A stretch of 64,000 bases of DNA from a virus. Shown piece after piece: positions 1 to 64,000 of the stretch (the first letter of the stretch is position 1; each line of letters starts with the position of its first letter). The translations under genes were made by a program, and so were the position numbers. Below the pieces are notes generated by a model. That model saw only the letters and a program-made list of their open reading frames with translations. It was not told where the DNA came from and did not search any database. Where the stretch lies: positions 1 to 64,000 of the IMG/VR virus record IMGVR_UViG_3300009103_002187. One strand, 5' to 3'.

Positions 1-1121
1 GCCAATCCTCTATCGCCAGCTGGACCTAATGTATATGATCCTCCAGCAGATGAAGAAGCAATACCCAATGCAATAATCGGATCCTTGACAATCATGTTGG
101 ACGAAGAAACCGTGGTTGTGTTCCCCTTGACAATCAGATCACCAGCAATGGTAACTGTGTCGGAAACTGCATTGCCCAGATCAACGTTTCCAGTTGCTGA
201 GAAGGCATCCACCGCGAAAGTTCCACCAGCAACTGTGAGAGTGTCAGCAGAGTGAGTCATCGTGACGTCACCACCATCGAAGTTGACAACACCGCCTGAT
301 CCCAGGTGAAGGTCGTTCCAACCTACTGTAGATGTTCCTAGATCCTTACTAGCGTCAGCGCTGGGGACCAATGAACCAGTGACACCAATGTGATCAGTAG
401 CTGAATCTAACTGAACGCTAGCATCAGTGTTCAGAACGATAGATCCGGCTGCGATTGCTTCAAGATTTCCTGCAGAATTCTTTGCCAGATACTCATTTGC
501 ACCACCAAACTGAATCTGACCTGTGCTATTTGCCCTAAAATTACCACCAGCAACTGTAAGCACATTAGAAGAGTGAGTTAGTGTGACATCACCAGCGTTA
601 AAGTTAATTACGCCAGCGTTAGCTAGGAATAGATCTGACCATGATTTGGCAGTTGTACCTAGTGCAAGTCCATCGTTTCCTGAACCTGGTGCGAGATTTG
701 ATGCGCTTAATACAAGCTTATCGCTGCCTCCCACCTCGAACATGATAACATCGTCAACAGGTGATCTAATTGATGTATCGTTATCGACATCAAGATCAAT
801 CCTGCTGCCGAAGCTACCATCAGCACCGAGATCGATATCACCTGACAGGTAAAGCGAACCTGTGATGTCAATATCGGTTTTGACCTGAAGGTGATTTGGT
901 GCACCGCTGAGGTGTCCAGCCAGGGCAGATATATCTGACCCGGATGTCACTGCTGTGTACCAGTTATCTCCCTTAAGATCGTTAAGTACAGTTCTGATAT
1001 TATTGAGATCTTCTTGCAAAGACTCTGTTTCAGCCATCGCTGAGCCCATCGTTCGGGTCATCGAATGTGCTGATGCTTTTGTACCAGAGACCTGTAACTG
1101 TCTTACTTTATTAAATGACAT
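1..1121 (-). CDS. Tail fibre-like structural protein (3' end outside window)
   Basis: This is an open frame of about 373 codons running off the left edge, so the C-terminus is missing. The start is ATG at 1121, preceded by a strong GGAGG. The first 65 or so residues (MSFNKVRQLQVSG..., then a Glu/Asp-rich stretch) look helical. The rest is Gly/Ser/Asp/Thr-rich beta-type sequence typical of phage fibres and adhesins. Two copies of a module are visible, each with a W(S/N)DL block followed by GDVT(L/M)THS and LTVAGG (about 540-650 and 220-330). It is the last gene of the minus-strand fibre group. Role as a fibre or fibre-associated virion protein is inferred from composition and neighbours; receptor and exact position are unknown. 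Confidence 0.75.
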   Translation of the reverse strand, partial: MSFNKVRQLQVSGTKASAHSMTRTMGSAMAETESLQEDLNNIRTVLNDLKGDNWYTAVTSGSDISALAGHLSGAPNHLQVKTDIDITGSLYLSGDIDLGADGSFGSRIDLDVDNDTSIRSPVDDVIMFEVGGSDKLVLSASNLAPGSGNDGLALGTTAKSWSDLFLANAGVINFNAGDVTLTHSSNVLTVAGGNFRANSTGQIQFGGANEYLAKNSAGNLEAIAAGSIVLNTDASVQLDSATDHIGVTGSLVPSADASKDLGTSTVGWNDLHLGSGGVVNFDGGDVTMTHSADTLTVAGGTFAVDAFSATGNVDLGNAVSDTVTIAGDLIVKGNTTTVSSSNMIVKDPIIALGIASSSAGGSYTLGPAGDRGL

Positions 1122-1259
1122 TTATATTTCCTCCAAAGTTAATTTGTCATAAATACCATAACTTAACTGGACAAATACAAAACTATACTGAACTGATACC
1201 GAACTTTACTGAGACTGCGACGAACTAAAACATGACTGAGACAGTGTCTCAAAAATTTC

Positions 1260-1478
1260 TTAAGGCCTATAAAGCATCTTCTTTAGAGATCTTAGATAGG
1301 TATCAAACTTTCCGAATTCACTATTTATATATTCGATTGTGAGAGAATTTCCTAAATTATCTGGATCTTCCAGAATAAATTCAAACTTATTTCCTGACCG
1401 TCCTGCACTTACTAACTTGAGACCTCGCATCATTAGAAAGGCTGCTAGTGGCAAATCTGAAGTAGTATATTGATTCAT
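1260..1478 (-). CDS. Small DUF5659-like protein
   Basis: This 72-residue protein begins MNQYTTSDLPLAAFLMMRGL, and its pattern (T/S-D-L-x-LAAFL, then a Gly and a beta-hairpin ending in FEFILED) matches what I remember of the DUF5659 family, small phage and bacterial proteins of unknown function. A second half with YINSEFGKFDTYLRSLKKML looks helical and basic. It sits alone between the fibre genes with about 140-250 bp on either side, so it is probably transcribed on its own or by read-through. No function can be assigned. Confidence 0.6.
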   Translation of the reverse strand: MNQYTTSDLPLAAFLMMRGLKLVSAGRSGNKFEFILEDPDNLGNSLTIEYINSEFGKFDTYLRSLKKMLYRP

Positions 1479-1726
1479 TCTGCACGGTTTCCTCTAATCG
1501 GTGAGGTTCTTTGAGGTTCTTTCCCACACAATATTAAATATGGATATCACTGGAATTTAATAATCAAAGTTATTTTGTTAGATAATGGTCGCTGCAATCT
1601 TACGGGGGCATTATTATAACTTAATAAGCACCATAGATCATGTGGTTTTCGTGAATTGTGAGAAAAAAAAGTTAACTCTTTTTCTTGTTAGCAGCATTGT
1701 TGTAAAAAAAAAGTTAAGTAAATACC
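1479..1726. other. AT-rich intergenic region between fibre genes
   Basis: This 248-bp gap holds no convincing gene. On the minus strand, just past the 479-aa fibre gene, there are two T-runs of eight and nine (near 1664 and 1705), each part of a repeated TTAACTTTTTTTT motif; they may act in termination but lack a good GC stem. A minus-strand TATAAT near 1611 could serve the DUF5659-like gene. A short direct repeat, GAGGTTCTTT, lies near 1503-1522. Confidence 0.35.
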
Positions 1727-3154
1727 CTAATATTTATATGTCACCAGCACGGAATCATTTGAGTGTGGTGCGCTTGCTGTAACAAAATAAATTGTAGATC
1801 CCGTAACTTCAAAATCATGCGTGCCATAAATTCCCGCTGGTACCTGAAGAACTCCGTTAATAAAGATCTGCACATCTGACACAGAAGCAGGAGAATTAGT
1901 TAACGTGAATTGTGTATTTGAGCTATTTTGTGTGCCACTAGGTCTTTCATTAAAAGTTACTCTCAATGAGGGTGAAAATCTTGAGATCGAGATTCGATCA
2001 TTAGTGTCTAACTCGAAAGAAAATCTCACAGTTGTGTCATTTATCAGAGTATAGTCTGCCTGATCAGCTGTCACCTGTGATAGTGTTCCTGACACAACCT
2101 CCATTCCGTTTAGATGAAGGTCAATTAAATCCTCATCATGTCTGGAATAACTAAAATCTGTTGTTGAGATGACTAGATTCTTTTTAGCTGCATGTGAACC
2201 GGTAACTCTATACATTTCTCTTCTTCTCGTAGAAGCACCCCAGTCAGCCTTTGGGGCAGAGAGCTTTACATGACCATCTGACCCAGATGTAATAGTCACA
2301 TTATCTCCGGCGACAAGATAAGATTTCCCAGTCGCCAAAGTTGTTAAAGATCCAGATAGACTTGTCACAGTCATCGCATTGGTTGTCTTGTTAAATGTAA
2401 ACGCAGCATCCCCGCCTAAAGAAGAGCCCCCATCATTAAACTGAACCTGAGTGTCGTCACCTCCACTTGCGTTTGAACCAGAGGAGATAACCTCGTCAAT
2501 CATCTTTCCAACATACGCAAACGCCTTGGCATAAGCCGGAATCTTAGACGCGCTGTAGTCCTGGAGAAAAAGAATTCCATTGTAATAATCAACACTCCAG
2601 TCAATATTGTCCAGCAAGGGAATCTCATCTCCTACACTCCCACTGTCGTCCTTAAAGATCTTTACGGTATACGGATTAGGCGCTGCCTGAGAAAAGTAAG
2701 GAGGAACTAGCTGTATCTTCCCTAGTGACTCATGAATAATCCTTCCGTTATTAAAAACACCATTTCCTCTTCTTGCACAGCTTGAAGTTGTCTGATAATT
2801 TGAAGGCAACACAAGCTTATATGTGTGAACACCTGATATCTGCGAACTTTCACCTGAGTCTGATCCGGCTCCTCCCCCAGAACTATTTGCATCATAAGTT
2901 GTACCTGTCAAGGCTTGCAAGTCAAACAGCACATATTCAACAGTAGCACCTGTATCAGCTGACGCACTTTGAAGAAGCCACAATGTTGTTGAAGGCTCAG
3001 AGGGAATTCCTTCACCGAAGAATAGCGAAGATCCACCTTGAACATTTGATCCAATTACCTCTTCACCATCAACCTTTAGATTTGAAGTGTGCGCCTTTCC
3101 TAAAAGCTTCTTCTGAGCAAAATAAGTTGCGGATTCATTACTCTTTTTTGCCAT
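1727..3154 (-). CDS. Tail fibre-like structural protein
   Basis: This is a 475-residue Ser/Gly/Thr-rich protein. I place the start at the MAKKSNES methionine (3154), not four codons upstream, because that ATG overlaps the stop of the preceding gene as TAATG and has GGAG six bases before it. The middle (about residues 230-290) holds GGDDTQVQFNDGG and SYLVAGDNVTI, a block also present in the 1531-aa neighbour (SYLVAGSNVTI), so the two share modules. The C-terminal third is a beta-rich region with LHLNGMEVVSG and FINGVLQVP, of the kind common in marine phage fibres. It is probably a short fibre or fibre tip; no enzymatic motif is visible. Confidence 0.7.
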   Translation of the reverse strand: MAKKSNESATYFAQKKLLGKAHTSNLKVDGEEVIGSNVQGGSSLFFGEGIPSEPSTTLWLLQSASADTGATVEYVLFDLQALTGTTYDANSSGGGAGSDSGESSQISGVHTYKLVLPSNYQTTSSCARRGNGVFNNGRIIHESLGKIQLVPPYFSQAAPNPYTVKIFKDDSGSVGDEIPLLDNIDWSVDYYNGILFLQDYSASKIPAYAKAFAYVGKMIDEVISSGSNASGGDDTQVQFNDGGSSLGGDAAFTFNKTTNAMTVTSLSGSLTTLATGKSYLVAGDNVTITSGSDGHVKLSAPKADWGASTRRREMYRVTGSHAAKKNLVISTTDFSYSRHDEDLIDLHLNGMEVVSGTLSQVTADQADYTLINDTTVRFSFELDTNDRISISRFSPSLRVTFNERPSGTQNSSNTQFTLTNSPASVSDVQIFINGVLQVPAGIYGTHDFEVTGSTIYFVTASAPHSNDSVLVTYKY

Positions 3155-6100
3155 TATGCACTCCACGCAACGGTTATCTGATTAACATAACCCGCCCAAT
3201 TCTTATCAGCAGATAGCCTTATGACAAAATACTGCGCTCCCGAAGTGGTCCCATCAACAGTCTGGCCATTGAATGTGCATACATTTCCAGCACCCCCTCC
3301 ATCAATTGTTGCGTCTAAGTCTCCGCTTAGACAACCGTCTCCGTCGCTAATATTTCCAGAACCCGCTGAAGGGCGGCCCAAATCTAAGAAGCCTGTCTTT
3401 CCAGGTATTCTAACATCTACATGCACATTCTTGTTTGTCCCTAATGATCCCGAGTTAGCTCCTGTTCGTCCAACAATTGTAGCGTCTCCATATAAGGTAA
3501 TGGTGACACTTGGTCGATCATCTGTGGTATTGTTCAAGAACCCCCGATAGTATTCCCTGGTTGCTGCTCCTAAGCTGCTATAATTCACATTAGAAGCAGG
3601 CCCCTCTAAAACACCTCCCTCACTATGGCGCCTAAAGTCTCCTGAATTACCGCCCTTAAGCGGGCTGATTAGATAGCTATCGTAAATCATTAAGCCGGTA
3701 TAATATCCCGGGTAGCCTCCATTGTCATTCATTGAACCCGTCGAAGACCATTTATTAGACACAGACGTCACTGCAGCTTGTGAGGTATAAGATCCACTTT
3801 GAATTCTAAATTGCTCTCCGTTGAAATACTCATTTGTGTTTGCGTTGGAATTGTCGCTAGCGGAGTAAACGTGCAGGGTCGTTTTAGAAGCCGTTGCAGT
3901 AGTCAAATTAGATTTTAACGGATGAACAAATACCATCGCCCCGCCGCTATTATAGGCAGTTGTCCATGTTCCCATCAAAGACTTGGAACGAGAAAATCTA
4001 ATTGTTCCTGTGACGTGGACATCAGCTGCCTGTGAATCTGTTGATGTGTTTAAAGTCTGTAGAGAATCAGTTGACGAACTCGTAGACTTAGTGGAAGATA
4101 AGCCACTACCAGACTGAATAATTTTTGTTGCTGTCGCGTTGGTGAGGCTTGTAAATGAAATTGCAGAATTACTGTCTGAATAAACATTTTTGTAAAGATT
4201 AGAAAGCTTTGTTTCTATTGTCCCGCTTGGGTTGGTGAAATACTTTACTCCGCTTAGATGAAATAGATTGTCGTCTTGGAAAGCTTGAATTGCAAAGCTT
4301 GAAGAAGACAACGCGTTTGAATTATTATCATTTACCCATTCAACATAATTCGTCTCTCGATCACTACCCCCCACAGAATGTATCACTCTCGCATAGTTCC
4401 ACCCATTCCGTTGGTCTGCTGTCACAACTCTCCACTTTCCTGTTCGATAAATCTCTGTATAATCAGGAACACCATTATTATACTCGGCAGCTTCCCACGT
4501 GCTCAAACTAAAGAATCCCGAACCGTTGCCATTTACAGAAGTTCCCCCGCCAGATCCTGGCACCCCAGACCCTACAAGGTTGTACGATCCAGTAATTTCA
4601 ACTGTGTGGACAACTGATCCATTTACCTCTAACTTTAATGATCCGCTATTAGCGTCTGAGAAAGCATTTGCTGTATGATTTGTATGTGATCCATTTGAAT
4701 CAGCTGATACATCTTCGTTTAAATCACCTTCGATTATTGTATTTAAGGCAAACACAGACCGCCTTAGATTGTTAGACGAAGCAGCTGTTTGATATTTTCC
4801 GTTTACATCGACTGCAGAAAATCCTGCCGTAGTTCCTACGCTTGTATAGCCGGTGACAGCCTTTGAAGCACCAAAGGATAGGTTGCAATCAGTTCCGTCA
4901 TCGTTGCAATCAATATCATCAAGGTCTGGAATTGCTGCGATAGTCCCAGTTCCTGCCCCAAATGATACTGTAATTTGACTGATATACCCTGACCATGCTG
5001 TATCTGCTTCTATCCTCAGTCCGATATACTCATTATTCCCTATTCCTACAGTGCCTAATGTAACGTAATTTGTTGCATTTAAGCTGCTATCAAAGCTCAA
5101 AGAACCGTTAGCTGTATGTGCTCCGTTATTATCACTGTATGAGTCCAAGACAAACTCAGATGCCAAATCTAGCCATCCTGTCTCCCTGGTCCCATCTGAT
5201 GGAAATTTCACAAAGACTCTTATTCTACTACTGTTCAGCGCAGTTGCAGCAGTCACTATTGTGCCTGATCCGTTTATCGCAACTGTTAGATCATATTTTG
5301 TAGATCCCGTTTCATTTTTAAACCATCTATAAAAAGTTCTCTGGCCCGACTGACCAGAGTAATTTGGGTTCTTTGCTGGCGCATTGTTAAGCTTTCCACC
5401 ATCAGCATTGTCTCTAAAATCTCCAGAACGCAAGGTATTCAGAGGCGAATACAAGCGCTGATTATAAAAATGAAGACCATTTGAATGACCTCCATTAGAA
5501 GCTGTCATGTGCTTTGTTGAATCCCAAGTATTTGCAGCGTCTGTTAAAGATGCTTGGGTGCTATAAGCTCCACTAATAATTCTATAGTTTTCTCTTCTAA
5601 ATGTCTCAAGAAGCGCTGTCGAAGAATTTGATAAATTGTACATTAAGATGCCAGTTGTGTTAGCACTTGCACCATTAGTCAGATCACTCTTGAGTGGGTG
5701 TGTTACATTTACAGCAGTACTTACTGCACCGCTAATAAAGTAATTAGCAGTAATATTTCCAGTTCCTGTTAGATGTAGAAACTTGGTGTGAGTTTCTCCC
5801 CCAGCTGTATTGATAGTGGGTTTCGTTTGACTAGACACTGTAAAAGACACGCTTGAACTAGCTGCAGCTGTGTTTGTGACGGTAAAGGTTATGTCTTGGG
5901 TATCGTAAACATACTTATAAGCATTGCTTACTCGTGCCATGTAACGAGCGCTACCACTTTGATAGTATTGAATTCCTGAAAGATAGATACTTCCACTACC
6001 TTCGAAAGATATTGACTGACCAGTTCCTGCCAGAGCATCAGAATTATCATCATTCACCCATTCAATATAATTTGTGGTTTTAGTTGACCCAGTCTTTACA

Positions 6101-6656
6101 TGACTTACTCTCGCATAATTCCACCCTCTCCTCTGGCTGCCCGAAGCAACAACAAACCTACCCGTTCTATGCTTGAAGGATGCAAACGAATTCCCATTTG
6201 AAAGCGTACCTGTTGAAGCGAGAGAGAATAGATTGAACCCAGAACCGTTTGCGTCAAGATAAGAGCCGCTCCCGATCCCTGACGTTCCACTCCCATATAA
6301 GCTTGTTGATAAATCAATCTCTTTTATTGTCGAGCCGTTGACATCGAGTCGCAGCACTCCAGTATCAGCATCACCAAATGAATAGGCGGGATAATTTTGA
6401 ACACTATTCCCTTGACTATTATAGGAAACGTCAGCGTTTAAAATGCCGCTAATGTGTGTATTTCCTGTAAAGACAGCCAGGCGGATATTGTTGCTACTAG
6501 TTGTCACTGTATAAGCACCGTTTACATCAACCGCTGCACTTATTCCAGCATTCCCTGCAACAGATAAATAAGCAGGATTTCCAGATGACTGATTGTTGCT
6601 TGACCCAAAAGATAGGGAAGCTGTCACACCTGTATTTGTAGAATTAATATCATCAA
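3154..6656 (-). repeat. Tandem duplication of a ~580-residue fibre module
   Basis: Copy A lies at roughly 4923-6656 and copy B at 3154-4922 within the 1531-aa gene. Matching landmarks in order are LDDI(N/D), LSFG(S/A)S, (A/V)DVNG.Y, SSNN(I/L)R..VF, V..GNGSGF/ANGSGF, GWNYARV, NY(I/V)EWVND(D/N)NS, VTHPLKS/FVHPLKS and YYRGF/FYRWF. The copies have diverged clearly at protein level, so the duplication is old. Confidence 0.75.
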
Positions 6657-7749
6657 GTGCAGGTGCAGGATCAGGAGCGAGCGCTTTTAAAACTTCATTA
6701 AATCTATCAATTGCTGTTCCAATTTCTGTTGAAGATGTAAAATCTGAGAATAGTCCATCTGTGTAATCATCATCCTCTGCGGATCCGATTGTACTTCCCC
6801 CAGCACCAGAAGATGCAATTGTTACTTGCCCTGCAGAGCTTGTAGTGATAGTAACGTTGCTGCCTGCGACTAAATAAGAGTTACCATCAGATAGGTGGGT
6901 GAGAGATCCAGAAATTCCCTTGACAGCTTTGAGTGTTCCTGAAGAAACGACGTCTCCTCCGAAAAGTGCTGCACCCCTCGGGAGGGGTGTCTGTCCTGCA
7001 ATAGCGCCAGAAACAAAGAACCACACATCTTCCCCTGGAGATACAGCATTAGGATCTTTTCCATGAAAATGAAGCTGGCCTTTTGTTAAAAATTTAAATC
7101 GACGATCAGTAATAGTGTTTGAACCTGTCAAGAAAATCTTTCCTGCTGTGGATCCACCCAGGTCAATAAACCTGATAAGACCGTCGTCAGAACCAATCTT
7201 TACTTCTTCTGAGGCAAATACCTTGACACTTCCGCTTGGATTTTTTAGCGAGGTCGTCGCGCCAGAAGATGCAATGAACTCAATATCTTCAGCAACCTTA
7301 AGAGGAGAACCACCGAACACAGTTCCGCTGATAACAACATCTCCTCCAAAAACAGCAACACCCGCAGTTGATGGTGTTGTTGTTGCTGTTTGAGCTCCCG
7401 ATACGAAGAAGGTGACGTTTGTCCCAGGCAAGGGCCCATCATTGATCATCACAGAGCCTGTGAACTGATGAAGATCTCCTGCTGAATCGCCAAACTTAGT
7501 TGAGCCGCTCTTAAAAATTATAGAAGAAGATACAATCTCTGAGTGATAGTCTCTTGCAAATAAGCTGCCCGAAATTGAAACATCACCAACGATGTGTACT
7601 TTATGTGTGGGAGAAGCAGTGCCTACTCCCAGACGTTTATACGTTGGGTCAAATGTGAATGTGGAAATATTAGTGAAATCTCCACCGCCATCTGCAAGCT
7701 GAATTGCACCAGAAGAGCCTGATGACTCAGTGACTTTAATCGCTGACAT
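3154..7749 (-). CDS. Very large tail fibre/adhesin-like protein (1531 aa)
   Basis: This is the largest structural protein in the window. Residues 1-60 contain GVGTASPTHKVHIVGDVSISG, the start typical of modular fibres. Short 'SG(S/T)L' beta repeats follow, with a SYLVAGSNVTI block near residue 290. From about residue 365 to the end the protein is a tandem duplication: LDDIN..., VDVNG.Y, RRGWNYARV and NYIEWVNDDNS recur as LDDID..., VDVNGKY, QRNGWNYARV and NYVEWVNDNNS about 580 residues later. The stop overlaps the next gene's ATG, and the start overlaps the end of the upstream HTH gene by 14 bp, suggesting coupled translation. Host-binding is inferred from composition and location. Confidence 0.75.
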   Translation of the reverse strand: MSAIKVTESSGSSGAIQLADGGGDFTNISTFTFDPTYKRLGVGTASPTHKVHIVGDVSISGSLFARDYHSEIVSSSIIFKSGSTKFGDSAGDLHQFTGSVMINDGPLPGTNVTFFVSGAQTATTTPSTAGVAVFGGDVVISGTVFGGSPLKVAEDIEFIASSGATTSLKNPSGSVKVFASEEVKIGSDDGLIRFIDLGGSTAGKIFLTGSNTITDRRFKFLTKGQLHFHGKDPNAVSPGEDVWFFVSGAIAGQTPLPRGAALFGGDVVSSGTLKAVKGISGSLTHLSDGNSYLVAGSNVTITTSSAGQVTIASSGAGGSTIGSAEDDDYTDGLFSDFTSSTEIGTAIDRFNEVLKALAPDPAPALDDINSTNTGVTASLSFGSSNNQSSGNPAYLSVAGNAGISAAVDVNGAYTVTTSSNNIRLAVFTGNTHISGILNADVSYNSQGNSVQNYPAYSFGDADTGVLRLDVNGSTIKEIDLSTSLYGSGTSGIGSGSYLDANGSGFNLFSLASTGTLSNGNSFASFKHRTGRFVVASGSQRRGWNYARVSHVKTGSTKTTNYIEWVNDDNSDALAGTGQSISFEGSGSIYLSGIQYYQSGSARYMARVSNAYKYVYDTQDITFTVTNTAAASSSVSFTVSSQTKPTINTAGGETHTKFLHLTGTGNITANYFISGAVSTAVNVTHPLKSDLTNGASANTTGILMYNLSNSSTALLETFRRENYRIISGAYSTQASLTDAANTWDSTKHMTASNGGHSNGLHFYNQRLYSPLNTLRSGDFRDNADGGKLNNAPAKNPNYSGQSGQRTFYRWFKNETGSTKYDLTVAINGSGTIVTAATALNSSRIRVFVKFPSDGTRETGWLDLASEFVLDSYSDNNGAHTANGSLSFDSSLNATNYVTLGTVGIGNNEYIGLRIEADTAWSGYISQITVSFGAGTGTIAAIPDLDDIDCNDDGTDCNLSFGASKAVTGYTSVGTTAGFSAVDVNGKYQTAASSNNLRRSVFALNTIIEGDLNEDVSADSNGSHTNHTANAFSDANSGSLKLEVNGSVVHTVEITGSYNLVGSGVPGSGGGTSVNGNGSGFFSLSTWEAAEYNNGVPDYTEIYRTGKWRVVTADQRNGWNYARVIHSVGGSDRETNYVEWVNDNNSNALSSSSFAIQAFQDDNLFHLSGVKYFTNPSGTIETKLSNLYKNVYSDSNSAISFTSLTNATATKIIQSGSGLSSTKSTSSSTDSLQTLNTSTDSQAADVHVTGTIRFSRSKSLMGTWTTAYNSGGAMVFVHPLKSNLTTATASKTTLHVYSASDNSNANTNEYFNGEQFRIQSGSYTSQAAVTSVSNKWSSTGSMNDNGGYPGYYTGLMIYDSYLISPLKGGNSGDFRRHSEGGVLEGPASNVNYSSLGAATREYYRGFLNNTTDDRPSVTITLYGDATIVGRTGANSGSLGTNKNVHVDVRIPGKTGFLDLGRPSAGSGNISDGDGCLSGDLDATIDGGGAGNVCTFNGQTVDGTTSGAQYFVIRLSADKNWAGYVNQITVAWSA

Positions 7750-8023
7750 CTATGCCTCCTGTCAAAAGTAAAGCGTGAATTGCATTCTTCACGCTGTTAA
7801 GTTGTTCATCATTAAGCTCAGTTAACATTGCAATAATGATTCCCACACCATTATTATCACATCTTTCCAAATATCTATTGGCTAATACAGACACAGCTCC
7901 TTCTGGAACAACAATTGTTCCACTGGGCAGCTTGAATGCACCCGGTATTTCGTCACGTTTAAACATCCTCAAAGCAGTTGAGTACGAAACGCCAATCTTG
8001 CTCGCAAAAGATCTAAGCCTCAT
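7736..8023 (-). CDS. Small HTH protein (excisionase/MerR-like N-terminus)
   Basis: This 95-residue protein begins MRLRSFASKIGVSYSTALRM, a helix-turn-helix in which a conserved-looking LASKIGVSYSTALR helix pair is followed by GAFKLPSGTIVVPEGAV. That layout (helix-turn-helix plus a short wing reading a target-specific peptide) resembles the excisionase/HTH_17 family. The C-terminal half (NNGVGIIIAMLTELNDEQLNSVKNAI) looks like an oligomerising helix. It lies directly upstream of, and overlaps, the giant fibre gene, so it may regulate the fibre operon or simply be co-transcribed. No phage integrase is visible nearby, so an excision role is unsupported. Confidence 0.55.
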   Translation of the reverse strand: MRLRSFASKIGVSYSTALRMFKRDEIPGAFKLPSGTIVVPEGAVSVLANRYLERCDNNGVGIIIAMLTELNDEQLNSVKNAIHALLLTGGIDVSD

Positions 8024-8092
8024 TGTGTATAAATATCACAATGAGGCTCATTTGTTATTACTTGATATGATTTGATTTAATCTATTTGCGCA

Positions 8093-9325
8093 TTATTTGT
8101 CATTTCTCCAACAGACAAACGTGGGAAATCTAAGACTGCCGTCAGGAGTCTCTTCCTGATATCGAATTTCTGCAATTCTGCCAATAAAATCATCAGGTGC
8201 GCTCCAGATCAATAGGCGCATCTCATCGGTTAGGCCGCTTCCCACTCCAACCTCAACACCCTTGTAATCAACAACAAGAGCTCCGCAAGTATCAGAAAAC
8301 TTTCCTGTACCTTGCTCAACCCGAAGAACCTCACAATCTGCATCGTGAAATGCCTTAAGCTTCATCACTTCTGGACCTCGACCAAATTTATAAGGCGCGT
8401 CAAGATCTTTGATCATTGCCCCTTCATAACCTTCCTCAACAAATCTATCATGAAGATTTTTAATATCATCATACTCTGAGTCAACAGGAAACCTTTCTAC
8501 TACTTTAAGGAATTGAGATGAATCAATTTTTTCCAAGTTTTGAATCCTTTTAACAAGAATATCATATCTTTCTTCACAGCTAATTTTCGCCTGACGGTCT
8601 TTCCACTCTCTAAGCGGGAGATAGTCAAATAAGGAAAGATATGTTCCTTCAGTATCTACATCTTCTTTTCGATACGCTTGACGCATCAGCGCAGTAAAAT
8701 CCTCACCCATGATCTCGCCATCATAACATCCGTCCCCCAGCTTGGCAAGTGATGCACCAACTGTACTGTCAAAATTTGTGATTAGCTTTCCAGACCGTGC
8801 ATAAAGAAGAGCATGACTATCTTCAACAATTGCAAAGCATCGAATTCCATCAAGCTTCGGTTCAACAGCGATCCGTTTTCCAACAATTCGTTTTTTCTCA
8901 AATTTTTGAGCAAGTGCAACATCAAAAGTTGGAATTAGTCCTGGGAAAACCTTATTAATTGTCTTTGTCGAGGCACCCATGTTAAGATGCTTTTTAAGCA
9001 CCCTTCTCATCCATTTCTCTTCTTCCTTTGACGCAATACAAAAAACAGACTGAATCAATTCAATCGCTAAATTTCCCGTATACTCCCTCTTTTGACAGAG
9101 ATCAGCCACCTCAAAGAATGAATTCCACCGAAGAACCTCATCTTTCGCCGGATAACGATTTTTAACTGCAGGAACCTTTACAACATTAAAGGTCAGAAAA
9201 GGATCACCCGCATATCTCAAAATCTTCTTAAGCAGGTCGTTGTCTTTGTTTTGTAGAAGAATTTTAGACTTTAGCTTAGGGCCTCGTGCCTTAGAAATTT
9301 CTTCTAGAATTTCAGTTATGTTCAT
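8093..9325 (-). CDS. ATP-dependent DNA ligase
   Basis: This enzyme seals nicks in duplex DNA through a lysyl-AMP intermediate. The adenylation motif EPKLDGIR is visible with the nucleophile at about Lys157. It is followed by the downstream ligase motifs DGEI (about 207), EGYEGAMIK (about 310) and MKLKAF (about 335), and by a C-terminal OB-like region ending FPTFVCWRN. An N-terminal helical domain of about 140 residues precedes them. At about 410 residues it is close to T4/T7-type phage ligases. I prefer ATG at 9325 (MNITEILEEI); the longer frame would start with TTG and has no good Shine-Dalgarno. The gene overlaps the upstream 89-aa gene by 14 bp. It likely serves Okazaki-fragment joining and repair with the window's DnaE and glycosylases. 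Confidence 0.92.
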   Translation of the reverse strand: MNITEILEEISKARGPKLKSKILLQNKDNDLLKKILRYAGDPFLTFNVVKVPAVKNRYPAKDEVLRWNSFFEVADLCQKREYTGNLAIELIQSVFCIASKEEEKWMRRVLKKHLNMGASTKTINKVFPGLIPTFDVALAQKFEKKRIVGKRIAVEPKLDGIRCFAIVEDSHALLYARSGKLITNFDSTVGASLAKLGDGCYDGEIMGEDFTALMRQAYRKEDVDTEGTYLSLFDYLPLREWKDRQAKISCEERYDILVKRIQNLEKIDSSQFLKVVERFPVDSEYDDIKNLHDRFVEEGYEGAMIKDLDAPYKFGRGPEVMKLKAFHDADCEVLRVEQGTGKFSDTCGALVVDYKGVEVGVGSGLTDEMRLLIWSAPDDFIGRIAEIRYQEETPDGSLRFPTFVCWRNDK

Positions 9326-9581
9326 TATCACTCTTGTTATTTTTGGCAAAAATCATTTCTTCCCAAATGAGAAATACAACTCCATCTACCAATACTTTCC
9401 AACATCTCTTTGAATCTTTTCCTGTAAGAGAACTCTCTCCGCAATACTCGACTAAAAGACCGCGCGATTCGCCCTTAAGAAGGCGCATTCCCAAACTTCC
9501 CTTTTCACAAAGATACCTTCCAGGTTTTAAAAAAATTAAGTCACCAGGGCTTAATTCATGTCTTCGTCGTCTAATTGACAT
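9312..9581 (-). CDS. Small SH3-like hypothetical protein
   Basis: This is an 89-residue basic protein with no recognised family. The block LSPGDLIFLKPGRYLCEKGS followed by GLLVEYCGESS and CWKVLVDGVVFLIWEEMIF reads as a small beta-barrel (SH3-like) that ends with a charged tail. A similar 'GDLVFFLKP ... G(I/L)LV' layout occurs in the 86-aa gene at 62540-62800, so the two could be distant paralogues. It overlaps the ligase start by 14 bp and the previous gene's end by about 30 bp, so it probably belongs to the ligase operon. Function unknown. Confidence 0.6.
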   Translation of the reverse strand: MSIRRRRHELSPGDLIFLKPGRYLCEKGSLGMRLLKGESRGLLVEYCGESSLTGKDSKRCWKVLVDGVVFLIWEEMIFAKNNKSDNEHN

Positions 9582-9808
9582 CCCTTGAATTCAATCTCCT
9601 GAATTGTTGTTCCACAATTCGAACATGTTCCCTCGCTAATTTCAGAATATATTTGTAGCACTGTTTGAATATCATCAATCTTTTTAGAAAAAACAAAAAA
9701 ATCTTCAATCGTCAACCTTAAAATAACACTGTTAACGTCAATATAAATCTCTTGTGCTTTTACATCAAACTGCGCGTCATGAGGAAGATCCAGCATTCGA
9801 TCGGACAT
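9551..9808 (-). CDS. Small protein with a CxxC motif
   Basis: Starting at ATG 9808 (MSDRMLDLPHDAQF, GGGAGA upstream) this gives 85 residues. The longer in-frame version adds a Gln/Leu/Lys-rich leader that is only the shadow of the Lys/Ala-rich gene upstream. The protein is mostly beta/helix with a CSNCG pair near residue 64 and an acidic C-terminus (QLDDEDMN). One CxxC plus a later Cys might bind a metal, but the set is incomplete. It overlaps both neighbours by about 30 bp. No family recognised. Confidence 0.5.
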   Translation of the reverse strand: MSDRMLDLPHDAQFDVKAQEIYIDVNSVILRLTIEDFFVFSKKIDDIQTVLQIYSEISEGTCSNCGTTIQEIEFKGCQLDDEDMN

Positions 9809-10100
9809 TAGTAGACTTTCTCCCGGTAGACTTTTTCTTAGCAGTGGCAGATTTTGGCTTTGCCTTTGGCTTTGCCTTTTTTGGTGCAATCGCTGCATCT
9901 TTAATATCAGGCGCAGCAGATGAATCTGCTGCAACTTTTTTAGGTACAAATAGGTCAGAAACTTCCTCTTCGTTAGGAGGCGAAACCCCGATTTCAGCTA
10001 GCTGCTTTACAAGAGCATCGTAAGATTTAATGCCACCCGCGTCTATCCACGCCCTAGGATTAATTTTTCTTCTACCTATAAAAAACTTCCAACTTACCAT
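9777..10100 (-). CDS. Protein with Lys/Ala-rich histone-like tail
   Basis: This 107-residue protein has an N-terminal folded region of about 60 residues (MVSWKFFIGRRKINPRAW, then a helix ending LAEIGVSPPNEEEV) and a low-complexity tail rich in Lys, Ala and Pro (APKKAKPKAKPKSATAKKKS). Such tails resemble histone H1 C-termini and usually bind nucleic acid non-specifically; that role is inferred. A minus-strand TATAAT about 35 bp upstream of the start suggests this may be the first gene of the 10.1-8.1 kb operon that contains the ligase. Confidence 0.6.
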   Translation of the reverse strand: MVSWKFFIGRRKINPRAWIDAGGIKSYDALVKQLAEIGVSPPNEEEVSDLFVPKKVAADSSAAPDIKDAAIAPKKAKPKAKPKSATAKKKSTGRKSTNVRSNAGSSS

Positions 10101-10144
10101 AGCTCAACTCCAATAAGATCTCTTATTATAGGTATCTCAAAATA

Positions 10145-10432
10145 CTAGCTTAAGTCACTATTAAAAATAACTTCAGAAACTGCATCTTGAAAAAGAGGGT
10201 TGGACGCGATCTTCTTTATTTCTGATCTAGAAATGTTCTTACAACCATTAGAACGACAAAGATTTAGCGCAATCTTATGCATTGCCTTTAGAAAGACGTT
10301 TCTAGCTGTTGCATGATTCATCTTAAAGCCCTCCTCGGTCATTAGTAGGGCGATAGATCGATAATCCATTCCCCCTAGATCAGCCACTGTTGCATATCCA
10401 TTTTCAGCCTTATAGCCTTTGGGCATTGACAT
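10145..10432 (-). CDS. Sigma region 4.2-like HTH protein
   Basis: This 95-residue protein contains DYRSIALLMTEEGFKMNHAT followed by ARNVFLKAMHKIA, which fits the helix-turn-helix of sigma region 4.2 (IA..L..S..TVR....RAL.K(I/L)). Its start overlaps the stop of the sigma factor gene as TAATG, so the two are almost certainly translationally coupled. The upstream sigma ends right after region 4.1, so this ORF supplies what looks like the missing -35-recognition helix. A C-terminal extension of about 45 residues (CRSNGCKNISRSEIKK) is extra. It could instead be an independent small regulator; the split-sigma reading is inference. Confidence 0.6.
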   Translation of the reverse strand: MSMPKGYKAENGYATVADLGGMDYRSIALLMTEEGFKMNHATARNVFLKAMHKIALNLCRSNGCKNISRSEIKKIASNPLFQDAVSEVIFNSDLS

Positions 10433-11199
10433 TATTCATTCTCCTCGGCGAGCATTTGAAGATCAAGCAGCTCTTGTTGTGTAATTGGAAATTTTTCGTT
10501 ATCCGTTTCAACCTCTGTTATTCCAAAGCGCAATCGAACAATTTTCTCTTCCCTTACTGTTAGTGAGCCAAAAGAACTTCTAACAGCTGCAGCAATTTTT
10601 TCTTTATCAATCATTACTTCAGGATCAACAAATCGATTATCTGGAATCAAATTTTCAAGCATACCACCACCATCTTCACCAATCGGTGTGCTCAAAGAAG
10701 TAGTAAACTTGGGTGCATTTATGATATCAATAACGATATTTTCAGAAACATCCAACAATTCAGCAATTTCCACTGAGGTTGGCTTTGCTCCGAAGTGCTC
10801 TTCATACTCTTCGATCAGCGAAGAGATTTTTGAAATCAACCCTCGAGCATGAGAGGGAATTCTAATCGTAGTCGAATTTGATGAAACATGCCTACGAACT
10901 GATTGTCTAATCCACCAAGTTGCGTATGTTGAAAATCTAAACCCACGCCGCCAATCAAACTTTTCTACTGCTTTCATTAGACCAATATTAGATTCTTGGA
11001 TAAGATCAGATAGATCACATCCAAAGTATTGGTACTTTTTGGCAATGCTTACAGCGAGCCGCAGATTTGATTCAATCATAATCTGGCGAGCAAGGTTATC
11101 ACCTTTCTCAATTCTTTGGGAGAGTGATATCTCCTCTTCACGTGTTAGCAACTTTCGCCTAGAAACATCTTTAAAATAATGATCTAGAATATTTGACAT
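10432..11199 (-). CDS. Sigma-70-family RNA polymerase sigma factor lacking region 4.2
   Basis: This 255-residue factor would direct host RNA polymerase to phage promoters. Region 1.2 (YFKDVSRRKLLTREEEISLS), region 2 (SNLRLAVSIAKKY, DLIQESNIGLMKAVEKFDW, RFSTYATWWIRQSV), region 3 (EEHFGAKPTSVEIAELLDVS) and region 4.1 (LTVREEKIVRLRFGI) appear in normal order. The protein then ends with ITQQELLDLQMLAEENE, without the region 4.2 helix-turn-helix. The next ORF, joined by a TAATG overlap, has such a helix. The start at 11199 is supported by GGGAG. A strong hairpin lies between this gene and hsp20 upstream. Confidence 0.9.
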   Translation of the reverse strand: MSNILDHYFKDVSRRKLLTREEEISLSQRIEKGDNLARQIMIESNLRLAVSIAKKYQYFGCDLSDLIQESNIGLMKAVEKFDWRRGFRFSTYATWWIRQSVRRHVSSNSTTIRIPSHARGLISKISSLIEEYEEHFGAKPTSVEIAELLDVSENIVIDIINAPKFTTSLSTPIGEDGGGMLENLIPDNRFVDPEVMIDKEKIAAAVRSSFGSLTVREEKIVRLRFGITEVETDNEKFPITQQELLDLQMLAEENE

Positions 11200-11222
11200 A
11201 TATCGCTCCCTATTAAAATTAA

Positions 11223-11258
11223 GCGACGCTTGGGTACGACATTGTACCCAAGCGTCGC
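11223..11258 (-). terminator. 15-bp perfect hairpin between hsp20 and sigma gene
   Basis: The arms at 11223-11237 and 11244-11258 pair perfectly over 15 bp around a 6-nt loop (GACATT). On the minus strand the hairpin follows the hsp20 stop within about 10 bp and is followed by TTAATTTTAAT, a moderately U-rich tract. This fits a rho-independent terminator for hsp20, possibly leaky. An RNA-processing or mRNA-stabilising role is possible because the stem is unusually long. Confidence 0.7.
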
Positions 11259-11266
11259 AACTCTAC

Positions 11267-11734
11267 TCAGTCGATTTGAATTGAACGAATACTACGAGAA
11301 GTAGCATCTTCAACCGGAATAGACACAGTCAGAATGCCAGAGTCGAATCGAGCAGAAATTCCTTCATAACTCGTGGTCTTGGGCAAAGTCCAAGAACGAG
11401 AGAATGAGGCATAACCAAACTCGCGGCGTGTGTAATTATCTGACTTAGCGTCATTCTCAGCGATCTTTGCAGAGGAAATCGTAAGAACACCATTGTCAAC
11501 AGAAAGATCGATATCGCTTCGAGAAAGACCTGGAAGCGCGACTTCAATCTCATGTCCTTCTGATGTATTCATAATATTAGCAGCCGGAATATTCTTCCGA
11601 TGATTCGAAATTGACGTTGTTGAGTCAGAATGTGAGTCAAAGAAAGAGTCAAAGACATCAAACATCTCAAAGGGTGAAAGAAGCCGACGGCTCGACAGGG
11701 TTGGCATGTGGTTCAAAGTTGGCAGATTTTTCAT
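11267..11734 (-). CDS. Hsp20/alpha-crystallin small heat-shock protein
   Basis: This 155-residue ATP-independent holdase contains an alpha-crystallin domain from about residue 50: GHEIEVALPGLSRSDIDLSV, then NGVLTISSAK, FSRSWTLP and the GILTVSIP strand (an I/V-x-I/V-type pairing) near residue 137. The N-terminal arm is Ser/Phe-rich, as is usual. Length is typical. The start has GGAG. It is followed by a 15-bp hairpin and lies between a plus-oriented terminator-like hairpin and the sigma gene, so it is probably a single-gene transcript. With GroEL at 14-16 kb, this phage carries two chaperone systems, likely for folding virion proteins. Confidence 0.9.
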   Translation of the reverse strand: MKNLPTLNHMPTLSSRRLLSPFEMFDVFDSFFDSHSDSTTSISNHRKNIPAANIMNTSEGHEIEVALPGLSRSDIDLSVDNGVLTISSAKIAENDAKSDNYTRREFGYASFSRSWTLPKTTSYEGISARFDSGILTVSIPVEDATSRSIRSIQID

Positions 11735-11811
11735 ATAAACTCTCCTTATTTATGACGTTTCTATGTTGTATTGTCCTGCCAAGGACATCTTTAATATAAT
11801 CACGGTTTAGC

Positions 11812-11831
11812 GAGGGGAAACCCCTCTTTTT
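11812..11831 (+). terminator. Plus-oriented terminator-like hairpin
   Basis: GAGGGG-AAA-CCCCTC followed by five T residues reads as a compact rho-independent terminator on the plus strand. No plus-strand gene ends here, and on the minus strand the sequence after the hairpin is not T-rich. It may stop antisense transcription into this region, or act as a 5' structure in a minus-strand transcript. Confidence 0.5.
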
Positions 11832-11843
11832 AAAAAAATAACT

Positions 11844-12101
11844 TTAACGTTGATTATGAGAATTTCGACGATGTGGACGATTTGGAAATCGTTTCTTCAG
11901 ATATTCTTCGTGTGCAATCTTTCGATTTTTACGCCAAACAACTTCTCGCTGGAGATAACAAAATTCGACTTCTAGGTTTGATGAATTATTTCCACGCTTA
12001 GACCGATCTTCAATCCTTGATTTCAAAGTTCTAAGATGTCGATGAAGTTCTTCATCACTAAGGGTTTTAAGCTTGTCATCATTGGTCACACGAAAAGACA
12101 T
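11844..12101 (-). CDS. Small basic hypothetical protein
   Basis: This 85-residue, Arg/Lys/Glu-rich, mostly helical protein contains LSDEELHRHLRTLKSRIEDR and a C-terminal KKRFPNRPHRRNSHNQR tail. The start has GGAG eleven bases upstream, and an extended -10 promoter-like TGGTATAAT sits about 58 bp upstream. The coiled, basic character suggests an RNA-, DNA- or protein-binding accessory factor, but no family is recognised. Confidence 0.55.
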   Translation of the reverse strand: MSFRVTNDDKLKTLSDEELHRHLRTLKSRIEDRSKRGNNSSNLEVEFCYLQREVVWRKNRKIAHEEYLKKRFPNRPHRRNSHNQR

Positions 12102-12158
12102 TATCTATGTTGCTCCTAATCATCTCTGAGTGAAAGTATGTGCCCCAAGCACTTATAT

Positions 12159-12167
12159 ATTATACCA
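12159..12167 (-). promoter_or_regulatory. Extended -10 promoter candidate
   Basis: On the minus strand this reads TGGTATAAT, a perfect extended -10 element preceded by GT. No clear TTGACA is present 17 bp upstream, as is common for extended -10 promoters. Transcription would start near 12152 and give a leader of about 50 nt for the 85-aa gene. The same ATGTGGTATAAT string occurs upstream of the gene at 26673-27644. Confidence 0.5.
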
Positions 12168-12194
12168 CATAACGTAGCAGTGTACACGAATTGC

Positions 12195-12446
12195 TTAATA
12201 GTTTTTAATCACATTTTTAATTGCAGTTACAACCTGATTTGGATCTAATGACTGATAAAGATCAACAACATTCTGCAAAAGTTTTTCATCTGTGCTAAAT
12301 TTCGGATTGGACATCTTTTTCCAGTGGTCAACAAATTCCACATCATTTAACGCTTTCATGTGCACAGCTAACTCAACAATTTCCTCATTAGAAAGTCTTC
12401 TCTCAGAAAGCTGTGTAATTAGAGGGTGAAAATTATCATTTATCAT
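12195..12446 (-). CDS. Small hypothetical protein
   Basis: This 83-residue, probably all-helical protein (LITQLSERRLSNEEIVELAV, then LLQNVVDLYQSLDPNQVVTA) ends with a weakly basic helix. No Shine-Dalgarno of note precedes the start and no family is recognised. It lies between the metalloprotease gene and the 85-aa gene, on the same strand. Confidence 0.45.
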   Translation of the reverse strand: MINDNFHPLITQLSERRLSNEEIVELAVHMKALNDVEFVDHWKKMSNPKFSTDEKLLQNVVDLYQSLDPNQVVTAIKNVIKNY

Positions 12447-12483
12447 AAGATTATGGTATCAACTTTTTTCTAGCTGTATAAGC

Positions 12484-13008
12484 TTAGTTAAAATTATTTT
12501 TCCACTGACGAACAATAAACTCAGATGACTCTGACTTAATTTTCTTATTTAAAAATTTAGAAATCTCTAAATTATCTGAGAATAAATCTTGATAATGTTC
12601 ATCTAATTCATACGCATCAATTCCGTATCTTTCCATGAACTCATCAAGATGTAGATCAACTGCCGTATTGTTTACTGCACCTTTTTTAATGTGATAGCGT
12701 AGAATTTGAATTCCAATCCAGTCGGCCTGACGCTCATCTTCATCTGATCCCGAAGTATGATTTGCATAAAAATGACCTAGCTCATGAGCATGAATAATGT
12801 CTAGATGATCTTCAGTAAACCAGCTTTGTGATATTGCAGCACCGTCCATTACTATCATCTTTTCTTGGTGATAGAAAAAAGCATGTCCCCGCTTCTCAAA
12901 CATTCCAGATATCTCTGAATACTGAGAATCTTCAGGATAAACAATTAAGATGGTTACTCGATCATCAAATTTGCTGTCAAATAAAAATCTTGTTTGATCA
13001 TCGCTCAT
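12484..13008 (-). CDS. Zinc metalloprotease-like protein (HELGH)
   Basis: This 174-residue protein has a HELGH zinc-binding motif at residues 75-79, preceded by DHLDIIHA, and a candidate third ligand in DEDERQADWIGI (about residues 90-100). That spacing is seen in ImmA/IrrE-like and related gluzincin minimal peptidases. No signal peptide is present, so it acts in the cytoplasm or virion. The N-terminal half is a beta-rich region ending MIVMDGAAIS. It overlaps the preceding small gene by 11 bp and has AAGGTGG upstream. It could cleave a host regulator or a phage protein; the substrate is unknown. Confidence 0.7.
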   Translation of the reverse strand: MSDDQTRFLFDSKFDDRVTILIVYPEDSQYSEISGMFEKRGHAFFYHQEKMIVMDGAAISQSWFTEDHLDIIHAHELGHFYANHTSGSDEDERQADWIGIQILRYHIKKGAVNNTAVDLHLDEFMERYGIDAYELDEHYQDLFSDNLEISKFLNKKIKSESSEFIVRQWKNNFN

Positions 13009-13204
13009 TTTCCACCTTCATCATCTTTCGATGCAATTCTTGGGTAAGATCTGAAGCTTTTGTTTCCCAGATGAAAGGGAAAATTGCATGAATTTTTAAT
13101 ACTACTGCTATCTTAAAAGCGTCCCAAGCAAAACGATATGCCCGAATCATATGCTGAAAATATGATAAATTATTCTCTGACAAATGACTGGTAAGATATT
13201 TCAC
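12998..13204 (-). CDS. DUF6356-like small membrane-associated protein
   Basis: This 68-residue protein fits the pattern I recall for DUF6356, small proteins of unknown function mostly from proteobacteria: an H-x(5)-YFQHM-type start, a hydrophobic middle (AFKIAVVLKIHAIFPFIWET) and an end with LHRKM. It starts with GTG overlapping the upstream TAG (TAGTG). The single hydrophobic segment could be a membrane helix. A bacterial-type DUF in a phage suggests acquisition from a host, but the function is unknown. Confidence 0.6.
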   Translation of the reverse strand: MKYLTSHLSENNLSYFQHMIRAYRFAWDAFKIAVVLKIHAIFPFIWETKASDLTQELHRKMMKVENER

Positions 13205-13545
13205 TAAAGGGCTCCGATAGAATCATACAGCGTCTTAAGCACTAAACCAATAAGTATTGATGATGTCATCCATAAAAACTGACGATATGATTTTAGCTGA
13301 GACTTCATTAGCGCAAAATCTTCATTTAAGCGTTCTGGAATTCTTGCACAATGTGATTCTAATAGTTGAATTCTAGTCTCCTGATTAGAAGTTATATTTT
13401 TAAGATCTTCCATAGACTTTTCTAATTTAGCTACAGAATCTACAACTTGATCTATCTTACTCTCAACGCTAGAAGAAGATAACATCAATTGTGTAATTGA
13501 ATCCTGTAATTTAATCAACCACTCTTCAGTATTACCATTTGCCAT
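13204..13545 (-). CDS. Coiled-coil protein with C-terminal membrane anchor (XhlA-like architecture)
   Basis: From the ATG at 13545 (MANGNTEEWL, TAATG overlap with the upstream stop) the protein is 113 residues. A heptad-rich segment (IDQVVDSVAKLEKSMEDLKN ... RIQLLESH) is followed by one transmembrane helix near the C-terminus (FLWMTSSILIGLVLKTLYD). The layout, coiled coil then a short C-terminal anchor, resembles XhlA-type haemolysin/lysis-accessory proteins. Whether it takes part in lysis is inferred from architecture only. The longer frame upstream is a shadow of the neighbouring gene. Confidence 0.55.
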   Translation of the reverse strand: MANGNTEEWLIKLQDSITQLMLSSSSVESKIDQVVDSVAKLEKSMEDLKNITSNQETRIQLLESHCARIPERLNEDFALMKSQLKSYRQFLWMTSSILIGLVLKTLYDSIGAL

Positions 13546-13751
13546 TAGATTACCTCCACGAACATGCCAAACCGGTCCTTGACTAAAGAGGTCAAAGATT
13601 GCTTGCTTCCTTTGTGCCGGACCCACACAATATACTTATCATCTCGCTTCTGAATTTCGCTTGTTGATCTTAGGAGGTTATTATTTTTGATCCAATATAA
13701 TGCAAGCTCAAGATCAGTTTTATAAGGTGCGATTAGCGTAGAAGATTTCAT
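13545..13751 (-). CDS. Small hypothetical protein
   Basis: This 68-residue protein begins MKSSTLIAPYKTDLELALYW and contains a basic beta-rich half (DKYIVWVRHKGSKQSLTSLV). Its stop overlaps the next gene's ATG (TAATG). The Shine-Dalgarno is poor (AACAAAAAAAATG), so expression may be low or coupled. No family recognised. Confidence 0.5.
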   Translation of the reverse strand: MKSSTLIAPYKTDLELALYWIKNNNLLRSTSEIQKRDDKYIVWVRHKGSKQSLTSLVKDRFGMFVEVI

Positions 13752-13759
13752 TTTTTTTG

Positions 13760-14206
13760 TTAAAAAATATAAGGCGATCCATCAGACTTTCGATATTCTC
13801 TATCGTTTACTTTGGCAATCCTTACAATCTCAATGGCACTAATTGACTTTAATCTCTGGGCCAGGGTTTCAAGATTTGTATCTAATCCCCCAGGCCCAGG
13901 CAAGAACTTAATTGATACAGGCAAAACTGTTCTTCCTCTCTTTGATCTTAAAGAGTGATCAGTTTGTCCTACAACGGCAACGCTAGGAAGAACCCGTATT
14001 AAAGTCATTGTATCCGTGACGCTAGCATCTTTCTGAACAAAAAGTTGAAAATCCACAGCTAAAATCTTGCTTGTAGGTCCTCCCTTTTCCTCAGAAATAA
14101 TCGGCATTATCCGGGATACAAGAAGATCTTGAGCCTTGGTAAGCTTTTCAAGTAGATTTTTGTTAGAATGTTTTCGTTTCATTAGTCTTCGCGTCATGAA
14201 ATACAT
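13760..14206 (-). CDS. Hypothetical protein
   Basis: This protein of up to 148 residues starts either at MYFMTRRLMKRK or three codons later. It is basic at the N-terminus and has a beta-rich body (ILAVDFQLFVQKD, TLIRVLPSVAVVGQT, TVLPVSIKFLPGPG) ending with IEIVRIAKVNDREYRKS. The pattern of alternating strands and one helix could be a ferredoxin-like fold. It lies just downstream of groEL. No family recognised. Confidence 0.5.
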   Translation of the reverse strand: MYFMTRRLMKRKHSNKNLLEKLTKAQDLLVSRIMPIISEEKGGPTSKILAVDFQLFVQKDASVTDTMTLIRVLPSVAVVGQTDHSLRSKRGRTVLPVSIKFLPGPGGLDTNLETLAQRLKSISAIEIVRIAKVNDREYRKSDGSPYIF

Positions 14207-14246
14207 TAATATATATTGTTTTCAAACGCTAACATTAAAAGAAACG

Positions 14247-16036
<1,790 letters not shown>

Positions 16037-16050
16037 CAGTTACTCCACTA

Positions 16051-16494
16051 TTAAGCATTTTGAACATTTACCTTCGCGACTGTGCCGTCTTCTAACATCA
16101 CCTCAATGTTATCTAAGCCAGTCATTTTTTTACCCAAAGCAAGGGTATTAACATCTACAACATTGTCTGTTAGAGACTCTTTATCATCTGAGTCAGGGCG
16201 TTCTGGAATTACAAAAGAAGATGAAGCTAAGCTTTCAGCCTCACCTACCATCTTATCAATTACACCTGTGGCATTTGTTATCATAGTTTGACGAACAATG
16301 CTTAAGTCTGTAAAGATATTACCCTTGATCTTTGATAGATCAATTCCCTGAGATTTTCCAGGAACTACAACAATATACGAAGTTGTATCTCCGTTTAATG
16401 TCTGCTTAACAATTCGCTCAGACACCTGAACTGGTATTACTCGTTTTGTAGAGCTTGAGATAATATATAAAACTTGCCCAACATCATAAGACAT
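16051..16494 (-). CDS. Hypothetical protein of groEL operon
   Basis: This is a 147-residue protein. Residues 1-55 are beta-rich (VGQVLYIISSSTKRVIPVQV then a Gly/Asp turn and YIVVVPGK). The middle is helical (IDKMVGEAESLASSSF) and the end has another beta hairpin (IEVMLEDGTVAKVNVQNA). GGAG precedes the start. It lies 14 bp upstream of the 66-aa gene. No family recognised; an assembly role is possible from the location. Confidence 0.5.
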   Translation of the reverse strand: MSYDVGQVLYIISSSTKRVIPVQVSERIVKQTLNGDTTSYIVVVPGKSQGIDLSKIKGNIFTDLSIVRQTMITNATGVIDKMVGEAESLASSSFVIPERPDSDDKESLTDNVVDVNTLALGKKMTGLDNIEVMLEDGTVAKVNVQNA

Positions 16495-16540
16495 TGCAAC
16501 TCCTGAACATTAGGAGTATAACATTAGGATGGAGTAAAGT

Positions 16541-16729
16541 TTACTGACTTGATCTAGTATTCAGATCTTTTGTCAATACTATTATCTCATCCTGTCTGCC
16601 AGTTTGACGCTGATAAACTGAAAGTTCGAGAATTCTTAACTCTTCCTTCAGCTTTACCTGCTCTCGGTGACCACCATAATTTTCACAGATTTTTACTAGT
16701 CTTTCAACGACTGATTCATGAAGCTTCAT
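16541..16729 (-). CDS. Small helical hypothetical protein
   Basis: This 62-residue, charged, helix-rich protein (MKLHESVVERLVKICENYGG, then KLKEELRILELSVYQ) is directly adjacent to the stop of the 160-aa gene upstream (zero spacing), with AGGTAGGA overlapping that stop. No family recognised. Confidence 0.5.
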   Translation of the reverse strand: MKLHESVVERLVKICENYGGHREQVKLKEELRILELSVYQRQTGRQDEIIVLTKDLNTRSSQ

Positions 16730-17209
16730 TTATCCTACCTTGGAGTTTTTAAAACCGACTCCTGCAAAACCAATTGTAACTCCTTCTTCTGACCTGTTAA
16801 TAGGTGCTCCGTAGTTATGCCAGTGTTGTTCACTAACACCGCCCATAGTATCAATTATTGACTGAATCTCACCTCTTATAGCCTTTCTTAGCTTTCGCTC
16901 TTGAACCCGTTGTTTATCGCTTTCAATTGTCTTCAAGATTTCACTTCTAATAGCCTTTCTCAGCTTAGCTTCCTCAAGATCAACTTCAACTTCTTCAATG
17001 TTGACATCTCCTGAGACATTAACATTGACATTGGTTCCTTCGGCTTTGTCATCTTCTTCTTTATAAAATAGAGACTCTACGCTTGAATTCACTTGATGAG
17101 GCGCGTGTGATGAAACAGGCTCTTCAAAATGATTTTTCTCTGTTAAAAGGTCACTCTCTTTATTATGTAAACCTGCAAGCTCTAGAAGCCTGTTGCTGTT
17201 AAATTCCAT
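16730..17209 (-). CDS. Tagged protein with repeated LRKAIR(S/G)EI motifs
   Basis: From ATG 17209 (GGAG upstream) this is a 159-residue, acidic, mostly disordered protein. The N-terminus MEFNSNRLLELAGLHNKES contains the LAGL core found at the C-terminus of several other proteins here. The centre has alternating V/N residues (TNVNVNVSGDVNIEEVEV) and then two copies of a basic helix, KLRKAIRSEI and KLRKAIRGEI, about 24 residues apart. These match the LRxxI(R)xE motif recurring at N-termini in this window. The C-terminus is Gly-rich. A virion or scaffold-associated role is inferred from the shared motifs. Confidence 0.6.
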   Translation of the reverse strand: MEFNSNRLLELAGLHNKESDLLTEKNHFEEPVSSHAPHQVNSSVESLFYKEEDDKAEGTNVNVNVSGDVNIEEVEVDLEEAKLRKAIRSEILKTIESDKQRVQERKLRKAIRGEIQSIIDTMGGVSEQHWHNYGAPINRSEEGVTIGFAGVGFKNSKVG

Positions 17210-17280
17210 TATTAGCACTCCAATCAAAATTCACAGTATAAATCTAATTATGCGCTAATTTAGTTAAGTTTTATGTTTTT

Positions 17281-18042
17281 TTAAAGTGTCTCTAAGTTAA
17301 AAGAGAACTTATCTTCTACATTTTTCCAATATCTCAGACGATCGTATAGCTTGTCAATTCTTTTTTGATATCGAACTGCCTCTCGATTTTTCATTTGTTT
17401 TAGTTTGTCAAGTTTTATCGTTCCTGGCTTCGCTGTGTCAATCCTTTCATAAATTTCTCGCATCCTAACAACAAACTTTTCAATTGAAGTTTTAATTAGT
17501 GCTTCTATCTTTTTAATTTCCAAATTATTTTTATTGATAGCTTCACCGATAATCACATTACACTTTTTCATTCCCTTATGCTTGTACATCGAGACTTTTC
17601 CTCGAGCCCCTGGAGAAATTGGTCGAAAATCATCAATGGTTAGATCTTCAAAGTGTAGAACAGCAAATGATTTAAAAGTTTCATCAGCAATCACGTATAG
17701 ATAGTCAAGTGATTTCTTTTGTGCAAGAGTATCTCGATCAGTCTGAAAAGAAATTGATCCATTGGAATTTCGACTAGTTAATTTGCACTCTACTTCTCTA
17801 TTGATGTCTTTGATAAAAATATCGGGTTCACCGGTTCTTCCATCCGAAACAACATCTTTAAATTCTCTACAGAGCTCTTGGCCAAAATATTTCTCTTGTG
17901 CCTGAGAAAGAATTACATTTCTTCGTCCAAGGTTTCCCAATAGATCAATCTGATGTGATTGGCAAAGATGGAGAATATCATCGTGAAATTTGCCCATGTG
18001 TTTTAGGGCACTAATTGACATGTCTCTGGTAATATAACTCAT
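17281..18042 (-). CDS. PD-(D/E)XK-type nuclease-like protein
   Basis: This 253-residue protein contains GEPDIFIKDINREVECKLTS near residues 70-90. An acidic residue after a Pro (PD), followed by a strand with E-x-K (VECK), is the signature of PD-(D/E)XK endonucleases, including type II restriction enzymes. Downstream is SISFQTDRDTL, then a C-terminal Lys/Arg-rich helical region of about 100 residues that could bind DNA. No cognate methyltransferase is visible next to it, so a role against host DNA, or in homing or recombination, is possible. The start has AAGGAGG; a second Met at residue 8 is an alternative. Confidence 0.6.
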   Translation of the reverse strand: MSYITRDMSISALKHMGKFHDDILHLCQSHQIDLLGNLGRRNVILSQAQEKYFGQELCREFKDVVSDGRTGEPDIFIKDINREVECKLTSRNSNGSISFQTDRDTLAQKKSLDYLYVIADETFKSFAVLHFEDLTIDDFRPISPGARGKVSMYKHKGMKKCNVIIGEAINKNNLEIKKIEALIKTSIEKFVVRMREIYERIDTAKPGTIKLDKLKQMKNREAVRYQKRIDKLYDRLRYWKNVEDKFSFNLETL

Positions 18043-18081
18043 AACGCCTCCTTGAATTATAACACGTCAGTATTGTTTTTA

Positions 18082-18450
18082 TCAGGAATCTTCTGTAATA
18101 ACGTTTCCACGAATTCTCTCAGTGATCTCTCTTCCCTTAATTGCTGCTGTTGTCATTGACTCTAAGCCCAATGCAGATCTCACAACATCATACACGCCTG
18201 GCTCTAAATTTTCCTTTAATACAGCCATATCTGCATACTGGTGCAAATCCATCTGAATTACAGGAACCTCCTCACCAGATAAGCCAGGCTCATATTCGCC
18301 TGTCTCTCTTGACTCAAAAATATAAAGAAGGGACGGCATTGCCTCGCCTTCTGGAACGGGAACAAATGGTAACTGAGATGTTGCGCTACCATCACTTGAC
18401 TCCTCATACATTATCTCAGGAATCCAGCTACTGCTATTATTAAAATTCAT
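18082..18450 (-). CDS. Hypothetical protein, probably structural
   Basis: This 122-residue acidic protein begins MNFNNSSSWIPEIMYEESSD and contains LPFVPVPEGEAMPSLLYIFE, ESRETGEYEPGLSGEEVPV and DLHQYADMAVLKENL. The Pro/Glu-rich segments and the SRETGE motif resemble sequences I associate with phage virion proteins, but I cannot name a family. AGGT precedes the start; the gene lies between the nuclease-like and the 374-aa genes. Confidence 0.5.
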   Translation of the reverse strand: MNFNNSSSWIPEIMYEESSDGSATSQLPFVPVPEGEAMPSLLYIFESRETGEYEPGLSGEEVPVIQMDLHQYADMAVLKENLEPGVYDVVRSALGLESMTTAAIKGREITERIRGNVITEDS

Positions 18451-18512
18451 TTTTTTTACCTGGGGTTAAAACATTAATAAACTGCAAGAAAATGATCGTT
18501 AATAGTCTTGTA

Positions 18513-19637
18513 TCATCCCACCTTTTTTATAGCTTCATCAAAAGTTTCTTTTAATATCCTTCCGTACTCCGTTCCCTCAGGATTGTCAAGGCCAGAATTT
18601 TCAAGCATTGCCTGGTGCGTTGTAACAAGCCAACAAACTTGCATAATTGTCTGTAAACCAGCTAAATTCCATTCATCTTCAACTAGCTCATCTTTATTAT
18701 AATCACCTCCCGTGAGAGCTTTTTCTAAATCAGATGAAGTTTGAACAACCTTTAAAAACTTTTCATATCCCCCAGCTTTTTCCATAATTTCTCCAACGGT
18801 TCCCAAACTTGAAATCTTAGCACCCTCAGACACTATATCTTCCATCACAAAGACCTTCATGGACTTCTCACCCTCTTCCGCAAGAGATCGAGCATCCTTG
18901 TCTTTATTGACAGCATTCTGAACCTCACCCCAACCTAACCATGCCTCCATCGTTCCAAATTTGCTGTCTGTATCAATAATCTCTTCCTCATTTAACGCAA
19001 AGATATCAGTCAATCCTTTTCGATGAATAGATTCATTCTTTTTTACTCCCAATAAAGCATCCAACTCCTTAACAACTTCCCCATCTGGATCTTCATCAAC
19101 AAGTGGGCGCATTAAAACACCGGCCTTTTTAGGCTCCTTGCTAGCAAATCCTGATTGTGAAAGAAAGGCAACCGGAGCTAGCGCAAATGCCCAGTTGTGT
19201 TCGGGCCTACTAAATGATCCAGGATCTGCTCCAGCACCTCCATAACCTCCCAATGGGCCTGTTATATATTCTTTATAAACCTGCCCGAGCTTATCGCGGA
19301 GCTGATTAGAAGTTTTTCCTCCTGCAAGGATCCTATCATATTCGGGTTTCATCCAAGGAAAGATGGTGATTAGAATGCTGTGCCCTATTATCTTTACAGC
19401 TTTCTTAGCAGCGTCCTTAACAGCTTTTCCTATCTCTGTAGATGCTTTTTTAGCTGCTGTGCCTACCTTTCCAATAGACGCACCGATCGCGGTGCCCACA
19501 TCGGGAGCAGCCTCAGATAACAGCTCAAGCTGATCCTCAATTGTCAAATTCTCCAAAATTTTCTTTCTCATTGGAGCATTATTCATGTATGCGATGATCA
19601 TCTCATCTGTTAGCTTGTCTTCTGGTCCTGTCAACAT
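18513..19637 (-). CDS. Hypothetical protein with hydrophobic Ala/Gly-rich segment
   Basis: This is a 374-residue protein. Residues 1-45 are helical and acidic. An Ala/Lys/Gly-rich amphipathic segment follows (VGTAIGASIGKVGTAAKKAS, VKDAAKKAVKIIGHSILITI) with a hydrophobic stretch ending FPWMKPEYD. A YGGAGADPGSF loop comes next, and the remaining 200 residues are helical and acidic. The amphipathic part could insert in membranes, as in ejected internal proteins of some phages. It is the first minus-strand gene left of the plus-strand island. No family recognised. Confidence 0.5.
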   Translation of the reverse strand: MLTGPEDKLTDEMIIAYMNNAPMRKKILENLTIEDQLELLSEAAPDVGTAIGASIGKVGTAAKKASTEIGKAVKDAAKKAVKIIGHSILITIFPWMKPEYDRILAGGKTSNQLRDKLGQVYKEYITGPLGGYGGAGADPGSFSRPEHNWAFALAPVAFLSQSGFASKEPKKAGVLMRPLVDEDPDGEVVKELDALLGVKKNESIHRKGLTDIFALNEEEIIDTDSKFGTMEAWLGWGEVQNAVNKDKDARSLAEEGEKSMKVFVMEDIVSEGAKISSLGTVGEIMEKAGGYEKFLKVVQTSSDLEKALTGGDYNKDELVEDEWNLAGLQTIMQVCWLVTTHQAMLENSGLDNPEGTEYGRILKETFDEAIKKVG

Positions 19638-19726
19638 TGGGCCGCCTTGTTATAAATCATAAGGATCTTCTGCCATTGTATAATTATAATGTGGCACCCT
19701 AACTATGTAACAAGGAGATCAATTAA

Positions 19727-20491
19727 ATGACGACAATAGCTCGACTGCGGACCGTGCTTTTTACCTTTTTCTCACTCGCAGTCTGTGGCTGTATAAATTA
19801 TGCTAGTGGCGATTCCACAAGGCAGCTCCCTGAAAATACTGGGCCAAACATTATTGAAAGTGTTTCTCTCAATCACGTTGAGTCTCAAGCAAGAAACGCT
19901 GCTGTAAAAGTTGTTCATCCTCTAGGTGAGGGATATGGATCAGGAACATACACAATTATTAAGGGTGAGCATGTAGTATTAACAGCAGCGCATGTAGTAG
20001 ACGACAATCGAAGAATGATCATCTCGGGAAGAAACGGAGAAATGGTCGTCGGAGAAGTCATCTACACAGACTTTGGAGCAGATTTTGCTGTAATACACGT
20101 ACCACGTCTACGAACAAGAACACCAATACCGTTTAAGCCTAGAAATGAGAGATCCGACAATTTTATCGGAGACTGGACGACATATACTGGGTTTCCTTCG
20201 GGACATGACTTGACAACAATCACGGGAAGAATTGCAAGCATTGATGAATCATCAGACATCTTAATCATGCACGGTTACACCTGGATGGGTGCTTCAGGAT
20301 CTGGTGTTTTCGACGAGCACGGAAATTATATTGGAGTTTTAGTCGCTGTAGATGTTGGTCGATATCGTCAAATTCCTCAAATCGTCGAAGATATGGTCTG
20401 GGTGGTGCCTGTCAGACAGTTAAATCTAGTTAGCGTATTTGCAAAGATAGAAATGCATAGTCATGTTACGGAGATTCCCCATGCACCTTAA
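19727..20491 (+). CDS. Exported trypsin-like serine protease (probable lipoprotein)
   Basis: This 254-residue protein has a classical export signal (basic MTTIARLR, hydrophobic LFTFFSLAVCGC) with a plausible lipobox ending at Cys23. The chymotrypsin-fold triad is visible: TAAHVVD (His, about 89), DFGADFAVIHV (Asp, about 119) and GASGSGVFD (Ser, about 191). The start is at 19727 with AAGGAG. It should act in the host periplasm or outer membrane, or on the virion surface. It is the first gene of a two-gene plus-strand island in a minus-strand region, followed directly by a VWA protein with 11-bp overlap. Bacterial-type export suggests a moron-like, host-modifying role. Confidence 0.85.
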   Translation: MTTIARLRTVLFTFFSLAVCGCINYASGDSTRQLPENTGPNIIESVSLNHVESQARNAAVKVVHPLGEGYGSGTYTIIKGEHVVLTAAHVVDDNRRMIISGRNGEMVVGEVIYTDFGADFAVIHVPRLRTRTPIPFKPRNERSDNFIGDWTTYTGFPSGHDLTTITGRIASIDESSDILIMHGYTWMGASGSGVFDEHGNYIGVLVAVDVGRYRQIPQIVEDMVWVVPVRQLNLVSVFAKIEMHSHVTEIPHAP

Positions 20492-21362
20492 AAAGATACT
20501 TTTTGGTCTTTTCGCTTCTTTTTCCCTAAGCTGTACCCAGGATTTCACTGTAGTCGACAAAGAAGAAACATACGTCATCATTGATTCATTTGTTCAAATG
20601 GAGCAAATTGGAAGCCTCGACATTCTTGTAGTTCTCGACAGATCTGGATCAATGCACGATAATGAAGATGAGGTGGGTACCGGAATGGAGCTTCTAAGAA
20701 CTGATATTGGTGGGTTAACTGGGGACTATCAATTTGGCTTTATTACCACAGACGGATCAAATCTGGGATATGTCGGACCATATGACTCTAGCTCTTCAGC
20801 AATTGACCTGCTTTTAGCCCCTAGCTTGCTCCCAGCTAACGCACACGGAGAAGCAGGATTTGAATCAACATACGTTTTTCTTAGCAGTGACGAAGGAATT
20901 CAGTTTAGAAGAACAGAGGCTGACTTTTTATTATTCCTAATCTCTGACGAGGAGGAACAAAGCTCAATCACCACCAACATATTTTATGATTGGTTGCAGG
21001 CAGAGTTTTCAAACGTGAATCATGACGTCGTCTCAATCACCACGTTAGAAAGCTCAACTCTGTGCAGCGCATGGGAATATGGTTATAAATACGAAGAACT
21101 TGCAAATCTTTACGGAAAAGATGCAATCGACATCTGCTCAGAAGACTGGGCAATCTGGCTTTCAGAAAGCTCATTCCTAACACGACTCAAGGATTATATC
21201 GAGCTTAGTCACACACCCATTGCTTCCTCGATCGTGGTATACGTAAATCACGAATCGATCTATGGGTGGTCATACGATGAAGAAACAAATACCATCTACC
21301 TAGATGACACACCCGATTATGGTGCGGTGATTGAGGTGGGATACGATGTGGTAGTTGAGTAG
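20481..21362 (+). CDS. Exported von Willebrand factor A-domain protein
   Basis: Starting at the MHLKK ATG at 20481 (GGAG seven bases upstream) this is 293 residues. A hydrophobic signal (ILFGLFASFSLSC) ends in a Cys that may be lipidated, although the lipobox is not canonical. The VWA MIDAS motif DRSGSM follows near residue 57, with GFITTDG and FLISDEEE as later domain elements. Cys-containing loops (LCSAWEYGY, ICSEDWAIW) are unusual. The C-terminus is acidic and beta-rich. It overlaps the protease gene, so the two probably act together at the envelope; VWA domains bind metal and protein partners. The pairing suggests protease plus adhesin or inhibitor, inferred only. Confidence 0.8.
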   Translation: MHLKKILFGLFASFSLSCTQDFTVVDKEETYVIIDSFVQMEQIGSLDILVVLDRSGSMHDNEDEVGTGMELLRTDIGGLTGDYQFGFITTDGSNLGYVGPYDSSSSAIDLLLAPSLLPANAHGEAGFESTYVFLSSDEGIQFRRTEADFLLFLISDEEEQSSITTNIFYDWLQAEFSNVNHDVVSITTLESSTLCSAWEYGYKYEELANLYGKDAIDICSEDWAIWLSESSFLTRLKDYIELSHTPIASSIVVYVNHESIYGWSYDEETNTIYLDDTPDYGAVIEVGYDVVVE

Positions 21363-21365
21363 ATT

Positions 21366-23927
21366 TTAAGCTTCTCTTAAAATTGATCGCACTAATCTTC
21401 TTAAAGACTCGGCTGCTTGCTCTTCTTCAGGCTGAAACTCCTCAGGCGACAGATTTTCAGGCTGGGCAACTATAGGCTCTTCAATCTCTTCTGGCACCTC
21501 TTCTGGCGTGTCATCAACAGAAATTTCTAGAGGTGCAGTGGTTGTTGCTGTTGTAAATTCAGACTTAACAATCGACTTCCAACCTCTCATGCCAAGGATC
21601 TGCGGCCCTGTGGACTTACCGTCATTTCGTGCTTTTAAACTAAAATATGGATTTCCAGACGGTCCCACATTTGCCTTAAGCGTTGTTCCATCGGTAATCC
21701 ACTCAAATTTTAAATTATCTAAAAATCCCTTCGCCCCACCGATATTTTCAAGATCAAACTTTTCAATAATCACAGTGACTTCTTCTTTGCAGAGCCAACA
21801 AACCCGAAGAACAATAATCGTCTTTGGTGTCGATGAATCCTCTCGAGTTTCTCGACGGGGTCCAGCCCCAAGGAGATCTTTAGCCCCGGGTATTTTTCCA
21901 TACATATCAGACCTTATATCAAAAAACGCTGCCATGATATCATCTTTAAATACCTCAGTAAAAGGTCTTCCGCTTAAAGTCGGTGGATCATGCTTTATTT
22001 CACCTATCTCGAGCTGCTCTCCGCTTAACAATTTTGCCAAATCCTCATAGGTCGGTTTCATTGCCTCTTGATAGGCCTCCTTAGCTAGATTAAATTTTCG
22101 GAAAATTGTATCAACCTTTTTCATCAAGTCGTCGATTTTCTCCTTGACTTCAGGATCTTTGACAGTGCTTATAAGGTTTGCGTACGCTCCTTTTGGATCT
22201 TTCCAGGAAATGTACTCTTTGTCTTTACCTCTTGGTGACCTCAGTTGAGGATCTTTCTCATCAGGTGGCAATCGATTCTTTCGATAAGTGTTGGCTTCTT
22301 GCACAGGGCCGTATATAAGATTTTTGATTCGGGTGACCTCCTCCTGTTGCTCAGAAGATAATTTTTTGAATTTTTCATTATTTTCTGTATAATAAGTCAC
22401 ATCTAAGAATTTTGCAATTTCCTCTCTTTGCGCTCCGGATTCCATGAGTCCGTCTCTGGCAAGAGTTCCTGCGGGTCGAACAAATCTGCCATCCATTTGA
22501 TTTGCATCCACAGACCCACTCTCATCTCTAAGATAATCTGTTAGCTTATCTTTCATATGCAAATCAAAAATAATTTTCGTTGCCTGATCATAGAGATCTC
22601 TAGAATAATATCCTGAAACAGCTCCAAAAATTTTATCTTCCAACTCTTCCGGAGTGGGCTCTTCCCGTTTTAATTTCCTAATATTCCCAAATCTTCCACC
22701 CTTTACCTCCTCGTTAAATTTTACGTGAATGTCTGAAATATCAGTTGGAACATCAACCATACCCGTATCTTGACCAATAGTTGTAATTAAAGGTCTACCA
22801 AGACCTTCTCGAAAAATTGGATTCTTTGTTACAGCTGTGTAAGCTGCTCGATATAAGGCAAATATCGTCTTCCTTTCATCGTCAGACAAGCTAGGATCTG
22901 TAAAAATATTTTCTGCGTCAGGCGTGTCTTCAAAGGTACCCGGGACAGGTAGCTCACCATTACCCCCGCGAGGACTTCCTAAAAGCGCATCCAAAACTGA
23001 AAACTCCACAAGTTTTCCAATCTTGACCCCTTCACGACCGCCTGTCATATTGGGAAAACAAGGCTTGGGAGGTCTCTTACATTTTGTATTTGCCTCTTGA
23101 ATTATGCGAGAGATATATTCTCTAATCAATCTGCTTGAAGTTTTATTTAGAACCTCATTCACTTTGTCAACTGCTTTTCGAGCATTCACAGGATCTCTCT
23201 TTAGCTTTGGACCAATATAGTCCTCAAAGTCAAAAAGATAATCCCTAAATGTTGAATGTGATGCCATATAATTAAGCAGCCCCTCGAAGGTCAAGACCAT
23301 GTCAGGGTGAAGATTGATATCTAGCACCTCTAGGATCTTTGCAGGATCTTCAGTTCGAACTGTTTCTCGACCCTCCATCAAAAAAGTTTGGGGGTTTCCA
23401 TCAACTCGAACCTGCAAGCCTCCCGGATAAGCGATCGCATATTTCACCTTGCGTTCAGTGGTGCATGCTGCGTCACTCTTCTTCCGAGCGATCAGATTGA
23501 TCAAGGCATTTCGATATGCTCCTTGAATCCCATTTTCATCAACACCTGCGAAAAGCCACGATGTGTGGTTAATATTTTCACCAGGCATGATGTCAACCTG
23601 AACATACTTTCCCGTGGGGCCTTCTGATAGATTAAAGATGGGATACTTCACGTGAATATTACTTCCCATCTTTCGAACATTTTCAGAACCCAGCGCTGTT
23701 GAAAGAAATCTTTCTAGTCTCTCCTTAAAGACAGGCTTGGAATCTCCCATGGGAATTTCAACAGTGATATCAGCATCTCTGCTGACCGTCTTCTTCCCTG
23801 TGCTTCCAATCATCCTATAGGTGTTAATACCTGCAGGGTGAAGATGATTTCTCAAAAAATGATCTAGCGTTGGCTTACAATCCTCTCGATTAATTCCAGA
23901 GGTTCCAACAAATATCGCGCCACCCAT
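21366..23927 (-). CDS. Large nucleotidyltransferase-like protein with C-terminal virion-type motif
   Basis: This is an 853-residue protein. The N-terminal 150 residues look like a polymerase-beta-type nucleotidyltransferase: GSTGKKTVSRDADI (Gly-Ser at 41-42, Asp at 51 and 53) and a later YVQVDI that would give the third carboxylate. The middle (about 200-550) is helical and charged. The C-terminal quarter has a Cys pair (RVCWLCKEEV), a beta domain (GNPYFSLKARND) and an acidic Pro-Glu linker, ending in SLRRLVRSILREA. That last helix matches the LRxLI motif found on many proteins here. No known protein of this architecture comes to mind. It is the last gene of a five-gene run that also encodes a ligase-like enzyme. 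Converges with the VWA gene with 3 bp between. Confidence 0.6.
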   Translation of the reverse strand: MGGAIFVGTSGINREDCKPTLDHFLRNHLHPAGINTYRMIGSTGKKTVSRDADITVEIPMGDSKPVFKERLERFLSTALGSENVRKMGSNIHVKYPIFNLSEGPTGKYVQVDIMPGENINHTSWLFAGVDENGIQGAYRNALINLIARKKSDAACTTERKVKYAIAYPGGLQVRVDGNPQTFLMEGRETVRTEDPAKILEVLDINLHPDMVLTFEGLLNYMASHSTFRDYLFDFEDYIGPKLKRDPVNARKAVDKVNEVLNKTSSRLIREYISRIIQEANTKCKRPPKPCFPNMTGGREGVKIGKLVEFSVLDALLGSPRGGNGELPVPGTFEDTPDAENIFTDPSLSDDERKTIFALYRAAYTAVTKNPIFREGLGRPLITTIGQDTGMVDVPTDISDIHVKFNEEVKGGRFGNIRKLKREEPTPEELEDKIFGAVSGYYSRDLYDQATKIIFDLHMKDKLTDYLRDESGSVDANQMDGRFVRPAGTLARDGLMESGAQREEIAKFLDVTYYTENNEKFKKLSSEQQEEVTRIKNLIYGPVQEANTYRKNRLPPDEKDPQLRSPRGKDKEYISWKDPKGAYANLISTVKDPEVKEKIDDLMKKVDTIFRKFNLAKEAYQEAMKPTYEDLAKLLSGEQLEIGEIKHDPPTLSGRPFTEVFKDDIMAAFFDIRSDMYGKIPGAKDLLGAGPRRETREDSSTPKTIIVLRVCWLCKEEVTVIIEKFDLENIGGAKGFLDNLKFEWITDGTTLKANVGPSGNPYFSLKARNDGKSTGPQILGMRGWKSIVKSEFTTATTTAPLEISVDDTPEEVPEEIEEPIVAQPENLSPEEFQPEEEQAAESLRRLVRSILREA

Positions 23928-23975
23928 ATCAATGACTCCGTCTATATGTTTTAATTATCTTGTAGATTACCCCTC

Positions 23976-25217
23976 TTACACAAGAGGGACAGAAATTTTT
24001 GCTGGAGTTTTACCGTACCTAAAAAACCCAAGGAGCTTATTGATCGGTGTAAACATTCCAGTTAGCTTACGTGTCTTTCCATTCCACTTAAAGACCACGC
24101 CTTCTGTGGCAGTCTCAAAGAGTGACTCGTTGGTCGCAAGCCTGGCAAGCGCAACTCGGATGCTTTCCAATTGATCCGGATTGGCCTCAATTCGATTCTC
24201 ATCATATGCTTTTCGAATCTCCTGGACCCGATCAGTGATCTCCTTGTGATTACTCGCAGTAAGACTAAACTCCAAGTTTCGAAAGGCATAAGTACCCACG
24301 CGTTGGATGATCTCCTCTAGAGGAATGATCGCTTCAGATACCGCTCGAGATCGACGAATCTCGACCTCTTTAAACTGCTCCCAATTCTCAGGGGGTGCAA
24401 CCTTTCGAAATTTCTTGTGCAAATTTCCTCGTCCAGTAGCTAGACGAACAGCGGTATCTTTGATCAAAGACCGAGGAATAAATCGATACCTTTGATCAGT
24501 GGAGATGTGCTGTCGAACAAGCTCAACAACCAGGTCACGAATTGTGTGTGACCGACTCAATCGAGATGATCCCAGCAAAGCATCCAAGTCGTCAGTAAGG
24601 CTTGCAATTCGATCCTCGCCTTCAATCAAAATTTTCTTTACCTGTGCTTCAGGTGTGTGATCAATCTTAAAATTATCAATCAGAACCTTGGCAGAGCTCA
24701 CAAATTCCTCATAAAGCTTCACATCAGACTCGGACCCAGGAGCAACAGCTGCAACTTGAATGAATCGAATCGAAGGCTCATCATAAGCAATGGTATTCGA
24801 GCTAGATGGGTGCAACAAGGCGGTCTCAATGAAGATCTTGCCGTCCTGAAAGAGATCTGAATATTCGATCGCAACTGGCATCAAGGCCCGATAAGCCTCA
24901 GTAAATGCAGTTAGAATATGGGGGTTGTCAGCATACCTCATCTGAATGTCCACGAGATCCATGCCTCCTCCGGACAACAGACGTCGATAGGAGGCCCCTT
25001 TGCTGAGAAACTTCAAATTTCCCTGATGCACCGTAAAGGTTACATTTTGACCATCCATTTTCTCATCTAGCTGTGTAAGCGATCCAAACAATGCTGCCTC
25101 GATCATCTGATACAGCTCACCGATCGGCATGTCCAGATCCTCATAAAAGTGATAGATGTGAGCATCCAGTTTTTCTGGAATAGGCACTGTCTTACCTTGA
25201 TACATTGGAACGATCAT
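23976..25217 (-). CDS. ATP-dependent ligase-like adenylyltransferase
   Basis: This 413-residue protein contains DEKMDGQN at about residues 51-58, where Lys53 would be the adenylated nucleophile (KxDG motif). Near the C-terminus, ATEGVVFKWNGKTRKLTG (about 370-388) resembles ligase motifs IV and V. Between them is a helical insertion of about 250 residues. The KLTG...INKLLGFFRYGK ending is of a kind I associate with large phage ligase-like proteins. It could join RNA or DNA, or adenylylate a protein. It sits 4 bp into the upstream gene (ATGA overlap) and is flanked by nucleotidyltransferase-like genes, which favours nucleic-acid end processing. Confidence 0.55.
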   Translation of the reverse strand: MIVPMYQGKTVPIPEKLDAHIYHFYEDLDMPIGELYQMIEAALFGSLTQLDEKMDGQNVTFTVHQGNLKFLSKGASYRRLLSGGGMDLVDIQMRYADNPHILTAFTEAYRALMPVAIEYSDLFQDGKIFIETALLHPSSSNTIAYDEPSIRFIQVAAVAPGSESDVKLYEEFVSSAKVLIDNFKIDHTPEAQVKKILIEGEDRIASLTDDLDALLGSSRLSRSHTIRDLVVELVRQHISTDQRYRFIPRSLIKDTAVRLATGRGNLHKKFRKVAPPENWEQFKEVEIRRSRAVSEAIIPLEEIIQRVGTYAFRNLEFSLTASNHKEITDRVQEIRKAYDENRIEANPDQLESIRVALARLATNESLFETATEGVVFKWNGKTRKLTGMFTPINKLLGFFRYGKTPAKISVPLV

Positions 25218-26023
25218 CCTACTAGAATTCCCCCTACTATCTCTCGAAGCATTGCCTCTTGTGTGTTTCTTTTTAGCATTAAATCTAGCACGCGATCCTT
25301 ATCCTCAGGCGTGTAAATCGCTGGGAGAAAATCGCGGACATTCTCTCGTTCCATCGTCCGAATTTGGCTTCCTCGCACAGTGATCTTTCTAATCATGTCA
25401 GCCTTAAGCTGTGGAGATAGATAAGGCAGCTCATCTCGATAAGCTGTTAGATCGCCGGACTCGATGGCACACTGTGCTTTTAGAAGTCGATTCATGGTCT
25501 GATCTGGCTCCTGGCCCGAGTCCGTTCGAAACTCTCTGAGAATCGAGGTTCCCTCCAGGCGAGTGTAGATCTTTAGATCCTTTCTGCCTCCGTAAATTGT
25601 TAGACCCACATGAGTCGGATCCACATTTGGGATGTTAAATTGAGAAAGAACCTCACTTTTAGTCGTCCCATGATTGACCTCATCGATTACACCCCGGACT
25701 ATCTGGAAGACGTCACCGATCGGTGTTGACTTACCTATCTCACCTGTGCTCTTTTTTGGGGGCCCTGGTAGAACAGGAAATCTCGCATAGACAAGCTTGG
25801 GCAATGTCTGTTTTAGCCGATAGGTGATCCCTGTCCACCCATCATGACCTTCCCACATCTTTTCCACTGCCTTGTCAGTGATCTCCACCCCGGCACCTTT
25901 CTTTCGACCTGCACCTCCAATGATCAGGATCACACCGTCATTTTCTCGATGTGCTAGGACAAGCTTGGCAAAATGGCCAGAGTGAAAGGGCTTAAAGCCT
26001 CCAGTAAAGATTCCAATATTCAT
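25214..26023 (-). CDS. Cytidylyltransferase-like nucleotidyltransferase (NMNAT-like)
   Basis: This 269-residue protein begins MNIGIFTGGFKPFHSGHFAK, the N-terminal GxFxPxHxGH signature of the nucleotidylyltransferase (HIGH-type) superfamily that includes NMN adenylyltransferase and phosphopantetheine adenylyltransferase. A late TVRGSQIRTMERENVRDF resembles the second family motif (ISSTxIR). The C-terminus EAMLREIVGGILVG loosely resembles other tail motifs in the window. Substrate cannot be told: NAD synthesis, or activation of a sugar or nucleotide, are both possible. It has AAGGAG upstream and overlaps the gene downstream by 4 bp. Confidence 0.75.
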   Translation of the reverse strand: MNIGIFTGGFKPFHSGHFAKLVLAHRENDGVILIIGGAGRKKGAGVEITDKAVEKMWEGHDGWTGITYRLKQTLPKLVYARFPVLPGPPKKSTGEIGKSTPIGDVFQIVRGVIDEVNHGTTKSEVLSQFNIPNVDPTHVGLTIYGGRKDLKIYTRLEGTSILREFRTDSGQEPDQTMNRLLKAQCAIESGDLTAYRDELPYLSPQLKADMIRKITVRGSQIRTMERENVRDFLPAIYTPEDKDRVLDLMLKRNTQEAMLREIVGGILVG

Positions 26024-26667
26024 TCCTTCTCCTTGTTTTGATTTTCAATTAGTTGATATATCCTTGCCACCAATCCCGAAAGATTTTCCAAATTCAATCT
26101 TGCATCAATGGTTACCACATTGTCCTCGTCCACATCCAATTTACACCATCGATCCAAAAGTGTCAGAGGATCATCCAGTGGAAGTTGAGAGATCTTCTCA
26201 ACTGAGACTGGTGTAAAGTCCCACATGTCCACACAAACATTTACTCTCTTTCCTGAAATTGGTCTTCCTGTGTGAATATGACCGTGAATTTGTAGATCAT
26301 AGTTTGCAACCAGGTCGTGTGGCATAGGATAATGACAGATAAAAACTCGTCGATCATCAGGTAACTGATAATCCAGTGCATAGTGAACTTCGTCAAATCC
26401 TGACTTCAACATCTTAGACACACTACTATCGTGATTTCCCTTGATCAAGATCTTTCTACCGTTCAACTGTTTTACTATCTCGGTGCCCTTTTGAGAACCA
26501 CAAAGAAAAACATCACCAACGACATAGACTGTATCATCATTTGACACAGTTTTATTCCATCTCTTGATAATTTCATTGTTCATCTCATCAACTGTTTCAA
26601 AGGGCCTTCCGCAATACCTGATAATATTTTCATGACCAAAATGCATGTCTGAAGTAAAATAGTCCAT
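26020..26667 (-). CDS. Calcineurin-like metallophosphoesterase
   Basis: This 215-residue enzyme has the complete metallophosphoesterase signature: SDMHFGHENII (residues 6-16; D-x-H), VGDVF (GD), KGNHD (GNHD), a CHYPMP His, and GHIHTG (GHxH). This is the YfcE/MJ0936-like short form, with no extra domains. It hydrolyses a phosphomonoester or diester; within this operon it might trim 2',3'-cyclic phosphates or 3'-phosphates before ligation, which is inference. It overlaps the downstream adenylyltransferase gene by 4 bp and lies 5 bp from the upstream one. Confidence 0.88.
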   Translation of the reverse strand: MDYFTSDMHFGHENIIRYCGRPFETVDEMNNEIIKRWNKTVSNDDTVYVVGDVFLCGSQKGTEIVKQLNGRKILIKGNHDSSVSKMLKSGFDEVHYALDYQLPDDRRVFICHYPMPHDLVANYDLQIHGHIHTGRPISGKRVNVCVDMWDFTPVSVEKISQLPLDDPLTLLDRWCKLDVDEDNVVTIDARLNLENLSGLVARIYQLIENQNKEKE

Positions 26668-26672
26668 TGTTC

Positions 26673-27644
26673 CTACAAAAAAGACAGATAAACTCTGCCT
26701 CTAACAGCTTGATTCAAGGCATGAAGATAATCTAGCTTTTTCTTTGACGCTCCAAATTTTTTCTTCTTTTCAATTGATTTATCAAGACGATTGCTAAAAT
26801 CATTGTATAGATCATGCAAAAATATATCAGCATAATCAATCACTTTGGCGTCAGCGAGAGTTCTAGATAGACCATTAATTCCTTTTGCAAGATCATCTAG
26901 ATCAATAGCATCAGGATTAACACCAGGGTTCTCTGTAAGCAATCTGTTCCTTGGCGTTCCACCTTCCAATAGATAGTTTGCGATGTCAGTCAAGAAGCTT
27001 CTAGGATTAACAGAGATCATTTCTAAATCAAAATTCTTTCGACACCTCGTTGAAACTCTTTTTCCTTTTCGAACTTTTGCAGTCACACCCTCTGTTCCAA
27101 TGCTTATCGTAAGTGCTGCACCCAGTGCCGCATAAAGATTACCCATGATGTAACCTTTCAATCCCCTCTCGGGACAGTATCTCGCCCGCATCCAATCTTG
27201 ATAACGAGGGAATGTCATCACCATGTCAACCTGAACATATCTTTCATCAGGTAGTTTCATAATTGCCATAGTTGGAGATGATCGCAACGTCTCTATGATG
27301 TCAACAATCTCAGGCTTGCGCTCCTCAACAAACTTAGCAAAGTCTGATTCATACGCAGCTTTAATTCGATTTTCTTCTTTGCGCCTCTCCCACTCTGTTC
27401 CTTGAAAATCTCGAGGAAAAGGAAGACTAACTAGATAGTCAACATCACCGTATGCAACATCATTGCGCTCCTCAAAGTCTATCATGCTATAAGCTGATGA
27501 TCCCACAGCCTGGAGAGGACAAATCTCTGCCTCCCTAAGCTCTCGCCAATCATAAATCAGCTTCTTATATAGACTAATAGACTCTAGCGCGATCGACGGC
27601 GTGATGACAGTCGTCCGCGTCTTTTGTGATTTCAAACCACCCAT
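26673..27644 (-). CDS. Nucleotidyltransferase-like protein
   Basis: This is a 323-residue protein. Residues 45-70 hold AVGSSAYSMIDFEERNDVAYGDVDY, in which Gly-Ser-Ser followed by D-V-D fits the nucleotidyltransferase fold (hG(S/G) ... DxD); YVQVDMV near 140 would supply the third Asp. The same VQVD strand occurs in the 853-aa protein of this operon, so the two may be distant paralogues. The C-terminal half is basic and helical. This is the first gene of the five-gene run, with an extended -10 element about 17 bp upstream and AAGGTGAG before the ATG. Substrate unknown; tRNA, other RNA or DNA ends are candidates. Confidence 0.65.
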   Translation of the reverse strand: MGGLKSQKTRTTVITPSIALESISLYKKLIYDWRELREAEICPLQAVGSSAYSMIDFEERNDVAYGDVDYLVSLPFPRDFQGTEWERRKEENRIKAAYESDFAKFVEERKPEIVDIIETLRSSPTMAIMKLPDERYVQVDMVMTFPRYQDWMRARYCPERGLKGYIMGNLYAALGAALTISIGTEGVTAKVRKGKRVSTRCRKNFDLEMISVNPRSFLTDIANYLLEGGTPRNRLLTENPGVNPDAIDLDDLAKGINGLSRTLADAKVIDYADIFLHDLYNDFSNRLDKSIEKKKKFGASKKKLDYLHALNQAVRGRVYLSFL

Positions 27645-27660
27645 ATCTCACCTTATGATC

Positions 27661-27669
27661 ATTATACCA
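27661..27669 (-). promoter_or_regulatory. Extended -10 promoter candidate of the nucleotidyltransferase operon
   Basis: The minus strand reads TGGTATAAT within ATGTGGTATAATGATC, the same core seen at 12159. Transcription would start about 7 nt later, giving a very short leader (about 10 nt) that still contains the AAGGTGAG ribosome site. No TTGACA is recognisable at -35. Confidence 0.5.
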
Positions 27670-27688
27670 CATGATCAAGAGGTTTACA

Positions 27689-27979
27689 TTAAAAATCGGA
27701 TTCTTCTATCAAACCTTTATTGACGCCAGCTCTTAGTGCCTTTTTTCTAAGAAATCGAAGACTTTCTAAACATCGAGTAATCCGATCTCTTTCTTTTCTA
27801 TCTCTCTGGGGTAACTGGTGTCGGATCGACTTCAACTCTGTGATAATCTTATCATAATCATCTACGTGTGCAGAAGAACCAAATTCCACCTCTGAGCCTT
27901 CAAAGGTATGATATCTTCGCTCTCTAGACTCATTAATAACACTCTGAATCAGAGTTCTCAAATCTTTTTTCGATAACAT
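27689..27979 (-). CDS. Small protein with N-terminal LRxLI motif
   Basis: This 96-residue basic protein begins MLSKKDLRTLIQSVINESRE, one of the recurring N-terminal basic helices (LRxLIxxxxxE). The rest is helical and Arg/Lys/Asp-rich (LKSIRHQLPQRDRKERDRI). GAGG precedes the start. A virion-packaged DNA-binding role is plausible from charge and motif, but inferred. Confidence 0.55.
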   Translation of the reverse strand: MLSKKDLRTLIQSVINESRERRYHTFEGSEVEFGSSAHVDDYDKIITELKSIRHQLPQRDRKERDRITRCLESLRFLRKKALRAGVNKGLIEESDF

Positions 27980-28028
27980 TATAATTTACCTCGCAGAATA
28001 ATTATTCCTTCGCAAAGTAAACTTCAGA

Positions 28029-28310
28029 TCAATCACTCTTCTTTGATCTTCCCTTCTTGCGTTTATTAGAGCGATCATCTCTCTTTTCTTTTAGTCCCTT
28101 TTTTGATCTTTTTTTCTCTTCTAATGACTCAATCATCATGTGAAGTCGTTGTCTTTCCTTAACAGCCCCGACATCTCTGCCAAGGCGCTGATCAAGCAGG
28201 GCAATCTGCTGCACTGGGCTTCTTTTAGCTCGCTCTTCAGCGAGAACACTTGCTCTATTTTGAAGCTCTGCTCGTCGAGCATGCCCCCTATTAATACGTG
28301 ATCTAGGCAT
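28029..28310 (-). CDS. Highly basic helical protein
   Basis: This is a 93-residue protein of very high Arg/Lys content. It starts MPRSRINRGHARRAELQNRA and ends with a run of charged repeats (EKKRSKKGLKEKRDDRSNKR, KKGRSKKSD). Predicted helices alternate basic and acidic residues. It probably binds nucleic acid or is an internal, DNA-associated virion protein. GAGGAT precedes the ATG. No family recognised. Confidence 0.55.
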   Translation of the reverse strand: MPRSRINRGHARRAELQNRASVLAEERAKRSPVQQIALLDQRLGRDVGAVKERQRLHMMIESLEEKKRSKKGLKEKRDDRSNKRKKGRSKKSD

Positions 28311-28324
28311 TTGTCATCCTCATG

Positions 28325-28555
28325 TTAGCTATTTTGCTCTTTGACTGATTTATTTAAAGCGTTCTCAACAGCGGTGTGAATAAATTTTCGTATATCATCA
28401 TCAGATGGTGTTGCTGACGAGGGTAAACCTAAAGAAGACTTGACTACTTCTAAGAATTCTTCATTTAATTCTACCTCAAGATTTCCACCTCTGGGTAGAT
28501 CAATAGACCGAAACGTCTGCTCTTTTTCATTGTGAAATTTTATAGTGTCGCTCAT
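28325..28555 (-). CDS. Small acidic hypothetical protein
   Basis: This 76-residue protein has a beta-rich first half (TIKFHNEKEQTFRSIDLPRG) and an acidic helical second half (EFLEVVKSSLGLP, DDIRKFIHTAVENAL). No Shine-Dalgarno precedes the ATG, and a TATAAT lies only 6 bp upstream, so it may be made from a leaderless transcript. No family recognised. Confidence 0.5.
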   Translation of the reverse strand: MSDTIKFHNEKEQTFRSIDLPRGGNLEVELNEEFLEVVKSSLGLPSSATPSDDDIRKFIHTAVENALNKSVKEQNS

Positions 28556-28561
28556 ATAAAA

Positions 28562-28567
28562 ATTATA
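28562..28567 (-). promoter_or_regulatory. -10 candidate close to a start codon (possible leaderless mRNA)
   Basis: The minus-strand TATAAT ends 6 bp before the ATG at 28555, so a normal start site would fall on or next to the start codon. TAAACA about 16 bp upstream could serve as a weak -35. The absence of a ribosome-binding site on this gene is consistent with a leaderless message. Confidence 0.35.
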
Positions 28568-28592
28568 TTATCGCACGACCTAATGTTTAAGT

Positions 28593-29306
28593 TTATGATC
28601 TTAAGATTGACAGCTCTCTCCGAACAGCTTCTTTCTGCTGGGACTCTCCCACCTTAATCGGAACTGGTGGAGAGGTATCTTCTTTTCCCGGGCTCTTTGA
28701 AGCTGCCTTTTTTGTAGGTGCTGACTTACTTTTAGCAACCTTCTTCTCTCTCTTCTTGGGATCAGGTGCTGAGACCTTTGTCTGGGATGTCATCTCAATT
28801 CGTCCAGGTTTGTCATCGGGTTGGGGAACAGAATTGCCATCTGCACCTGCTGTCACAATATTCTTAATTGAATTTAAAAACTTGTAAAGTGCAATTCTCT
28901 CAGGCTCATCCATGTCTTCATAATACTCGATTAACTCCATCTTAATATCAGAATCTTTCAATGATCGCCCTGATCGGATATCATTGATTAGATCACGAAT
29001 ATCATTAAACTTAATCTCCTCGGGCATGTTATCAACAGGCTTCTGTTCCGGAGATGCTTCTTGTTTCTCAGGCTCAGGAGATGCCTGTTCAACATCCTCT
29101 TCGCGAACATCTGACTCTGACTCCCGATGAGGGCTGTCAACTTGGCCAGAAATCTTTTTTGACATCGCCATTTGATCTTGACGTGCAGATGTGTAATCAT
29201 CTTCAGGAACGTCAATGGCACTTTTTGCCCTAGAAACAGACTCCTCAGCAATTAATCTGAGAAAAGTCTCGAGATTTCGCTTAGAAGTAATTTTTATCTT
29301 TTTCAT
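28593..29306 (-). CDS. Acidic tagged protein (LIAEE N-terminus)
   Basis: This 237-residue protein has an N-terminal basic helix ending ETFLRLIAEESVSRAKS, matching the recurring motif with an (I)xE-like site. It is followed by a disordered, Glu/Pro/Ser-rich middle (VEQASPEPEKQEASPEQKP), one folded helical segment (about 95-145) and a Lys/Ala/Ser/Pro-rich tail. The C-terminus QKEAVRRELSILRS is another short helix of this type. Composition resembles phage scaffold or internal proteins. It overlaps the next gene upstream by 4 bp. Confidence 0.6.
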   Translation of the reverse strand: MKKIKITSKRNLETFLRLIAEESVSRAKSAIDVPEDDYTSARQDQMAMSKKISGQVDSPHRESESDVREEDVEQASPEPEKQEASPEQKPVDNMPEEIKFNDIRDLINDIRSGRSLKDSDIKMELIEYYEDMDEPERIALYKFLNSIKNIVTAGADGNSVPQPDDKPGRIEMTSQTKVSAPDPKKREKKVAKSKSAPTKKAASKSPGKEDTSPPVPIKVGESQQKEAVRRELSILRS

Positions 29307-29509
29307 TTCTTATTCCCACGACGCTGCCATACAACCCGATTTTGAGGGCGCTCACGATAAAGTTTGTTATAACGACGCTGAGGTAACGCATCTTGATCCT
29401 CTGCGTATTCCTTTATCTTCTCTTTGTGCGTAACCTCACGAGTTGCGATATCATCAACAAACTTGTCAAAATTGAACTCTACTTCTTCTAAATTTTTCTT
29501 ATTGCTCAT
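29303..29509 (-). CDS. Small charged hypothetical protein
   Basis: This is a 68-residue protein with an acidic first half (LEEVEFNFDKFVDDIATREV) and an Arg/Gln-rich second half (RRYNKLYRERPQNRVVWQRR). GAGGAG precedes the start and its end overlaps the next gene. No family recognised. Confidence 0.5.
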   Translation of the reverse strand: MSNKKNLEEVEFNFDKFVDDIATREVTHKEKIKEYAEDQDALPQRRYNKLYRERPQNRVVWQRRGNKK

Positions 29510-29527
29510 AACGATGTCTCCTCAATA

Positions 29528-29914
29528 TTATTTATCTTGTTCATAAAGAAGTGTTATGTCAACAGCAGCTTCTTCATCTCCGTGCATCACATTTACTTCA
29601 AATTTAGAATCTGACGCATTAATCTCTTCAATTATCTCTCGGCCAGTTCCTAAGATTTTTACAGTATGAAAAGTTTCACCAAGGATAAAAGGCCGTGTGT
29701 CTTCCTTTGTTGTTAAGCTTAGAGTTCTCGATTGATCTTTGTTTACAATTCCTGACAACGCACCTGAAATAGTCACATTGTCAAATAAGACCTCACACGA
29801 GTAAACTGCCTGTTTTGATTCTTCGCCCATTAACAATTCAGGAGTGATCCTATCTGTTAAAGAATCACTCATAATCAAAACGTCGTTATCTGCACCTTCA
29901 ATCTTAAAACTCAC
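29528..29914 (-). CDS. Hypothetical beta-rich protein
   Basis: This 128-residue acidic protein begins with GTG (MSFKIEGADNDVLIMSD, AAAGGAAAGAG upstream). Alternating hydrophobic strands (YSCEVLFDNVTISGAL, SRTLSLTTKEDTRPFIL, FHTVKILGTG, AVDITLLYEQ) suggest a beta-sandwich, common for small virion proteins. It overlaps the upstream gene by 11 bp. No family recognised. Confidence 0.5.
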   Translation of the reverse strand: MSFKIEGADNDVLIMSDSLTDRITPELLMGEESKQAVYSCEVLFDNVTISGALSGIVNKDQSRTLSLTTKEDTRPFILGETFHTVKILGTGREIIEEINASDSKFEVNVMHGDEEAAVDITLLYEQDK

Positions 29915-30344
29915 GCTCTTTCCTTTTATTCAAAATTAATTTTCTAGTTTGAATTACATCACTATAAATTTGATCAACAGATTTTGAGTATTCTAAATCT
30001 AGCTCAGTAACCTCATCTAAATCGTGTGTATACACCTCGACCCTAACAACATCTGAGTCAATTTGCAAAAATCCGTGGTGATCAGTCTCATCTTGATGCT
30101 CAAGAACAAATGCAACAAACTTACGAAGATCTTTGTAAAATTTAAACTTAAAAGATCTTCTAATCCTATTGGGTGACTCTAACATTTCCCATTTGGACTC
30201 TCCAACCTGTAAAGGCAGGCCGTTATCTACTTCTTCTTTAGAATATGCACCGAAAGTCTTAAGTACTATCTCAGAAGAATCTGATGATTCAAATAAACCG
30301 TTATTCTTGAATATTCTTGATACTGTTCTATTCTTAAGCATTCT
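29904..30344 (-). CDS. Pterin-4a-carbinolamine dehydratase-like protein
   Basis: I take ATG 30344 (MLKNRTVSR), which overlaps the upstream stop, giving 146 residues. Residues 50-125 match the PCD pattern: W near 51, IRRSFKFKFYKDLRKFVAFV, DHHGFLQID (the conserved His pair at 88-89), VRVEVYTHD and VTELDLEYSKSVD. The fold normally dehydrates 4a-hydroxytetrahydropterin or acts as a dimerisation cofactor. About 45 extra N-terminal residues precede it. No aromatic-amino-acid hydroxylase is visible here, so the biological role in the phage is open. Confidence 0.65.
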   Translation of the reverse strand, partial: RMLKNRTVSRIFKNNGLFESSDSSEIVLKTFGAYSKEEVDNGLPLQVGESKWEMLESPNRIRRSFKFKFYKDLRKFVAFVLEHQDETDHHGFLQIDSDVVRVEVYTHDLDEVTELDLEYSKSVDQIYSDVIQTRKLILNKRKEREF

Positions 30345-31716
30345 TAGCGCCGCGCCCTTGTTTTGCGTATAACTTGTCAAGCTTATTACCAAATGCGCCT
30401 TTCAAGATTTTAGCAACAACTTGATCTGGTATCAGATGATATTGATCAATCACATCTTGCAAGATCAAGCCTTGTATGGGATTGTTTGTGCTGTGAGGTC
30501 GCTTGACTCTCTTTCCATGCTTTTTTGGGCTGGCAAATGTGTGCCACTTTGCCTGAAGATGCCTTGCATCCTTTATCTCCTTATCGTACATCTCCTTGTA
30601 GAGGCCTTGCGCAAACAGCTTAAAAGCAGCCAAATAAGCTGAATGATCTGGGCCTTTCCCCACCTTGAGATCGCTTAATCCTGTCTTGCCGCCATCGGGT
30701 AATACTTCCTCTACAGCTGGGTTTATTCCTATCACAAGATCTCTAAAGATCGTAAATGTTACAGCCTCAATATTATGCGCAGTTCCAAATTTTTCCATAT
30801 CATATACAATAGGTAGCTTTTTACCAGGTGGGGGCAGATCTCCCAAGAGCTTTAGGTCGTCGTAGATAATATTTCGAACATTATTGAGACCCGTTCCAAT
30901 CTCTTGCGCAATGAGCTTAATTAAATCTCCTAAATTCATTCTTCTAACAATGTCTGGCGTTAGCTTTTCAGCGCCCAGCTCAGCAGACACATGATTAGCC
31001 AAGGCTACCCCTGTCGCTTCCTCAACAGGGTTTAGATCGTATTCATGACCGGGTGGCAAGTCTTCTATATTACCCCTGGCCTCACCACTGTCCCCTTCAG
31101 CAGCTCCTGGGTCATCAAGATCAGACAAGTCTTCTGACCCTGGCGTGTATGATCCAAGCGCCTCCAAGGCTTCAGGATCCTGCTCTGCTGCCATGATCTC
31201 TTCATGGGATGGGGCACCCCATTCATCCTCGTCTTTTTTCTTGTCTTTCCATCGATGTTGAGATCCCATGGGCTCGTCACCCCACCTTGCACCGGGTCGC
31301 CATTCTGGATCACCTGGCTGTGGAATCATCCCAGGGCCGACTTCGATCAAAATCTTTCGAATTGCTGCTCGAAGATGGGATTCATTTTGATTCTTTTGTC
31401 TGGCTCTTTTTCTAGCATTTCTTGCCACTCGTTTTACCTGTCGCTTAACCTTGTCAGACTCATCCTCAGGTACCTGAGATAAAACAGATATTAAAGATTG
31501 AACTAGCTCATCTTCACTAGACAGCGGGTCACCTCCCAAACTGGGCTTCTCTTTCGCCTTTTTAAGGGGTTGAACATCCATAGTTTCATCAGGTTGCACG
31601 GGTGGTTCATTTATGACTCTCGGCGCTGATTTGTCACCGGTACTTTTTTCCTTCCCCGCGTCCAAAAATTCCTGAATAATTTGGCGTACGGCACTCTTTT
31701 TAACAACTACTTTCAT
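30334..31716 (-). CDS. Large acidic/disordered tagged protein
   Basis: From ATG 31716 (GAGGG, 8 bp) this is a 460-residue protein. The N-terminus MKVVVKKSAVRQIIQEFLDA fits the recurring helix (I)xE, and an internal copy, ESHLRAAIRKILIEV, follows at about 115. Residues 20-240 are disordered and rich in Asp, Glu, Pro, Gly. The C-terminal 200 residues are a folded, helical, basic domain (VRRMNLGDLIKLIAQEIGTG, LYKEMYDKEIKDARHL). Two tags in one chain suggest two processing or binding sites. No family recognised. It precedes the PCD-like gene by coupling. Confidence 0.6.
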   Translation of the reverse strand: MKVVVKKSAVRQIIQEFLDAGKEKSTGDKSAPRVINEPPVQPDETMDVQPLKKAKEKPSLGGDPLSSEDELVQSLISVLSQVPEDESDKVKRQVKRVARNARKRARQKNQNESHLRAAIRKILIEVGPGMIPQPGDPEWRPGARWGDEPMGSQHRWKDKKKDEDEWGAPSHEEIMAAEQDPEALEALGSYTPGSEDLSDLDDPGAAEGDSGEARGNIEDLPPGHEYDLNPVEEATGVALANHVSAELGAEKLTPDIVRRMNLGDLIKLIAQEIGTGLNNVRNIIYDDLKLLGDLPPPGKKLPIVYDMEKFGTAHNIEAVTFTIFRDLVIGINPAVEEVLPDGGKTGLSDLKVGKGPDHSAYLAAFKLFAQGLYKEMYDKEIKDARHLQAKWHTFASPKKHGKRVKRPHSTNNPIQGLILQDVIDQYHLIPDQVVAKILKGAFGNKLDKLYAKQGRGAKNA

Positions 31717-31723
31717 TATAGCA

Positions 31724-31763
31724 CCCTCAAGATAAATAACTTTCAATCTATAAATATTGAGGG
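31724..31763 (-). promoter_or_regulatory. Inverted repeat covering a ribosome-binding site
   Basis: On the minus strand, CCCTCAA (31763-31757) pairs with TTGAGGG (31730-31724), seven base pairs around a 26-nt AT-rich loop. The second arm contains the GAGGG Shine-Dalgarno of the 460-aa gene, so folding could hide it. Stability is modest; regulation is speculative. Confidence 0.35.
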
Positions 31764-31786
31764 AAAATTATTAATACAATCAATCA

Positions 31787-32257
31787 CTAATCTATTTGTC
31801 CCAATGTCCATCCCGCAGCAGCAGTCACCAAGACGCCTCCTACTATGCCTAAGCCAAACCACAAACCATTATCAGGCCTAGAAGACTTTAAAAGCTGATC
31901 ATTTAGAAATTCGATTTGTCCATTTTTAATCTCAAGGATATCACTATGCATCGTTTGACACGAAGTCAATGATGCTGCTATCGAATCAATCTCAAGCTGC
32001 ATCTGTGCTGACTGAAGACCTATCTGCCTATCAATCTCAAGCTGGCACGTTTCTTGTGTATACTCTAAGTCAATCACCAACTGTGCTGCAGCTTCCACAC
32101 TAAAAAGTGTACCTGAAAATGGGGCTGCGTCTCCCTCATCTAACGTCACAATCGATGCTCCATCCCACGTAGGTGGATCAGCTAATACTGGTGCAGCAAC
32201 TAAAAATGAGCAAAGGTATAAGCTTAAAACCTTGCACCAGATGTTATCAAATCTCAT
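31787..32257 (-). CDS. Exported coiled-coil protein with C-terminal membrane anchor
   Basis: From ATG 32257 (GAGGTAATAATG) this is 156 residues. A signal peptide (LSLYLCSFLVAAPVLA, cleavage likely after ALA/D) is followed by a short APFSGTLFSVEAA region. A long helical/coiled-coil part with two Cys residues comes next, and a C-terminal transmembrane helix (LWFGLGIVGGVLVTAAAGWTL). The same layout (signal, APFxGxLFS, coiled coil, C-terminal anchor) is common in small marine phage proteins, in my memory without a firm function. A spanin-like or lysis-accessory role is possible but not shown. Confidence 0.6.
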   Translation of the reverse strand: MRFDNIWCKVLSLYLCSFLVAAPVLADPPTWDGASIVTLDEGDAAPFSGTLFSVEAAAQLVIDLEYTQETCQLEIDRQIGLQSAQMQLEIDSIAASLTSCQTMHSDILEIKNGQIEFLNDQLLKSSRPDNGLWFGLGIVGGVLVTAAAGWTLGQID

Positions 32258-32308
32258 TATTACCTCACAAATCAATAAATTATTCTATCTTTGTGAGATT
32301 ACGTTAAA

Positions 32309-33370
32309 TCAATCTTGGAGCAATCCTGCAAGTCGTTGCCATCGCTCCATGATTAAATTGTCAGACTTTTTCGTCCCCTCTTCAACTGGGTCGAAAGGAA
32401 GCGACACATTAAACTTACCTGATTCAAGACCTGTATAAATTGCTGACTTAGTCGCATCCTGATCTGGGCCCATAGTCTTGTGATCAACCTGGGGCATATC
32501 AGCTCGAGCAGGTGCTCCTGAGTTAGAAGGAATATCGCTTAAATTGCCTGCAACCTTTTTCGAAATTGCATCGATAACAGTTTCGTGGTCAGCACCCATC
32601 TCAAATCCTGCCCACTCAGCAACTTTCTGACTCTGTGCTGCTGCTGATAAAAACTCATTATTTAACAATGCACCCGGTGCGTTTGGATCAGTCTGATTTC
32701 CAACATTATCCTTGATCATCTGCTCGATGGTCTCAGAAGACGCTCCCAAAATATTCGTGGGAAAAGGATCGCTCTCTGACGGTTGGGGTAGATCTGGCGC
32801 TTTATGCGCAGCAACTGCTAGCTGTGTCGCAGCCAGCTTTTCCTCCGTGCCGCCTGGAAGATCCAAATCTCGAGCTACTATCTTTCCGCCACCCTCTTTT
32901 CCTAAGATTCCCCAAACACCGGACCACCGGTGATGACCATCCATAACCTCATTGCCTGATACTGAAATCTCTCCATGTCCCATCTTTTTAGTCAATAAAT
33001 TCTCAAGCGCACCAATGCTAGAAAGGGGAAAGCTTACAGACTTCATTAGGTCAATCTCTCGCTGTGTAGGAATAAGCCCGCCAACGTCTATAGAGGAAGC
33101 TCCCCCAATATCAACGACATCATCTTCAACCTTATTGTCATAATCACCCTGTAGAACTGTTTTTAACAAATCGTCATCTGCAGTATTTACCAGACTTCTC
33201 ACAGCAGCAGGTCCTGCCTTGACAGCAGCAGCCACCTGATCATCAAGCTCTTCAGCAGTTTCTGCCTCAAAAATTAGAGAAGTAATCGAAGAGACCCTTG
33301 TTTCTCCAGCAAGCTCTTCCTGGATTAGCCTTCGAATTCCAGCTCTTAACTTTTTCTCACTAAAACCCAC
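32309..33370 (-). CDS. ParB-like (DGHHRW) protein with both terminal motifs
   Basis: This 353-residue protein begins MGFSEKKLRAGIRRLIQEEL (recurring N-terminal helix) and ends ERWQRLAGLLQD (recurring C-terminal motif). In between, LIPTQREIDLMKS and VMDGHHRWSGVWGI (about 140-155) form a ParB/sulfiredoxin-like fold in which DGHHR normally contacts nucleotide phosphates. The middle is acidic and Ala-rich. A paralogue with EILDGHHRWSGA follows 7 bp upstream. Catalytic activity (CTPase, nuclease or none) cannot be predicted from sequence alone; the two termini suggest packaging into the virion. Confidence 0.65.
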   Translation of the reverse strand: MGFSEKKLRAGIRRLIQEELAGETRVSSITSLIFEAETAEELDDQVAAAVKAGPAAVRSLVNTADDDLLKTVLQGDYDNKVEDDVVDIGGASSIDVGGLIPTQREIDLMKSVSFPLSSIGALENLLTKKMGHGEISVSGNEVMDGHHRWSGVWGILGKEGGGKIVARDLDLPGGTEEKLAATQLAVAAHKAPDLPQPSESDPFPTNILGASSETIEQMIKDNVGNQTDPNAPGALLNNEFLSAAAQSQKVAEWAGFEMGADHETVIDAISKKVAGNLSDIPSNSGAPARADMPQVDHKTMGPDQDATKSAIYTGLESGKFNVSLPFDPVEEGTKKSDNLIMERWQRLAGLLQD

Positions 33371-33377
33371 AGTGATA

Positions 33378-34544
33378 TCACCCCTTTAAGGTTCCAGCAA
33401 TCTTCTGCCATCTCTCAAAGATAAATCGATCGGAAGTTTTATTTTCTAGAGACTCATCTTTTTTTGGAACGCCTTTCTGCCCTCTGCCAAACGCATTTGC
33501 GACTGATACCAACAATGGGATCAATGTTTCTGCATCGCCCTTGACACTGTGTACCCCTGAATGAGTCAAAGAACCGCCTGTCGCAATTCTGGCTCCTGAC
33601 CATCGGTGGTGCCCGTCAAGAATTTCATTACCTGAAGTTACAAACGCTCCGCCCATATCAGATAGATCATTAACTTTCCTACCATGCAAAAATGCAAACA
33701 GGAGTGATTTTCCAGCTAAAATATTACTTTGAGTCGGCTCCATCTGCCCATTATTCAAAGTTCCGTTAATTCCCACCTCAATTTGATCGTCAGCTCGAGT
33801 TCCATCAAGCTGCCCCTTTGTAAGAAAAGCCAAGGCTTTTCCTACCAACTCTTGTCGAGTTGCTGCAGTCTGCTTTTCACCTCTCAAAGGTGCGCCAGGC
33901 ATTTGTGAATTTCCAAACCGAGGAAATCTATCTTCAAAAATTGCAGAAGCTAACCTAGAATAACCTTCTTCTTTTTTGTCAGGCTCATTGGGAACTTCCC
34001 CCTTTTCAAAAGCTGCCCTATCTTCATCAGAAAGATCACTAAACCATTTTTCAAAGTTAGCTTGATTACCAGCATCTGGCGATTCAATATCAACTGTATA
34101 CTCTCCTCCCGGAGAAAGTGCATCTGCTACCTCATCGGCATCACCTCCCTCGAGAGCGGGCATATCTTTTTTAGCCGGAGCATTGCTTGGTAACTTGCTA
34201 GAAACATCCTTAATGCGCTTCTCTAGAGTAGATTGACCTATTTCATTTGCCCAAGCTGCAAGACCTTTTGGGCCACCAGCTTTTTCAAATGCACCTGGTG
34301 ACCATCTCGTTGCAGTCGCGATGGCCTGAACTAATGGTGCATTCTCATCGCCTGAGGTTAGCTGCTTCCAAGTGTCAGGATGCTTTAGATCTTTAATATT
34401 GGTCATCGTGCTCACCGCATTATAACCACCGGGATTTGGCTCTGGTTCAGCTGGATTATCTTTACCTTCCGCCTCAGCTAAAAAACGATATGGATCATAC
34501 GAATTTCGAACAAGTCTCTCAAAAAGATCTCGACGTTGGGTCAT
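33378..34544 (-). CDS. ParB-like (DGHHRW) protein, paralogue of its neighbour
   Basis: This is a 388-residue protein with EILDGHHRWSGARIA near residue 310, matching the DGHHRWSG core of the 353-aa neighbour, and FIFERWQKIAGTLKG at the C-terminus (RWxxLAG motif). The N-terminus MTQRRDLFERLVRNSYDPYR lacks a clear LRxLIxEE helix, but FLAEAEG about residue 23 gives an (L)xE-like site. The central region is acidic and disordered. It is 7 bp from its paralogue, so the pair likely arose by tandem duplication and may act as a complex. Confidence 0.65.
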   Translation of the reverse strand: MTQRRDLFERLVRNSYDPYRFLAEAEGKDNPAEPEPNPGGYNAVSTMTNIKDLKHPDTWKQLTSGDENAPLVQAIATATRWSPGAFEKAGGPKGLAAWANEIGQSTLEKRIKDVSSKLPSNAPAKKDMPALEGGDADEVADALSPGGEYTVDIESPDAGNQANFEKWFSDLSDEDRAAFEKGEVPNEPDKKEEGYSRLASAIFEDRFPRFGNSQMPGAPLRGEKQTAATRQELVGKALAFLTKGQLDGTRADDQIEVGINGTLNNGQMEPTQSNILAGKSLLFAFLHGRKVNDLSDMGGAFVTSGNEILDGHHRWSGARIATGGSLTHSGVHSVKGDAETLIPLLVSVANAFGRGQKGVPKKDESLENKTSDRFIFERWQKIAGTLKG

Positions 34545-34601
34545 TCTCTAGTCCTCTATATAAAGTTACTTTGACAAAGGTAAATATTATCTAGAGAAAC
34601 A

Positions 34602-35003
34602 TTATTCCACATGGATTTTAAAACCAGTGATCTCTGAAAGCCTCTTGGTGATTTCATCAGCTGATTGATCTGATTTTAAGAGATTCTCAATTTCCTTTCT
34701 CTTTTGATCATTAAGATCTTTTTGCTCTGCTCGATATGACTCTTCAACCTTTAGCATCACCTCAATCGCTCTTTTTTGTGCCTGATCTCTTAGTTCAATC
34801 TCTTTCTGATGCGCTCTTTCTAAGGCTTCTAATTCCTTTTCATAATCCTCGCGAGTTCTTTCTAACACCTTAGATAAGTTGGGCGGCCGCCTTGTTATGA
34901 GAAAAAGAACAACTGGAACAGCCATTCCAACAAATAGCTGCCAGTTTTTCTTAGTCCACGCCCAGCATTTACGCAGGGTTAACAAGGTGGCCGCCCAGGT
35001 CAT
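34602..35003 (-). CDS. Membrane-anchored coiled-coil protein
   Basis: This is a 133-residue protein with an N-terminal transmembrane helix (LFVGMAVPVVLFLITRRPPN, about 22-42). A long charged coiled coil follows (about 45-110, KVLERTREDYEKELEALERA) and a short tail. The N-terminal anchor plus periplasm-sized coiled coil resembles inner-membrane spanins (Rz-type) in layout. It lies next to two other small membrane proteins, which supports a lysis cassette; no outer-membrane partner is certain. Confidence 0.55.
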   Translation of the reverse strand: MTWAATLLTLRKCWAWTKKNWQLFVGMAVPVVLFLITRRPPNLSKVLERTREDYEKELEALERAHQKEIELRDQAQKRAIEVMLKVEESYRAEQKDLNDQKRKEIENLLKSDQSADEITKRLSEITGFKIHVE

Positions 35004-35210
35004 TTACGAACCATGCCTATAGGCTTTCATTGCATCAACAGCTGCCTGACCTCCGATATAAACAATAGCAATCATACCCCAGGTTTCTGAAGTAAGACCA
35101 TCCCATATCATTAGTCCTGTTGCTGTAAGAAACACAAAAAGCTTTCTAGAGATTAATTTCTCCATAAGCATGTCAAGTTTGCTTTGCTTAACTTGTAGAT
35201 CTTCAGACAT
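35004..35210 (-). CDS. Two-helix membrane protein, holin candidate
   Basis: This 68-residue protein has two hydrophobic segments (LFVFLTATGLMIWDGL and WGMIAIVYIGGQAAVDAM) separated by a short polar turn. The N-terminus is charged (MSEDLQVKQSKLDMLMEKLI) and the C-terminus basic (AYRHGS). The size and hairpin topology fit class II holins, which form membrane lesions for lysis. The gene is directly adjacent to membrane-anchored genes on both sides. Holin identity is inferred from topology only. Confidence 0.45.
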   Translation of the reverse strand: MSEDLQVKQSKLDMLMEKLISRKLFVFLTATGLMIWDGLTSETWGMIAIVYIGGQAAVDAMKAYRHGS

Positions 35211-35212
35211 GC

Positions 35213-35485
35213 TTACTCGCTAGACTCATCTGATTCAGTCGTTCCGGTCGTCTCTGTTGTCTCAGTCGTTCCAGTCGTCTCTGTTGTCTCAGTTGTCTCA
35301 GTTGAGGCTTCTTCAGTTGCGGCTTCCTCAGAGGCTTCCTCAGAGCTTTCCTCAACATCATCACCAAGTCCGGGCAAAGCCGGTACAAATGTGCATTGAC
35401 CATAGGCCGTTGCAACAACTAGGGCACCGGCGACGAAGCTAATCTGCACCTTCCACCGAACCCATAGTTCCTTTAATTTACTCAT
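35213..35485 (-). CDS. Single-span membrane protein with Thr/Glu repeat tail
   Basis: This is a 90-residue protein with a short basic N-terminus (MSKLKELWVRWKVQ), one transmembrane segment (ISFVAGALVVATAYG) and a Cys just after it (QCTFVP). The C-terminal 55 residues are low complexity: acidic EESSEEASEEAATEEA, then TTETTGTTE repeats. The DNA has two copies of a 27-bp unit. Such tails are often surface-exposed or length-variable. GGAGAAG precedes the start. Confidence 0.55.
   Translation of the reverse strand: MSKLKELWVRWKVQISFVAGALVVATAYGQCTFVPALPGLGDDVEESSEEASEEAATEEASTETTETTETTGTTETTETTGTTESDESSE
35236..35289. repeat. Two tandem copies of a 27-bp unit
   Basis: Units 35236-35262 and 35263-35289 differ at one position and encode nine residues (TTGTTETTE register). 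A partial third copy follows to about 35310. The unit is in-frame, so slippage changes tail length without frameshift. Confidence 0.7.
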
Positions 35486-35495
35486 CTTTCTTCTC

Positions 35496-35807
35496 CTAAT
35501 TAATTAAATCATCGTCATCATCATTTACAAAAGGCATTATTAAACCTTTAGATGACCCTACTGTACTTGACTCAGATGATATGTCATACAGTGAGCTTAA
35601 AAAGCTAGCATATTCATACGCCATCTCAAATTGCACCTGGGCTAGATTATTAATCATCAGACGATTTTGTTTAATTACATCAGTCAGTTCAACAACTTTT
35701 TCACTCATCTCAGCAAGACTCTTAGACAAAAGTTGTATTTGCCGTTGCTGCTCAGAATAAGTAGGATTGCTTCCGCTTCTTCCCAATAACATGTTAATTA
35801 TGTTCAC
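35496..35807 (-). CDS. Small helical protein with acidic tail
   Basis: I favour the GTG at 35807 (AGGA nine bases before it, MNIINMLLGRSGSNPTYSEQ), giving 103 residues. The longer frame would overlap the upstream gene by 107 bp. The body is helical (QIQLLSKSLAEMSEKVVELT) and the C-terminus ends with an Asp run (VNDDDDDLIN). No family recognised. Confidence 0.45.
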   Translation of the reverse strand: MNIINMLLGRSGSNPTYSEQQRQIQLLSKSLAEMSEKVVELTDVIKQNRLMINNLAQVQFEMAYEYASFLSSLYDISSESSTVGSSKGLIMPFVNDDDDDLIN

Positions 35808-35823
35808 AATTCTTTTTCCTACG

Positions 35824-36111
35824 TTAAGAAGAGAAAGGACTCTCCTCTTCAAGTATATTAAACAGTTTTTCAGCATCTGTTTCAGATAAGCTAGCCTTTG
35901 TCTTATTTCGCTTTTTTTCGATAAGCTCATCTAACATATCCAATAAACTTGAATCTTCCAATCCAACCCTTAGTGCAAGCTCCTCAAATGTCTCTTGCAT
36001 TGACAAGCCCCGCTTAAATAATACAGTTCTAAAAGCGGAATGTGTTTCCTTGTTTAGGTTGATATGAACACTCTTCTTCTGAACAAAATCAGAATAAGAC
36101 TTATCAGACAC
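35824..36111 (-). CDS. Ribbon-helix-helix-like small protein
   Basis: This is a 95-residue protein. SVHINLNKETHSAFRTVLFK followed by RGLSMQETFEELALRVG gives a beta strand plus two helices, the pattern of MetJ/Arc-type ribbon-helix-helix proteins, which bind DNA as dimers. A charged C-terminus (LIEKKRNKTKASLSETDAEK) follows. It starts with GTG overlapping the upstream TAG. A regulator or partition factor is plausible; target unknown. Confidence 0.55.
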   Translation of the reverse strand: MSDKSYSDFVQKKSVHINLNKETHSAFRTVLFKRGLSMQETFEELALRVGLEDSSLLDMLDELIEKKRNKTKASLSETDAEKLFNILEEESPFSS

Positions 36112-36815
36112 TACGCACCGCCGCCGGCAGGGCCGGCGCCAGCGGCAAGAGGTGTGGCCCCTGGATCAGGATCATGATCAATTTGCTCGGTGCCGTAATC
36201 AAGACGAAGCTTCTCCTCGAACTCATCAGAAACTTCAAGTCCGTACTTGTTAGTCAGAAACTCTGTCGTCCTTTGAATGATTACTGAGGGTATATCCAGA
36301 AGATTATCATAATTTGTGATCAGGTTGTTGACGTTCTCAGTAAAGCTTGAGATGTTAAGGGGCGCTCTCACACCGCCCACATCTACATCAGCTTCAGCAG
36401 GTTCATCTCGCCCAGAGTTATCAACGGTCTTGCTCACCTCAAATCCGGCACCAGAAATCTGTCCCACCATCTTTTGAAGCTCAGCCTCGGGATCATCTTC
36501 AACAGCCTCCTCACCTTCCTCATCCCCCTCAGCCTCAGGATCATCCTCGACGGGATCCTCTTCACCCTCAGCGTCTTCTTTTTCCTCATCCTCAGGCGCC
36601 TCAAAGAGAAAATTCATCACCTTCTGAAGCTTGAATGATTCACCGGTAATTCCTGCTTTCTCATAGTCAATCTGCTCAATGGACCCTTCTTCGTAGGACG
36701 TTAACAACGCATCGATCTGATCATCAAGTGAGGTGGAGGATCGATTGGCACCTTCAGAGAGCACACGCATCTCTTCATTAATCAAGCCTCTAAGAGTATG
36801 TCTGGAGAGCTTCAT
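36111..36815 (-). CDS. Acidic tagged protein (LINEE N-terminus)
   Basis: This 234-residue protein begins MKLSRHTLRGLINEEMRVLS, a clear copy of the recurring N-terminal motif (LI-x-E-E). A strongly acidic, disordered stretch (EDEEKEDAEGEEDPVEDDPE) is followed by a folded C-terminal part (about 150-210) and a Gly/Pro/Ala tail. Composition fits phage scaffolding or internal-head proteins. AAGGA precedes the start, and it is followed by the ribbon-helix-helix gene through TAGTG overlap. Confidence 0.6.
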   Translation of the reverse strand: MKLSRHTLRGLINEEMRVLSEGANRSSTSLDDQIDALLTSYEEGSIEQIDYEKAGITGESFKLQKVMNFLFEAPEDEEKEDAEGEEDPVEDDPEAEGDEEGEEAVEDDPEAELQKMVGQISGAGFEVSKTVDNSGRDEPAEADVDVGGVRAPLNISSFTENVNNLITNYDNLLDIPSVIIQRTTEFLTNKYGLEVSDEFEEKLRLDYGTEQIDHDPDPGATPLAAGAGPAGGGA

Positions 36816-36819
36816 GGTC

Positions 36820-37200
36820 TTATCCTTGTTTCTGAGTTCCAGCTTTCATTTTTAAATAAACTTGTTTCATGGCATTATCAACATCTTCTGGCTTGCGCTG
36901 GGCAAGATTTTTTGCATCAAATAGAGCTAAAATCTCTTCAATCATCTTTCGAAATACTGGAAACTCTGAAGAAAGTAGGCCTTTAGAAGCAACAATCTGA
37001 TCTTTGGCCCACATCCCAACTTCCATTCGTGCTGCCATCTTCTCCTTATCTTCCCCTTGACCGGCTTCTGCAGGTGCTTCAATTCCCTCTGTGGATCCAC
37101 CGCCTTCAACGTCAGACCCAATGTCTTCTTCGGAGTCTTCATGCAACCTTGTCATCTCTTCTCGAATAATTCTCTTAAGCTGTCCTTTTGTAACTCTCAT
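36820..37200 (-). CDS. Small acidic tagged protein (IIREE N-terminus)
   Basis: This 126-residue protein begins MRVTKGQLKRIIREEMTRLH, another copy of the basic helix with IIREE. An acidic, Gly-rich linker (EDIGSDVEGGGSTEGIEAPA) follows, then a folded helical domain (MAARMEVGMWAKDQIVASKG ... LAQRKPEDVDNAMKQVYLKM). It lies 4 bp from the 234-aa tagged gene and 10 bp from the SOD-like gene, making a run of consecutive tagged genes. Confidence 0.6.
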   Translation of the reverse strand: MRVTKGQLKRIIREEMTRLHEDSEEDIGSDVEGGGSTEGIEAPAEAGQGEDKEKMAARMEVGMWAKDQIVASKGLLSSEFPVFRKMIEEILALFDAKNLAQRKPEDVDNAMKQVYLKMKAGTQKQG

Positions 37201-37210
37201 TTTTAAATTC

Positions 37211-37909
37211 CTATTTTAAAGCTTTGGCAATCTTGTCAGCTCTCTTGAAACGCTCATCAATCACACCCCAGTCAAGCTCTTTCATCATAGCATAAATATA
37301 CGTCTTGCGGTTATTAATATAATCCCTATAATAAGAATGCTCCCAGCAATCTAAGACGATGACAGGATAAAAACCTGCAGGAAGATTGGAATTATGCAAG
37401 TCAACAATACAGTTCACATATGTCTGTAAAAATGTGCTAAACCCGGTCACCACCCAACCATTTCTTGCAGAAAGTGCACAGGCAATAAAATCCTTCTGCC
37501 ATCGATCAAATGTTCCAAAGTCTCTCTCTATTCTCATAAATGCGAGAGAATCCATGTTAACCTGACTGCGAACATCGCTGATATTAGCAAAGAAGAGCTC
37601 GTGCAAGTGAACAGCGTTGAGGTTATAAACCTCATCGATCTTAAGTGATCGATACTGGGAGTGATTTAGGCTCGCAGCTTCGCGATCAACAGCATCAAGC
37701 TCAGCGCTAATCCGATTCAAAGTTTTAACATACTTCTCATAAAGCGTTTTGTGTGCCTTTTTATTCTTCGCACTGAGTAGCTCAGTGGGAAGATCAAATT
37801 CCTTGATCTGTGCCACATAGGCCTCATTTAGAGTTTTTTCAGTTTCAGAATCAAGACCTAAGCTTTCTCTCACCAGGTCTCTAATATCGCCATTTTTTAA
37901 ACTATCCAT
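37211..37909 (-). CDS. Fe/Mn superoxide dismutase-like protein with tag-like N-terminus
   Basis: This is a 232-residue protein. The C-terminal half is clearly Fe/Mn-SOD-like: FGTFDRWQKDFIACALS, GWVV, AGFYPVIVLDCWEHSYYRDY. Metal ligands can be proposed at His103, Asp187 and His191. The first ligand region (KAHKTLYEKYVKTLN) has His53, but its register is off by one compared with the usual HHxxHHxxYVxxLN. Activity is therefore uncertain. The N-terminus (KNGDIRDLVRESLGL) resembles the recurring helix. A phage-carried SOD could protect the infected cell or be delivered with the DNA. AGG precedes the start. Confidence 0.72.
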   Translation of the reverse strand: MDSLKNGDIRDLVRESLGLDSETEKTLNEAYVAQIKEFDLPTELLSAKNKKAHKTLYEKYVKTLNRISAELDAVDREAASLNHSQYRSLKIDEVYNLNAVHLHELFFANISDVRSQVNMDSLAFMRIERDFGTFDRWQKDFIACALSARNGWVVTGFSTFLQTYVNCIVDLHNSNLPAGFYPVIVLDCWEHSYYRDYINNRKTYIYAMMKELDWGVIDERFKRADKIAKALK

Positions 37910-37919
37910 AATTTATAAC

Positions 37920-38384
37920 CTATGTGTCAACTGTATAACGCTGGGAAAGCTCATCTTTGCTCACCTCAAAGTCCTTCACGTCACCTGGGCTTCGATCCAG
38001 ATCTTCTCGGCCAGGAATTGAAGCATCTCGGCCGGTAGCGTCTTTCTCAGGAAGATCATAACCTCGAAGAACAACCGCGTGACGCTTACTAGGATCAGCG
38101 TTTGCATCAATTTGATTTCCCTGGGCATCCAAAAAGCTCACAACTGTGTAAAGCAATTTGGAGTCATCATCATCTGACTTCTTGCTAGGGTGTTGTTTTA
38201 ACTTACTCTCGATTCCCAAATCCAATATGTTTACCTCAACTGGGCCTTTTGCCTTATTGTCATCATCCTTTGAATCATGATCATCCTCAGACTCATGATG
38301 TGCCTCAGTGAGAAATCGTCTAAGCTTTCTCTCATACTGCTCTCTCATCATATTGATGATCTCAGCTTCAGTTAAAACGGACAT
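37920..38384 (-). CDS. Acidic tagged protein following the 920-aa gene
   Basis: From ATG 38384 this is a 154-residue protein (MSVLTEAEIINMMREQYERK) whose start overlaps the upstream stop as TGATG, with GAGGAA upstream. LRRFLTEAHHE at residue 20-30 resembles the recurring helix with an (L)xE site. A His/Asp/Lys-rich disordered stretch follows, then a beta-rich domain (KLLYTVVSFLDAQG, RHAVVLRGYDLPEKD). Function unknown. Confidence 0.55.
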   Translation of the reverse strand: MSVLTEAEIINMMREQYERKLRRFLTEAHHESEDDHDSKDDDNKAKGPVEVNILDLGIESKLKQHPSKKSDDDDSKLLYTVVSFLDAQGNQIDANADPSKRHAVVLRGYDLPEKDATGRDASIPGREDLDRSPGDVKDFEVSKDELSQRYTVDT

Positions 38385-41146
38385 CAAGATTCCTCCGAGA
38401 GGCCAGCTAATAGCGACCAACGATCTAGTGTTTGATTTGTCTCAGCAATTAAATCTGCCTGATTATTCTTGCCAATTCCCTCAGTCATCTCTTTGAACAT
38501 TGCAACGACGTCAGAAAGATCCAAGTCGATAACAGCGAACTCGCCATATCTCTTGCTCTCAGCTATGCTAGCCTTCTTAAGAACTGCCCTAATAGCTTTT
38601 CTATTTCCAGGCTTAGTCGCATTCCAAAACTCAGATGCTTTCTTTGACTTAAAGTTTTGCTGCTGAAAATATCTCTTGGGCTTTTTGCCCTTCTTCATCC
38701 AATAGTTTACCGCTCTCTGCACAAGGTATCTAGATTGATCATCATTGAGGCCAGCTTGCTGTAATCCATCTAAGACGTTCTTACCCACAAGATAGACGAT
38801 ATCAATAGTGCCTGCATTACCAGCAACACGCTTGTTGGCGCCCTTGATATTCCGTCGAACATCAGGTTCGTTAGCAACAACACCTGCCTTGGTAAAACCA
38901 CCGGTATGCATGTTATAAATCTTATCGCGACGCTGACGCTTAAATCGGATCTTAGTGGATTCTGGGCCATGCTCACCTGATGAGATGTTACCGAGGCTTG
39001 TCTGCAGATCATCTGAGTTAACATAGATATCATCATCCATCAAGCTCTTGAGAGACTTAACATACGTTGCGCCGCCCTGGCCATATCTTTGTTTTAATCT
39101 CTTCGCCGACTTTGACTTGGTCTTCTCAGCGTCCTTTACATAACCTGCAAACGTGTTCTTCTTTAAAACACGATAGACGTGAGCACCCTCTTCAGCATCA
39201 AAGACGCACACCGCGATGGGCCCTTTTCCTTTCGCTGTGTCAACAATTGGAGGGTTAGGATTAACGGGAGGCGGTGGAGGTGGATCAACTGGAGGCACTG
39301 GAGGCTCCGGTCCTGGACCTGGATCGGGACCTGGATCGGGACCTGGATCGGGACCTGGGTCTGGACCTGGGTCTGGATCGTCGTCAATTGGGTCAACGGT
39401 GATATCTTCATCGTCACCTTGTTTCTCACCCAATAACTTTAGAGCATCCTGAACCACGCTAAGCTGTTGAGCTCTAGATTGATGTAATCCAATTCGTCGC
39501 ATCACTAAGATTAGAATTCCGCCTGCAGCCAAGCCCCAACCAAACGTAGATAAAACTCCTAAAATGGCAGCACGCATTAAAAAATCTGGACTAGATTGAA
39601 TAATTGACTCACCAAAAGTTGTTCCAATAGACTCAATCTGGGGTACACGCTCGGTCATAGAAGTTGTAAGTGCGTCACCGATCAGCTCTCTGTCAAATTG
39701 AAATGCTGACCAATCACCGCCGCCGTCTGGTCCAAAATAATCAGCTACAGTCTGATTTGCATTATCTGGATGGGCAGAGAAATCAAAGTGCTCTGCCCAC
39801 TTCGCCTGAAATTCGCTATCAGAAAGGCGAGAGATATCTGCGTATTCTCCTAAGGGGATATCCACACCGCCAGGGGCTTGGGCCAACTCAGCAAACTCGC
39901 TCATAGACATATTTTGAACTGCTTCAGGAGAGGTCTCAGATATCCTAGCAACAAATTGCGTTAGCCCCTCTCCGTCACCCCAATAATACTCAGGGCCGGG
40001 GACATTCTGTTCAATAAAACCGGTTACTTCATCGTTAAACACTGTCCACTCTTGATTAATCACAGAGTCATGATTAAGATTCATCCACTCATTCATCCAA
40101 GCTGCAAGACCATCAATAAGGCCTAGCTTGTCAGCAAGAAGACCAATCAGGGGCCCTGACATCATAAGTAACGGAGCAAGCTTGCTCCGCATCTTTTTCA
40201 TCACTGGGGATTCCTTTGATGTGGTACCAAGGTACTTAAACTTTACCCTCTCACCAGTTTTAGGGTCCTTGTAGCTATTAAGTGCATCTGCTGGCGCCTC
40301 TTCCTTTTTTTCACTTAACAAATCATCATTTAAAATCGATATGAGAGAATGAATTTCATGAATCCTCTGCTCTCTTTTCTCTCTCTCAACAGACTCCTCA
40401 ACTTTGTAAACTGATGCTAGATCGTAATCTCGATATTGCGCCAGAACCCGGGTTAAAGCAACAGTCTCAGAATTGAAAATTTGTACAGCAGCAAGATTGT
40501 CTTTATCGACACTGTCCTTTCGCTCACGATAAAGTTGATATATCGACCCTAAAACCGCAGAAAAAACATAGGCATCAGCACCCGTTGTTGCAGCCCTTTG
40601 TCCTTCCTTGCCCGCCTTTTTTCTAGGGTCGGAACCTGCGGGTCCCACACCTGTGTCGGCACTTTCCCCCTCACCTCCAAGACCCTCTGATGCCTGCATG
40701 ACTTTTTCATAAAAATCAGGAAGGTGAGCTTTTACATCCTTGTTTGTGATGTTTGGAAAGTTAGCAGTGAGATCATTTCCTTTAATTACAGAAAGTAACT
40801 CTTGAAAGTATGCCTCACTGTGCTCCGCCATTATCGCCTGAAATTCTTCTTGTGCCGTGTGAATTCTTGCCTTTGATGTCAGCTTTCCCTTCCACTTCTC
40901 AAAATTTCCTAGCTTGGCAAGGGTGTCCTTTAAGGGCGCATTCATTCTCTTTATGCCCTTAACATACATTCCTTTAAGCTTGGAGCCTAGTTCTCCAAAC
41001 TTAATCTCATTTATTAACTCATCTAGCTGAGCTTCCGTAATAAGACTATCATCTTCAACTAAACCCATTAGAGAATAATTCTTTCGTGAGTACTCTAACA
41101 AGGCGAGTTCATTAACTAAAGACATGTTTAATCGCTCCAGTGACAC
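38384..41146 (-). CDS. Large membrane protein with DPGP repeats and C-terminal RWxxLAGL motif
   Basis: This is a 920-residue protein. Residues 1-300 are helical and charged (ITEAQLDELINEIKFGELGS near 37-56). A hydrophobic segment follows (LAPLLMMSGPLIGLLADKLG, about 330) and an acidic part. A second hydrophobic segment (FGWGLAAGGILILVMRRIGL, about 530-550) precedes (DPGP)n repeats and a Pro-rich linker near 590-640. The C-terminal 280 residues are a basic domain, ending NQTLDRWSLLAGLSEES. Two membrane helices and a Pro-rich hinge suggest a membrane-crossing or DNA-ejection role. Family not recognised. GGAGCG precedes the ATG. Confidence 0.6.
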   Translation of the reverse strand: MSLERLNMSLVNELALLEYSRKNYSLMGLVEDDSLITEAQLDELINEIKFGELGSKLKGMYVKGIKRMNAPLKDTLAKLGNFEKWKGKLTSKARIHTAQEEFQAIMAEHSEAYFQELLSVIKGNDLTANFPNITNKDVKAHLPDFYEKVMQASEGLGGEGESADTGVGPAGSDPRKKAGKEGQRAATTGADAYVFSAVLGSIYQLYRERKDSVDKDNLAAVQIFNSETVALTRVLAQYRDYDLASVYKVEESVEREKREQRIHEIHSLISILNDDLLSEKKEEAPADALNSYKDPKTGERVKFKYLGTTSKESPVMKKMRSKLAPLLMMSGPLIGLLADKLGLIDGLAAWMNEWMNLNHDSVINQEWTVFNDEVTGFIEQNVPGPEYYWGDGEGLTQFVARISETSPEAVQNMSMSEFAELAQAPGGVDIPLGEYADISRLSDSEFQAKWAEHFDFSAHPDNANQTVADYFGPDGGGDWSAFQFDRELIGDALTTSMTERVPQIESIGTTFGESIIQSSPDFLMRAAILGVLSTFGWGLAAGGILILVMRRIGLHQSRAQQLSVVQDALKLLGEKQGDDEDITVDPIDDDPDPGPDPGPDPGPDPGPDPGPGPEPPVPPVDPPPPPPVNPNPPIVDTAKGKGPIAVCVFDAEEGAHVYRVLKKNTFAGYVKDAEKTKSKSAKRLKQRYGQGGATYVKSLKSLMDDDIYVNSDDLQTSLGNISSGEHGPESTKIRFKRQRRDKIYNMHTGGFTKAGVVANEPDVRRNIKGANKRVAGNAGTIDIVYLVGKNVLDGLQQAGLNDDQSRYLVQRAVNYWMKKGKKPKRYFQQQNFKSKKASEFWNATKPGNRKAIRAVLKKASIAESKRYGEFAVIDLDLSDVVAMFKEMTEGIGKNNQADLIAETNQTLDRWSLLAGLSEES
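39309..39378. repeat. Tandem 12-bp repeats encoding DPGP units
   Basis: About five copies of a 12-bp GGACCTGGATCG-type unit lie in frame in the 920-aa gene and encode Asp-Pro-Gly-Pro. The number of units could vary by replication slippage. The plus-strand frame (GPGSGPGS) is a shadow, not a gene. Confidence 0.75.
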
Positions 41147-41254
41147 AATCTAGTTATAATTATGCAGCAAAAGATTAATTTATGGCTTTGATGATATAAG
41201 ACAGACACTTATTCTTTACAGACAAATCAAGATAATTCTAGCACTTCTATACTG

Positions 41255-41659
41255 CTAAAGTTTAATTATTTCAATGCCCGCTTCAGTTAAAATCTCAAGG
41301 CTTGATTGATCACGATATTTCTCACCATAAACCACTCGGTCGATTCCAGAGTTAACAATCGCCTTCGCGCACATCCTGCAAGGTGACAGGGTAACATATA
41401 ACGTCTTCTTCTTTGGATTGTTGTAATCCATTTTCAGCAAAGCATTTATCTCGGCATGCAGCATGCCTGACTCACCGGGCGTCTCTGATTCAACCTCATT
41501 TGGGCCACCCTTATAGTTACCGTTGTAACCCACGGCCAGAACCTGGGTATTATCTTCAGTCACAACAACAGCACCCACCTGATGTCTGGGATCATATGAT
41601 CGCCTTGCGATAACCTGTGCACAATTCATCCAGACGTTATTCCAGTCAGGCCTGCTCAT
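41255..41659 (-). CDS. dCMP deaminase (zinc-dependent)
   Basis: This 134-residue enzyme converts dCMP to dUMP for thymidylate synthesis. Zinc motifs HAEINAL (about residue 68) and PCRMC (about 94) are intact, and the protein starts at the usual WxxVWMxxA region. Length is near the minimal family length. The GYNGNYKGGPN segment fits the substrate loop of the family. Its start overlaps the DHH gene's end by 14 bp. Works with ThyX, thymidine kinase and MazG-like dUTP-removing enzymes in this window. A 108-bp gap upstream of the 920-aa gene's start follows its stop. Confidence 0.92.
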   Translation of the reverse strand: MSRPDWNNVWMNCAQVIARRSYDPRHQVGAVVVTEDNTQVLAVGYNGNYKGGPNEVESETPGESGMLHAEINALLKMDYNNPKKKTLYVTLSPCRMCAKAIVNSGIDRVVYGEKYRDQSSLEILTEAGIEIIKL

Positions 41660-42572
41660 CTTCCTTCTTTTCCTTTACAACCTTTGTAGATTTCGAGGTC
41701 TTTGCCTTGGTGCTTCTTCTTTTTCTTGTCTTAGGCTTATCAAATAAATCCTCGACATGCTTATTCTTTGGAAGCTGGAATCCTGCAGCTTTTTTATGTC
41801 CACCCCCGCCAAATCTCTTAGCAATTTCCGACACGTCAACTGTCTCATGAAAGGCCCGAAGGCTCACCTTTGTCAACTTGTCATCGTGATCCCAATACCA
41901 AATCATTGCAAAGTCACAGTCCGGGGCAAGACGAGCTCCGATCTCCGACATCCAGTGGGAGGCATTTACAACCATCACATCCATACCGTCAAATTTTCTA
42001 AGGGTAGCCTTTTCACAAACTTTCTTTACCACCGTTTTTGAATAAGCAAGAATAAACGAACCTCGTTTTCTAGCATCGTCAAATACAGAGTCATCTTCAA
42101 ACTTTTCAAATTCTTCAAATTCAAATGGCACCATATCAAATGCTGCACTAAATTCTTTCGAATACTCTAGCTCCCATGTCCAAAGATCACGATCTTGAAT
42201 GTATCGAATAAATTTAGGCGGCTCTTTCCCAGGATGAAAAAACTCCCAGGAAAGTATTGCTCCGCTCTTAGTCATATCAAAATGAGTATTTGAAATATCG
42301 TGAAGCTCTACCATTGCTGACTTGTGATGATCGATAATCAATAATGCGTCAGCATCCTCAATCATCTGCTTAGTTGTTGCATTATCAAATGAAAAATCGA
42401 GAATTACAACATTCTTTCCAGATACATCAGGTGGAGGCGTGCCGTGTTTGCAGGCATGATACTCAGCACGATTTCCAAGCAGCTTCCAAGCAGCATAAGC
42501 AGCACCAAAGCCATCGGTACAATCTGCATGATATATCACGCAATTCACGCTTGTTGGTTCAACCAGAGCCAT
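41646..42572 (-). CDS. DHH-family phosphoesterase
   Basis: This is a 308-residue protein with the DHH domain (YHADCTDGFGAAYAAW at 14-29, ILDFSFD, DHHK near 81) and the DHHA1 domain (RFGGGGHKKAAGF near 260). The N-terminal motif NCVIYHADCTDG, normally HxDxDG, carries Cys/Thr around the Asp. Family members hydrolyse oligonucleotides or cyclic dinucleotides (NrnA, RecJ-related, GdpP). A phage enzyme could clear nanoRNA or a cyclic-dinucleotide defence signal. The Lys-rich tail (KPKTRKRRSTKAKTSKSTKV) is unusual. It overlaps thymidine kinase upstream by 14 bp. Confidence 0.85.
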   Translation of the reverse strand: MALVEPTSVNCVIYHADCTDGFGAAYAAWKLLGNRAEYHACKHGTPPPDVSGKNVVILDFSFDNATTKQMIEDADALLIIDHHKSAMVELHDISNTHFDMTKSGAILSWEFFHPGKEPPKFIRYIQDRDLWTWELEYSKEFSAAFDMVPFEFEEFEKFEDDSVFDDARKRGSFILAYSKTVVKKVCEKATLRKFDGMDVMVVNASHWMSEIGARLAPDCDFAMIWYWDHDDKLTKVSLRAFHETVDVSEIAKRFGGGGHKKAAGFQLPKNKHVEDLFDKPKTRKRRSTKAKTSKSTKVVKEKKEDEQA

Positions 42573-43149
42573 GGTGGTTCCTTTGATTCATAAAGTCATG
42601 ATGCTCCCAACACCGGGGTTCATAAAGCTCAGCTCCCCCTACGGTGATCTCATTCATGTCTTCAAATTTTCTATATGTGTAATATGCATCTCTGCCAGTG
42701 ATAGGGCAGACAGCGGGACAAACTTCTATTTTAGTTGCCCAAGGCATCATGTCTTTGATCTCATCAAAGACATTACCAGTAGCTGAAAGCTGCAAGGAAG
42801 ATACCACAACAGTCTTTCCAGACCGAAAAATATCTAGCAATGCAGGCGCAGAACCCTTAATCATAAAGGCTTCATCAACTGCCACAACATCAAAATCTTC
42901 TTTTCTATCGCTAACGTTCTCTATAATTTCATCTCCTGATCGTACGCACACAGCAGAAAGACTGCCTCCCGAATGTGTGCTGATATCAGTGTGAGAATAT
43001 CTATCGTCCATCAATGGTTTGAAAGCAATTACCCGCTTATTCTGATAGCGATAACGATCTACAGCTGCGAGCAGCCTCGTCGTCTTAGATCCGAACATTG
43101 GTCCGGTAAAAATGATAAACTCAGGATCATTGTTAACCCCGTTCTTCAT
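42559..43149 (-). CDS. tdk: Thymidine kinase (TK1 type)
   Basis: This phosphorylates thymidine to dTMP. The P-loop GPMFGSKTT is present, but the usual order is GPMFSGKT, so the Gly and Ser before Lys are exchanged. I believe other phages share this, but cannot check. DEAF (about residue 95) and a C-terminal ITVGGAELYEPRCWEHH are normal for the family; cysteines in EVCPAVCPIT, plus the C-terminal Cys, could bind zinc. I chose the MKNGVNN start at 43149 because the longer frame lies within the cupin gene; the ribosome site is weak. About 196 residues, family-typical. Confidence 0.88.
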   Translation of the reverse strand: MKNGVNNDPEFIIFTGPMFGSKTTRLLAAVDRYRYQNKRVIAFKPLMDDRYSHTDISTHSGGSLSAVCVRSGDEIIENVSDRKEDFDVVAVDEAFMIKGSAPALLDIFRSGKTVVVSSLQLSATGNVFDEIKDMMPWATKIEVCPAVCPITGRDAYYTYRKFEDMNEITVGGAELYEPRCWEHHDFMNQRNHHGSG

Positions 43150-43594
43150 CTGACGCATCAGAATTTTTCTCCTTCTCATCAGCGGTGAGGTGTCGATCAT
43201 AATCATCATCTAACCGAACAGGAGAAAGAGAAGGCTTATCTCCTATCTCGATTATTTCGCAGTCTTCTAGCGCTTCAATTCGATATGGGCAACCTGACTG
43301 GACATTTAAAACGTCCCCTGGATTAAAAATTCCAATCCTATACGGATACCGTTCTGGATTTTTTACTGTTCTTTCATCGCCAAACATCACCTTTGCCTTT
43401 CCCACTCGAAAGAATAGTGCCTCATTTTTAAGCGGGTGATACTTTAAGCTAGTTCGGTAGCCCTTTTTTAGAAAAAGTGTCTTTCCTGTCACCCCTCCAA
43501 AACTTGACCATTGAATCTCCGAGCCCCACGGCTTGTCAGACTTTGCAGACCCAGACCGCCAGGCGGTTTTTGCTTCTTTTAATGCCATTAACAT
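43133..43594 (-). CDS. Cupin domain protein (mannose-6-phosphate isomerase type II-like)
   Basis: This 153-residue protein has the C-terminal-type cupin of phosphomannose isomerase/GDP-mannose pyrophosphorylase: KPWGSEIQW, LFLKKGYRTSLKYHPLKNEA, KAKVMFGDE, PGDVLNVQSGCPYRIEALED and IIEIGD. His residues of the metal site are reduced (one in KYHPLKNE). It could isomerise a sugar phosphate or be a binding protein. Two sugar epimerases nearby suggest nucleotide-sugar metabolism or glycan modification. GGAGG precedes the first ATG. A charged tail follows. Overlaps thymidine kinase by 17 bp. Confidence 0.7.
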   Translation of the reverse strand: MLMALKEAKTAWRSGSAKSDKPWGSEIQWSSFGGVTGKTLFLKKGYRTSLKYHPLKNEALFFRVGKAKVMFGDERTVKNPERYPYRIGIFNPGDVLNVQSGCPYRIEALEDCEIIEIGDKPSLSPVRLDDDYDRHLTADEKEKNSDASDEERG

Positions 43595-43602
43595 GCGTCC
43601 TC

Positions 43603-44631
43603 CTACGATTTTGCTAGAATATGAGGCGTTCCCTCATAAAGACCAGAAAAGGTCTGAACGCCCCACTGAGACTTAATAGAAATTTCAGATAATTGTTTCG
43701 CTCCACAATATGACATACCACTCTGAATGCCCTTCTTCAAATTAATAATTATCTGATTAACGGGCCCTTTACTCTTTACATAAGTTCCTACTCCCTCATC
43801 TGTAGGAAGATTCGTTCTAGTGCTCCCGTACCGGGAACGCATTGCTTCTTGTGAAGCCATTCCTCGAAATTCTTTCATGACACCATCTTTGGTGGAAACC
43901 ATCTTTCCGGGTGTCTCAATAGATCCTGCCAACAAGGAACCAATCATCACAAGATCAGATCCGGCTGCAAAAGCTTTTACAGCGTCACCAGAACCTCTAA
44001 TGCCACCATCAGCGATAACCTTCACACCTTGAATATCAGCTTGAGCGCAACACTCAAGCAAGCATGAAAACATAGGAACCCCGTGTCCAGTAACAACACG
44101 CGTCTTACAGCAAGATCCCGCACCAATGCCAACTTTTACACAATCTGCGCCCCATGAAGCAAGATCATTAACAGCATCAGGTGTTGCAACATTACCAGCA
44201 ACAATATAAATCTTAGACTTAAAATACTTTCTCAAGTCGCGCAACGCAGTGCGCATCATTTCAGAATGGCCATGTGCAATATCAATAATAAAATGACGTG
44301 CGCCTGCTGAATAAAGTGTTCGGGCCCTGTCAATGCTGTCACCATTGACCCCTATGGATACAAAACAATTAGCATTTGAATCTGTAATCTTTTCATACAT
44401 CTTCAAATTTTCATCTATCGTTGAAAATCTATGCAAAGCTCCAACTGCACCCAGTCCCCACATCTCAGTAGCCATCGCTGGGCCAGTAATTGTATCCATA
44501 TTTGCAGAAATAACAGGAATCTTTAACGAAAAATCTCCAATTTCTACCGAGGTACTTAAATCACTACGAGAAAAACAGTCAGTAAACTTCGGAATAAGAA
44601 AAATATCATCGAATGAATAATATGACTTCAT
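43603..44631 (-). CDS. IMP dehydrogenase/GMP reductase family enzyme
   Basis: From ATG 44631 ([14 protein letters not shown]) this is a 342-residue TIM-barrel enzyme without CBS domains. Motifs include [33 protein letters not shown] (catalytic Cys at about 175), [20 protein letters not shown], and [11 protein letters not shown]. The Cys loop ([11 protein letters not shown]) departs from both GPGSICTTR types, so I cannot decide whether it makes XMP from IMP or IMP from GMP. Length fits GMP reductase slightly better, since IMPDH usually carries CBS domains. Helps balance purine pools during replication. It starts 5 bp after the epimerase stop. Confidence 0.85.
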
Positions 44632-44636
44632 AGCTT

Positions 44637-45647
44637 CTATGACAAACCCCACCACACTAGTGTCTTTTCAAGACCTTCCCAGAATCCAATCTTTGGATCG
44701 TATCCTAAATCTTCCTTTGCTCTCGTTACATCTGCTTTTGTATGCATCACATCCCCTGGGCGCCAAGGCGCAGTTCGAACAACTGTGTGTGGGAATCTCT
44801 CTAGAAAGAATTCAGCAATCTGATTATTAGAGGTCCTATCGCCACAAGCAATGTTATAACACCTTCCTTGAAATCCTCCTTCTATATCTGACGTTGCAGC
44901 AAGCAAATTCGCATCAATTACATTGTCAATATAACAATGATCTCTTGATTGTGTTCCATCACCATCTGATCTCAAAGGCTTCGCTTCCTTTGTATTGTTA
45001 CACCAGGCAGAAATTACCGTTGAGTAAGGTGAATCTCCATACTGCCCTGGCCCAAAAACATTAAAATATCGCAAACAGACAATATCAATATTATAAAGCT
45101 CACAAAAGATTTTTGATAAATCTTCTACAGCAGATTTTTGCCAAGCATACGGGGACTTGGGGCTCTTGGGCTGTGTTTCAGGGGTTGGCATTACTTCAGC
45201 CCCGCCGTAAATTGACGAAGACGAAGCCCATACAACTCGATCTACATTGTCCCTACAGGCTTCAAAAAGTCGTGTAGTGGACCAGACATTCACCTCTGTC
45301 GTAAAGCCAGGGTTTTCAACTGAAAATGATACACGTGGAACAGCAGCCTGATGAAAGACAACATCGTACATCTTTCGCTTGATTCTTGCCAAAACACCTG
45401 GATGCGCAAAGTCATCCTGTATTACAAGAACATCCTTGTCAGCACGCGCAGCATCTTCAACTTCTTCAAAATCAACAAGCATTGTTCCAGCAGCAGGAAG
45501 AACCCGAAGCTTTAGACCCTCAAGAAGCTCAAGGTGCCCATTGTACATGTTATCCACAACATCAACAGTCCAGCCTTCCTGGACGAGTCTATGAGTAAGG
45601 TTGCTTCCAATGAATCCGCAACCTCCCGTTACTAAAGCTCTTTTCAT
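44637..45647 (-). CDS. NAD-dependent nucleotide-sugar epimerase/dehydratase (extended SDR)
   Basis: This 336-residue enzyme has the NAD-binding GGCGFIGSN motif at residues 8-16, the active site SSS (near 143) and YAWQK (Tyr-x3-Lys near 167-171), all in the order of UDP-glucose 4-epimerase-like extended SDRs. CLRYFNVFGPGQYG is the usual substrate loop. Substrate is unknown; UDP-hexose or UDP-hexuronate are likely. GGAGAAATT precedes the ATG. With the cupin and the second epimerase it forms a putative glycan- or LPS-modifying set. Confidence 0.9.
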   Translation of the reverse strand: MKRALVTGGCGFIGSNLTHRLVQEGWTVDVVDNMYNGHLELLEGLKLRVLPAAGTMLVDFEEVEDAARADKDVLVIQDDFAHPGVLARIKRKMYDVVFHQAAVPRVSFSVENPGFTTEVNVWSTTRLFEACRDNVDRVVWASSSSIYGGAEVMPTPETQPKSPKSPYAWQKSAVEDLSKIFCELYNIDIVCLRYFNVFGPGQYGDSPYSTVISAWCNNTKEAKPLRSDGDGTQSRDHCYIDNVIDANLLAATSDIEGGFQGRCYNIACGDRTSNNQIAEFFLERFPHTVVRTAPWRPGDVMHTKADVTRAKEDLGYDPKIGFWEGLEKTLVWWGLS

Positions 45648-45673
45648 AATTTCTCCATAATTTCGTTTATATT

Positions 45674-46585
45674 TTAATCAAGAATGTGAGCAGAGTTTAA
45701 GTTAAATCTCATTCGTACAACATCATTTTCTTGACTTAGTTGAAACTCATCATATACACATTTGGTTAAATAGTACAGGAACTTTAAATCAGTCTTTAAT
45801 TTATTTTTTACATCTGTTGATCTTAATACAAAATGCATATCAAGAATGTTATCTCGATAAACACCTTGAATAAATGAGATACACGAATCATCTGCGTATA
45901 CAAACCTTCTAGAAGAAAGATTTTGTATTAGATTATACTCATTCTTTCCTGACCGCTCGTCCCTAATCTTTTCCAAAAATCTGGTAATAATTTCACGATA
46001 ATACTCTTTTTCGCCCTGCGTTTCAAGAACACTCTCATCTATCTCTGAAAATGTTCCATCATCATAAAATGTAAACGTTATTGGTGTGGCTTCATTTCTA
46101 GGGCAGCTATCAGCAAAACGCTGAATAAATCTTGAAATATCAGACAATGATAGCATCTCGAGCTTATCAAGATAGCTTACAACCTTTTTAGCATTCTCAT
46201 CTACTTCACCGTCAATTAGACAACACACGTTTGGTTGATACATCAATCGGGTAAATCTCCCATAAAAAAGTTCATACACTCGACGAAGAGATGTCAAATC
46301 TTGAAGCTCATCACCCCTTAGATTAAATCTTTTTTCAATTTCTGAAAAAGACGGCAATAAAAATATCATCCTATTATTTAGATCATACATTTCTTTTTGA
46401 TGATTTTCTCGATGTCTAAATTGATCACGACCGTAAAGATCAGCATATACCATCATTGACAAAGATGATCTATCTTGAATGTTCCATCGAAACTTGGTTA
46501 GCTTATGGATTTTGTTATAAAGTGAAGTTTTTCCAGAAAGATCTGGCCCTTCAAGAATTACCGTTGTAGACGGAAAACGTATCAT
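45674..46585 (-). CDS. P-loop nucleotide kinase fused to a thymidylate synthase-like C-terminus
   Basis: From ATG 46585 this is a 303-residue protein. Residues 9-21 hold VILEGPDLSGKTS, the Walker A of thymidylate/deoxynucleotide kinases. The C-terminal 90 residues (RFVYADDSCISFIQGVYRDN, MHFVLRSTDVKNKLKTDLKF, RFNLNSAHILD) recall the end of thymidylate synthase-type folds (SxD, NSAHI strand), though the catalytic Cys/His of ThyA are not visible. This may be a remnant or a substrate-binding module. ThyX is also encoded in the window, so the second fold would be redundant as an enzyme. Confidence 0.6.
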   Translation of the reverse strand: MIRFPSTTVILEGPDLSGKTSLYNKIHKLTKFRWNIQDRSSLSMMVYADLYGRDQFRHRENHQKEMYDLNNRMIFLLPSFSEIEKRFNLRGDELQDLTSLRRVYELFYGRFTRLMYQPNVCCLIDGEVDENAKKVVSYLDKLEMLSLSDISRFIQRFADSCPRNEATPITFTFYDDGTFSEIDESVLETQGEKEYYREIITRFLEKIRDERSGKNEYNLIQNLSSRRFVYADDSCISFIQGVYRDNILDMHFVLRSTDVKNKLKTDLKFLYYLTKCVYDEFQLSQENDVVRMRFNLNSAHILD

Positions 46586-46641
46586 CGTAAGCACACCCTC
46601 AAGATTAATAGTACTTACAAAATTTCAAATGTTCAGTGTTT

Positions 46642-47568
46642 TTATAGACCAGCGATCTTAGACCAATATTCAGCCAGGCCTGGAGGATCACATGATTGAT
46701 AATCATCAGCTTTTCCATCTCCTTCGGGTTCAACAACAAAAGTCTCAATTGAAAGATGTGGAAATCTCTCACCACACATATCCATAATCCTATTTAAATT
46801 TTTTGTCTGATCATCATAAAAATACAGTTTTTCTGGGTTGTATTTTTTAACAAGCCCTGATATTACGATTAGCTTATCCTCGGGTTGACCTCCACGAATT
46901 ACTTCACCCTCAGGACCGTATTTATCATCTCCCGTTGTATAAATGTCTGTTGGATCAATTCTAACTCCCGCGCTGGTTAAAATATCATGAATCTGATCTC
47001 TATTTTTTCCACTAATCGGCTTTCCTTTTCTGTCCCTAAAGGCAGACGATGTTGTAGCCCTTGCTGTGACAACAGCAACCTCAGTGTCTGGTCGATGTGA
47101 AACATCCTTTAAAATGCTGAGAACATTATTGAGGGGATCGTGGTTTAAGATATAATAAGCTTGAGAATAGTCTCTGGTGTCTTTTTTTCTAAACTCATGT
47201 CCGTACTGATCAACTGTTACCTTCTCATATACACCAAACGCAAAAGAATCTAAAAAGACAGGATCATCGGGTGTTCCAGCACCGCCAGATTCTTCATCCC
47301 ATTCAATGTTATTTGCATGAAGAAATTCTTTAAATGATCTGTTAGGGCCTCCAACTGCAACCTCAGCACCGTCAGATCTTCCCACACCCACAAGAGTATC
47401 AGTTACAGCTAGCGTGTCGTCAAAATCAAAAATATAAATTGCTTTAATTCCGTAAATCTCTGGGCCGTAATGAGAAGGAGTTTCTAAAGCCTCTTCTTCA
47501 GGCTGTTCCTTAATCATTCTTAGCTCTTCCAAGATTAAAGATCTTAATTTATCGTGAGTAATCTTCAT
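46642..47568 (-). CDS. HAD-family phosphatase with both terminal virion-type motifs
   Basis: From ATG 47568 (GTGAGGACACT upstream) this is a 308-residue protein beginning MKITHDKLRSLILEELRMIK and ending LAEYWSKIAGL. Between the two recurring motifs lies a HAD domain: DFDDTLAVTDT (Asp48, Asp50), VVTARAT and FYDDQTKN. A loop of about 60 residues (residues 60-120) is inserted as a cap. It should hydrolyse a small phosphorylated substrate or a nucleic-acid 3'-phosphate. Having both an N- and a C-terminal tag is the clearest hint that it is packaged with the virion. Confidence 0.75.
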   Translation of the reverse strand: MKITHDKLRSLILEELRMIKEQPEEEALETPSHYGPEIYGIKAIYIFDFDDTLAVTDTLVGVGRSDGAEVAVGGPNRSFKEFLHANNIEWDEESGGAGTPDDPVFLDSFAFGVYEKVTVDQYGHEFRKKDTRDYSQAYYILNHDPLNNVLSILKDVSHRPDTEVAVVTARATTSSAFRDRKGKPISGKNRDQIHDILTSAGVRIDPTDIYTTGDDKYGPEGEVIRGGQPEDKLIVISGLVKKYNPEKLYFYDDQTKNLNRIMDMCGERFPHLSIETFVVEPEGDGKADDYQSCDPPGLAEYWSKIAGL

Positions 47569-47605
47569 AGTGTCCTCACAGTAAATATGTCGAACGATGA
47601 CCTGT

Positions 47606-50600
47606 TTACACAACAACAGGCTTCATTTTTGCACCTGATGAAGAGGCACCCCAGTTCGGATCATTCGCAGCATCAATCATCCAAAGTGTATATAACGTCG
47701 CATCTCTAGGAAGAAAGCCCCAGACACGAAGCCAGGTTGAATTATTATCACTGTCAATCATTTTAAGTCGATAGAATTTCTTACCCTTCTTAGTTCTCTT
47801 CTCAACAATTTCTTGAATACAGCCCCAGACAATTCCTCTCTGACTACCTGACAATGTGGTGATTGGTGGAATGTCAGCTTTTTCAAGCTTTTCCAAAACA
47901 TTATCAGGATAAATCAGATCTCTTGGTACTGTAGACGTGATATCTTGATAGTTGTTTACCTTTTCAGCCCTAGACCAGTCAATTGTGCCAGAAGATAGTT
48001 CAATTAACTGAGGAATAATCGGAGATGCTCCCATCTTCTTTGCTTTTCTCATCGTCATTCCAAACTTACTTTTTCGAAGATTGTCATAATTTTCAAGAAT
48101 AATTTCATAAATTTGCTTATGATTTTCAATCAATCCCGATGACATTTCTTCTAAAGATCCAAATGCTTCAATCTTGCAAAGTGACTCAAAACATCGCTTG
48201 TTCATCTTAGAATGTTTCCACACACCGTCGCTGTCATACAAGAGATTATCAAGATTTTTATATGGTCGCATCTTCATAATTTCACTAACAGCGGTGTCAC
48301 CGACACCCTTTACTGCGGTCAGAGGGGGAACAAACGCTTCAATTTCATCAGAATACTCCCATGAAATGCCCGAATAATTGATATCGGCTGGCGCAAGTTT
48401 ATATCCCATTTGCTTAATTTCACCAATTGTCTTAGACAATCCCTTCGGATTATTATTTTCAGATTGAAGAATTGTTGCCAACCACTCCTTTTCATAATGT
48501 GTGTGAAGCCAAGCTGCATAATACGAATCAATTGCGTAAGCAACAGCGTGTGATTTATTAAAGCCATACACAGAAAAGAATTCAATTCGATCAAATAGGC
48601 TGTGCAGCTTATCTTCAGGCAAGCTGTGAAGCTTCTTAGCACCTTCGACAAATTTCTCTCTTAGGGCATCTCGCTCTGCACCTTTCTTCCCAATGGTATC
48701 CAGCGATTTTTTAACAAGCGTCTTGCGCATCTTGTCAGACTCACCGGGAGTAAATCCAGCAAGCTTTTGTGCCAGAAGCATAAACTGTTCCTGAAAAGTG
48801 ATATGACCGAATGTCGGGCCCAAAATTTCTTCAATGATTGGATGATCATACTTGATCTGATCGGCTCTTCGCTTATCATTCACATACTTCTTGTGAACAT
48901 TCGCTCGAAGAGGCCCTGGACGATAAATCGCAGTCAAAGCAGCAAGCTCTTCAATAGAAGACGGCTTAGCATCTTCACAGAATCTTCTTGCTCCTTCTGC
49001 AGTAAATTGAAATACTCCCGTCTTTCTTCGCTGGTGATAGACATGCTCCCATACTTTACTATCGTCTAGAGTATTATAGCGACAATTGATATTATCATCA
49101 AAAAATGTTTTTATTTCTTGAAATGCTGGATTTTCATTTCCCTGCTTCTTTAAAATCCTGCCAATACAATTTTCCACATCTTTTAGCAGGGTCAGACCGA
49201 GAAAATCAAACTTAATAAATCCATTATCTTCTAGATTTCTAAAGTTCATGCCTTCAGTCCACGGTGTCTGAAGTTCACCTCTGACGCCCACTAGCGGCAT
49301 TGACTTTTCAAGGTCTTCAGCAGGCGCAATAATTACTCCTCCAGCATGTCTACCAATACTTCTATTCTGCATGAATAGAGACTCAATGTGATCCTTGACC
49401 TTTGGATATTTTTCCATAAACTCACGATAACGCTTAGAGTGAGTCATGCAATCCTCGTGTTTCAAAACAAAAACAGACTTTTCAGTATTTTCATCTTTGA
49501 CCTGGGGCATTACCTCAAACTGCAGGGGACCAGTAACAGCATTTACCTCATCAAAAGGAACATCATAAAATTTAGAAATATCTTTGACAAGTGACTTTAG
49601 CTTTAACGTGTTGAAATTTGAAACAGGAATTACAGCATCATCACCGTAAAGTTCTCGAGCTGCATCAATTAGAGCATCTCGATCCCCAGCATCAGAATCA
49701 ATATCGGGCCAGCTAGTTCGATGCCGTCCCAAAAACCGATCCCATAGAAGACCGTATGGAAGTGGATCGAGCTGTGTAATTCCCAAAAGATAATTTACAA
49801 TACTTCCTCCACCAGATCCTCGAGCAGGCCCAAAAAGAGTTCGATCTTCCGCTTTGTGAAAAACCTGATACATCGTTAGGAAATAATTTTCAAATCCCAA
49901 ATATTTGATATCAGCAAGTTCAGTCTTGGCCCTAGATACATACTCATCATTATCAACCAAGTCCTCCTTAACTAGCCCTTCCTTGACGAGATCTAAGAGC
50001 TGTTGAAAAGCAGTTTTCTTTGGAGTGTTGAAATTTGGAAGCTTTACCGATTGATCAATCCAGGTATCTTCGCACATCTCCCAAGCAATATCATGGGTCC
50101 GCTCAATTGCGTCACGAACTCTTTCTTGCGTCCCATTGTAAAAGTCATGCTTATCATAATGAAGCATATACTCATCCCACATCTGAGAAGCATTTTTAGG
50201 ATATAATTCACATTTTAGATCATCGAATTCGGGCAACGGAGAAACTGACTTTCCCATCCATCCTAGCTTCTTATAAAGCTCACGAGCTTCCCATTTATTT
50301 GGGCCGTAATAGTGAGAATCAGCAGTTGCGATTAGAGGAATTCCAGTTGTTTCTGAAAGAGAAAGCAAGTGCTTGTTGACAGAGTGCTGTGCATTAAGCT
50401 TATTGAATTGAAGCTCAAGAAAGAAATTTTCAACCCCTACAGCGTCAACAAAACGGTCTGTTATATTTGACAAAGTCAATTGGATCTCCTCAAAAGAGGC
50501 ACCTGATGCCTCGCCCCGAAGAACTCTATTTGACATGATCCCACCTAAGCACGCGGTAGAAACAATCAATCCTTCACCGTGCTGCTTAAGCATCTCAAAG

Positions 50601-51145
50601 TCAATTCGAGGAAACCGATAAAACCCATGTTTATAGGACTTCTTAATTAGAGTAAAAAGGTTGCCTAACCCCGTCCGATTCTTAGCAACTACAACAAGAT
50701 GATATCTTCGCTTCCAGTCATCTTTGTCCACGTCAATAGTCTTAGTTTCTTCCTCATTTTCAATAGTATGGCCAGCTGCAACTACGTCTTCATCAGCATC
50801 AATATCTGTCTTCTCTTTGGCTTTCTTTTCAGACCTTGCAGCTTTTACTGCCTCCCGATGATTATTGTAATCAATCCTCCACTGACTAAGAGATGGAACA
50901 AAATAAAATTCACACCCATAAATCTGCCGATATTTCTGGCCTGATTCCTGAACTTTCTTGGCATGCTTATACGCATGTGCCAGTCCAGATCCATTCCCAT
51001 GATCAGTTAGCGCCAACGCATCCATTTCGTTTGAAAGAACGAAATCAATGTGATCAGCGGGATATCCCAAGCCATCAAAAACTGAAAAACCTGAATGTGC
51101 GTGCAACCCGACAAAGCGCCGAGGTGGCTTGATAATCTTACTCAT
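47606..51145 (-). CDS. dnaE: DNA polymerase III alpha-type replicative polymerase
   Basis: This 1179-residue C-family polymerase replicates the phage genome. An N-terminal PHP domain (GLHAHSGFS at about 13; LTDHGNGSG at about 45) is followed by the palm motifs GPARGSGGGSIVNYLLGIT and PDIDSDAGD (about 478-486), which hold the catalytic Asp residues. FNKSHAVAYAI (about 860) lies in the fingers, and a C-terminal OB-like region follows. An insertion of about 50 acidic/basic residues interrupts the PHP domain near 100-150. Length matches bacterial DnaE. Most T4-like phages use family B enzymes, so a DnaE type is distinctive. AAGGTGAG precedes the start. Confidence 0.95.
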   Translation of the reverse strand: MSKIIKPPRRFVGLHAHSGFSVFDGLGYPADHIDFVLSNEMDALALTDHGNGSGLAHAYKHAKKVQESGQKYRQIYGCEFYFVPSLSQWRIDYNNHREAVKAARSEKKAKEKTDIDADEDVVAAGHTIENEEETKTIDVDKDDWKRRYHLVVVAKNRTGLGNLFTLIKKSYKHGFYRFPRIDFEMLKQHGEGLIVSTACLGGIMSNRVLRGEASGASFEEIQLTLSNITDRFVDAVGVENFFLELQFNKLNAQHSVNKHLLSLSETTGIPLIATADSHYYGPNKWEARELYKKLGWMGKSVSPLPEFDDLKCELYPKNASQMWDEYMLHYDKHDFYNGTQERVRDAIERTHDIAWEMCEDTWIDQSVKLPNFNTPKKTAFQQLLDLVKEGLVKEDLVDNDEYVSRAKTELADIKYLGFENYFLTMYQVFHKAEDRTLFGPARGSGGGSIVNYLLGITQLDPLPYGLLWDRFLGRHRTSWPDIDSDAGDRDALIDAARELYGDDAVIPVSNFNTLKLKSLVKDISKFYDVPFDEVNAVTGPLQFEVMPQVKDENTEKSVFVLKHEDCMTHSKRYREFMEKYPKVKDHIESLFMQNRSIGRHAGGVIIAPAEDLEKSMPLVGVRGELQTPWTEGMNFRNLEDNGFIKFDFLGLTLLKDVENCIGRILKKQGNENPAFQEIKTFFDDNINCRYNTLDDSKVWEHVYHQRRKTGVFQFTAEGARRFCEDAKPSSIEELAALTAIYRPGPLRANVHKKYVNDKRRADQIKYDHPIIEEILGPTFGHITFQEQFMLLAQKLAGFTPGESDKMRKTLVKKSLDTIGKKGAERDALREKFVEGAKKLHSLPEDKLHSLFDRIEFFSVYGFNKSHAVAYAIDSYYAAWLHTHYEKEWLATILQSENNNPKGLSKTIGEIKQMGYKLAPADINYSGISWEYSDEIEAFVPPLTAVKGVGDTAVSEIMKMRPYKNLDNLLYDSDGVWKHSKMNKRCFESLCKIEAFGSLEEMSSGLIENHKQIYEIILENYDNLRKSKFGMTMRKAKKMGASPIIPQLIELSSGTIDWSRAEKVNNYQDITSTVPRDLIYPDNVLEKLEKADIPPITTLSGSQRGIVWGCIQEIVEKRTKKGKKFYRLKMIDSDNNSTWLRVWGFLPRDATLYTLWMIDAANDPNWGASSSGAKMKPVVV

Positions 51146-51169
51146 TGCTCACCTTAAATAGACATCTCT

Positions 51170-51177
51170 ATTATACA
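51170..51177 (-). promoter_or_regulatory. Candidate -10 promoter upstream of dnaE
   Basis: The minus strand reads TGTATAAT, an exact TATAAT with TG directly before it, about 25 bp from the dnaE start. The leader would be about 18 nt and includes AAGGTGAG. A possible -35 is TGTAAA, 16 bp upstream, which is weak. Confidence 0.4.
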
Positions 51178-51205
51178 CTAACAGACTGAGATTTACACGA
51201 GATTT

Positions 51206-51481
51206 TTAAGCATCGCCGAACAAAACAAATACTCTATCAAAAAAAGTTATCTCAAAACCAGGCGGGAAAAACATTTCTTTTCCTGACTCGGTGATAACTG
51301 ACAATGGAGATTCTAGCGTCACGGTTTCTGAGTGGGGTTGAGGAAAAATGTCATAAATATAAACTTCATTTCCATGTGCATTCTCAAGTCGCTGGAGCAG
51401 CTCATCAACGTGCACCTCGTACGTAAAATAAAATGTTAGTCTACTTTTCTCATTCTCAGCGATATATCGATAAATGTCCAT
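51206..51481 (-). CDS. Small hypothetical beta-rich protein
   Basis: This is a 91-residue protein starting at MDIYRYIAEN (51481; a GTG two codons upstream is the alternative and overlaps the upstream stop). Strands RLTFYFTYEVHV, EVYIYDIFPQ, VTLESPLSVI and FEITFFDRVFVLFG suggest a small beta-barrel. It ends 60 bp before the dnaE start. No family recognised. Confidence 0.5.
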   Translation of the reverse strand: MDIYRYIAENEKSRLTFYFTYEVHVDELLQRLENAHGNEVYIYDIFPQPHSETVTLESPLSVITESGKEMFFPPGFEITFFDRVFVLFGDA

Positions 51482-51483
51482 CT

Positions 51484-54342
51484 TCACCCATCCGGGGCTT
51501 CGGCCTCCTTGTCTTCCTCTTTCTTCTTCACATCAACTGCGCCTAGCGCGTCAAGACGATCATCCAGTCGATTAAGCCACTTATCAACAATTCTTGACAT
51601 GACCGGGCCCAGTTCTTCTGCATTAAAGCCTCTTGATGTAGCTTTTTTGAACACAGATATCACATCGTTTCTGAGTAGACTATTGTAATCCACTTCGTAG
51701 CCCTCCAGCTCCATCTCCCTGCCGCGGCCGAGGATACCTGCAACGTGTGCGCGTGTCTCAGCGTCAGACGTGTAATAACGCTCAATGTGATCGAGGCTTA
51801 GCCACTTATCTTCGCCCTCAGGAATATCTGCAGTCAACATCTCTGTTGTGTCACAGCTATGTTGAAGCTCATGTGATAGTGCATCGGCTAAATCAAATCT
51901 AAGCCACTTCTCAAACTCTTTATATCCTGCAGGGTCAGAATACATTCGTGGTATATTCATGTCTATGACTAAATCAGATTCTGATCGATTAGAAGGAACG
52001 CATCTGTAATACGCTTTAACTTGTCCAGAGTCTTTGTTGTTGACTGAAATTATCATTCTCACCTTATTAATATTCTCATAGTCGCCAAAAATCTTTCCCT
52101 CGCTATCTAAAATGGACGGCCATTCTTCGTCAGGATTCATAGATTTCACTTCTTCTTTGACTCTGTCGCTTCTTAACGCGCCTAAGATTATCGAAAGAAG
52201 GATGTCAACATACTGAGTCATATCAGGCTCTTCTTCAACAGACTCAAGTAAAATATCAATCAATTGAATTCTAGACTCTCCTATTAGCTGAGCATATGCT
52301 TCACTCTCAGCATCCTCTAAAGCAGCTCCTAAAGATGGTCCCTTAATTCCCTGAGACATTAATTCTCTAGCATCTGCAGCTGGAGGTGAGACCACAAACG
52401 TTAAAAATCCTGACAAGATGTTTGGTGATATGTTGGCTTCTCTTGTAAACTCCTTCATAAAGGATCGACTCAAATCCAGGCGATTAAATAACTTCTTTAG
52501 TTTTGGTGCAGTTTCTTTCGTAATATCCTTAAAACTCATTAAGAACATTATCGATCCGATATCTTGATTAGTATAACGCATCTTTTTCAAAGAAGACTGA
52601 ACTGTGGGTAAATCACTTGTAGAAGAAGCCAATAAAGCGATCTGTATGCTAGAATCACTTGAATCCCCTACTTTTGTGATATCTAAAGGTATCGCAGGCA
52701 AGACTTGAGATAATAATCCTAGATCATTCAAGCCAACGATATACTCTTTTGGATTTATCGCGGTCTTTAGTCCTTTCTTAAACTCTTCTGTAATTCGCTC
52801 GTTGCCCTTAATAGCACCCTCACCCTGGAGAAGCCCATCATCATCTTTAATCGCTTGAGAAACATCACTTGAAAGATCAAATCCCATTCTTGCAGCAAAT
52901 CGAACTGCTCTAAGCATCCTCAGCTTATCTTCAGCAAATCGATCTTGAGCGCTGCCTCCTGCTGCACGAACTACGCCATTCCTGATATCTTCCAAGCCTC
53001 CTACATAATCTACCACCTCGCTTGTATCTAAATCATAAAAGAGGGCGTTGATAGTTAAATCTCTTCGGAGAACATCTTTGTCAATAGTTGTAAACGACAC
53101 ACCTGTCGGGCGCCTGCCAGATCCCAGATCCTCCCGAAATGTCGCAATCTCATACTCATTATCTCCCGGCGTCTTTACTCTCACAACTCCGAATGCCTTG
53201 CCCGTTAGATCCAATCTTAGGCGTCCATGCCTACTAAGAATATCTATTGTCTGATCTGGGGTGGCATCTGATACTAGGTCATAATCTTTGGGTGTTTTTC
53301 CTACCAGTGTATCCCGAACAGCGCCACCAACCACATATAGCTGTTTCCCAGAACCCTTCATACGTTTGTGAATATCTCGCAAGTCGTCAGGAATCTTCAG
53401 ATCAAGCTTCTGTCTAATTGGGTTATGGGTCAATTCTTCACGAATTGCTGCCCTTATCGAAGACTCATTCATGTGTTTTTTCAATAGTGCTAAAAGCTCT
53501 TTATCTTTTCTATCCAGCGCAGGTGATATCCCAGGAACTACAATTCCCCTAATATCTCTGGGACCTCTTTCAACTCTCTGTGGTTCAGGCTCAGTCTTTG
53601 CCATAATAGCTGCAACAGCCTTTCGTCGTTCCTCGGGTTTAAGAAGCTTGATCACATCCTCTGGGTGATTTGTGGCCCGCAAACCACTCAAATTAAATCT
53701 TTCTTGTTGTGCTTTCCACGCTGCCATTTCTTCATCATTCAGCCAGCTGGGCGATCGGGGCGTTCCTCTTCTATTAACTGTAGCTGCAGTGTCACTATAA
53801 CTGCTCTCATACTCTTCGAATACTTCATCTACATCTTTGCTCTTGCCAAGAAATTCTATCTCATTGCCAGCCTCATTCCATATTTCTTCAGATATCAGGA
53901 TCTCAGAACCATGATCGTAGCGATGGACGCCCCCCGCTTTTTTAATTACCCACTCTGGAACTTTAAGCGCGTAAACGTGCCCAATTCTTCCGTGGAATGA
54001 TGAAATGGCACGCCAATTGGGCGTCAAAAACACACCAGATTCAATTGGTTTGTCCAGCCAGTACCGTTGCCATGAATCATCAGCTCCAGTCCGGACATAC
54101 TCTCCCGTTCTCTCACCGGTATGTCTATCCACAGCCTGCGCATCCCACTCTTCAATCCACTTCATTTTAGGAACAGGTCTCGGTGGTCGTGGGCCGATGT
54201 GATAAAGAACTCGCTTGTTTTTCTGGCTGCGAATTGCCTTCTCAGTCAATTGAAGATCCGCTAGAACATCAAGAATATCATTAGAAACAGGCTCTCTCTT
54301 TTTCTGCAAACTTGTAAATATTTGACGATTCTCTGGTTTCAT
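51484..54342 (-). CDS. CCA-adding-enzyme-like/HEXXH fusion protein (952 aa)
   Basis: This is a multi-domain protein. Residues 1-270: unknown domain with VLYHIGPRPPRPV and IGHVYALKVPEWV, possibly an ADP-ribosyltransferase-like fold (weak). About 291-302: SSIRAAIREELTHN, the recurring motif, internal. About 337-520: poly(A) polymerase/tRNA nucleotidyltransferase head, with VGGAVRDTLVG, KDYDLVSDA, RRDLTINALFYD and DRFAEDKLRMLRAVRFAARMG. About 560-760: helical. About 823-827: HELQH zinc-peptidase motif in ALSHELQHSCDT, then DAETRAHVAGI as a possible third ligand, ending in a charged tail. tRNA end repair plus proteolysis in one chain is unusual. It overlaps the genes on both sides by 3-4 bp. Confidence 0.75.
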   Translation of the reverse strand: MKPENRQIFTSLQKKREPVSNDILDVLADLQLTEKAIRSQKNKRVLYHIGPRPPRPVPKMKWIEEWDAQAVDRHTGERTGEYVRTGADDSWQRYWLDKPIESGVFLTPNWRAISSFHGRIGHVYALKVPEWVIKKAGGVHRYDHGSEILISEEIWNEAGNEIEFLGKSKDVDEVFEEYESSYSDTAATVNRRGTPRSPSWLNDEEMAAWKAQQERFNLSGLRATNHPEDVIKLLKPEERRKAVAAIMAKTEPEPQRVERGPRDIRGIVVPGISPALDRKDKELLALLKKHMNESSIRAAIREELTHNPIRQKLDLKIPDDLRDIHKRMKGSGKQLYVVGGAVRDTLVGKTPKDYDLVSDATPDQTIDILSRHGRLRLDLTGKAFGVVRVKTPGDNEYEIATFREDLGSGRRPTGVSFTTIDKDVLRRDLTINALFYDLDTSEVVDYVGGLEDIRNGVVRAAGGSAQDRFAEDKLRMLRAVRFAARMGFDLSSDVSQAIKDDDGLLQGEGAIKGNERITEEFKKGLKTAINPKEYIVGLNDLGLLSQVLPAIPLDITKVGDSSDSSIQIALLASSTSDLPTVQSSLKKMRYTNQDIGSIMFLMSFKDITKETAPKLKKLFNRLDLSRSFMKEFTREANISPNILSGFLTFVVSPPAADARELMSQGIKGPSLGAALEDAESEAYAQLIGESRIQLIDILLESVEEEPDMTQYVDILLSIILGALRSDRVKEEVKSMNPDEEWPSILDSEGKIFGDYENINKVRMIISVNNKDSGQVKAYYRCVPSNRSESDLVIDMNIPRMYSDPAGYKEFEKWLRFDLADALSHELQHSCDTTEMLTADIPEGEDKWLSLDHIERYYTSDAETRAHVAGILGRGREMELEGYEVDYNSLLRNDVISVFKKATSRGFNAEELGPVMSRIVDKWLNRLDDRLDALGAVDVKKKEEDKEAEAPDG

Positions 54343-54950
54343 AAACCCGTCTCCGTCTTAAGATCCCAAGGGCCCCAGTGCTTATATTCTAATATCTTCT
54401 GACGAGCTTCTTCCCAAGAGTAACGATGTATATTACCCCCTTTAACAGTGGCGGCATTAGAAGAACTAAATCCTGGTTGCCCCCACTTCGACATGTCAAC
54501 TTCAATTTCTCCAATTCTTCCAAGCTGATAATATAAAAATTTGGGTATCTCAATGTCTCGACCATTTGATTTATCAATAACAAGATCGCCCTTTTCGACC
54601 CAGGCATGTCCATACTTGATTCCCTCTAAGCGGCCCTGCCCAGTCACCTCTCCATGCACAAGAATTAAATCACAGTGATCTGAGGTTAGCATACACAGAT
54701 CCATTATGTATTTTCCAGCTGACTCATAACAATCACCGTTATCGGTATTTCTCGCCTCGTTGATCTTTTGTTCAACCATTAAGCCCATATCTTTTAGCCA
54801 CTTAACAATCTGATCATTGACAGAAGGCTCATACTCCCCTTCAGGCCAGCCTCCATGAGATGAGGGCTTGTCTAGGTGAAGATCTTTCTTCGTCCCTTTT
54901 TTATATGCATCATTGATAAGATCTCGAAGATCGTTTCGCTTAATCTTCAT
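54339..54950 (-). CDS. Tagged Cys-His-Asp papain-like protein
   Basis: This is a 203-residue protein beginning MKIKRNDLRDLINDAYKKGT (recurring N-terminal motif). NGDCYESAGKYI (Cys74), YGHAWVEK (His115) and DLVIDKSNG (Asp126) give the Cys...HxWV...D layout of papain/transglutaminase-like folds. The VHG(E/x)V strand just before the His is typical of these. It could be a peptidase, amidase or crosslinking enzyme; the family cannot be fixed. The N-tag suggests packaging. Its stop overlaps the start of the 952-aa fusion by 4 bp, so the pair may be co-delivered. Confidence 0.65.
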   Translation of the reverse strand: MKIKRNDLRDLINDAYKKGTKKDLHLDKPSSHGGWPEGEYEPSVNDQIVKWLKDMGLMVEQKINEARNTDNGDCYESAGKYIMDLCMLTSDHCDLILVHGEVTGQGRLEGIKYGHAWVEKGDLVIDKSNGRDIEIPKFLYYQLGRIGEIEVDMSKWGQPGFSSSNAATVKGGNIHRYSWEEARQKILEYKHWGPWDLKTETGL

Positions 54951-55003
54951 TTTTAACCTTCTAGTTATTCACATATAATTATTTTTCTAAACAGTTTATT
55001 ACG

Positions 55004-55990
55004 TCAATAAAAATCTATGAGATCTATTCCTTCTGACTTTGCTTTCTCAAGATGCATCAGAGGATTATATTCGGCAGCCCCAGATAACTCTGAAATGCTT
55101 TCCCAAGATCTCTTTAAACCGTTATACAAACCATGTCTCGGAGTCCATCCTGAAGCATCTCTAAACTTTTGAGAACTTAAAATATGATTACCCAGATAGT
55201 CAGTCTCAGGATGCCATTGTATAATTGAACCAATATCATATCCTGAAATTTCAGACATCATGTCAACAATTTCTCCAGTTACACACGGTGTCTCTGCCGC
55301 AACATTAAAATCATCATTCCACAATCCCAAGTGACAAGCAGTCGCAACTGCATCACAAAAATCAAAAACATGCATATAGTCCTTTTGCTTTTTTGGATCT
55401 AAAAACATGGCAAGATCTTTCACACCGTTTTTTACTGCAAAAAATGACTTTGCCATTAGCGAGTTCATATCACCTACACCCCCGTAAGCAAACAAGGGTC
55501 TGATGATCATCCATTTATCACAGTGAGATTTGACAATATGTTCTCCTGAAAGTTTAAGCGCACCATAAAATGTTTTTGGTTGAAGAATGCTATCTTCAAA
55601 GATTGTAGAACTTTGATATAAATCAGTTTTGTAAATTACGGTTGTACCCATATAACAAACCGGTATCTTCATCTCATTTGCTGCTCGGCAGATATTATAA
55701 GTTCCCGCGACATTTGTTAGTGTTGCATGATTTGAGTTTAATGCCACAACATCAGTTCCTACAACGGCAGCATTATGAACAACCACATCAATGTTCAATC
55801 TAGAAAGAGCATCCTTCCATACCTCAGTATCATTTCGATAAACACAGGGCTCTAATGTTCCAACAATCTTTTCAGTTAGACCATGATCATCTCGATTACA
55901 TAGGGATACAACGTCATGACCCAAAGTTTTAAAGGACTGAAATAGATTGCTAGCGATAAAACCTTTCTCACCCGTCACTAATACTCTCAC
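55004..55990 (-). CDS. NAD-dependent epimerase/dehydratase (second, divergent)
   Basis: This is a 328-residue extended SDR. The nucleotide motif is VTGEKGFIASN (GxxGxxx(A/S)), the active site YGALK (Tyr-x3-Lys near 142-146) is preceded by TTVIYKT, and HVFDFCDAV marks the substrate half. It starts with GTG (AGGAG upstream). It differs from the 44637-45647 epimerase in the first motif, so the two are not recent duplicates. Likely acts on a nucleotide sugar for glycan or LPS modification. The C-terminal LEKAKSEGIDLIDFY tail is unusual. Confidence 0.88.
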   Translation of the reverse strand: MRVLVTGEKGFIASNLFQSFKTLGHDVVSLCNRDDHGLTEKIVGTLEPCVYRNDTEVWKDALSRLNIDVVVHNAAVVGTDVVALNSNHATLTNVAGTYNICRAANEMKIPVCYMGTTVIYKTDLYQSSTIFEDSILQPKTFYGALKLSGEHIVKSHCDKWMIIRPLFAYGGVGDMNSLMAKSFFAVKNGVKDLAMFLDPKKQKDYMHVFDFCDAVATACHLGLWNDDFNVAAETPCVTGEIVDMMSEISGYDIGSIIQWHPETDYLGNHILSSQKFRDASGWTPRHGLYNGLKRSWESISELSGAAEYNPLMHLEKAKSEGIDLIDFY

Positions 55991-56048
55991 ATTAACTCCT
56001 ATAATTTAATACTATTATAGGCTGTCAATCTTTAGATTTATAGGGTTT

Positions 56049-56594
56049 TTATCCGCAGCCACCGTCATCTTGAGGAAGTAATTGTGGCAACTCTCCACCC
56101 ACTGGTGTGATGCCAACCGGCTCAGGCATCATTGTCATATCAGATCCTGCACCAGACAGCTCGGTCAAAAGAATACCAATCCAATCTAAAATATCAGATT
56201 CAGATGCACCTGATGATCGGATCATCTCAGCGGTCATTACAGGGCAAGGCATCGCCTTGCTATGCTCATGTCCCATCTCAGAAGATGAATCTGCAACACC
56301 TCCATCCATTCCTTCAGGACACTCAAGCTGCATAATTTCAGCAATACTTCCTGCCTTTATCCAGTTCTGTTTTCTTTCGAGATTTTCTCCGCTTCCCCAC
56401 TTAGAAGTCTTCGACTTTATCTTTTTACTGTTCATCTTGTCCCAATCGACATCATTATGAACATTTTGTCCACCTGCCCAAGCATCTTCCTGACGTTCAA
56501 CTGAGGAAGGATGCTCATGAGCAAATGGATCATCAGTTGTCTTCTTTGCTTCTTCAATGATCAAGTTTCTAAGATAAGATCGTGTTAGCTTCAT
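56049..56594 (-). CDS. Tagged low-complexity protein (LIIEE N-terminus)
   Basis: This 181-residue protein begins MKLTRSYLRNLIIEEAKKTT, the clearest single copy of the recurring N-terminal motif. The rest is polar (His, Asp, Ser, Met, Gly-rich), with CPEGMDGG and CPVMTAEMIRSSGASESDIL (a SAM-like helix pair) and a C-terminal GGCG. Four cysteines could bind a metal. AGGGT precedes the start. Function unknown; virion packaging inferred. Confidence 0.55.
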   Translation of the reverse strand: MKLTRSYLRNLIIEEAKKTTDDPFAHEHPSSVERQEDAWAGGQNVHNDVDWDKMNSKKIKSKTSKWGSGENLERKQNWIKAGSIAEIMQLECPEGMDGGVADSSSEMGHEHSKAMPCPVMTAEMIRSSGASESDILDWIGILLTELSGAGSDMTMMPEPVGITPVGGELPQLLPQDDGGCG

Positions 56595-56645
56595 TTTATC
56601 AACCCTGTAGATTACCTTAATATATATGCCCTATTATTAAGAAAT

Positions 56646-56834
56646 TTATAACTTAGGATTTGCTTCAATCATTACTCTTTTCGATTTTATATCGACAATT
56701 CGTATTAAATCTGACATGCATGTGGGCCCTACACAAATTATCATATCAGCTTTTTTGGCAGAAGAATAAAACATTCCTCCGCAGTCTCTACACTCACACA
56801 CATAGGTTCTCTCAACAGTCGTCTTAATTTTCAT
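56646..56834 (-). CDS. Small Cys-rich zinc-binding-like protein
   Basis: This 62-residue protein has CECRDCGG (C-x-C-x2-C) at residues 13-18 and CVGPTC (C-x4-C) near 34-39, a likely zinc ribbon. The N-terminus is basic-beta (MKIKTTVERTY) and the C-terminus basic. AGGAGCGAAACAATG gives a good start, and a rho-independent terminator for glnA lies right before it. It may bind nucleic acid or a protein. No family recognised. Confidence 0.55.
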   Translation of the reverse strand: MKIKTTVERTYVCECRDCGGMFYSSAKKADMIICVGPTCMSDLIRIVDIKSKRVMIEANPKL

Positions 56835-56846
56835 TGTTTCGCTCCT

Positions 56847-56873
56847 AAAAAAAACCTCGGGGGTTACCCGAGG
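56847..56873 (-). terminator. Rho-independent terminator downstream of glutamine synthetase
   Basis: On the minus strand CCTCGGG (56873-56867) and CCCGAGG (56861-56855) form a 7-bp GC stem around a TAACC loop, followed by eight T residues (56854-56847). It lies 26 bp past the glnA stop and immediately before the ribosome site of the zinc-ribbon gene, so that gene must use read-through or its own initiation. Confidence 0.85.
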
Positions 56874-56899
56874 CTTTACATATTCTAGATTAGATATTT

Positions 56900-57964
56900 T
56901 TACTTGTAATTAAGACAGATAGTTTCTAACAACAGCCTTGTAACCACATAAGGGTCACAATTTGCATTAGGGCGACGATCTTCTAAATAGCCGCTTTCCT
57001 TATTTGCAACTGCCCTTGGAATTCGAATAGACGCAGTCCTATCTGCAATGCCCCAACGAAAATCCTCATAAGAACAAGTCTCATGTTCACCTGTTAGCCT
57101 CAGTTCAATGCCTTCACCATAACCCGAAAGATGAGCTTCAGTTCTACCTTGAAGCTTCTTACATGCCTGTTCAATATGACTTAAGCCTCCGGGTTGTCTC
57201 ATTCTATTTGTGCTAAAGTTAGTATGACATCCAGCACCATTCCAATCTCCCATCATCGGTTTTGGTTCAAAAGTCACAGTCATTCCAGACTTTTCAGAAA
57301 TCTTCAAGAGAAGCCAGCGAGAAAGCCAGATTTGATCACTCACATCAACAGCACCGACATTGGGACCACCAATCTGATATTCCCATTGTCCTGGCATCAC
57401 TTCTGCATTTGTTCCAGTGATGTCAAGGCCTGCATGAATACACACATACAGATGATTATCTGAGACCTCTCTTCCAAATGCTCGATCACCTCCTGCGCTA
57501 CAATAATAAATTCCCTGTGGTGACGGATAACCCGTTGGAGGAAAACCTAAAGGGCGTTTATCTTTGCAAATTGTATACTCTTGTTCTAAACCAAACCACG
57601 GATCACTATCACTAGTGTCTGCTGCCACTTGACTCAAAAGTCTTCGATAGTTTGTTTTGTGGGGAGACCCATCTCCATTTAAGACCTCACACAAAACAAT
57701 AAAAGCGGTATTATCACCACGAACTGCGTCAGGAATTACCTTTACTGGTGACAGTAAACAATCTGAATCTCCTCCTGACGCCTGACCTGTTGATGATCCA
57801 TCGAAGCCCCATTCAGGTAGACATGTATGATCCATGGTCTCTCTAAGGTATTTAAAATCTCCCAGAGGAAGTGTATGAACACCAATCTTAGATCTTAGTC
57901 CCCAGGGAGTAAATCCGTCTATCCAGACATACTCAAGCTTTACTTTGACTAAATTACTATTCAT
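56900..57964 (-). CDS. glnA: Glutamine synthetase, type II-like
   Basis: This is a 354-residue ATP-dependent enzyme joining glutamate and ammonia to glutamine. Length and motifs fit GSII (eukaryote/GlnII type): WGFDGSSTGQASGGDSDC at about 52-70, GLEQEYT near 123, PGQWEYQIG, GDWNGAGCHTNFST near 240, TGEHETCSY, and RIPRAVANKESGYLEDRRPN at the end. Metal and substrate Glu/His/Arg residues seem complete. It overlaps the deoxyribosyltransferase gene by 1 bp and is followed by a terminator, so it ends an operon with NDT and ThyX. A phage-borne GS could supply amide nitrogen for nucleotide synthesis. Confidence 0.93.
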   Translation of the reverse strand: MNSNLVKVKLEYVWIDGFTPWGLRSKIGVHTLPLGDFKYLRETMDHTCLPEWGFDGSSTGQASGGDSDCLLSPVKVIPDAVRGDNTAFIVLCEVLNGDGSPHKTNYRRLLSQVAADTSDSDPWFGLEQEYTICKDKRPLGFPPTGYPSPQGIYYCSAGGDRAFGREVSDNHLYVCIHAGLDITGTNAEVMPGQWEYQIGGPNVGAVDVSDQIWLSRWLLLKISEKSGMTVTFEPKPMMGDWNGAGCHTNFSTNRMRQPGGLSHIEQACKKLQGRTEAHLSGYGEGIELRLTGEHETCSYEDFRWGIADRTASIRIPRAVANKESGYLEDRRPNANCDPYVVTRLLLETICLNYK

Positions 57965-58404
57965 TACTCTATGCTTCCATAGTAAGGCTCATAAAGCAAC
58001 TCACCAACTTCAGCACAGCGCTCGAGATAATCATCAAGATCTTCGATAGAAGTACACACCTTAATTCCAGACTGTGCTAACATTAGATTGAATGTTGCGC
58101 CCGAAGGCAATCCTGAACAAAAATAGACAATCGGAGTATCTGATTGAAATGCTACACCTGCTTCAAAAATACTTCCCATATCTTTGTCGCGTGTATTACA
58201 AATCACAAAATCGTTTCCAAGAATATGTTTTACGTTCCCTTCAAACGTTGCTTTTTGTGTCTTTAAGTCTGCCGTAGGAGGACAGACAAAAAAATCCTTT
58301 GGAGAAAAATACTCAAACTGATGTTTTGTCAGCATCTCCTTGATCATTTCAACTTCTTCAAAAGCTGGTGGTGTGAACCAAGAACTTGCGATATATGCTT
58401 TCAT
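57964..58404 (-). CDS. Nucleoside 2-deoxyribosyltransferase-like protein
   Basis: This 146-residue protein has the family pattern KAYIASSWF at the start, ILGNDFVICNT then RDKDMGSIFEAGVAF (candidate Glu nucleophile, about 81), PIVYFC and NLMLA. Such enzymes exchange bases on deoxyribose, or hydrolyse modified deoxynucleotides. In this phage it could salvage thymine or remove unwanted nucleotides. AAGGAAAT precedes the ATG and it overlaps the glnA start (ATGA-type). The family is diverse, so substrate is uncertain. Confidence 0.8.
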   Translation of the reverse strand: MKAYIASSWFTPPAFEEVEMIKEMLTKHQFEYFSPKDFFVCPPTADLKTQKATFEGNVKHILGNDFVICNTRDKDMGSIFEAGVAFQSDTPIVYFCSGLPSGATFNLMLAQSGIKVCTSIEDLDDYLERCAEVGELLYEPYYGSIE

Positions 58405-58416
58405 TTTTATTTCCTT

Positions 58417-59397
58417 TTAATTAAAGCGATTTTGATACTCTTCTTCAAGCAAGCTAATCTCACTTATAATAGAGTTCCAGAGTTGTCTAAACTTAGTGTT
58501 ACCATCACACTCATCATCGGGTGGGCTTGTCCCGTTTAGATCATAACGGTATCCTTGATAGATAGTGTCATTAGGGTGATACTCAATGTGCTCAGCGCTA
58601 TCGTCATCAGGCCAGTAAAGATTTGTTCCAGTTCCTGACCTGAGATTCTTAATATAATGCCACGCTGGACTTGTCAATGTTTTTGATCCAATGACAGCGC
58701 TAGCTTCGGGAAGAACCTTAATGATTTCAAGGGCCATTTTTGCTGCAATTAAATTATCAACAGCAGGCTGAATCTGCTTATCTGACCGTTGTTTAATAAA
58801 CCCGATAATATCTTTTAGATTAAATCGACCATAGTAAAATGTGGACAGACATTTTGGAAGAATGGTTCTTGCGTCCATCATAGAAATCTTCTTGGAATCA
58901 ACCATGTCAGCGTAAAGCTGCTTTCCATCTTCTACATGTCGCTGCCATCGTCGATAAAGCTCTGGGCTATTTTCCACTGAGCTGGGAACAAGACAAGGTT
59001 CATGGTGAAGAAAACGATCTCCCGTACACTGCGCTGCCCATGATCCCGCACGATGTCGAATCAAGTGGGTCACAGTTTGAAGATCAATTCCTGCAAACTT
59101 AAAGGTGAAGCTAAAAATCTCCATCGGAGTTGGCAAAGCACGAAAACAAAGAACATCTTCAAGATTTTCGCTTAACTCAATAGCTGAAGCACCGTCAGGG
59201 TTAGTAAAATCAGGAGTATCAGCCCATGTTGCCTTCACAAACCTCCAAGCAACATCTCGCATCTGTTCAGCTGTGGGATGATCTACAAGTTCAACTTGTA
59301 AAGCATTTAAATCATTTAAAAATTCCGTAGTTGGTTCCTCATCAAAACGAAGGGTCATGGGAAGAACGACAGGATCAAGATCAGTATTTTGTGCCAA
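58417..59397 (-). CDS. thyX: Flavin-dependent thymidylate synthase (ThyX-like)
   Basis: This 326-residue protein makes dTMP from dUMP with FAD/NADPH and methylenetetrahydrofolate. The ThyX signature region is RHRAGSWAAQCTGDRF at 114-129, where the usual RHRxxSxNExSxRY is degenerate (Asn, Glu and a Ser changed). Other blocks are normal: ARTILPKCLSTFYYGRFNLK and IIGFIKQRSDKQIQPAVDNL. It is longer than the usual 220-250 residues, with N- and C-terminal extensions. The start is TTG (GGAG upstream). Reduced activity or altered substrate is possible. Confidence 0.82.
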   Translation of the reverse strand: MAQNTDLDPVVLPMTLRFDEEPTTEFLNDLNALQVELVDHPTAEQMRDVAWRFVKATWADTPDFTNPDGASAIELSENLEDVLCFRALPTPMEIFSFTFKFAGIDLQTVTHLIRHRAGSWAAQCTGDRFLHHEPCLVPSSVENSPELYRRWQRHVEDGKQLYADMVDSKKISMMDARTILPKCLSTFYYGRFNLKDIIGFIKQRSDKQIQPAVDNLIAAKMALEIIKVLPEASAVIGSKTLTSPAWHYIKNLRSGTGTNLYWPDDDSAEHIEYHPNDTIYQGYRYDLNGTSPPDDECDGNTKFRQLWNSIISEISLLEEEYQNRFN

Positions 59398-59398
59398 T

Positions 59399-60367
59399 TT
59401 ATTTCTCCTTATTGATCAAATTATGCACTAAACTATAAACTTCAGAAACGTCTTTGTACACAGACACTCCAGAAATATTTGATAATTCTTTATTATAACT
59501 TTTAGCAGGTGAAAGGACTTCGATACCATGCTTAGCGTACTCTGAAGAATGCTTGGCAGAGTCATCAATTGCGCACACAACCTTGTCAGCATCATAAAAA
59601 TCCTTTTGAACTAGCCACCTAAATTTTTCAGGAGAAAAATCAAGATGATGAAACCTTACGCCTGCATTGGAAATCCAATAGAATGTGTCATATAAACAAG
59701 TTAAGTTTTCCTTTGGTCTCGCTGTGATTATCTGAATCCAAAAACCCTCATTGTAAAATGTGTTAATCAAGTCAATCATCTCCTGATTCTTGCTAATCTT
59801 GCGCAAACCTCTATCTGAAATAAACTCTTGAAAAACGCCCTCTGGCAAAAATCCAGCTTCTTTTACCTCTTTTGTGCTATAATACTCTGTTGATTCGGGA
59901 TCAACACTAATTCCCTTTTTATCGCGCAACCAATCAGTAAAATCTTCTCTAAAATTATTAAGAACATCGTCCATGTCAACTAAAAGAACAGGCTTATTAT
60001 TCCAGACATTCTTTTCCATCTCATGACGAACATGAAGATAAAGATCTTTATCCCAAAATGCCCTAATAAAGTCTTCAGTGCTAAAGTCCCACATATTGAG
60101 AATCGCCAACAAATAACGAAAAGCATCAATTGACTTATATAAGATCTTATCAGTGTCAATATCATGCTTAATAAGTCGATGATCTTTAAAATTAACAGAA
60201 GTTGCAAGTCCTGTGGCTTCAGCGTGCAAAGCCAGAGAAAATGATTTAGTCATCTCTTCCTTTTGTCTATCAGACATCTTATCTTTGTCAAAGAATAAAG
60301 ATGAAAATTCATCCTGTCTCTCCAACATTGTCTTTAGCAAAAGGATATCTTTTTCTTTATTACTCAA
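59399..60367 (-). CDS. MazG/dUTPase-like domain fused to a HAD phosphatase
   Basis: This is a 322-residue protein starting with TTG (AGAGGA upstream). Residues 40-110 contain LALHAEATGLATSVNFKDHR and KSIDAFRYLLAILNMWDFS, an all-alpha NTP pyrophosphatase-like pattern (EA...D) close to that of the neighbouring 124-aa gene. Residues 126-290 form a HAD domain with LLVDMDDVLNNF (Asp131, Asp133), IITARPKEN and a late CAIDDSAKH. The HAD part looks like 5'(3')-deoxyribonucleotidases. Fusion suggests NTP to NMP to nucleoside in sequence. Both active sites look intact. Confidence 0.7.
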   Translation of the reverse strand: MSNKEKDILLLKTMLERQDEFSSLFFDKDKMSDRQKEEMTKSFSLALHAEATGLATSVNFKDHRLIKHDIDTDKILYKSIDAFRYLLAILNMWDFSTEDFIRAFWDKDLYLHVRHEMEKNVWNNKPVLLVDMDDVLNNFREDFTDWLRDKKGISVDPESTEYYSTKEVKEAGFLPEGVFQEFISDRGLRKISKNQEMIDLINTFYNEGFWIQIITARPKENLTCLYDTFYWISNAGVRFHHLDFSPEKFRWLVQKDFYDADKVVCAIDDSAKHSSEYAKHGIEVLSPAKSYNKELSNISGVSVYKDVSEVYSLVHNLINKEK

Positions 60368-60382
60368 AAGAACATCCTCTAA

Positions 60383-60757
60383 TTAGTATCCCTCTAGAAG
60401 TCGCTGATGTATAATTTTATCTTTCTTTTCATACGCTTCAAAAAGATCTTCAGCAGTAACTCCTGTCAAAATTAATAGTGAAAAAAAGTAATTGAAAGCA
60501 TCTACGACTTCCTCAAGAAACTCGTCTTGATTAAACTCCTTGATCTCAGTCACCCTATGAGGCTTCCAGTTTTTAAGATGACCAAGTGCCTCAAACATTT
60601 CCTCAACCCCCCGTAATGCGATATCTCGAACAAACTGTTGGTTCTTCTTAGACGTCAGATCTAATGGCCAAGAAGGATGAGATTCGGGAACCCTAGCTTT
60701 TAGCTTTTGCATAAATCTTTCTCTCATCTCAAACATTTCTGAAAGCTGATCACTCAT
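60383..60757 (-). CDS. MazG-like/dimeric dUTPase-like NTP pyrophosphatase
   Basis: This 124-residue protein has a helical EExxE...ExxD pattern: RGVEEMFEALGHLKNWKPHR (about 48-67), then FLEEVVDAFNYFFSLLILTG (about 78-98), and ends KKDKIIHQRLLEGY. These match all-alpha NTP pyrophosphatases (MazG, dimeric dUTPase), which hydrolyse dUTP or other NTPs to NMP and diphosphate. It would cleanse dUTP and supply dUMP for ThyX. AAAGGATGAATAATG supports the start. It overlaps the upstream gene by 1 bp. Confidence 0.75.
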   Translation of the reverse strand: MSDQLSEMFEMRERFMQKLKARVPESHPSWPLDLTSKKNQQFVRDIALRGVEEMFEALGHLKNWKPHRVTEIKEFNQDEFLEEVVDAFNYFFSLLILTGVTAEDLFEAYEKKDKIIHQRLLEGY

Positions 60758-61011
60758 TATTCATCCTTTAGCGGTGATTCATCTTCACCTACATCTTGTT
60801 CAGAAAGATTTGCCACCTCTTCCATTAATCGTTCAAGGCCTTCCTCAAACTGTTTTGAATACTCCTTGGTGGGAATTAATGTTTCACCATCAAGTGTCTT
60901 TTCAAAACGCATCAACCTCAAATTGTCAATAACGTCAGTGCCTGTCAAGATTGCAATCTGTAGTAGCTTTGCAACTTGAATAATAGCGTCATCAGATAAT
61001 TTTAAACTCAT
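60757..61011 (-). CDS. Small helical hypothetical protein
   Basis: From ATG 61011 (AAGGAAGTTAAAATG, MSLKLSDDAIIQVAKLLQIA) this is 84 residues, all-helical and acidic at the C-terminus (LMEEVANLSEQDVGEDESPL). The longer frame lies within the glycosylase gene. Adjacent to the pyrophosphatase gene, it might be an accessory or regulatory subunit, but no family is recognised. Confidence 0.5.
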   Translation of the reverse strand: MSLKLSDDAIIQVAKLLQIAILTGTDVIDNLRLMRFEKTLDGETLIPTKEYSKQFEEGLERLMEEVANLSEQDVGEDESPLKDE

Positions 61012-61024
61012 TTTAACTTCCTTT

Positions 61025-61828
61025 TTAATGTTGAACTGCAGGTGACCAGTGGGTTGTTCGCTTATCTTTGGTTGTTTCTTTGATAACCTCATTTCCCTTT
61101 GGATCCTGCTTACGATTATAAACCAAAAACTTTTCCCCGTATTCCCCTAATGACCCATCAAAATTCTTATAAGAATAGATTGTGGCCCCGCCTGAATCAA
61201 AGCTAGTCTTCATAATTTTATGAATATTGTGATTTAAATCAACTAAATCTTGATCAGAAAGAGAAGAAACCTGTCGATGGGGAGAGATTCCTGTCAGCCA
61301 CAGTGCATCAGCCTTTATATAGTTTCCTACTCCTGCAACAACCTTTTGATCCATTATCACCTCAGTGATGTTTTTATGATTTTTAGATCGTAATCTTTCA
61401 ATGAAAAGATCATTATCACATTTTTCAGCAAGCAAATCAGGACCTAAGCTTGACAGTTTATCAATCAAAGGTTTTCTTCCCTCAACAAATTTTAACGTTC
61501 CAAAATTTCTAGTATCATTATAGTAAACATCACCGTCATTTAGTGAAAATCTAACTCTGGAATTTTTTTGACGATTATCTGACCATGCACCTGTCAAACC
61601 TAACGTGCACCAAATTGACATGTCATTTTCAATAATCCAATATAAAAACTTTCCATGAACACCGACACCAACAATGCGACTTGGAAGCTTGGCACGAAAA
61701 TCACCGATACCTGACGGATCTTTCTTTAGATACCTCCCAGATAAAATTGTGACAGAGCTCAAGGCACGAGACGACGCTCGCTTAGCTAAATCGATCCCAT
61801 ACTTCCTAACTTCTGGTCCTTCAGGCAT
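61025..61828 (-). CDS. Fpg/Nei-family DNA glycosylase with zincless finger
   Basis: This is a 267-residue base-excision repair enzyme. MPEGPEV (catalytic Pro2, Glu3) starts the protein; HGKFLYW carries Lys60; VAGVGNYIKADALW is the helix-two-turns-helix. The C-terminus (GNEVIKETTKDKRTTHWSPA) has the RTTHWxPAVQ form of the beta-hairpin that replaces the four-Cys zinc finger, as in plant FPG and mimivirus Nei1. It removes oxidised bases. A sigma70-like promoter precedes it (TTGAAC, 17 bp, TATAAT). It diverges from the phosphoesterase gene at 61891. Confidence 0.9.
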   Translation of the reverse strand: MPEGPEVRKYGIDLAKRASSRALSSVTILSGRYLKKDPSGIGDFRAKLPSRIVGVGVHGKFLYWIIENDMSIWCTLGLTGAWSDNRQKNSRVRFSLNDGDVYYNDTRNFGTLKFVEGRKPLIDKLSSLGPDLLAEKCDNDLFIERLRSKNHKNITEVIMDQKVVAGVGNYIKADALWLTGISPHRQVSSLSDQDLVDLNHNIHKIMKTSFDSGGATIYSYKNFDGSLGEYGEKFLVYNRKQDPKGNEVIKETTKDKRTTHWSPAVQH

Positions 61829-61862
61829 TTCTTTGTGTATTTCCTAACGTATTTACAGTATT

Positions 61863-61891
61863 ATTATAAGTACATTATAGGAGATGTTCAA
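61863..61891 (-). promoter_or_regulatory. Sigma70-like promoter upstream of the DNA glycosylase gene
   Basis: The minus strand carries TTGAAC (61891-61886), a 17-bp spacer, then TATAAT (61868-61863). This is five of six matches at -35, or nearly so, and six of six at -10. The -35 overlaps the start codon of the divergent plus-strand gene. It probably drives the 61.8-56.9 kb minus-strand genes. Confidence 0.65.
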
Positions 61892-62574
61892 TGAAAAGAG
61901 TGATCATTTCTGACACTCACATCGGCACAAAATTCTACAAAGCAGAGGAGCTGCTAAATTTTCTAGCATCTGAAACTTATGATCAGCTTATCTTGGCCGG
62001 AGATATCATTGACTTTATTAAAATTCCTGTTTTCACTGAGCGCTGTCTCAGAATAGTTGAAACAATTAGCGAACAAAAAGATGTTATCTATATCGTGGGA
62101 AATCATGATGAAAGCTTGATCAATGTTGCTGGCAAATCATTAAAAAATATTACATTTGTAAAAAGATACGATTTTGAAGATGGTGGAAGAAAATTCAGAA
62201 TAGAGCACGGTGATGCCTATGACAAAGGCGCATTAGCTAATCGAGTGTTCGTAAAACTTTTATCTGTTATTCAAAATATGCTTGAGTTCACCTTTAACTT
62301 TGATTTCACAACATGGTGGACTGAAATTCAAATTAAAAAGCATAAACTAAGAAGCATCATTAACATTCTTCGGCATCATCCAAAGATTGACGTTTTTATT
62401 ATGGGTCACACTCATATTCCAGAAGCTTTAATTTGGGTAGATGAAGATCAAAATATCAAAACTTATATTAACGCCGGAGACTGGGTCACACACCAAACAT
62501 ACGTCACAGTAATAGACGGTGTTTCTAGATTAAGAAAATTTAATCACGAGAAGAAATCTTCACAAGATCACTAA
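61891..62574 (+). CDS. Metallophosphoesterase (LpxH-like)
   Basis: This is a 227-residue plus-strand enzyme with the full calcineurin-like set: SDTHIGTKF (about 8), LAGDIIDF, VGNHDE, IEHGDAYD and GHTHIPE. Overall it resembles UDP-2,3-diacylglucosamine hydrolase/UDP-sugar-type phosphoesterases, which act in LPS synthesis, and also general phosphodiesterases. AGGAG precedes the start. It is the only plus-strand gene outside the 19.7-21.4 kb island; its 3' end overlaps the convergent 86-aa gene by 35 bp. If LpxH-like, host envelope modification is possible, but the substrate is unknown. Confidence 0.82.
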   Translation: MKRVIISDTHIGTKFYKAEELLNFLASETYDQLILAGDIIDFIKIPVFTERCLRIVETISEQKDVIYIVGNHDESLINVAGKSLKNITFVKRYDFEDGGRKFRIEHGDAYDKGALANRVFVKLLSVIQNMLEFTFNFDFTTWWTEIQIKKHKLRSIINILRHHPKIDVFIMGHTHIPEALIWVDEDQNIKTYINAGDWVTHQTYVTVIDGVSRLRKFNHEKKSSQDH

Positions 62575-62800
62575 TTGGAATTGATTCAATTTTTCCTGTC
62601 TGAAGAAGAACGTTTCCCAATCTCGATGTCCCAGGGACACGATTTTTATCCCAGCCCACTAAAATTCCTATTAATCGCTCCCGCAAATCTAACTCTGACC
62701 CTTCAGGTATCGTTAAAAACATATCCCATCTTTGAGGCTTTAAAAAAAAGACAAGATCACCGATTCCTATTTTAAATTTCTTTTTTATCTTTGTTGCCAT
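62540..62800 (-). CDS. Small SH3-like hypothetical protein
   Basis: This 86-residue basic protein (MATKIKKKFKIGIGDLVFFL) has GDLVFFLKPQRW, LIGILVGWDKNRVPGTS and NVLLQTGKIESIPISDLVKI, a small beta-barrel pattern similar to the 89-aa protein at 9312-9581. Overlap with the convergent phosphoesterase (35 bp) is unusual, but both frames look coding. No family recognised. Confidence 0.5.
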   Translation of the reverse strand: MATKIKKKFKIGIGDLVFFLKPQRWDMFLTIPEGSELDLRERLIGILVGWDKNRVPGTSRLGNVLLQTGKIESIPISDLVKISSRD

Positions 62801-62808
62801 TTTCTAGA

Positions 62809-63261
62809 TTATTCAAGACACTTAAAATCGTCTTTGAGGCGGTCACCGATCTCTTCATACTGATTTAATTCAGCAGTAAATGAACCCAAGCCAAAATCAA
62901 ATTCTATCAATGCTGAATCTTCTGATAATTGAGACTTTACACACTGAGAACCTATCAATAAGCAGTCAGTTATCATCTCATCTTCCCCAAAATAATAATT
63001 TCCAAAAACTTCAGTTGATTCACACGGACGAGTTTCATACTCATCTTGTATGATATAGATTCCCTCCGTGTGATAAATCCAACCAGTCAAATAATCATCC
63101 TCATCCTGAAAAAGCTGGAGATGCATATTTGTATCAATTTCAACCCACCCTGGATTATTTTGATACACATTTCCCGACCACATGCCCGGCAGGAGACAAA
63201 TATCGTCACATATTACCGTCTCTGAAAAACAGCCCATAAGGAAAAACATAAGGAAAAACAC
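62809..63261 (-). CDS. Small Cys-rich lipoprotein
   Basis: This 150-residue protein starts at GTG 63261 (MFFLMFFLMGC), a short hydrophobic signal with lipobox LMGC, so Cys11 would be lipidated. Shorter starts at internal ATGs would shorten the signal. The mature part has several cysteines (ICDDICLLPG, RPCESTEV, DCLLIGSQC, FKCLE) and acidic loops, probably an extracytoplasmic beta-rich protein. Possible roles are superinfection exclusion or envelope change. No family recognised. Confidence 0.6.
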   Translation of the reverse strand: MFFLMFFLMGCFSETVICDDICLLPGMWSGNVYQNNPGWVEIDTNMHLQLFQDEDDYLTGWIYHTEGIYIIQDEYETRPCESTEVFGNYYFGEDEMITDCLLIGSQCVKSQLSEDSALIEFDFGLGSFTAELNQYEEIGDRLKDDFKCLE

Positions 63262-63272
63262 GGCTATAACTA

Positions 63273-63704
63273 TTAGTTCTCGCCAAATGTCTCCTTTAAA
63301 AAGCTATGATAATTGCTTAACGCCCTATCTTTTGGCTCTACGTTTCGCCATTCACCCACACAAAATATTTGATAAGCATCAGAAGCATACTTTCCAATCC
63401 CATAAAGAACCTTAGGATCTTCTTTCCAGTTCTTTTTAAGGTAGCCATCAGACATTTGAATCAATGTATTTGCACGCCTTTTAGACAATCCTAAGGGTTG
63501 TATCATTTCCTGAACTTCAAATAAATTAGCTTTAGCTGCCTGCTTGGGACCCGAATATTTCTTAAAAAATTTCCACAAATAGGGTTCGGCATCGACCCTT
63601 CTAGTTAAATTGCAAAAAATACAAGCAACAAATATTTTCCAAGGATCGTGATACAAATGTTCCTGAATTAGATTGTATGGTGACTTTGGTGGAATCCACG
63701 ACAT
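63273..63704 (-). CDS. HhH-GPD DNA glycosylase (MBD4-like)
   Basis: This is a 143-residue protein, short for its family. YHDPWKIFVACIFCNLTRRV (about 17-36) and PYLWKFFKKY start the domain. IQPLGLSKRRANTLIQMSDG (about 68-87) resembles the helix-hairpin-helix, and LYGIGKYASDAYQIF with a following DRALSNYHSFL fits the GxGKYxxDA..x..D of MBD4-type glycosylases (catalytic Asp in PKDRALSNY). It excises mismatched U or T. It ends 12 bp before the lipoprotein's GTG. It would complement the Fpg/Nei enzyme. Confidence 0.78.
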   Translation of the reverse strand: MSWIPPKSPYNLIQEHLYHDPWKIFVACIFCNLTRRVDAEPYLWKFFKKYSGPKQAAKANLFEVQEMIQPLGLSKRRANTLIQMSDGYLKKNWKEDPKVLYGIGKYASDAYQIFCVGEWRNVEPKDRALSNYHSFLKETFGEN

Positions 63705-63751
63705 AGTAATATTATAAAGAGAAAAATAGAAGAATTACATTACAATTTCTA

Positions 63752-64000
63752 TTAAAACGAAAAAGACTCTCCACATCCGCAGCTTCTTTTTGCTGAGGGA
63801 ATATTAAATTCTAGACCTGATTTAAGAAGGTCTTCCTTGTAGTCTATCTCCATTCCATTAAGATAGATGTATGACTTAAGATCAACGCAGAGCTTAACAT
63901 CATTAAATTCAAAAATCTTATCCTTTTCATCAGGAACAGAGATAAAGCTATAATCAAACATAAAGCCAGAACAACCTCCTCCTCTGAGGCTGATTTTAAG
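63752..64000 (-). CDS. A-type Fe-S cluster carrier (IscA/SufA/HesB-like), 5' end outside window
   Basis: The frame is open at the right edge, so the N-terminus is missing; an internal ATG at 63961 should not be taken as the start. The visible 82 residues begin LKISLRGGGCSGF, a HesB motif with the first Cys, and end CGCGESFSF, which provides the other two Cys (C-x-C) of the cluster site. These carriers hand Fe-S clusters to target enzymes. No Fe-S assembly partner is visible here. In a phage it might mature a cluster-bearing enzyme such as a radical-SAM or glycosylase. Confidence 0.85.
   Translation of the reverse strand, partial: LKISLRGGGCSGFMFDYSFISVPDEKDKIFEFNDVKLCVDLKSYIYLNGMEIDYKEDLLKSGLEFNIPSAKRSCGCGESFSF

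Follow-up and report, generated by a model that had tools for sequence, protein, structure and literature searches.

Domain 4 of sigma factors is usually regarded as a single folding unit. The gp55 protein of phage T4 is not known to have a region 4. Together with gp33, which neither resembles sigma discernibly in sequence nor recognises DNA, it has been called a split sigma (PMC2988020). The T4 pair is a phage two-protein replacement for sigma on the host RNA polymerase, with the small second protein at the sigma 4/beta flap site (PMC2988020, PMC7892883), and T4 late transcription requires the gp45 clamp. A cellular two-subunit sigma, SigO-RsoA of Bacillus subtilis, places the functions of domains 2 and 4 on separate proteins, the break lying between these two domains (PMC8103513). 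Large phages of jumbo group 2, which use the host RNA polymerase, possess a stand-alone sigma HTH, described as a minimal sigma or ancestral remnant and not as the half lacking from a truncated sigma beside it (PMC7824862); jumbo phages with this single-HTH sigma plus a gp33 orthologue are also described (PMC7824862). In none of these systems does the break fall within domain 4 while the two halves stay adjacent, and a search of the open-access literature found no description of a sigma split between regions 4.1 and 4.2.

The locus described here quite probably encodes such a factor, a two-piece sigma of the sigma70 type consisting of a sigma body (ORF1) and a separate region 4.2 subunit (ORF2). 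Like the T4 pair it comes from a phage, and like SigO-RsoA it would divide sigma functions between two proteins. In contrast to the highly diverged gp55, ORF1 is close to RpoD over regions 1.2-4.1, and in contrast to gp33, whose sequence shows no likeness to sigma, ORF2 carries a conserved HTH. The pair differs from SigO-RsoA in that the break separates 4.1 from 4.2 within sigma 4 and that the sigma is RpoD-like, with regions 1.2 and 3. The jumbo-phage single-HTH sigma is set apart from ORF2 by the way it is described.

The sigma body and the adjoining reading frame

The window is the whole stretch of DNA that was analysed, 64,000 nucleotides from an IMG/VR virus record (IMGVR_UViG_3300009103_002187, positions 1 to 64,000). 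The record behind it has 79,764 bases and a single sigma of the split family. The pair lies at 10145-11199 on the minus strand, where an earlier note made from the sequence had correctly placed it:

10432..11199, minus strand: ORF1, sigma body of 255 aa with regions 1.2, 2, 3, the 3.2 linker and 4.1
11095..11187, minus strand: ORF1 sigma region 1.2 (PF00140, residues 5-35)
10873..11079, minus strand: ORF1 sigma region 2, core binding and -10 recognition (PF04542, residues 41-109)
10618..10836, minus strand: ORF1 sigma region 3 (PF04539, residues 122-194)
10519..10569, minus strand: ORF1 region 4.1 remnant LTVREEKIVRLRFGI (PF04545 positions 3-18 of 50; family alignment)
10441..10446, minus strand: GAGGAG, Shine-Dalgarno of ORF2, within the sigma 3′ end (from the sequence)
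10145..10432, minus strand: ORF2, 95 aa, with a region 4.2-like HTH and a helical tail, starting inside the sigma stop codon (TAATG)

Judged from its sequence, ORF1 is an RpoD-like body of the sigma70 family without region 4.2 in its chain. Pfam regions 1.2, 2 and 3 are found in one chain, all above their cut-offs. The region 4 match (PF04545) is restricted to residues 211-227 and stays below threshold; it takes in positions 3-18 of 50 only, and the region 4.2 HTH is absent from the chain. In a phmmer comparison with the solved SigA and RpoD structures in the PDB (E about 1e-52 to SigA) the match breaks off near residue 232, following LTVREEKIVRLRFGI, and the protein stops roughly 30 residues beyond the RLRFG motif of region 4.1. 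ORF1 thus shares regions 1.2-4.1 with RpoD/SigA sigmas and lacks their region 4.2, and the same sigma architecture, ending before 4.2, that the earlier note had read from the letters is confirmed by Pfam and phmmer. In 76/76 homologues the C-terminal end falls 6-36 residues past the 4.1 motif. At the junction, GAATAATG, the sigma TAA and the ORF2 ATG overlap by one base, so that the second ORF does begin in the sigma stop codon, as had been claimed.

IMG/VR was scanned with both proteins, which gave 95 ORF2 loci including the window's own and overlapping views of some contigs. Non-redundant pairs of sigma and ORF2 occur on 76 IMG/VR contigs, with ORF2 35-61% identical to that of the window. 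At least 76 virus contigs, which represent a large family of uncultured phages, therefore share the cut. That a break between 4.1 and 4.2 is so widespread and persists among widely diverged sequences would mean that reading of the -35 element is detachable from core binding.

ORF2 as a candidate region 4.2 subunit

In the proposed mechanism the 255-aa sigma body would bind the host RNA polymerase and read the -10 box through regions 1.2-4.1, and the HTH of the 95-aa ORF2 would make sigma domain 4 complete at the beta flap and read a -35 element. Both proteins would be translated from one mRNA by coupled initiation, given the overlapping stop and start codons and the separate Shine-Dalgarno of ORF2, and would then assemble non-covalently. 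No gene for RNA polymerase beta was found in nine contigs searched, so the host polymerase is presumably used. Exactly one sigma body is present on 10 of the 11 virus contigs searched, the fragment G011 having none. Regulation of promoter choice through the second subunit, as proposed in the earlier note, is plausible.

The AlphaFold2 model of ORF2 alone has two helices (residues 24-33 and 40-61) in a helix-turn-helix-like arrangement followed by tail helices at 69-76 and 79-92. The HTH and the extra tail noticed earlier are thus both seen in the model, the tail being about 35 residues long and not 45.

10334..10363, minus strand: first HTH helix of ORF2, residues 24-33 (AlphaFold2 model)
10250..10315, minus strand: putative recognition helix of ORF2, residues 40-61, with MNHATARN at its start (AlphaFold2 model, conservation)
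10157..10228, minus strand: conserved helical tail of ORF2, residues 69-92, consensus DPRFQ (AlphaFold2 model, conservation)

Across 80 sequences the best conserved stretch of ORF2 is GYKMNH(S/A)TARN, whose residues N39, H40, T42, R44 and N45 sit where the recognition helix begins. Y13, M31, R44 and N45 are invariant (R44 and N45 in 80/80 sequences).

The window's ORF2 matches no Pfam or PHROG family, and no ORF2 was found in 50,697 phage records at the sensitivity tested, where matches at a permissive limit of E 10 were chance-like. ORF2 is thus a gene family outside Pfam, PHROGs and all the phage isolate records searched. Its direct sequence likeness to region 4.2 is weak. Of 60 members, six were matched weakly by the Pfam family Sigma70_r4_2, with E 0.003 at best, and seven at similar E by a different DNA-binding family, and the hhalign alignment of ORF2 ATARNVFLKAMHKI to region 4.2 ERIRQIEAKALRKL was non-significant (probability 0.3%). 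Foldseek and VIA searches with the ORF2 model by itself found nothing significant in the PDB or BFVD, and a profile HMM of ORF2 gave only chance-like matches to the PDB, so the claim about its fold rests on a model of the pair in frame.

This model was made from a relative, L012, in which the two ORFs abut in frame (sigma 62% and ORF2 61% identical to the window). AlphaFold2 was run on the pair as one artificial chain in which the stop codon was treated as a residue. From the HTH on, the ORF2 part has a pLDDT of 91-98. The model matches SigA with a Foldseek E of 4e-15 and superposes on sigma-S and SigA across regions 1.2-4.2. On sigma-S 5ipl (VIA) the Z score is 19.9 with 269 residues aligned and an rmsd of 9.7 over all domains; model residues 2-316 lie on chain residues 55-326, and the aligned part takes in the ORF2 helices. 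A whole-chain rmsd of about 9 A means that domain positions differ between the model and sigma.

A natural counterpart of the artificial chain exists. Among the 84,980 genomes of bacteria and archaea that were scanned, relatives turned up in two MAG contigs only. One (L164) has a split pair, and the other, a Flavobacteriales contig (L163), encodes a natural fusion of 357 aa in which the sigma is followed by GKYVTMTDGLDYRTIAKIMHQYGWPMNHATARNVL. In this one case the ORF2 sequence stands at the sigma C-terminus, exactly in the place of region 4.2; with the fusion as query no further one was found. The assignment of ORF2 to region 4.2 is drawn from the fusion and the in-frame model, sequence comparison being suggestive. 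On these grounds it is most likely that region 4.2 is provided in trans by ORF2.

Promoter-like elements and the comparison with gp33

The 502 regions upstream of genes of the split-sigma family were scanned for promoter pairs. KTGHAA-N16..18-TATAAT was found 38 times against 0.33 in shuffles, with a spacer of 17 in 32 of them, and TTGACA-N16..18-TATAAT and the KTGHCA forms occurred in none of the 502 regions. A motif-free count of pairs recovers the same element, GTGYAA-N17-TATAAT. In 32 of 76 genomes it is present in the 900 nt before the sigma gene (antisense strand 1). This class is the likely target of the two-piece factor, which may be the sigma that reads it. In the window a site of the class precedes the DnaE-like polymerase gene (51198), which we take to be a DNA polymerase III alpha subunit of the DnaE type (47606-51145). 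Near the window's sigma, promoters of the sigma70 consensus are no more frequent than chance predicts, with 21 counted against an expectation of 21.1. Two further sites are promoter-like:

12159..12188, minus strand: GTGTA...GTGGTATAAT, promoter-like site upstream of the small gene o85, a variant of the GTGYAA-N17-TATAAT class (motif match)
10125..10130, minus strand: TATAAT, promoter-like site before the third gene, ORF3 (consensus match only)

In sigma70 the substitution R584A shifts the preference at -31 from C:G to A:T, while position -33 is influenced by E585 and R588 (PMC2613000). In the alignment register used, ORF2 H40 falls on R584 and R44 on R588, and the GTGYAA promoters have A at -31 and retain G at -33. 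The H40/R44 register thus appears to agree with the promoter bases, which is suggestive only. The GTGYAA class is missing in the distant clade G020 and in G022; G020 keeps the MNHATARN helix though it is without this promoter class, so that a link from helix to promoter is tentative.

A different promoter-like pair, TTTAG-N15-TGATATTCT, occurs in G020 (L249-L261). Of 44 upstream regions in the window, 8 have an AT-rich ATAATTA with no obvious -35, where 1.5 would be expected; late-type genes are an example, and the counterparts of the motif in relatives are ATAGTTA or TATTTAA. It is possibly a late promoter.

The alternative that fares best takes ORF2 as a co-activator like T4 gp33, which would occupy the beta flap instead of sigma domain 4 without reading DNA and bridge to another factor such as a sliding clamp or ORF3:

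9777..10100, minus strand: ORF3, third gene of the conserved block, with a basic low-complexity tail (downstream of ORF2 in 69/79 loci)

The small conserved ORF3 protein combines an RR(K/R) motif with a Lys/Pro-rich tail and has no Pfam or PHROG match. That it nearly always adjoins ORF2 would fit such a bridge, as would the conserved extra helical tail of ORF2 and its weak likeness to region 4.2, and T4 gp55/gp33 has itself been described as a split sigma in which gp33 is a mimic of sigma 4 (PMC2988020). Against this stand the start of the recognition helix as the most conserved part of ORF2 (R44 and N45), the retention of region 4.1 by the sigma body, unlike gp55, and the strictly spaced -35-like element of the promoters. 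We consider the co-activator unlikely and infer that the -35 element is read by ORF2.

Maintenance of the pair, a second lineage and neighbouring genes

A still lower probability is given to ORF2 as an independent HTH regulator (a repressor, an anti-sigma or an autoregulator) next to a sigma that works without region 4.2. The weak likeness of ORF2 to region 4.2 would suit it, and one locus, L141, has an ORF2 without a sigma, on a 38.6-kb contig fragment that holds no sigma of the split family. In 94 of the 95 IMG/VR-derived loci with an ORF2 homologue, however, a sigma lies upstream on the same strand, and both the fusion in the right order and the constant position of the sigma cut, 6-36 residues after the 4.1 motif, speak against a separate function. 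The near-universal adjacency, the fusion and the single-chain model likewise support the pairing of the two ORFs that had first been proposed by inference.

The frame of ORF2 relative to sigma is +2, +1 and 0 in 44, 16 and 16 of the 76 pairs, none of which is fused, and the gap between the genes runs from -56 to +1001 nt, most commonly -4 as ATGA. A Shine-Dalgarno sequence precedes ORF2 in 69 of the 76, where upstream positions would lead one to expect 5.9. In eight of nine close pairs most substitutions are synonymous (in L005/L006 the ORF2 differences are 42 against 7, mainly synonymous; L153/L156 is the sole nearly balanced pair). The frames, the gaps, the Shine-Dalgarno of ORF2 and the synonymous bias together indicate two separately translated proteins under purifying selection. 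A sequencing error, for which a check of the junction had been advised, is barely credible and refuted as a general explanation, as are a pseudogene and a single protein arising through programmed frameshifting or readthrough. An overlapping stop and start could be a recoding site in a single genome, but 76 independent pairs show every frame relation and varied gaps, with a Shine-Dalgarno before ORF2 and mainly synonymous change. The two-piece sigma would offer a naturally occurring system for testing, swapping and timing -10 and -35 recognition separately, and it suggests a stepwise redirection of the host polymerase by phages.

A second phage lineage (L025-L034, L038, L040, L067 and L071, with L041 having a longer start and L026 left out for its full-length sigma) has sigmas of 228-232 aa that end within a few residues of 4.1. 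No ORF2 was found nearby or on the contigs searched. Each of three large contigs of this lineage (166-168 kb) carries an unlinked Cys-rich protein with a weak region-4.2-like HTH match; the protein is missing from the smaller contigs, which are fragments. Its gene adjoins head-like genes in two of the three large contigs. Such proteins occur as follows, those of the second lineage having 116-146 aa where read:

L292, 1744-2184: Cys-rich protein of the second lineage
L293 (G002): Cys-rich protein of the second lineage
G003, 46102-46467: Cys-rich protein of the second lineage
G015, G018, G019, G022, G037, G038 (L289, L290, L291, L294-L297): split-sigma genomes with a Cys-rich 4.2 protein

The last line corresponds to six of 23 split-sigma genomes checked, in which ORF2 is accompanied by an unlinked Cys-rich protein with the region 4.2 HTH GPHTLQEIGDIFNVTRMRICQIEK (83-86 aa where read; best Pfam E about 1e-10). 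On four of these six contigs only one sigma body was seen. It is conceivable, though we rather doubt it, that different -35-reading subunits can be exchanged on one sigma body; a swapped 4.2 subunit would then act as a switch of promoter class during infection with the core-bound sigma unchanged.

In a tree of sigma bodies the split sequences cluster well beyond chance (2 changes against 20.9 when shuffled), and the truncated lineage groups with full-length sigmas. This position suggests that region 4.2 was lost from the sigma chain at least twice, separately. Given the long branches and the uncertain root, and with the fusion L163 standing beside the distant clade at the end of such a branch, the tree is compatible with either order of fission and fusion.

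Other features surround the pair:

11844..12101, minus strand: o85, small conserved gene upstream of sigma (homologue upstream in 61/79 loci)
11223..11258, minus strand: strong hairpin of 15 pairs with a T-poor tail, between hsp20 and the sigma start (from the sequence)

No informative family match was found for o85. The hairpin is possibly an attenuator or processing site that controls sigma expression. A small zinc-ribbon-like protein is part of the conserved block in 34 of 79 loci, and window positions 14247-15833 presumably encode a phage GroEL. Many window proteins share an N-terminal motif resembling MKLTRSxLRxLIxEE (for example the ORFs starting at 36815, 37200, 54950 and 56594), which is possibly a tag for targeting to the virion or capsid.

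Follow-up and report, generated by a model that had tools for sequence, protein, structure and literature searches.

A putative virion-packaged effector polyprotein of a T4-type jumbo phage, with modules joined at short recurring tags

As we read its sequence, a 952-residue protein encoded in IMG/VR virus record IMGVR_UViG_3300009103_002187 is probably an effector polyprotein of modular build, made by a large marine phage of the T4-type jumbo group. Short peptide tags would load it into the virion, and the prohead protease would cut it at them. Because its relatives shuffle their modules at these tags, the organization as a tag-jointed, multi-tool polyprotein is strongly supported by the comparison of sequences. 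The gene was found in a stretch of 64,000 nucleotides (positions 1 to 64,000 of the record), which is referred to as the window; the record itself (G000) is a 79.8-kb fragment.

Results

The polyprotein is encoded by a single intact gene

As the preliminary description had claimed, the frame is open throughout and encodes a single protein (Table 1). The gene starts behind a good ribosome site, and both of its ends share 4-base overlaps with the flanking genes. Translation starting within the gene, at Met291, was rejected as a possibility because a search for a ribosome site at this position found none. The possibility that two genes had been joined through a sequencing error, raised in the preliminary description, is thus unlikely, since the good ribosome site, the overlaps, the missing site at Met291, and fusions of the same kind in independent contigs all speak for a genuine fusion. 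An assembly or frameshift artefact fusing separate genes would be compatible with the exact gene being known from one metagenomic record; however, the same features of the locus, together with the analogous fusions in several independent contigs, make it extremely improbable. A nucleotide search with the polyprotein region against phages gave zero matches, and no relatives of the downstream 93-residue ORF were found. The upstream gene, in turn, is kept in a related record (G004), where it adjoins a different effector.

Table 1. Features of the polyprotein, its neighbors, and loci of a second recurring motif. Positions are those of the window unless a record is named.
Feature	Residues	Position	Strand	Basis
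Polyprotein gene, 952 aa	1-952	51484..54342	(-)	Single uninterrupted frame, zero internal stops
N-terminal segment	1-28	54259..54342	(-)	Like the start of another tagged protein in G004, by eye
N-terminal module	41-260	53563..54222	(-)	ART-like motifs
Tag 1, NESSIRAAIREELTHN	292-307	53422..53469	(-)	Profile; predicted cut after IRE302
CCA-adding-type tRNA nucleotidyltransferase	315-687	52282..53400	(-)	Pfam, PHROG, and PDB matches; catalytic residues
Tag 2 (degenerate), GESRIQLIDILLESVEE	688-704	52231..52281	(-)	Homologous position; predicted cut after LLE
Zincin-like metallopeptidase module	710-935	51538..52215	(-)	Alignment and AlphaFold2 model
HELQH	824-828	51859..51873	(-)	HELxH invariant in 11 homologues
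Glu862, candidate third zinc ligand	862	51757..51759	(-)	Same residue in all 11 homologues; next helix after HELQH
Upstream gene, tagged, 203 aa, Cys-peptidase-like by eye		54339..54950	(-)	4-base overlap with polyprotein start
Downstream ORF, 93 aa		51206..51487	(-)	4-base overlap with polyprotein end
RWxxLAG[IL] loci, window		32309-33370, 33378-34544, 38384-41146, 46642-47616		
RWxxLAG[IL] locus, G003		148008-149774		
RWxxLAG[IL] locus, G004		174556-176244		

Several other genes of the window were noted in passing. A run of RNA-repair-like genes at 21366-27644, with functions assigned mostly by eye, includes an 853-residue gene with two tags, a gene with a weak RNA ligase match (23976-25217; PF09414, E=0.008), a metallophosphatase-like gene, and nucleotidyltransferase-like genes. 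Host-like genes recognized by eye comprise a sigma-70-type factor (10432-11199), a small heat-shock protein (11267-11734), GroEL (14247-15833), DNA polymerase III alpha (47606-51145), and glutamine synthetase (56900-57964). Beyond the window, the phage record L008 carries an isocitrate lyase gene at 6419-9267 (record 66419-69267; PF00463, E=3e-101); the gene beside it resembles malate synthase by eye, and the two form a glyoxylate-shunt pair.

The middle module is an intact CCA-adding-type enzyme

The preliminary description had placed a tRNA nucleotidyltransferase/poly(A) polymerase-type domain at about residues 337-520. This domain proved to be an intact enzyme of larger extent, from about 315 to 687. 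It matched the Pfam PolyA_pol head domain at residues 335-459 (E=9e-32) and the PHROG tRNA nucleotidyltransferase family at 333-633 (E=8e-53), while its PDB matches comprised both CCA-adding enzymes and poly(A) polymerases at similar E values. Of these two functions, PHROG favors the tRNA nucleotidyltransferase. We tested whether catalytic carboxylates were missing and found all catalytic residues present and invariant in 27 homologues: G339, G340, R343, D353, and D355 (the GGxVRD motif and DxD carboxylates of class II), R426, R427, and D428 (RRD), and E471, D472, and R475 (EDxxR). The module thus has all catalytic motifs and the full-length head domain of a class II CCA-adding tRNA nucleotidyltransferase; unlike that enzyme, it is the middle module of a polyprotein and not a stand-alone protein.

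In a tree of CCA enzymes, the window module grouped with other marine fusions with a support of 100/100, and the marine CCA modules, most of which are fused, formed one supported clade. The CCA enzymes of the isolate phages Kabachok, CcrBL47, RpoSV10, and phiWae14 start near the catalytic motif and carry no such leader. Two phages of 635-642 kb (L004 and L005; LR745206 and LR756502) have another leader on the CCA enzyme and on several neighbors (MILKKYKMFLES, MKYLKRFNEEL). Because this leader is a different one, the CCA enzyme may have gained leaders repeatedly.

An RNA-repair role has been proposed for the CCA enzyme in jumbo phages (PMC7824862). Consistent with this, the most likely role of the CCA module is the repair of tRNA 3' ends. 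The earlier reading of the protein as a multi-tool effector acting on host tRNA and protein holds with regard to its multi-tool make-up; an attack on tRNA, however, is less likely than tRNA repair, since by its motifs the enzyme is of normal CCA type and, in a relative, it would travel together with a HAD domain of the kind known from RNA repair.

The C-terminal module is zincin-like

The HELQH motif noticed earlier at about residue 823 is an intact zincin signature. The possibility of missing zinc ligands was also checked, and E862 turned out to be invariant in the alignment of 11 phage sequences. AlphaFold2 produced a confident model of the module (pLDDT of 86, pTM of 0.83), in which HELQH and E862 lie on successive helices with a beta sheet in front. 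This order fits the zincin layout (HEXXH helix, Glu on the next helix, and sheet) as given in the survey of polyvalent proteins (PMC5512222). No convincing Pfam, PHROG, or PDB match was found for the C-terminal 240 residues, and a PDB fold search with the module matched no solved structure at E<=0.001; therefore, we call the module only zincin-like and place it in no named zincin family.

All matches of the zincin module in the viral library are uncharacterized, and tblastn searches of phage records with the C-terminal module and with a related zincin (L115) gave zero matches. The single bacterial match (L125; DQKQ01000237.1) comes from a contig filed as a Flavobacteriales MAG. Like G003, this contig has a TilS-like gene as well as a tagged one; it probably belongs to a relative of these phages and was assigned to the wrong bin.

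The N-terminal module represents a new family

The first 28 residues of the polyprotein share, by eye, the pattern KPExxIFT...VPVSxDILDxL with a different tagged protein of G004. The module that follows contains ART-like motifs (LYHI at 46-49, GVFLTPN at 103-109, and GSEILISEE at 145-153). H48, F105, and E147, candidates for the H-Y/F-E/D residues, are conserved in four full-length family members, a conservation that does not by itself prove the triad. Searches of Pfam, PHROG, and PDB gave zero matches, as did tblastn against phage records. The module has four distinct relatives; outside the window protein, the family was seen only in tag-bearing phage proteins, and by sequence it is new. Prediction of structure domain by domain, suggested in the preliminary description, succeeded for the zincin part but yielded a poor model of the N-terminal module (pLDDT of 51, pTM of 0.28), leaving its fold unconfirmed. 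The module is perhaps an ADP-ribosyltransferase, a guess made at the level of motifs.

Two tags separate the three modules

The LRxxI-type tag described earlier as lying just before the catalytic domain was located at residues 292-307. Tag 1 ranked second among 91 ORFs with a profile from whose seeds its own gene had been excluded, and it aligns with the N-terminal leader of a stand-alone homologue (L002). Its IRE|E site fits a T4-type prohead protease. Tag 2 is weak on its own by profile; it still holds ILLE. It was recognized because six proteins line up at a second tag behind the CCA module, with clear tags at this position in five homologues (L002, L011, L014, L015, and L107). No clear tag was found at the N terminus of the window protein itself. 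The preliminary description proposed that a cut at the internal tag would separate the N-terminal domain from the rest. The separation still stands as a prediction; the number of pieces does not, since the second tag had been missed and two tags predict three pieces instead of two, with computed sizes of ~35, ~44, and ~29 kDa.

The tag recurs across related genomes

A loose regular expression for the tag was dropped because of its weak enrichment (44 versus 33) and replaced by a profile with controls. The iterated profile gave 102 matches in four virus records, as compared to ~4 expected from shuffled proteins: 14 in G000, 38 in G003, 48 in G004, and 2 in G006. Control stretches of 50 kb from three other phages gave 0, 1, and 0 matches. 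The consensus is an amphipathic peptide of ~15 residues, xLRxxIRxxLLxE. Most tags lie within 25 residues of the protein start, and the rest are found between domains or at the C terminus. [ILV]xE is present in 93 of the 102 tags as compared to 22% of random 15-mers, and [ILV][ILMV]xE in 76 of them as compared to 5%. Since the seeds were hand-picked from these same genomes, a test independent of the profile matters: [ILV][ILM]xE peaks at protein residues 11-20, at ~4-6 times the background, in G000, G003, and G004. G006 encodes the protease and has few profile tags, its leaders being of the MKxxIRQILREG type.

The tagged genes are diverse and arranged in long arrays. One array in G004 (47604-58076; L072-L073) consists of ~20 consecutive small genes, nearly all with MKITKRQLRRIIREE-like starts, and calls to mind an enlarged repertoire of internal head proteins. 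In the window, a small protein (16730-17227) carries two near-identical tandem tags (KLRKAIRSEILKTIE and KLRKAIRGEIQSIID), and an Fe/Mn superoxide dismutase (37211-37909; PF02777, E=8e-19) has the tag-like leader MDSLKNGDIRDLVRESLG, possibly making it a packaged antioxidant enzyme. A second recurring motif, RWxxLAG[IL], lies near the C terminus and is shared between tagged genes and, in two relatives, the scaffold-like gene that directly precedes the capsid gene. It is possibly another docking signal for the prohead core.

The tag ends like the presumed maturation site of the capsid protein

Internal proteins of T4 are loaded into the prohead by a capsid-targeting sequence (CTS) of 10 residues (PMC9026906, PMC3012670), which gp21 removes by cleavage after L/I-X-E (PMC9026906). 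A prohead protease of the T4 gp21 type (Peptidase_S77) and a Gp23 capsid protein were found in all four long relatives; in the 79.8-kb fragment of the record itself, both genes were searched for and neither was found. The capsid proteins of the relatives carry ILRE61, VLRE61, LLTE60, and LINE60, that is, [IVL][LI]xE at residue 60/61, which is the same form as the tag end. The propeptide of T4 gp23 has 65 residues (PMC5694885), so the motif lies close to its end, and from this position we infer that the residue 60/61 motifs are capsid maturation sites. The window tags are not obviously similar to the CTS of T4.

These data bear on two other readings. In the first, the polyprotein is an unpackaged, cytosolic enzyme of tRNA maintenance whose tag serves another phage structure as a localization or assembly helix. 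Many phages do express an ordinary CCA enzyme inside the cell, and a use in RNA repair has been suggested for it in jumbo phages (PMC7824862); yet the enzymes of isolate phages lack the leader, the cleavage motif of the capsid protein matches the tag end, and the tagged genes are diverse and lie in long arrays, so that we regard this reading as quite improbable. In the second, the protein is packaged as an uncut multi-enzyme complex, with tags docking to the scaffold and the internal ones staying uncleaved. Internal tags may be relics of fusions between tagged genes, some of them degenerate (tag 2 of the window protein and tag 1 of L011), but almost every tag, even the degenerate tag 2, retains [IL]xE, and this makes an uncut complex unlikely.

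Modules are exchanged at the tags

The same modules recur in other combinations, with tags at the joints. A 707-residue protein of G003 consists of HAD_SAK_1 (the Swiss Army Knife RNA-repair family; E=2e-15), a tag, a window-type N-terminal module, a second tag, and a window-type zincin; it is devoid of the CCA module, which is found in a separate tagged gene close by. In L002, a stand-alone CCA protein begins exactly at tag 1 of the window protein; behind its CCA module lie another tag and a domain that is HAD-like by eye. L014 (923 aa) combines DUF192, a tag, the CCA module, a tag, a GNAT-like domain (by eye), a tag, and PAP2, while L107 (3159-6656, 1166 aa) joins CCA, a tag, Fic, a zincin, and a kinase-like domain. 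L107 also holds a stretch resembling the upstream gene of the window (54339-54950). In L102, a tag precedes the N-terminal module and a second tag precedes NUDIX. The G004 gene that follows the shared Cys-peptidase-like gene encodes first 28 residues that resemble those of the window protein; these are followed by a tag and then by another domain, which is ART-like (by eye). Last, the zincin stands alone behind a leader in L112 and L114-L117.

This shuffling also bears on a reading of the polyvalent type, in which the packaged protein is processed by its own C-terminal zincin and the tags are mere linkers. Processing by zincins is proposed for polyvalent proteins by Iyer 2017 (PMC5512222), and the window protein does end in a zincin-like domain. 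However, this zincin also exists as a single domain preceded by a leader, where there is no other module to process, and several tagged polyproteins have no such zincin (L014, L002, and L102). We therefore consider self-processing unlikely.

Discussion

In the reading that we favor, of a tag-loaded polyprotein cut by the prohead protease, the tags, similarly to the T4 CTS, would dock the polyprotein into the prohead core. The T4-type protease would then cut after the [IL]xE of each tag, behind E302 and behind LLE near residue 700, freeing the N-terminal module (~35 kDa), the CCA enzyme (~44 kDa), and the zincin (~29 kDa). All three pieces would enter the host along with the DNA. There, the CCA piece may restore tRNA 3' ends damaged by host defense or turnover before phage genes are expressed, while the N-terminal and zincin pieces could plausibly modify or cut host proteins. 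The wider proposal, to which we give even chances, is that a marine lineage of T4-type jumbo phages relies on one short peptide for loading, for protease cutting, and for joining genes. Dozens of effector modules, all delivered by the virion, could thus be exchanged between single genes and self-dismantling polyproteins, and one of them would be a CCA enzyme that repairs tRNA at the time of infection.

Polyvalent proteins, the T4 CTS, and CCA enzymes are each already known. Of the known systems, polyvalent proteins and the capsid-targeted internal proteins of T4 come nearest. The window protein has at least two unrelated effector domains in one polypeptide, the feature that characterizes polyvalent proteins. 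According to Iyer 2017 (PMC5512222), the polyvalent proteins of phages and conjugative elements likewise combine several effector domains per polypeptide, among them zincin, possible ART, and Pol-beta-type nucleotidyltransferase domains, and their entry into the host along with the DNA is a prediction. In contrast, the terms searched there gave neither a CCA-adding enzyme nor a capsid-targeting peptide; here, the modules are parted by a repeated tag with a protease-type site and also occur as single tagged genes.

The T4 internal proteins IPI-IPIII and Alt, which carry a CTS cut by gp21 (PMC9026906, PMC3012670), resemble the present system in their short leader ending in L/I-X-E, in the T4-type prohead protease and gp23 (found here in the relatives), and in a diverse cargo with the leader as the sole common part. 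They differ in the leader sequence, and the window-type tag is also found internally or at the C terminus, at joints where modules are exchanged. Head ejection proteins of phiKZ and SPN3US are similarly numerous packaged proteins whose propeptides are cut by a gp21-like protease (PMC5694885); however, these propeptides are mostly long and unrelated, and the cut motif is S/A-X-E (PMC5694885). In the literature searched, with most subscription journals and preprints outside its scope, we found neither a repeated tag acting as leader, protease-type site, and exchange joint, nor a CCA enzyme linked to capsid targeting, nor a match to the letters of the tag.

If the proposal is true, the tag would be an address label that predicts from sequence which of the hundreds of unknown proteins of jumbo phages are injected, and genes that now lack annotation could then be listed and tested as early effectors and counter-defense enzymes. 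It would also show how phages assemble and reshuffle multi-enzyme payloads, and tRNA end repair would join the functions delivered by the virion.
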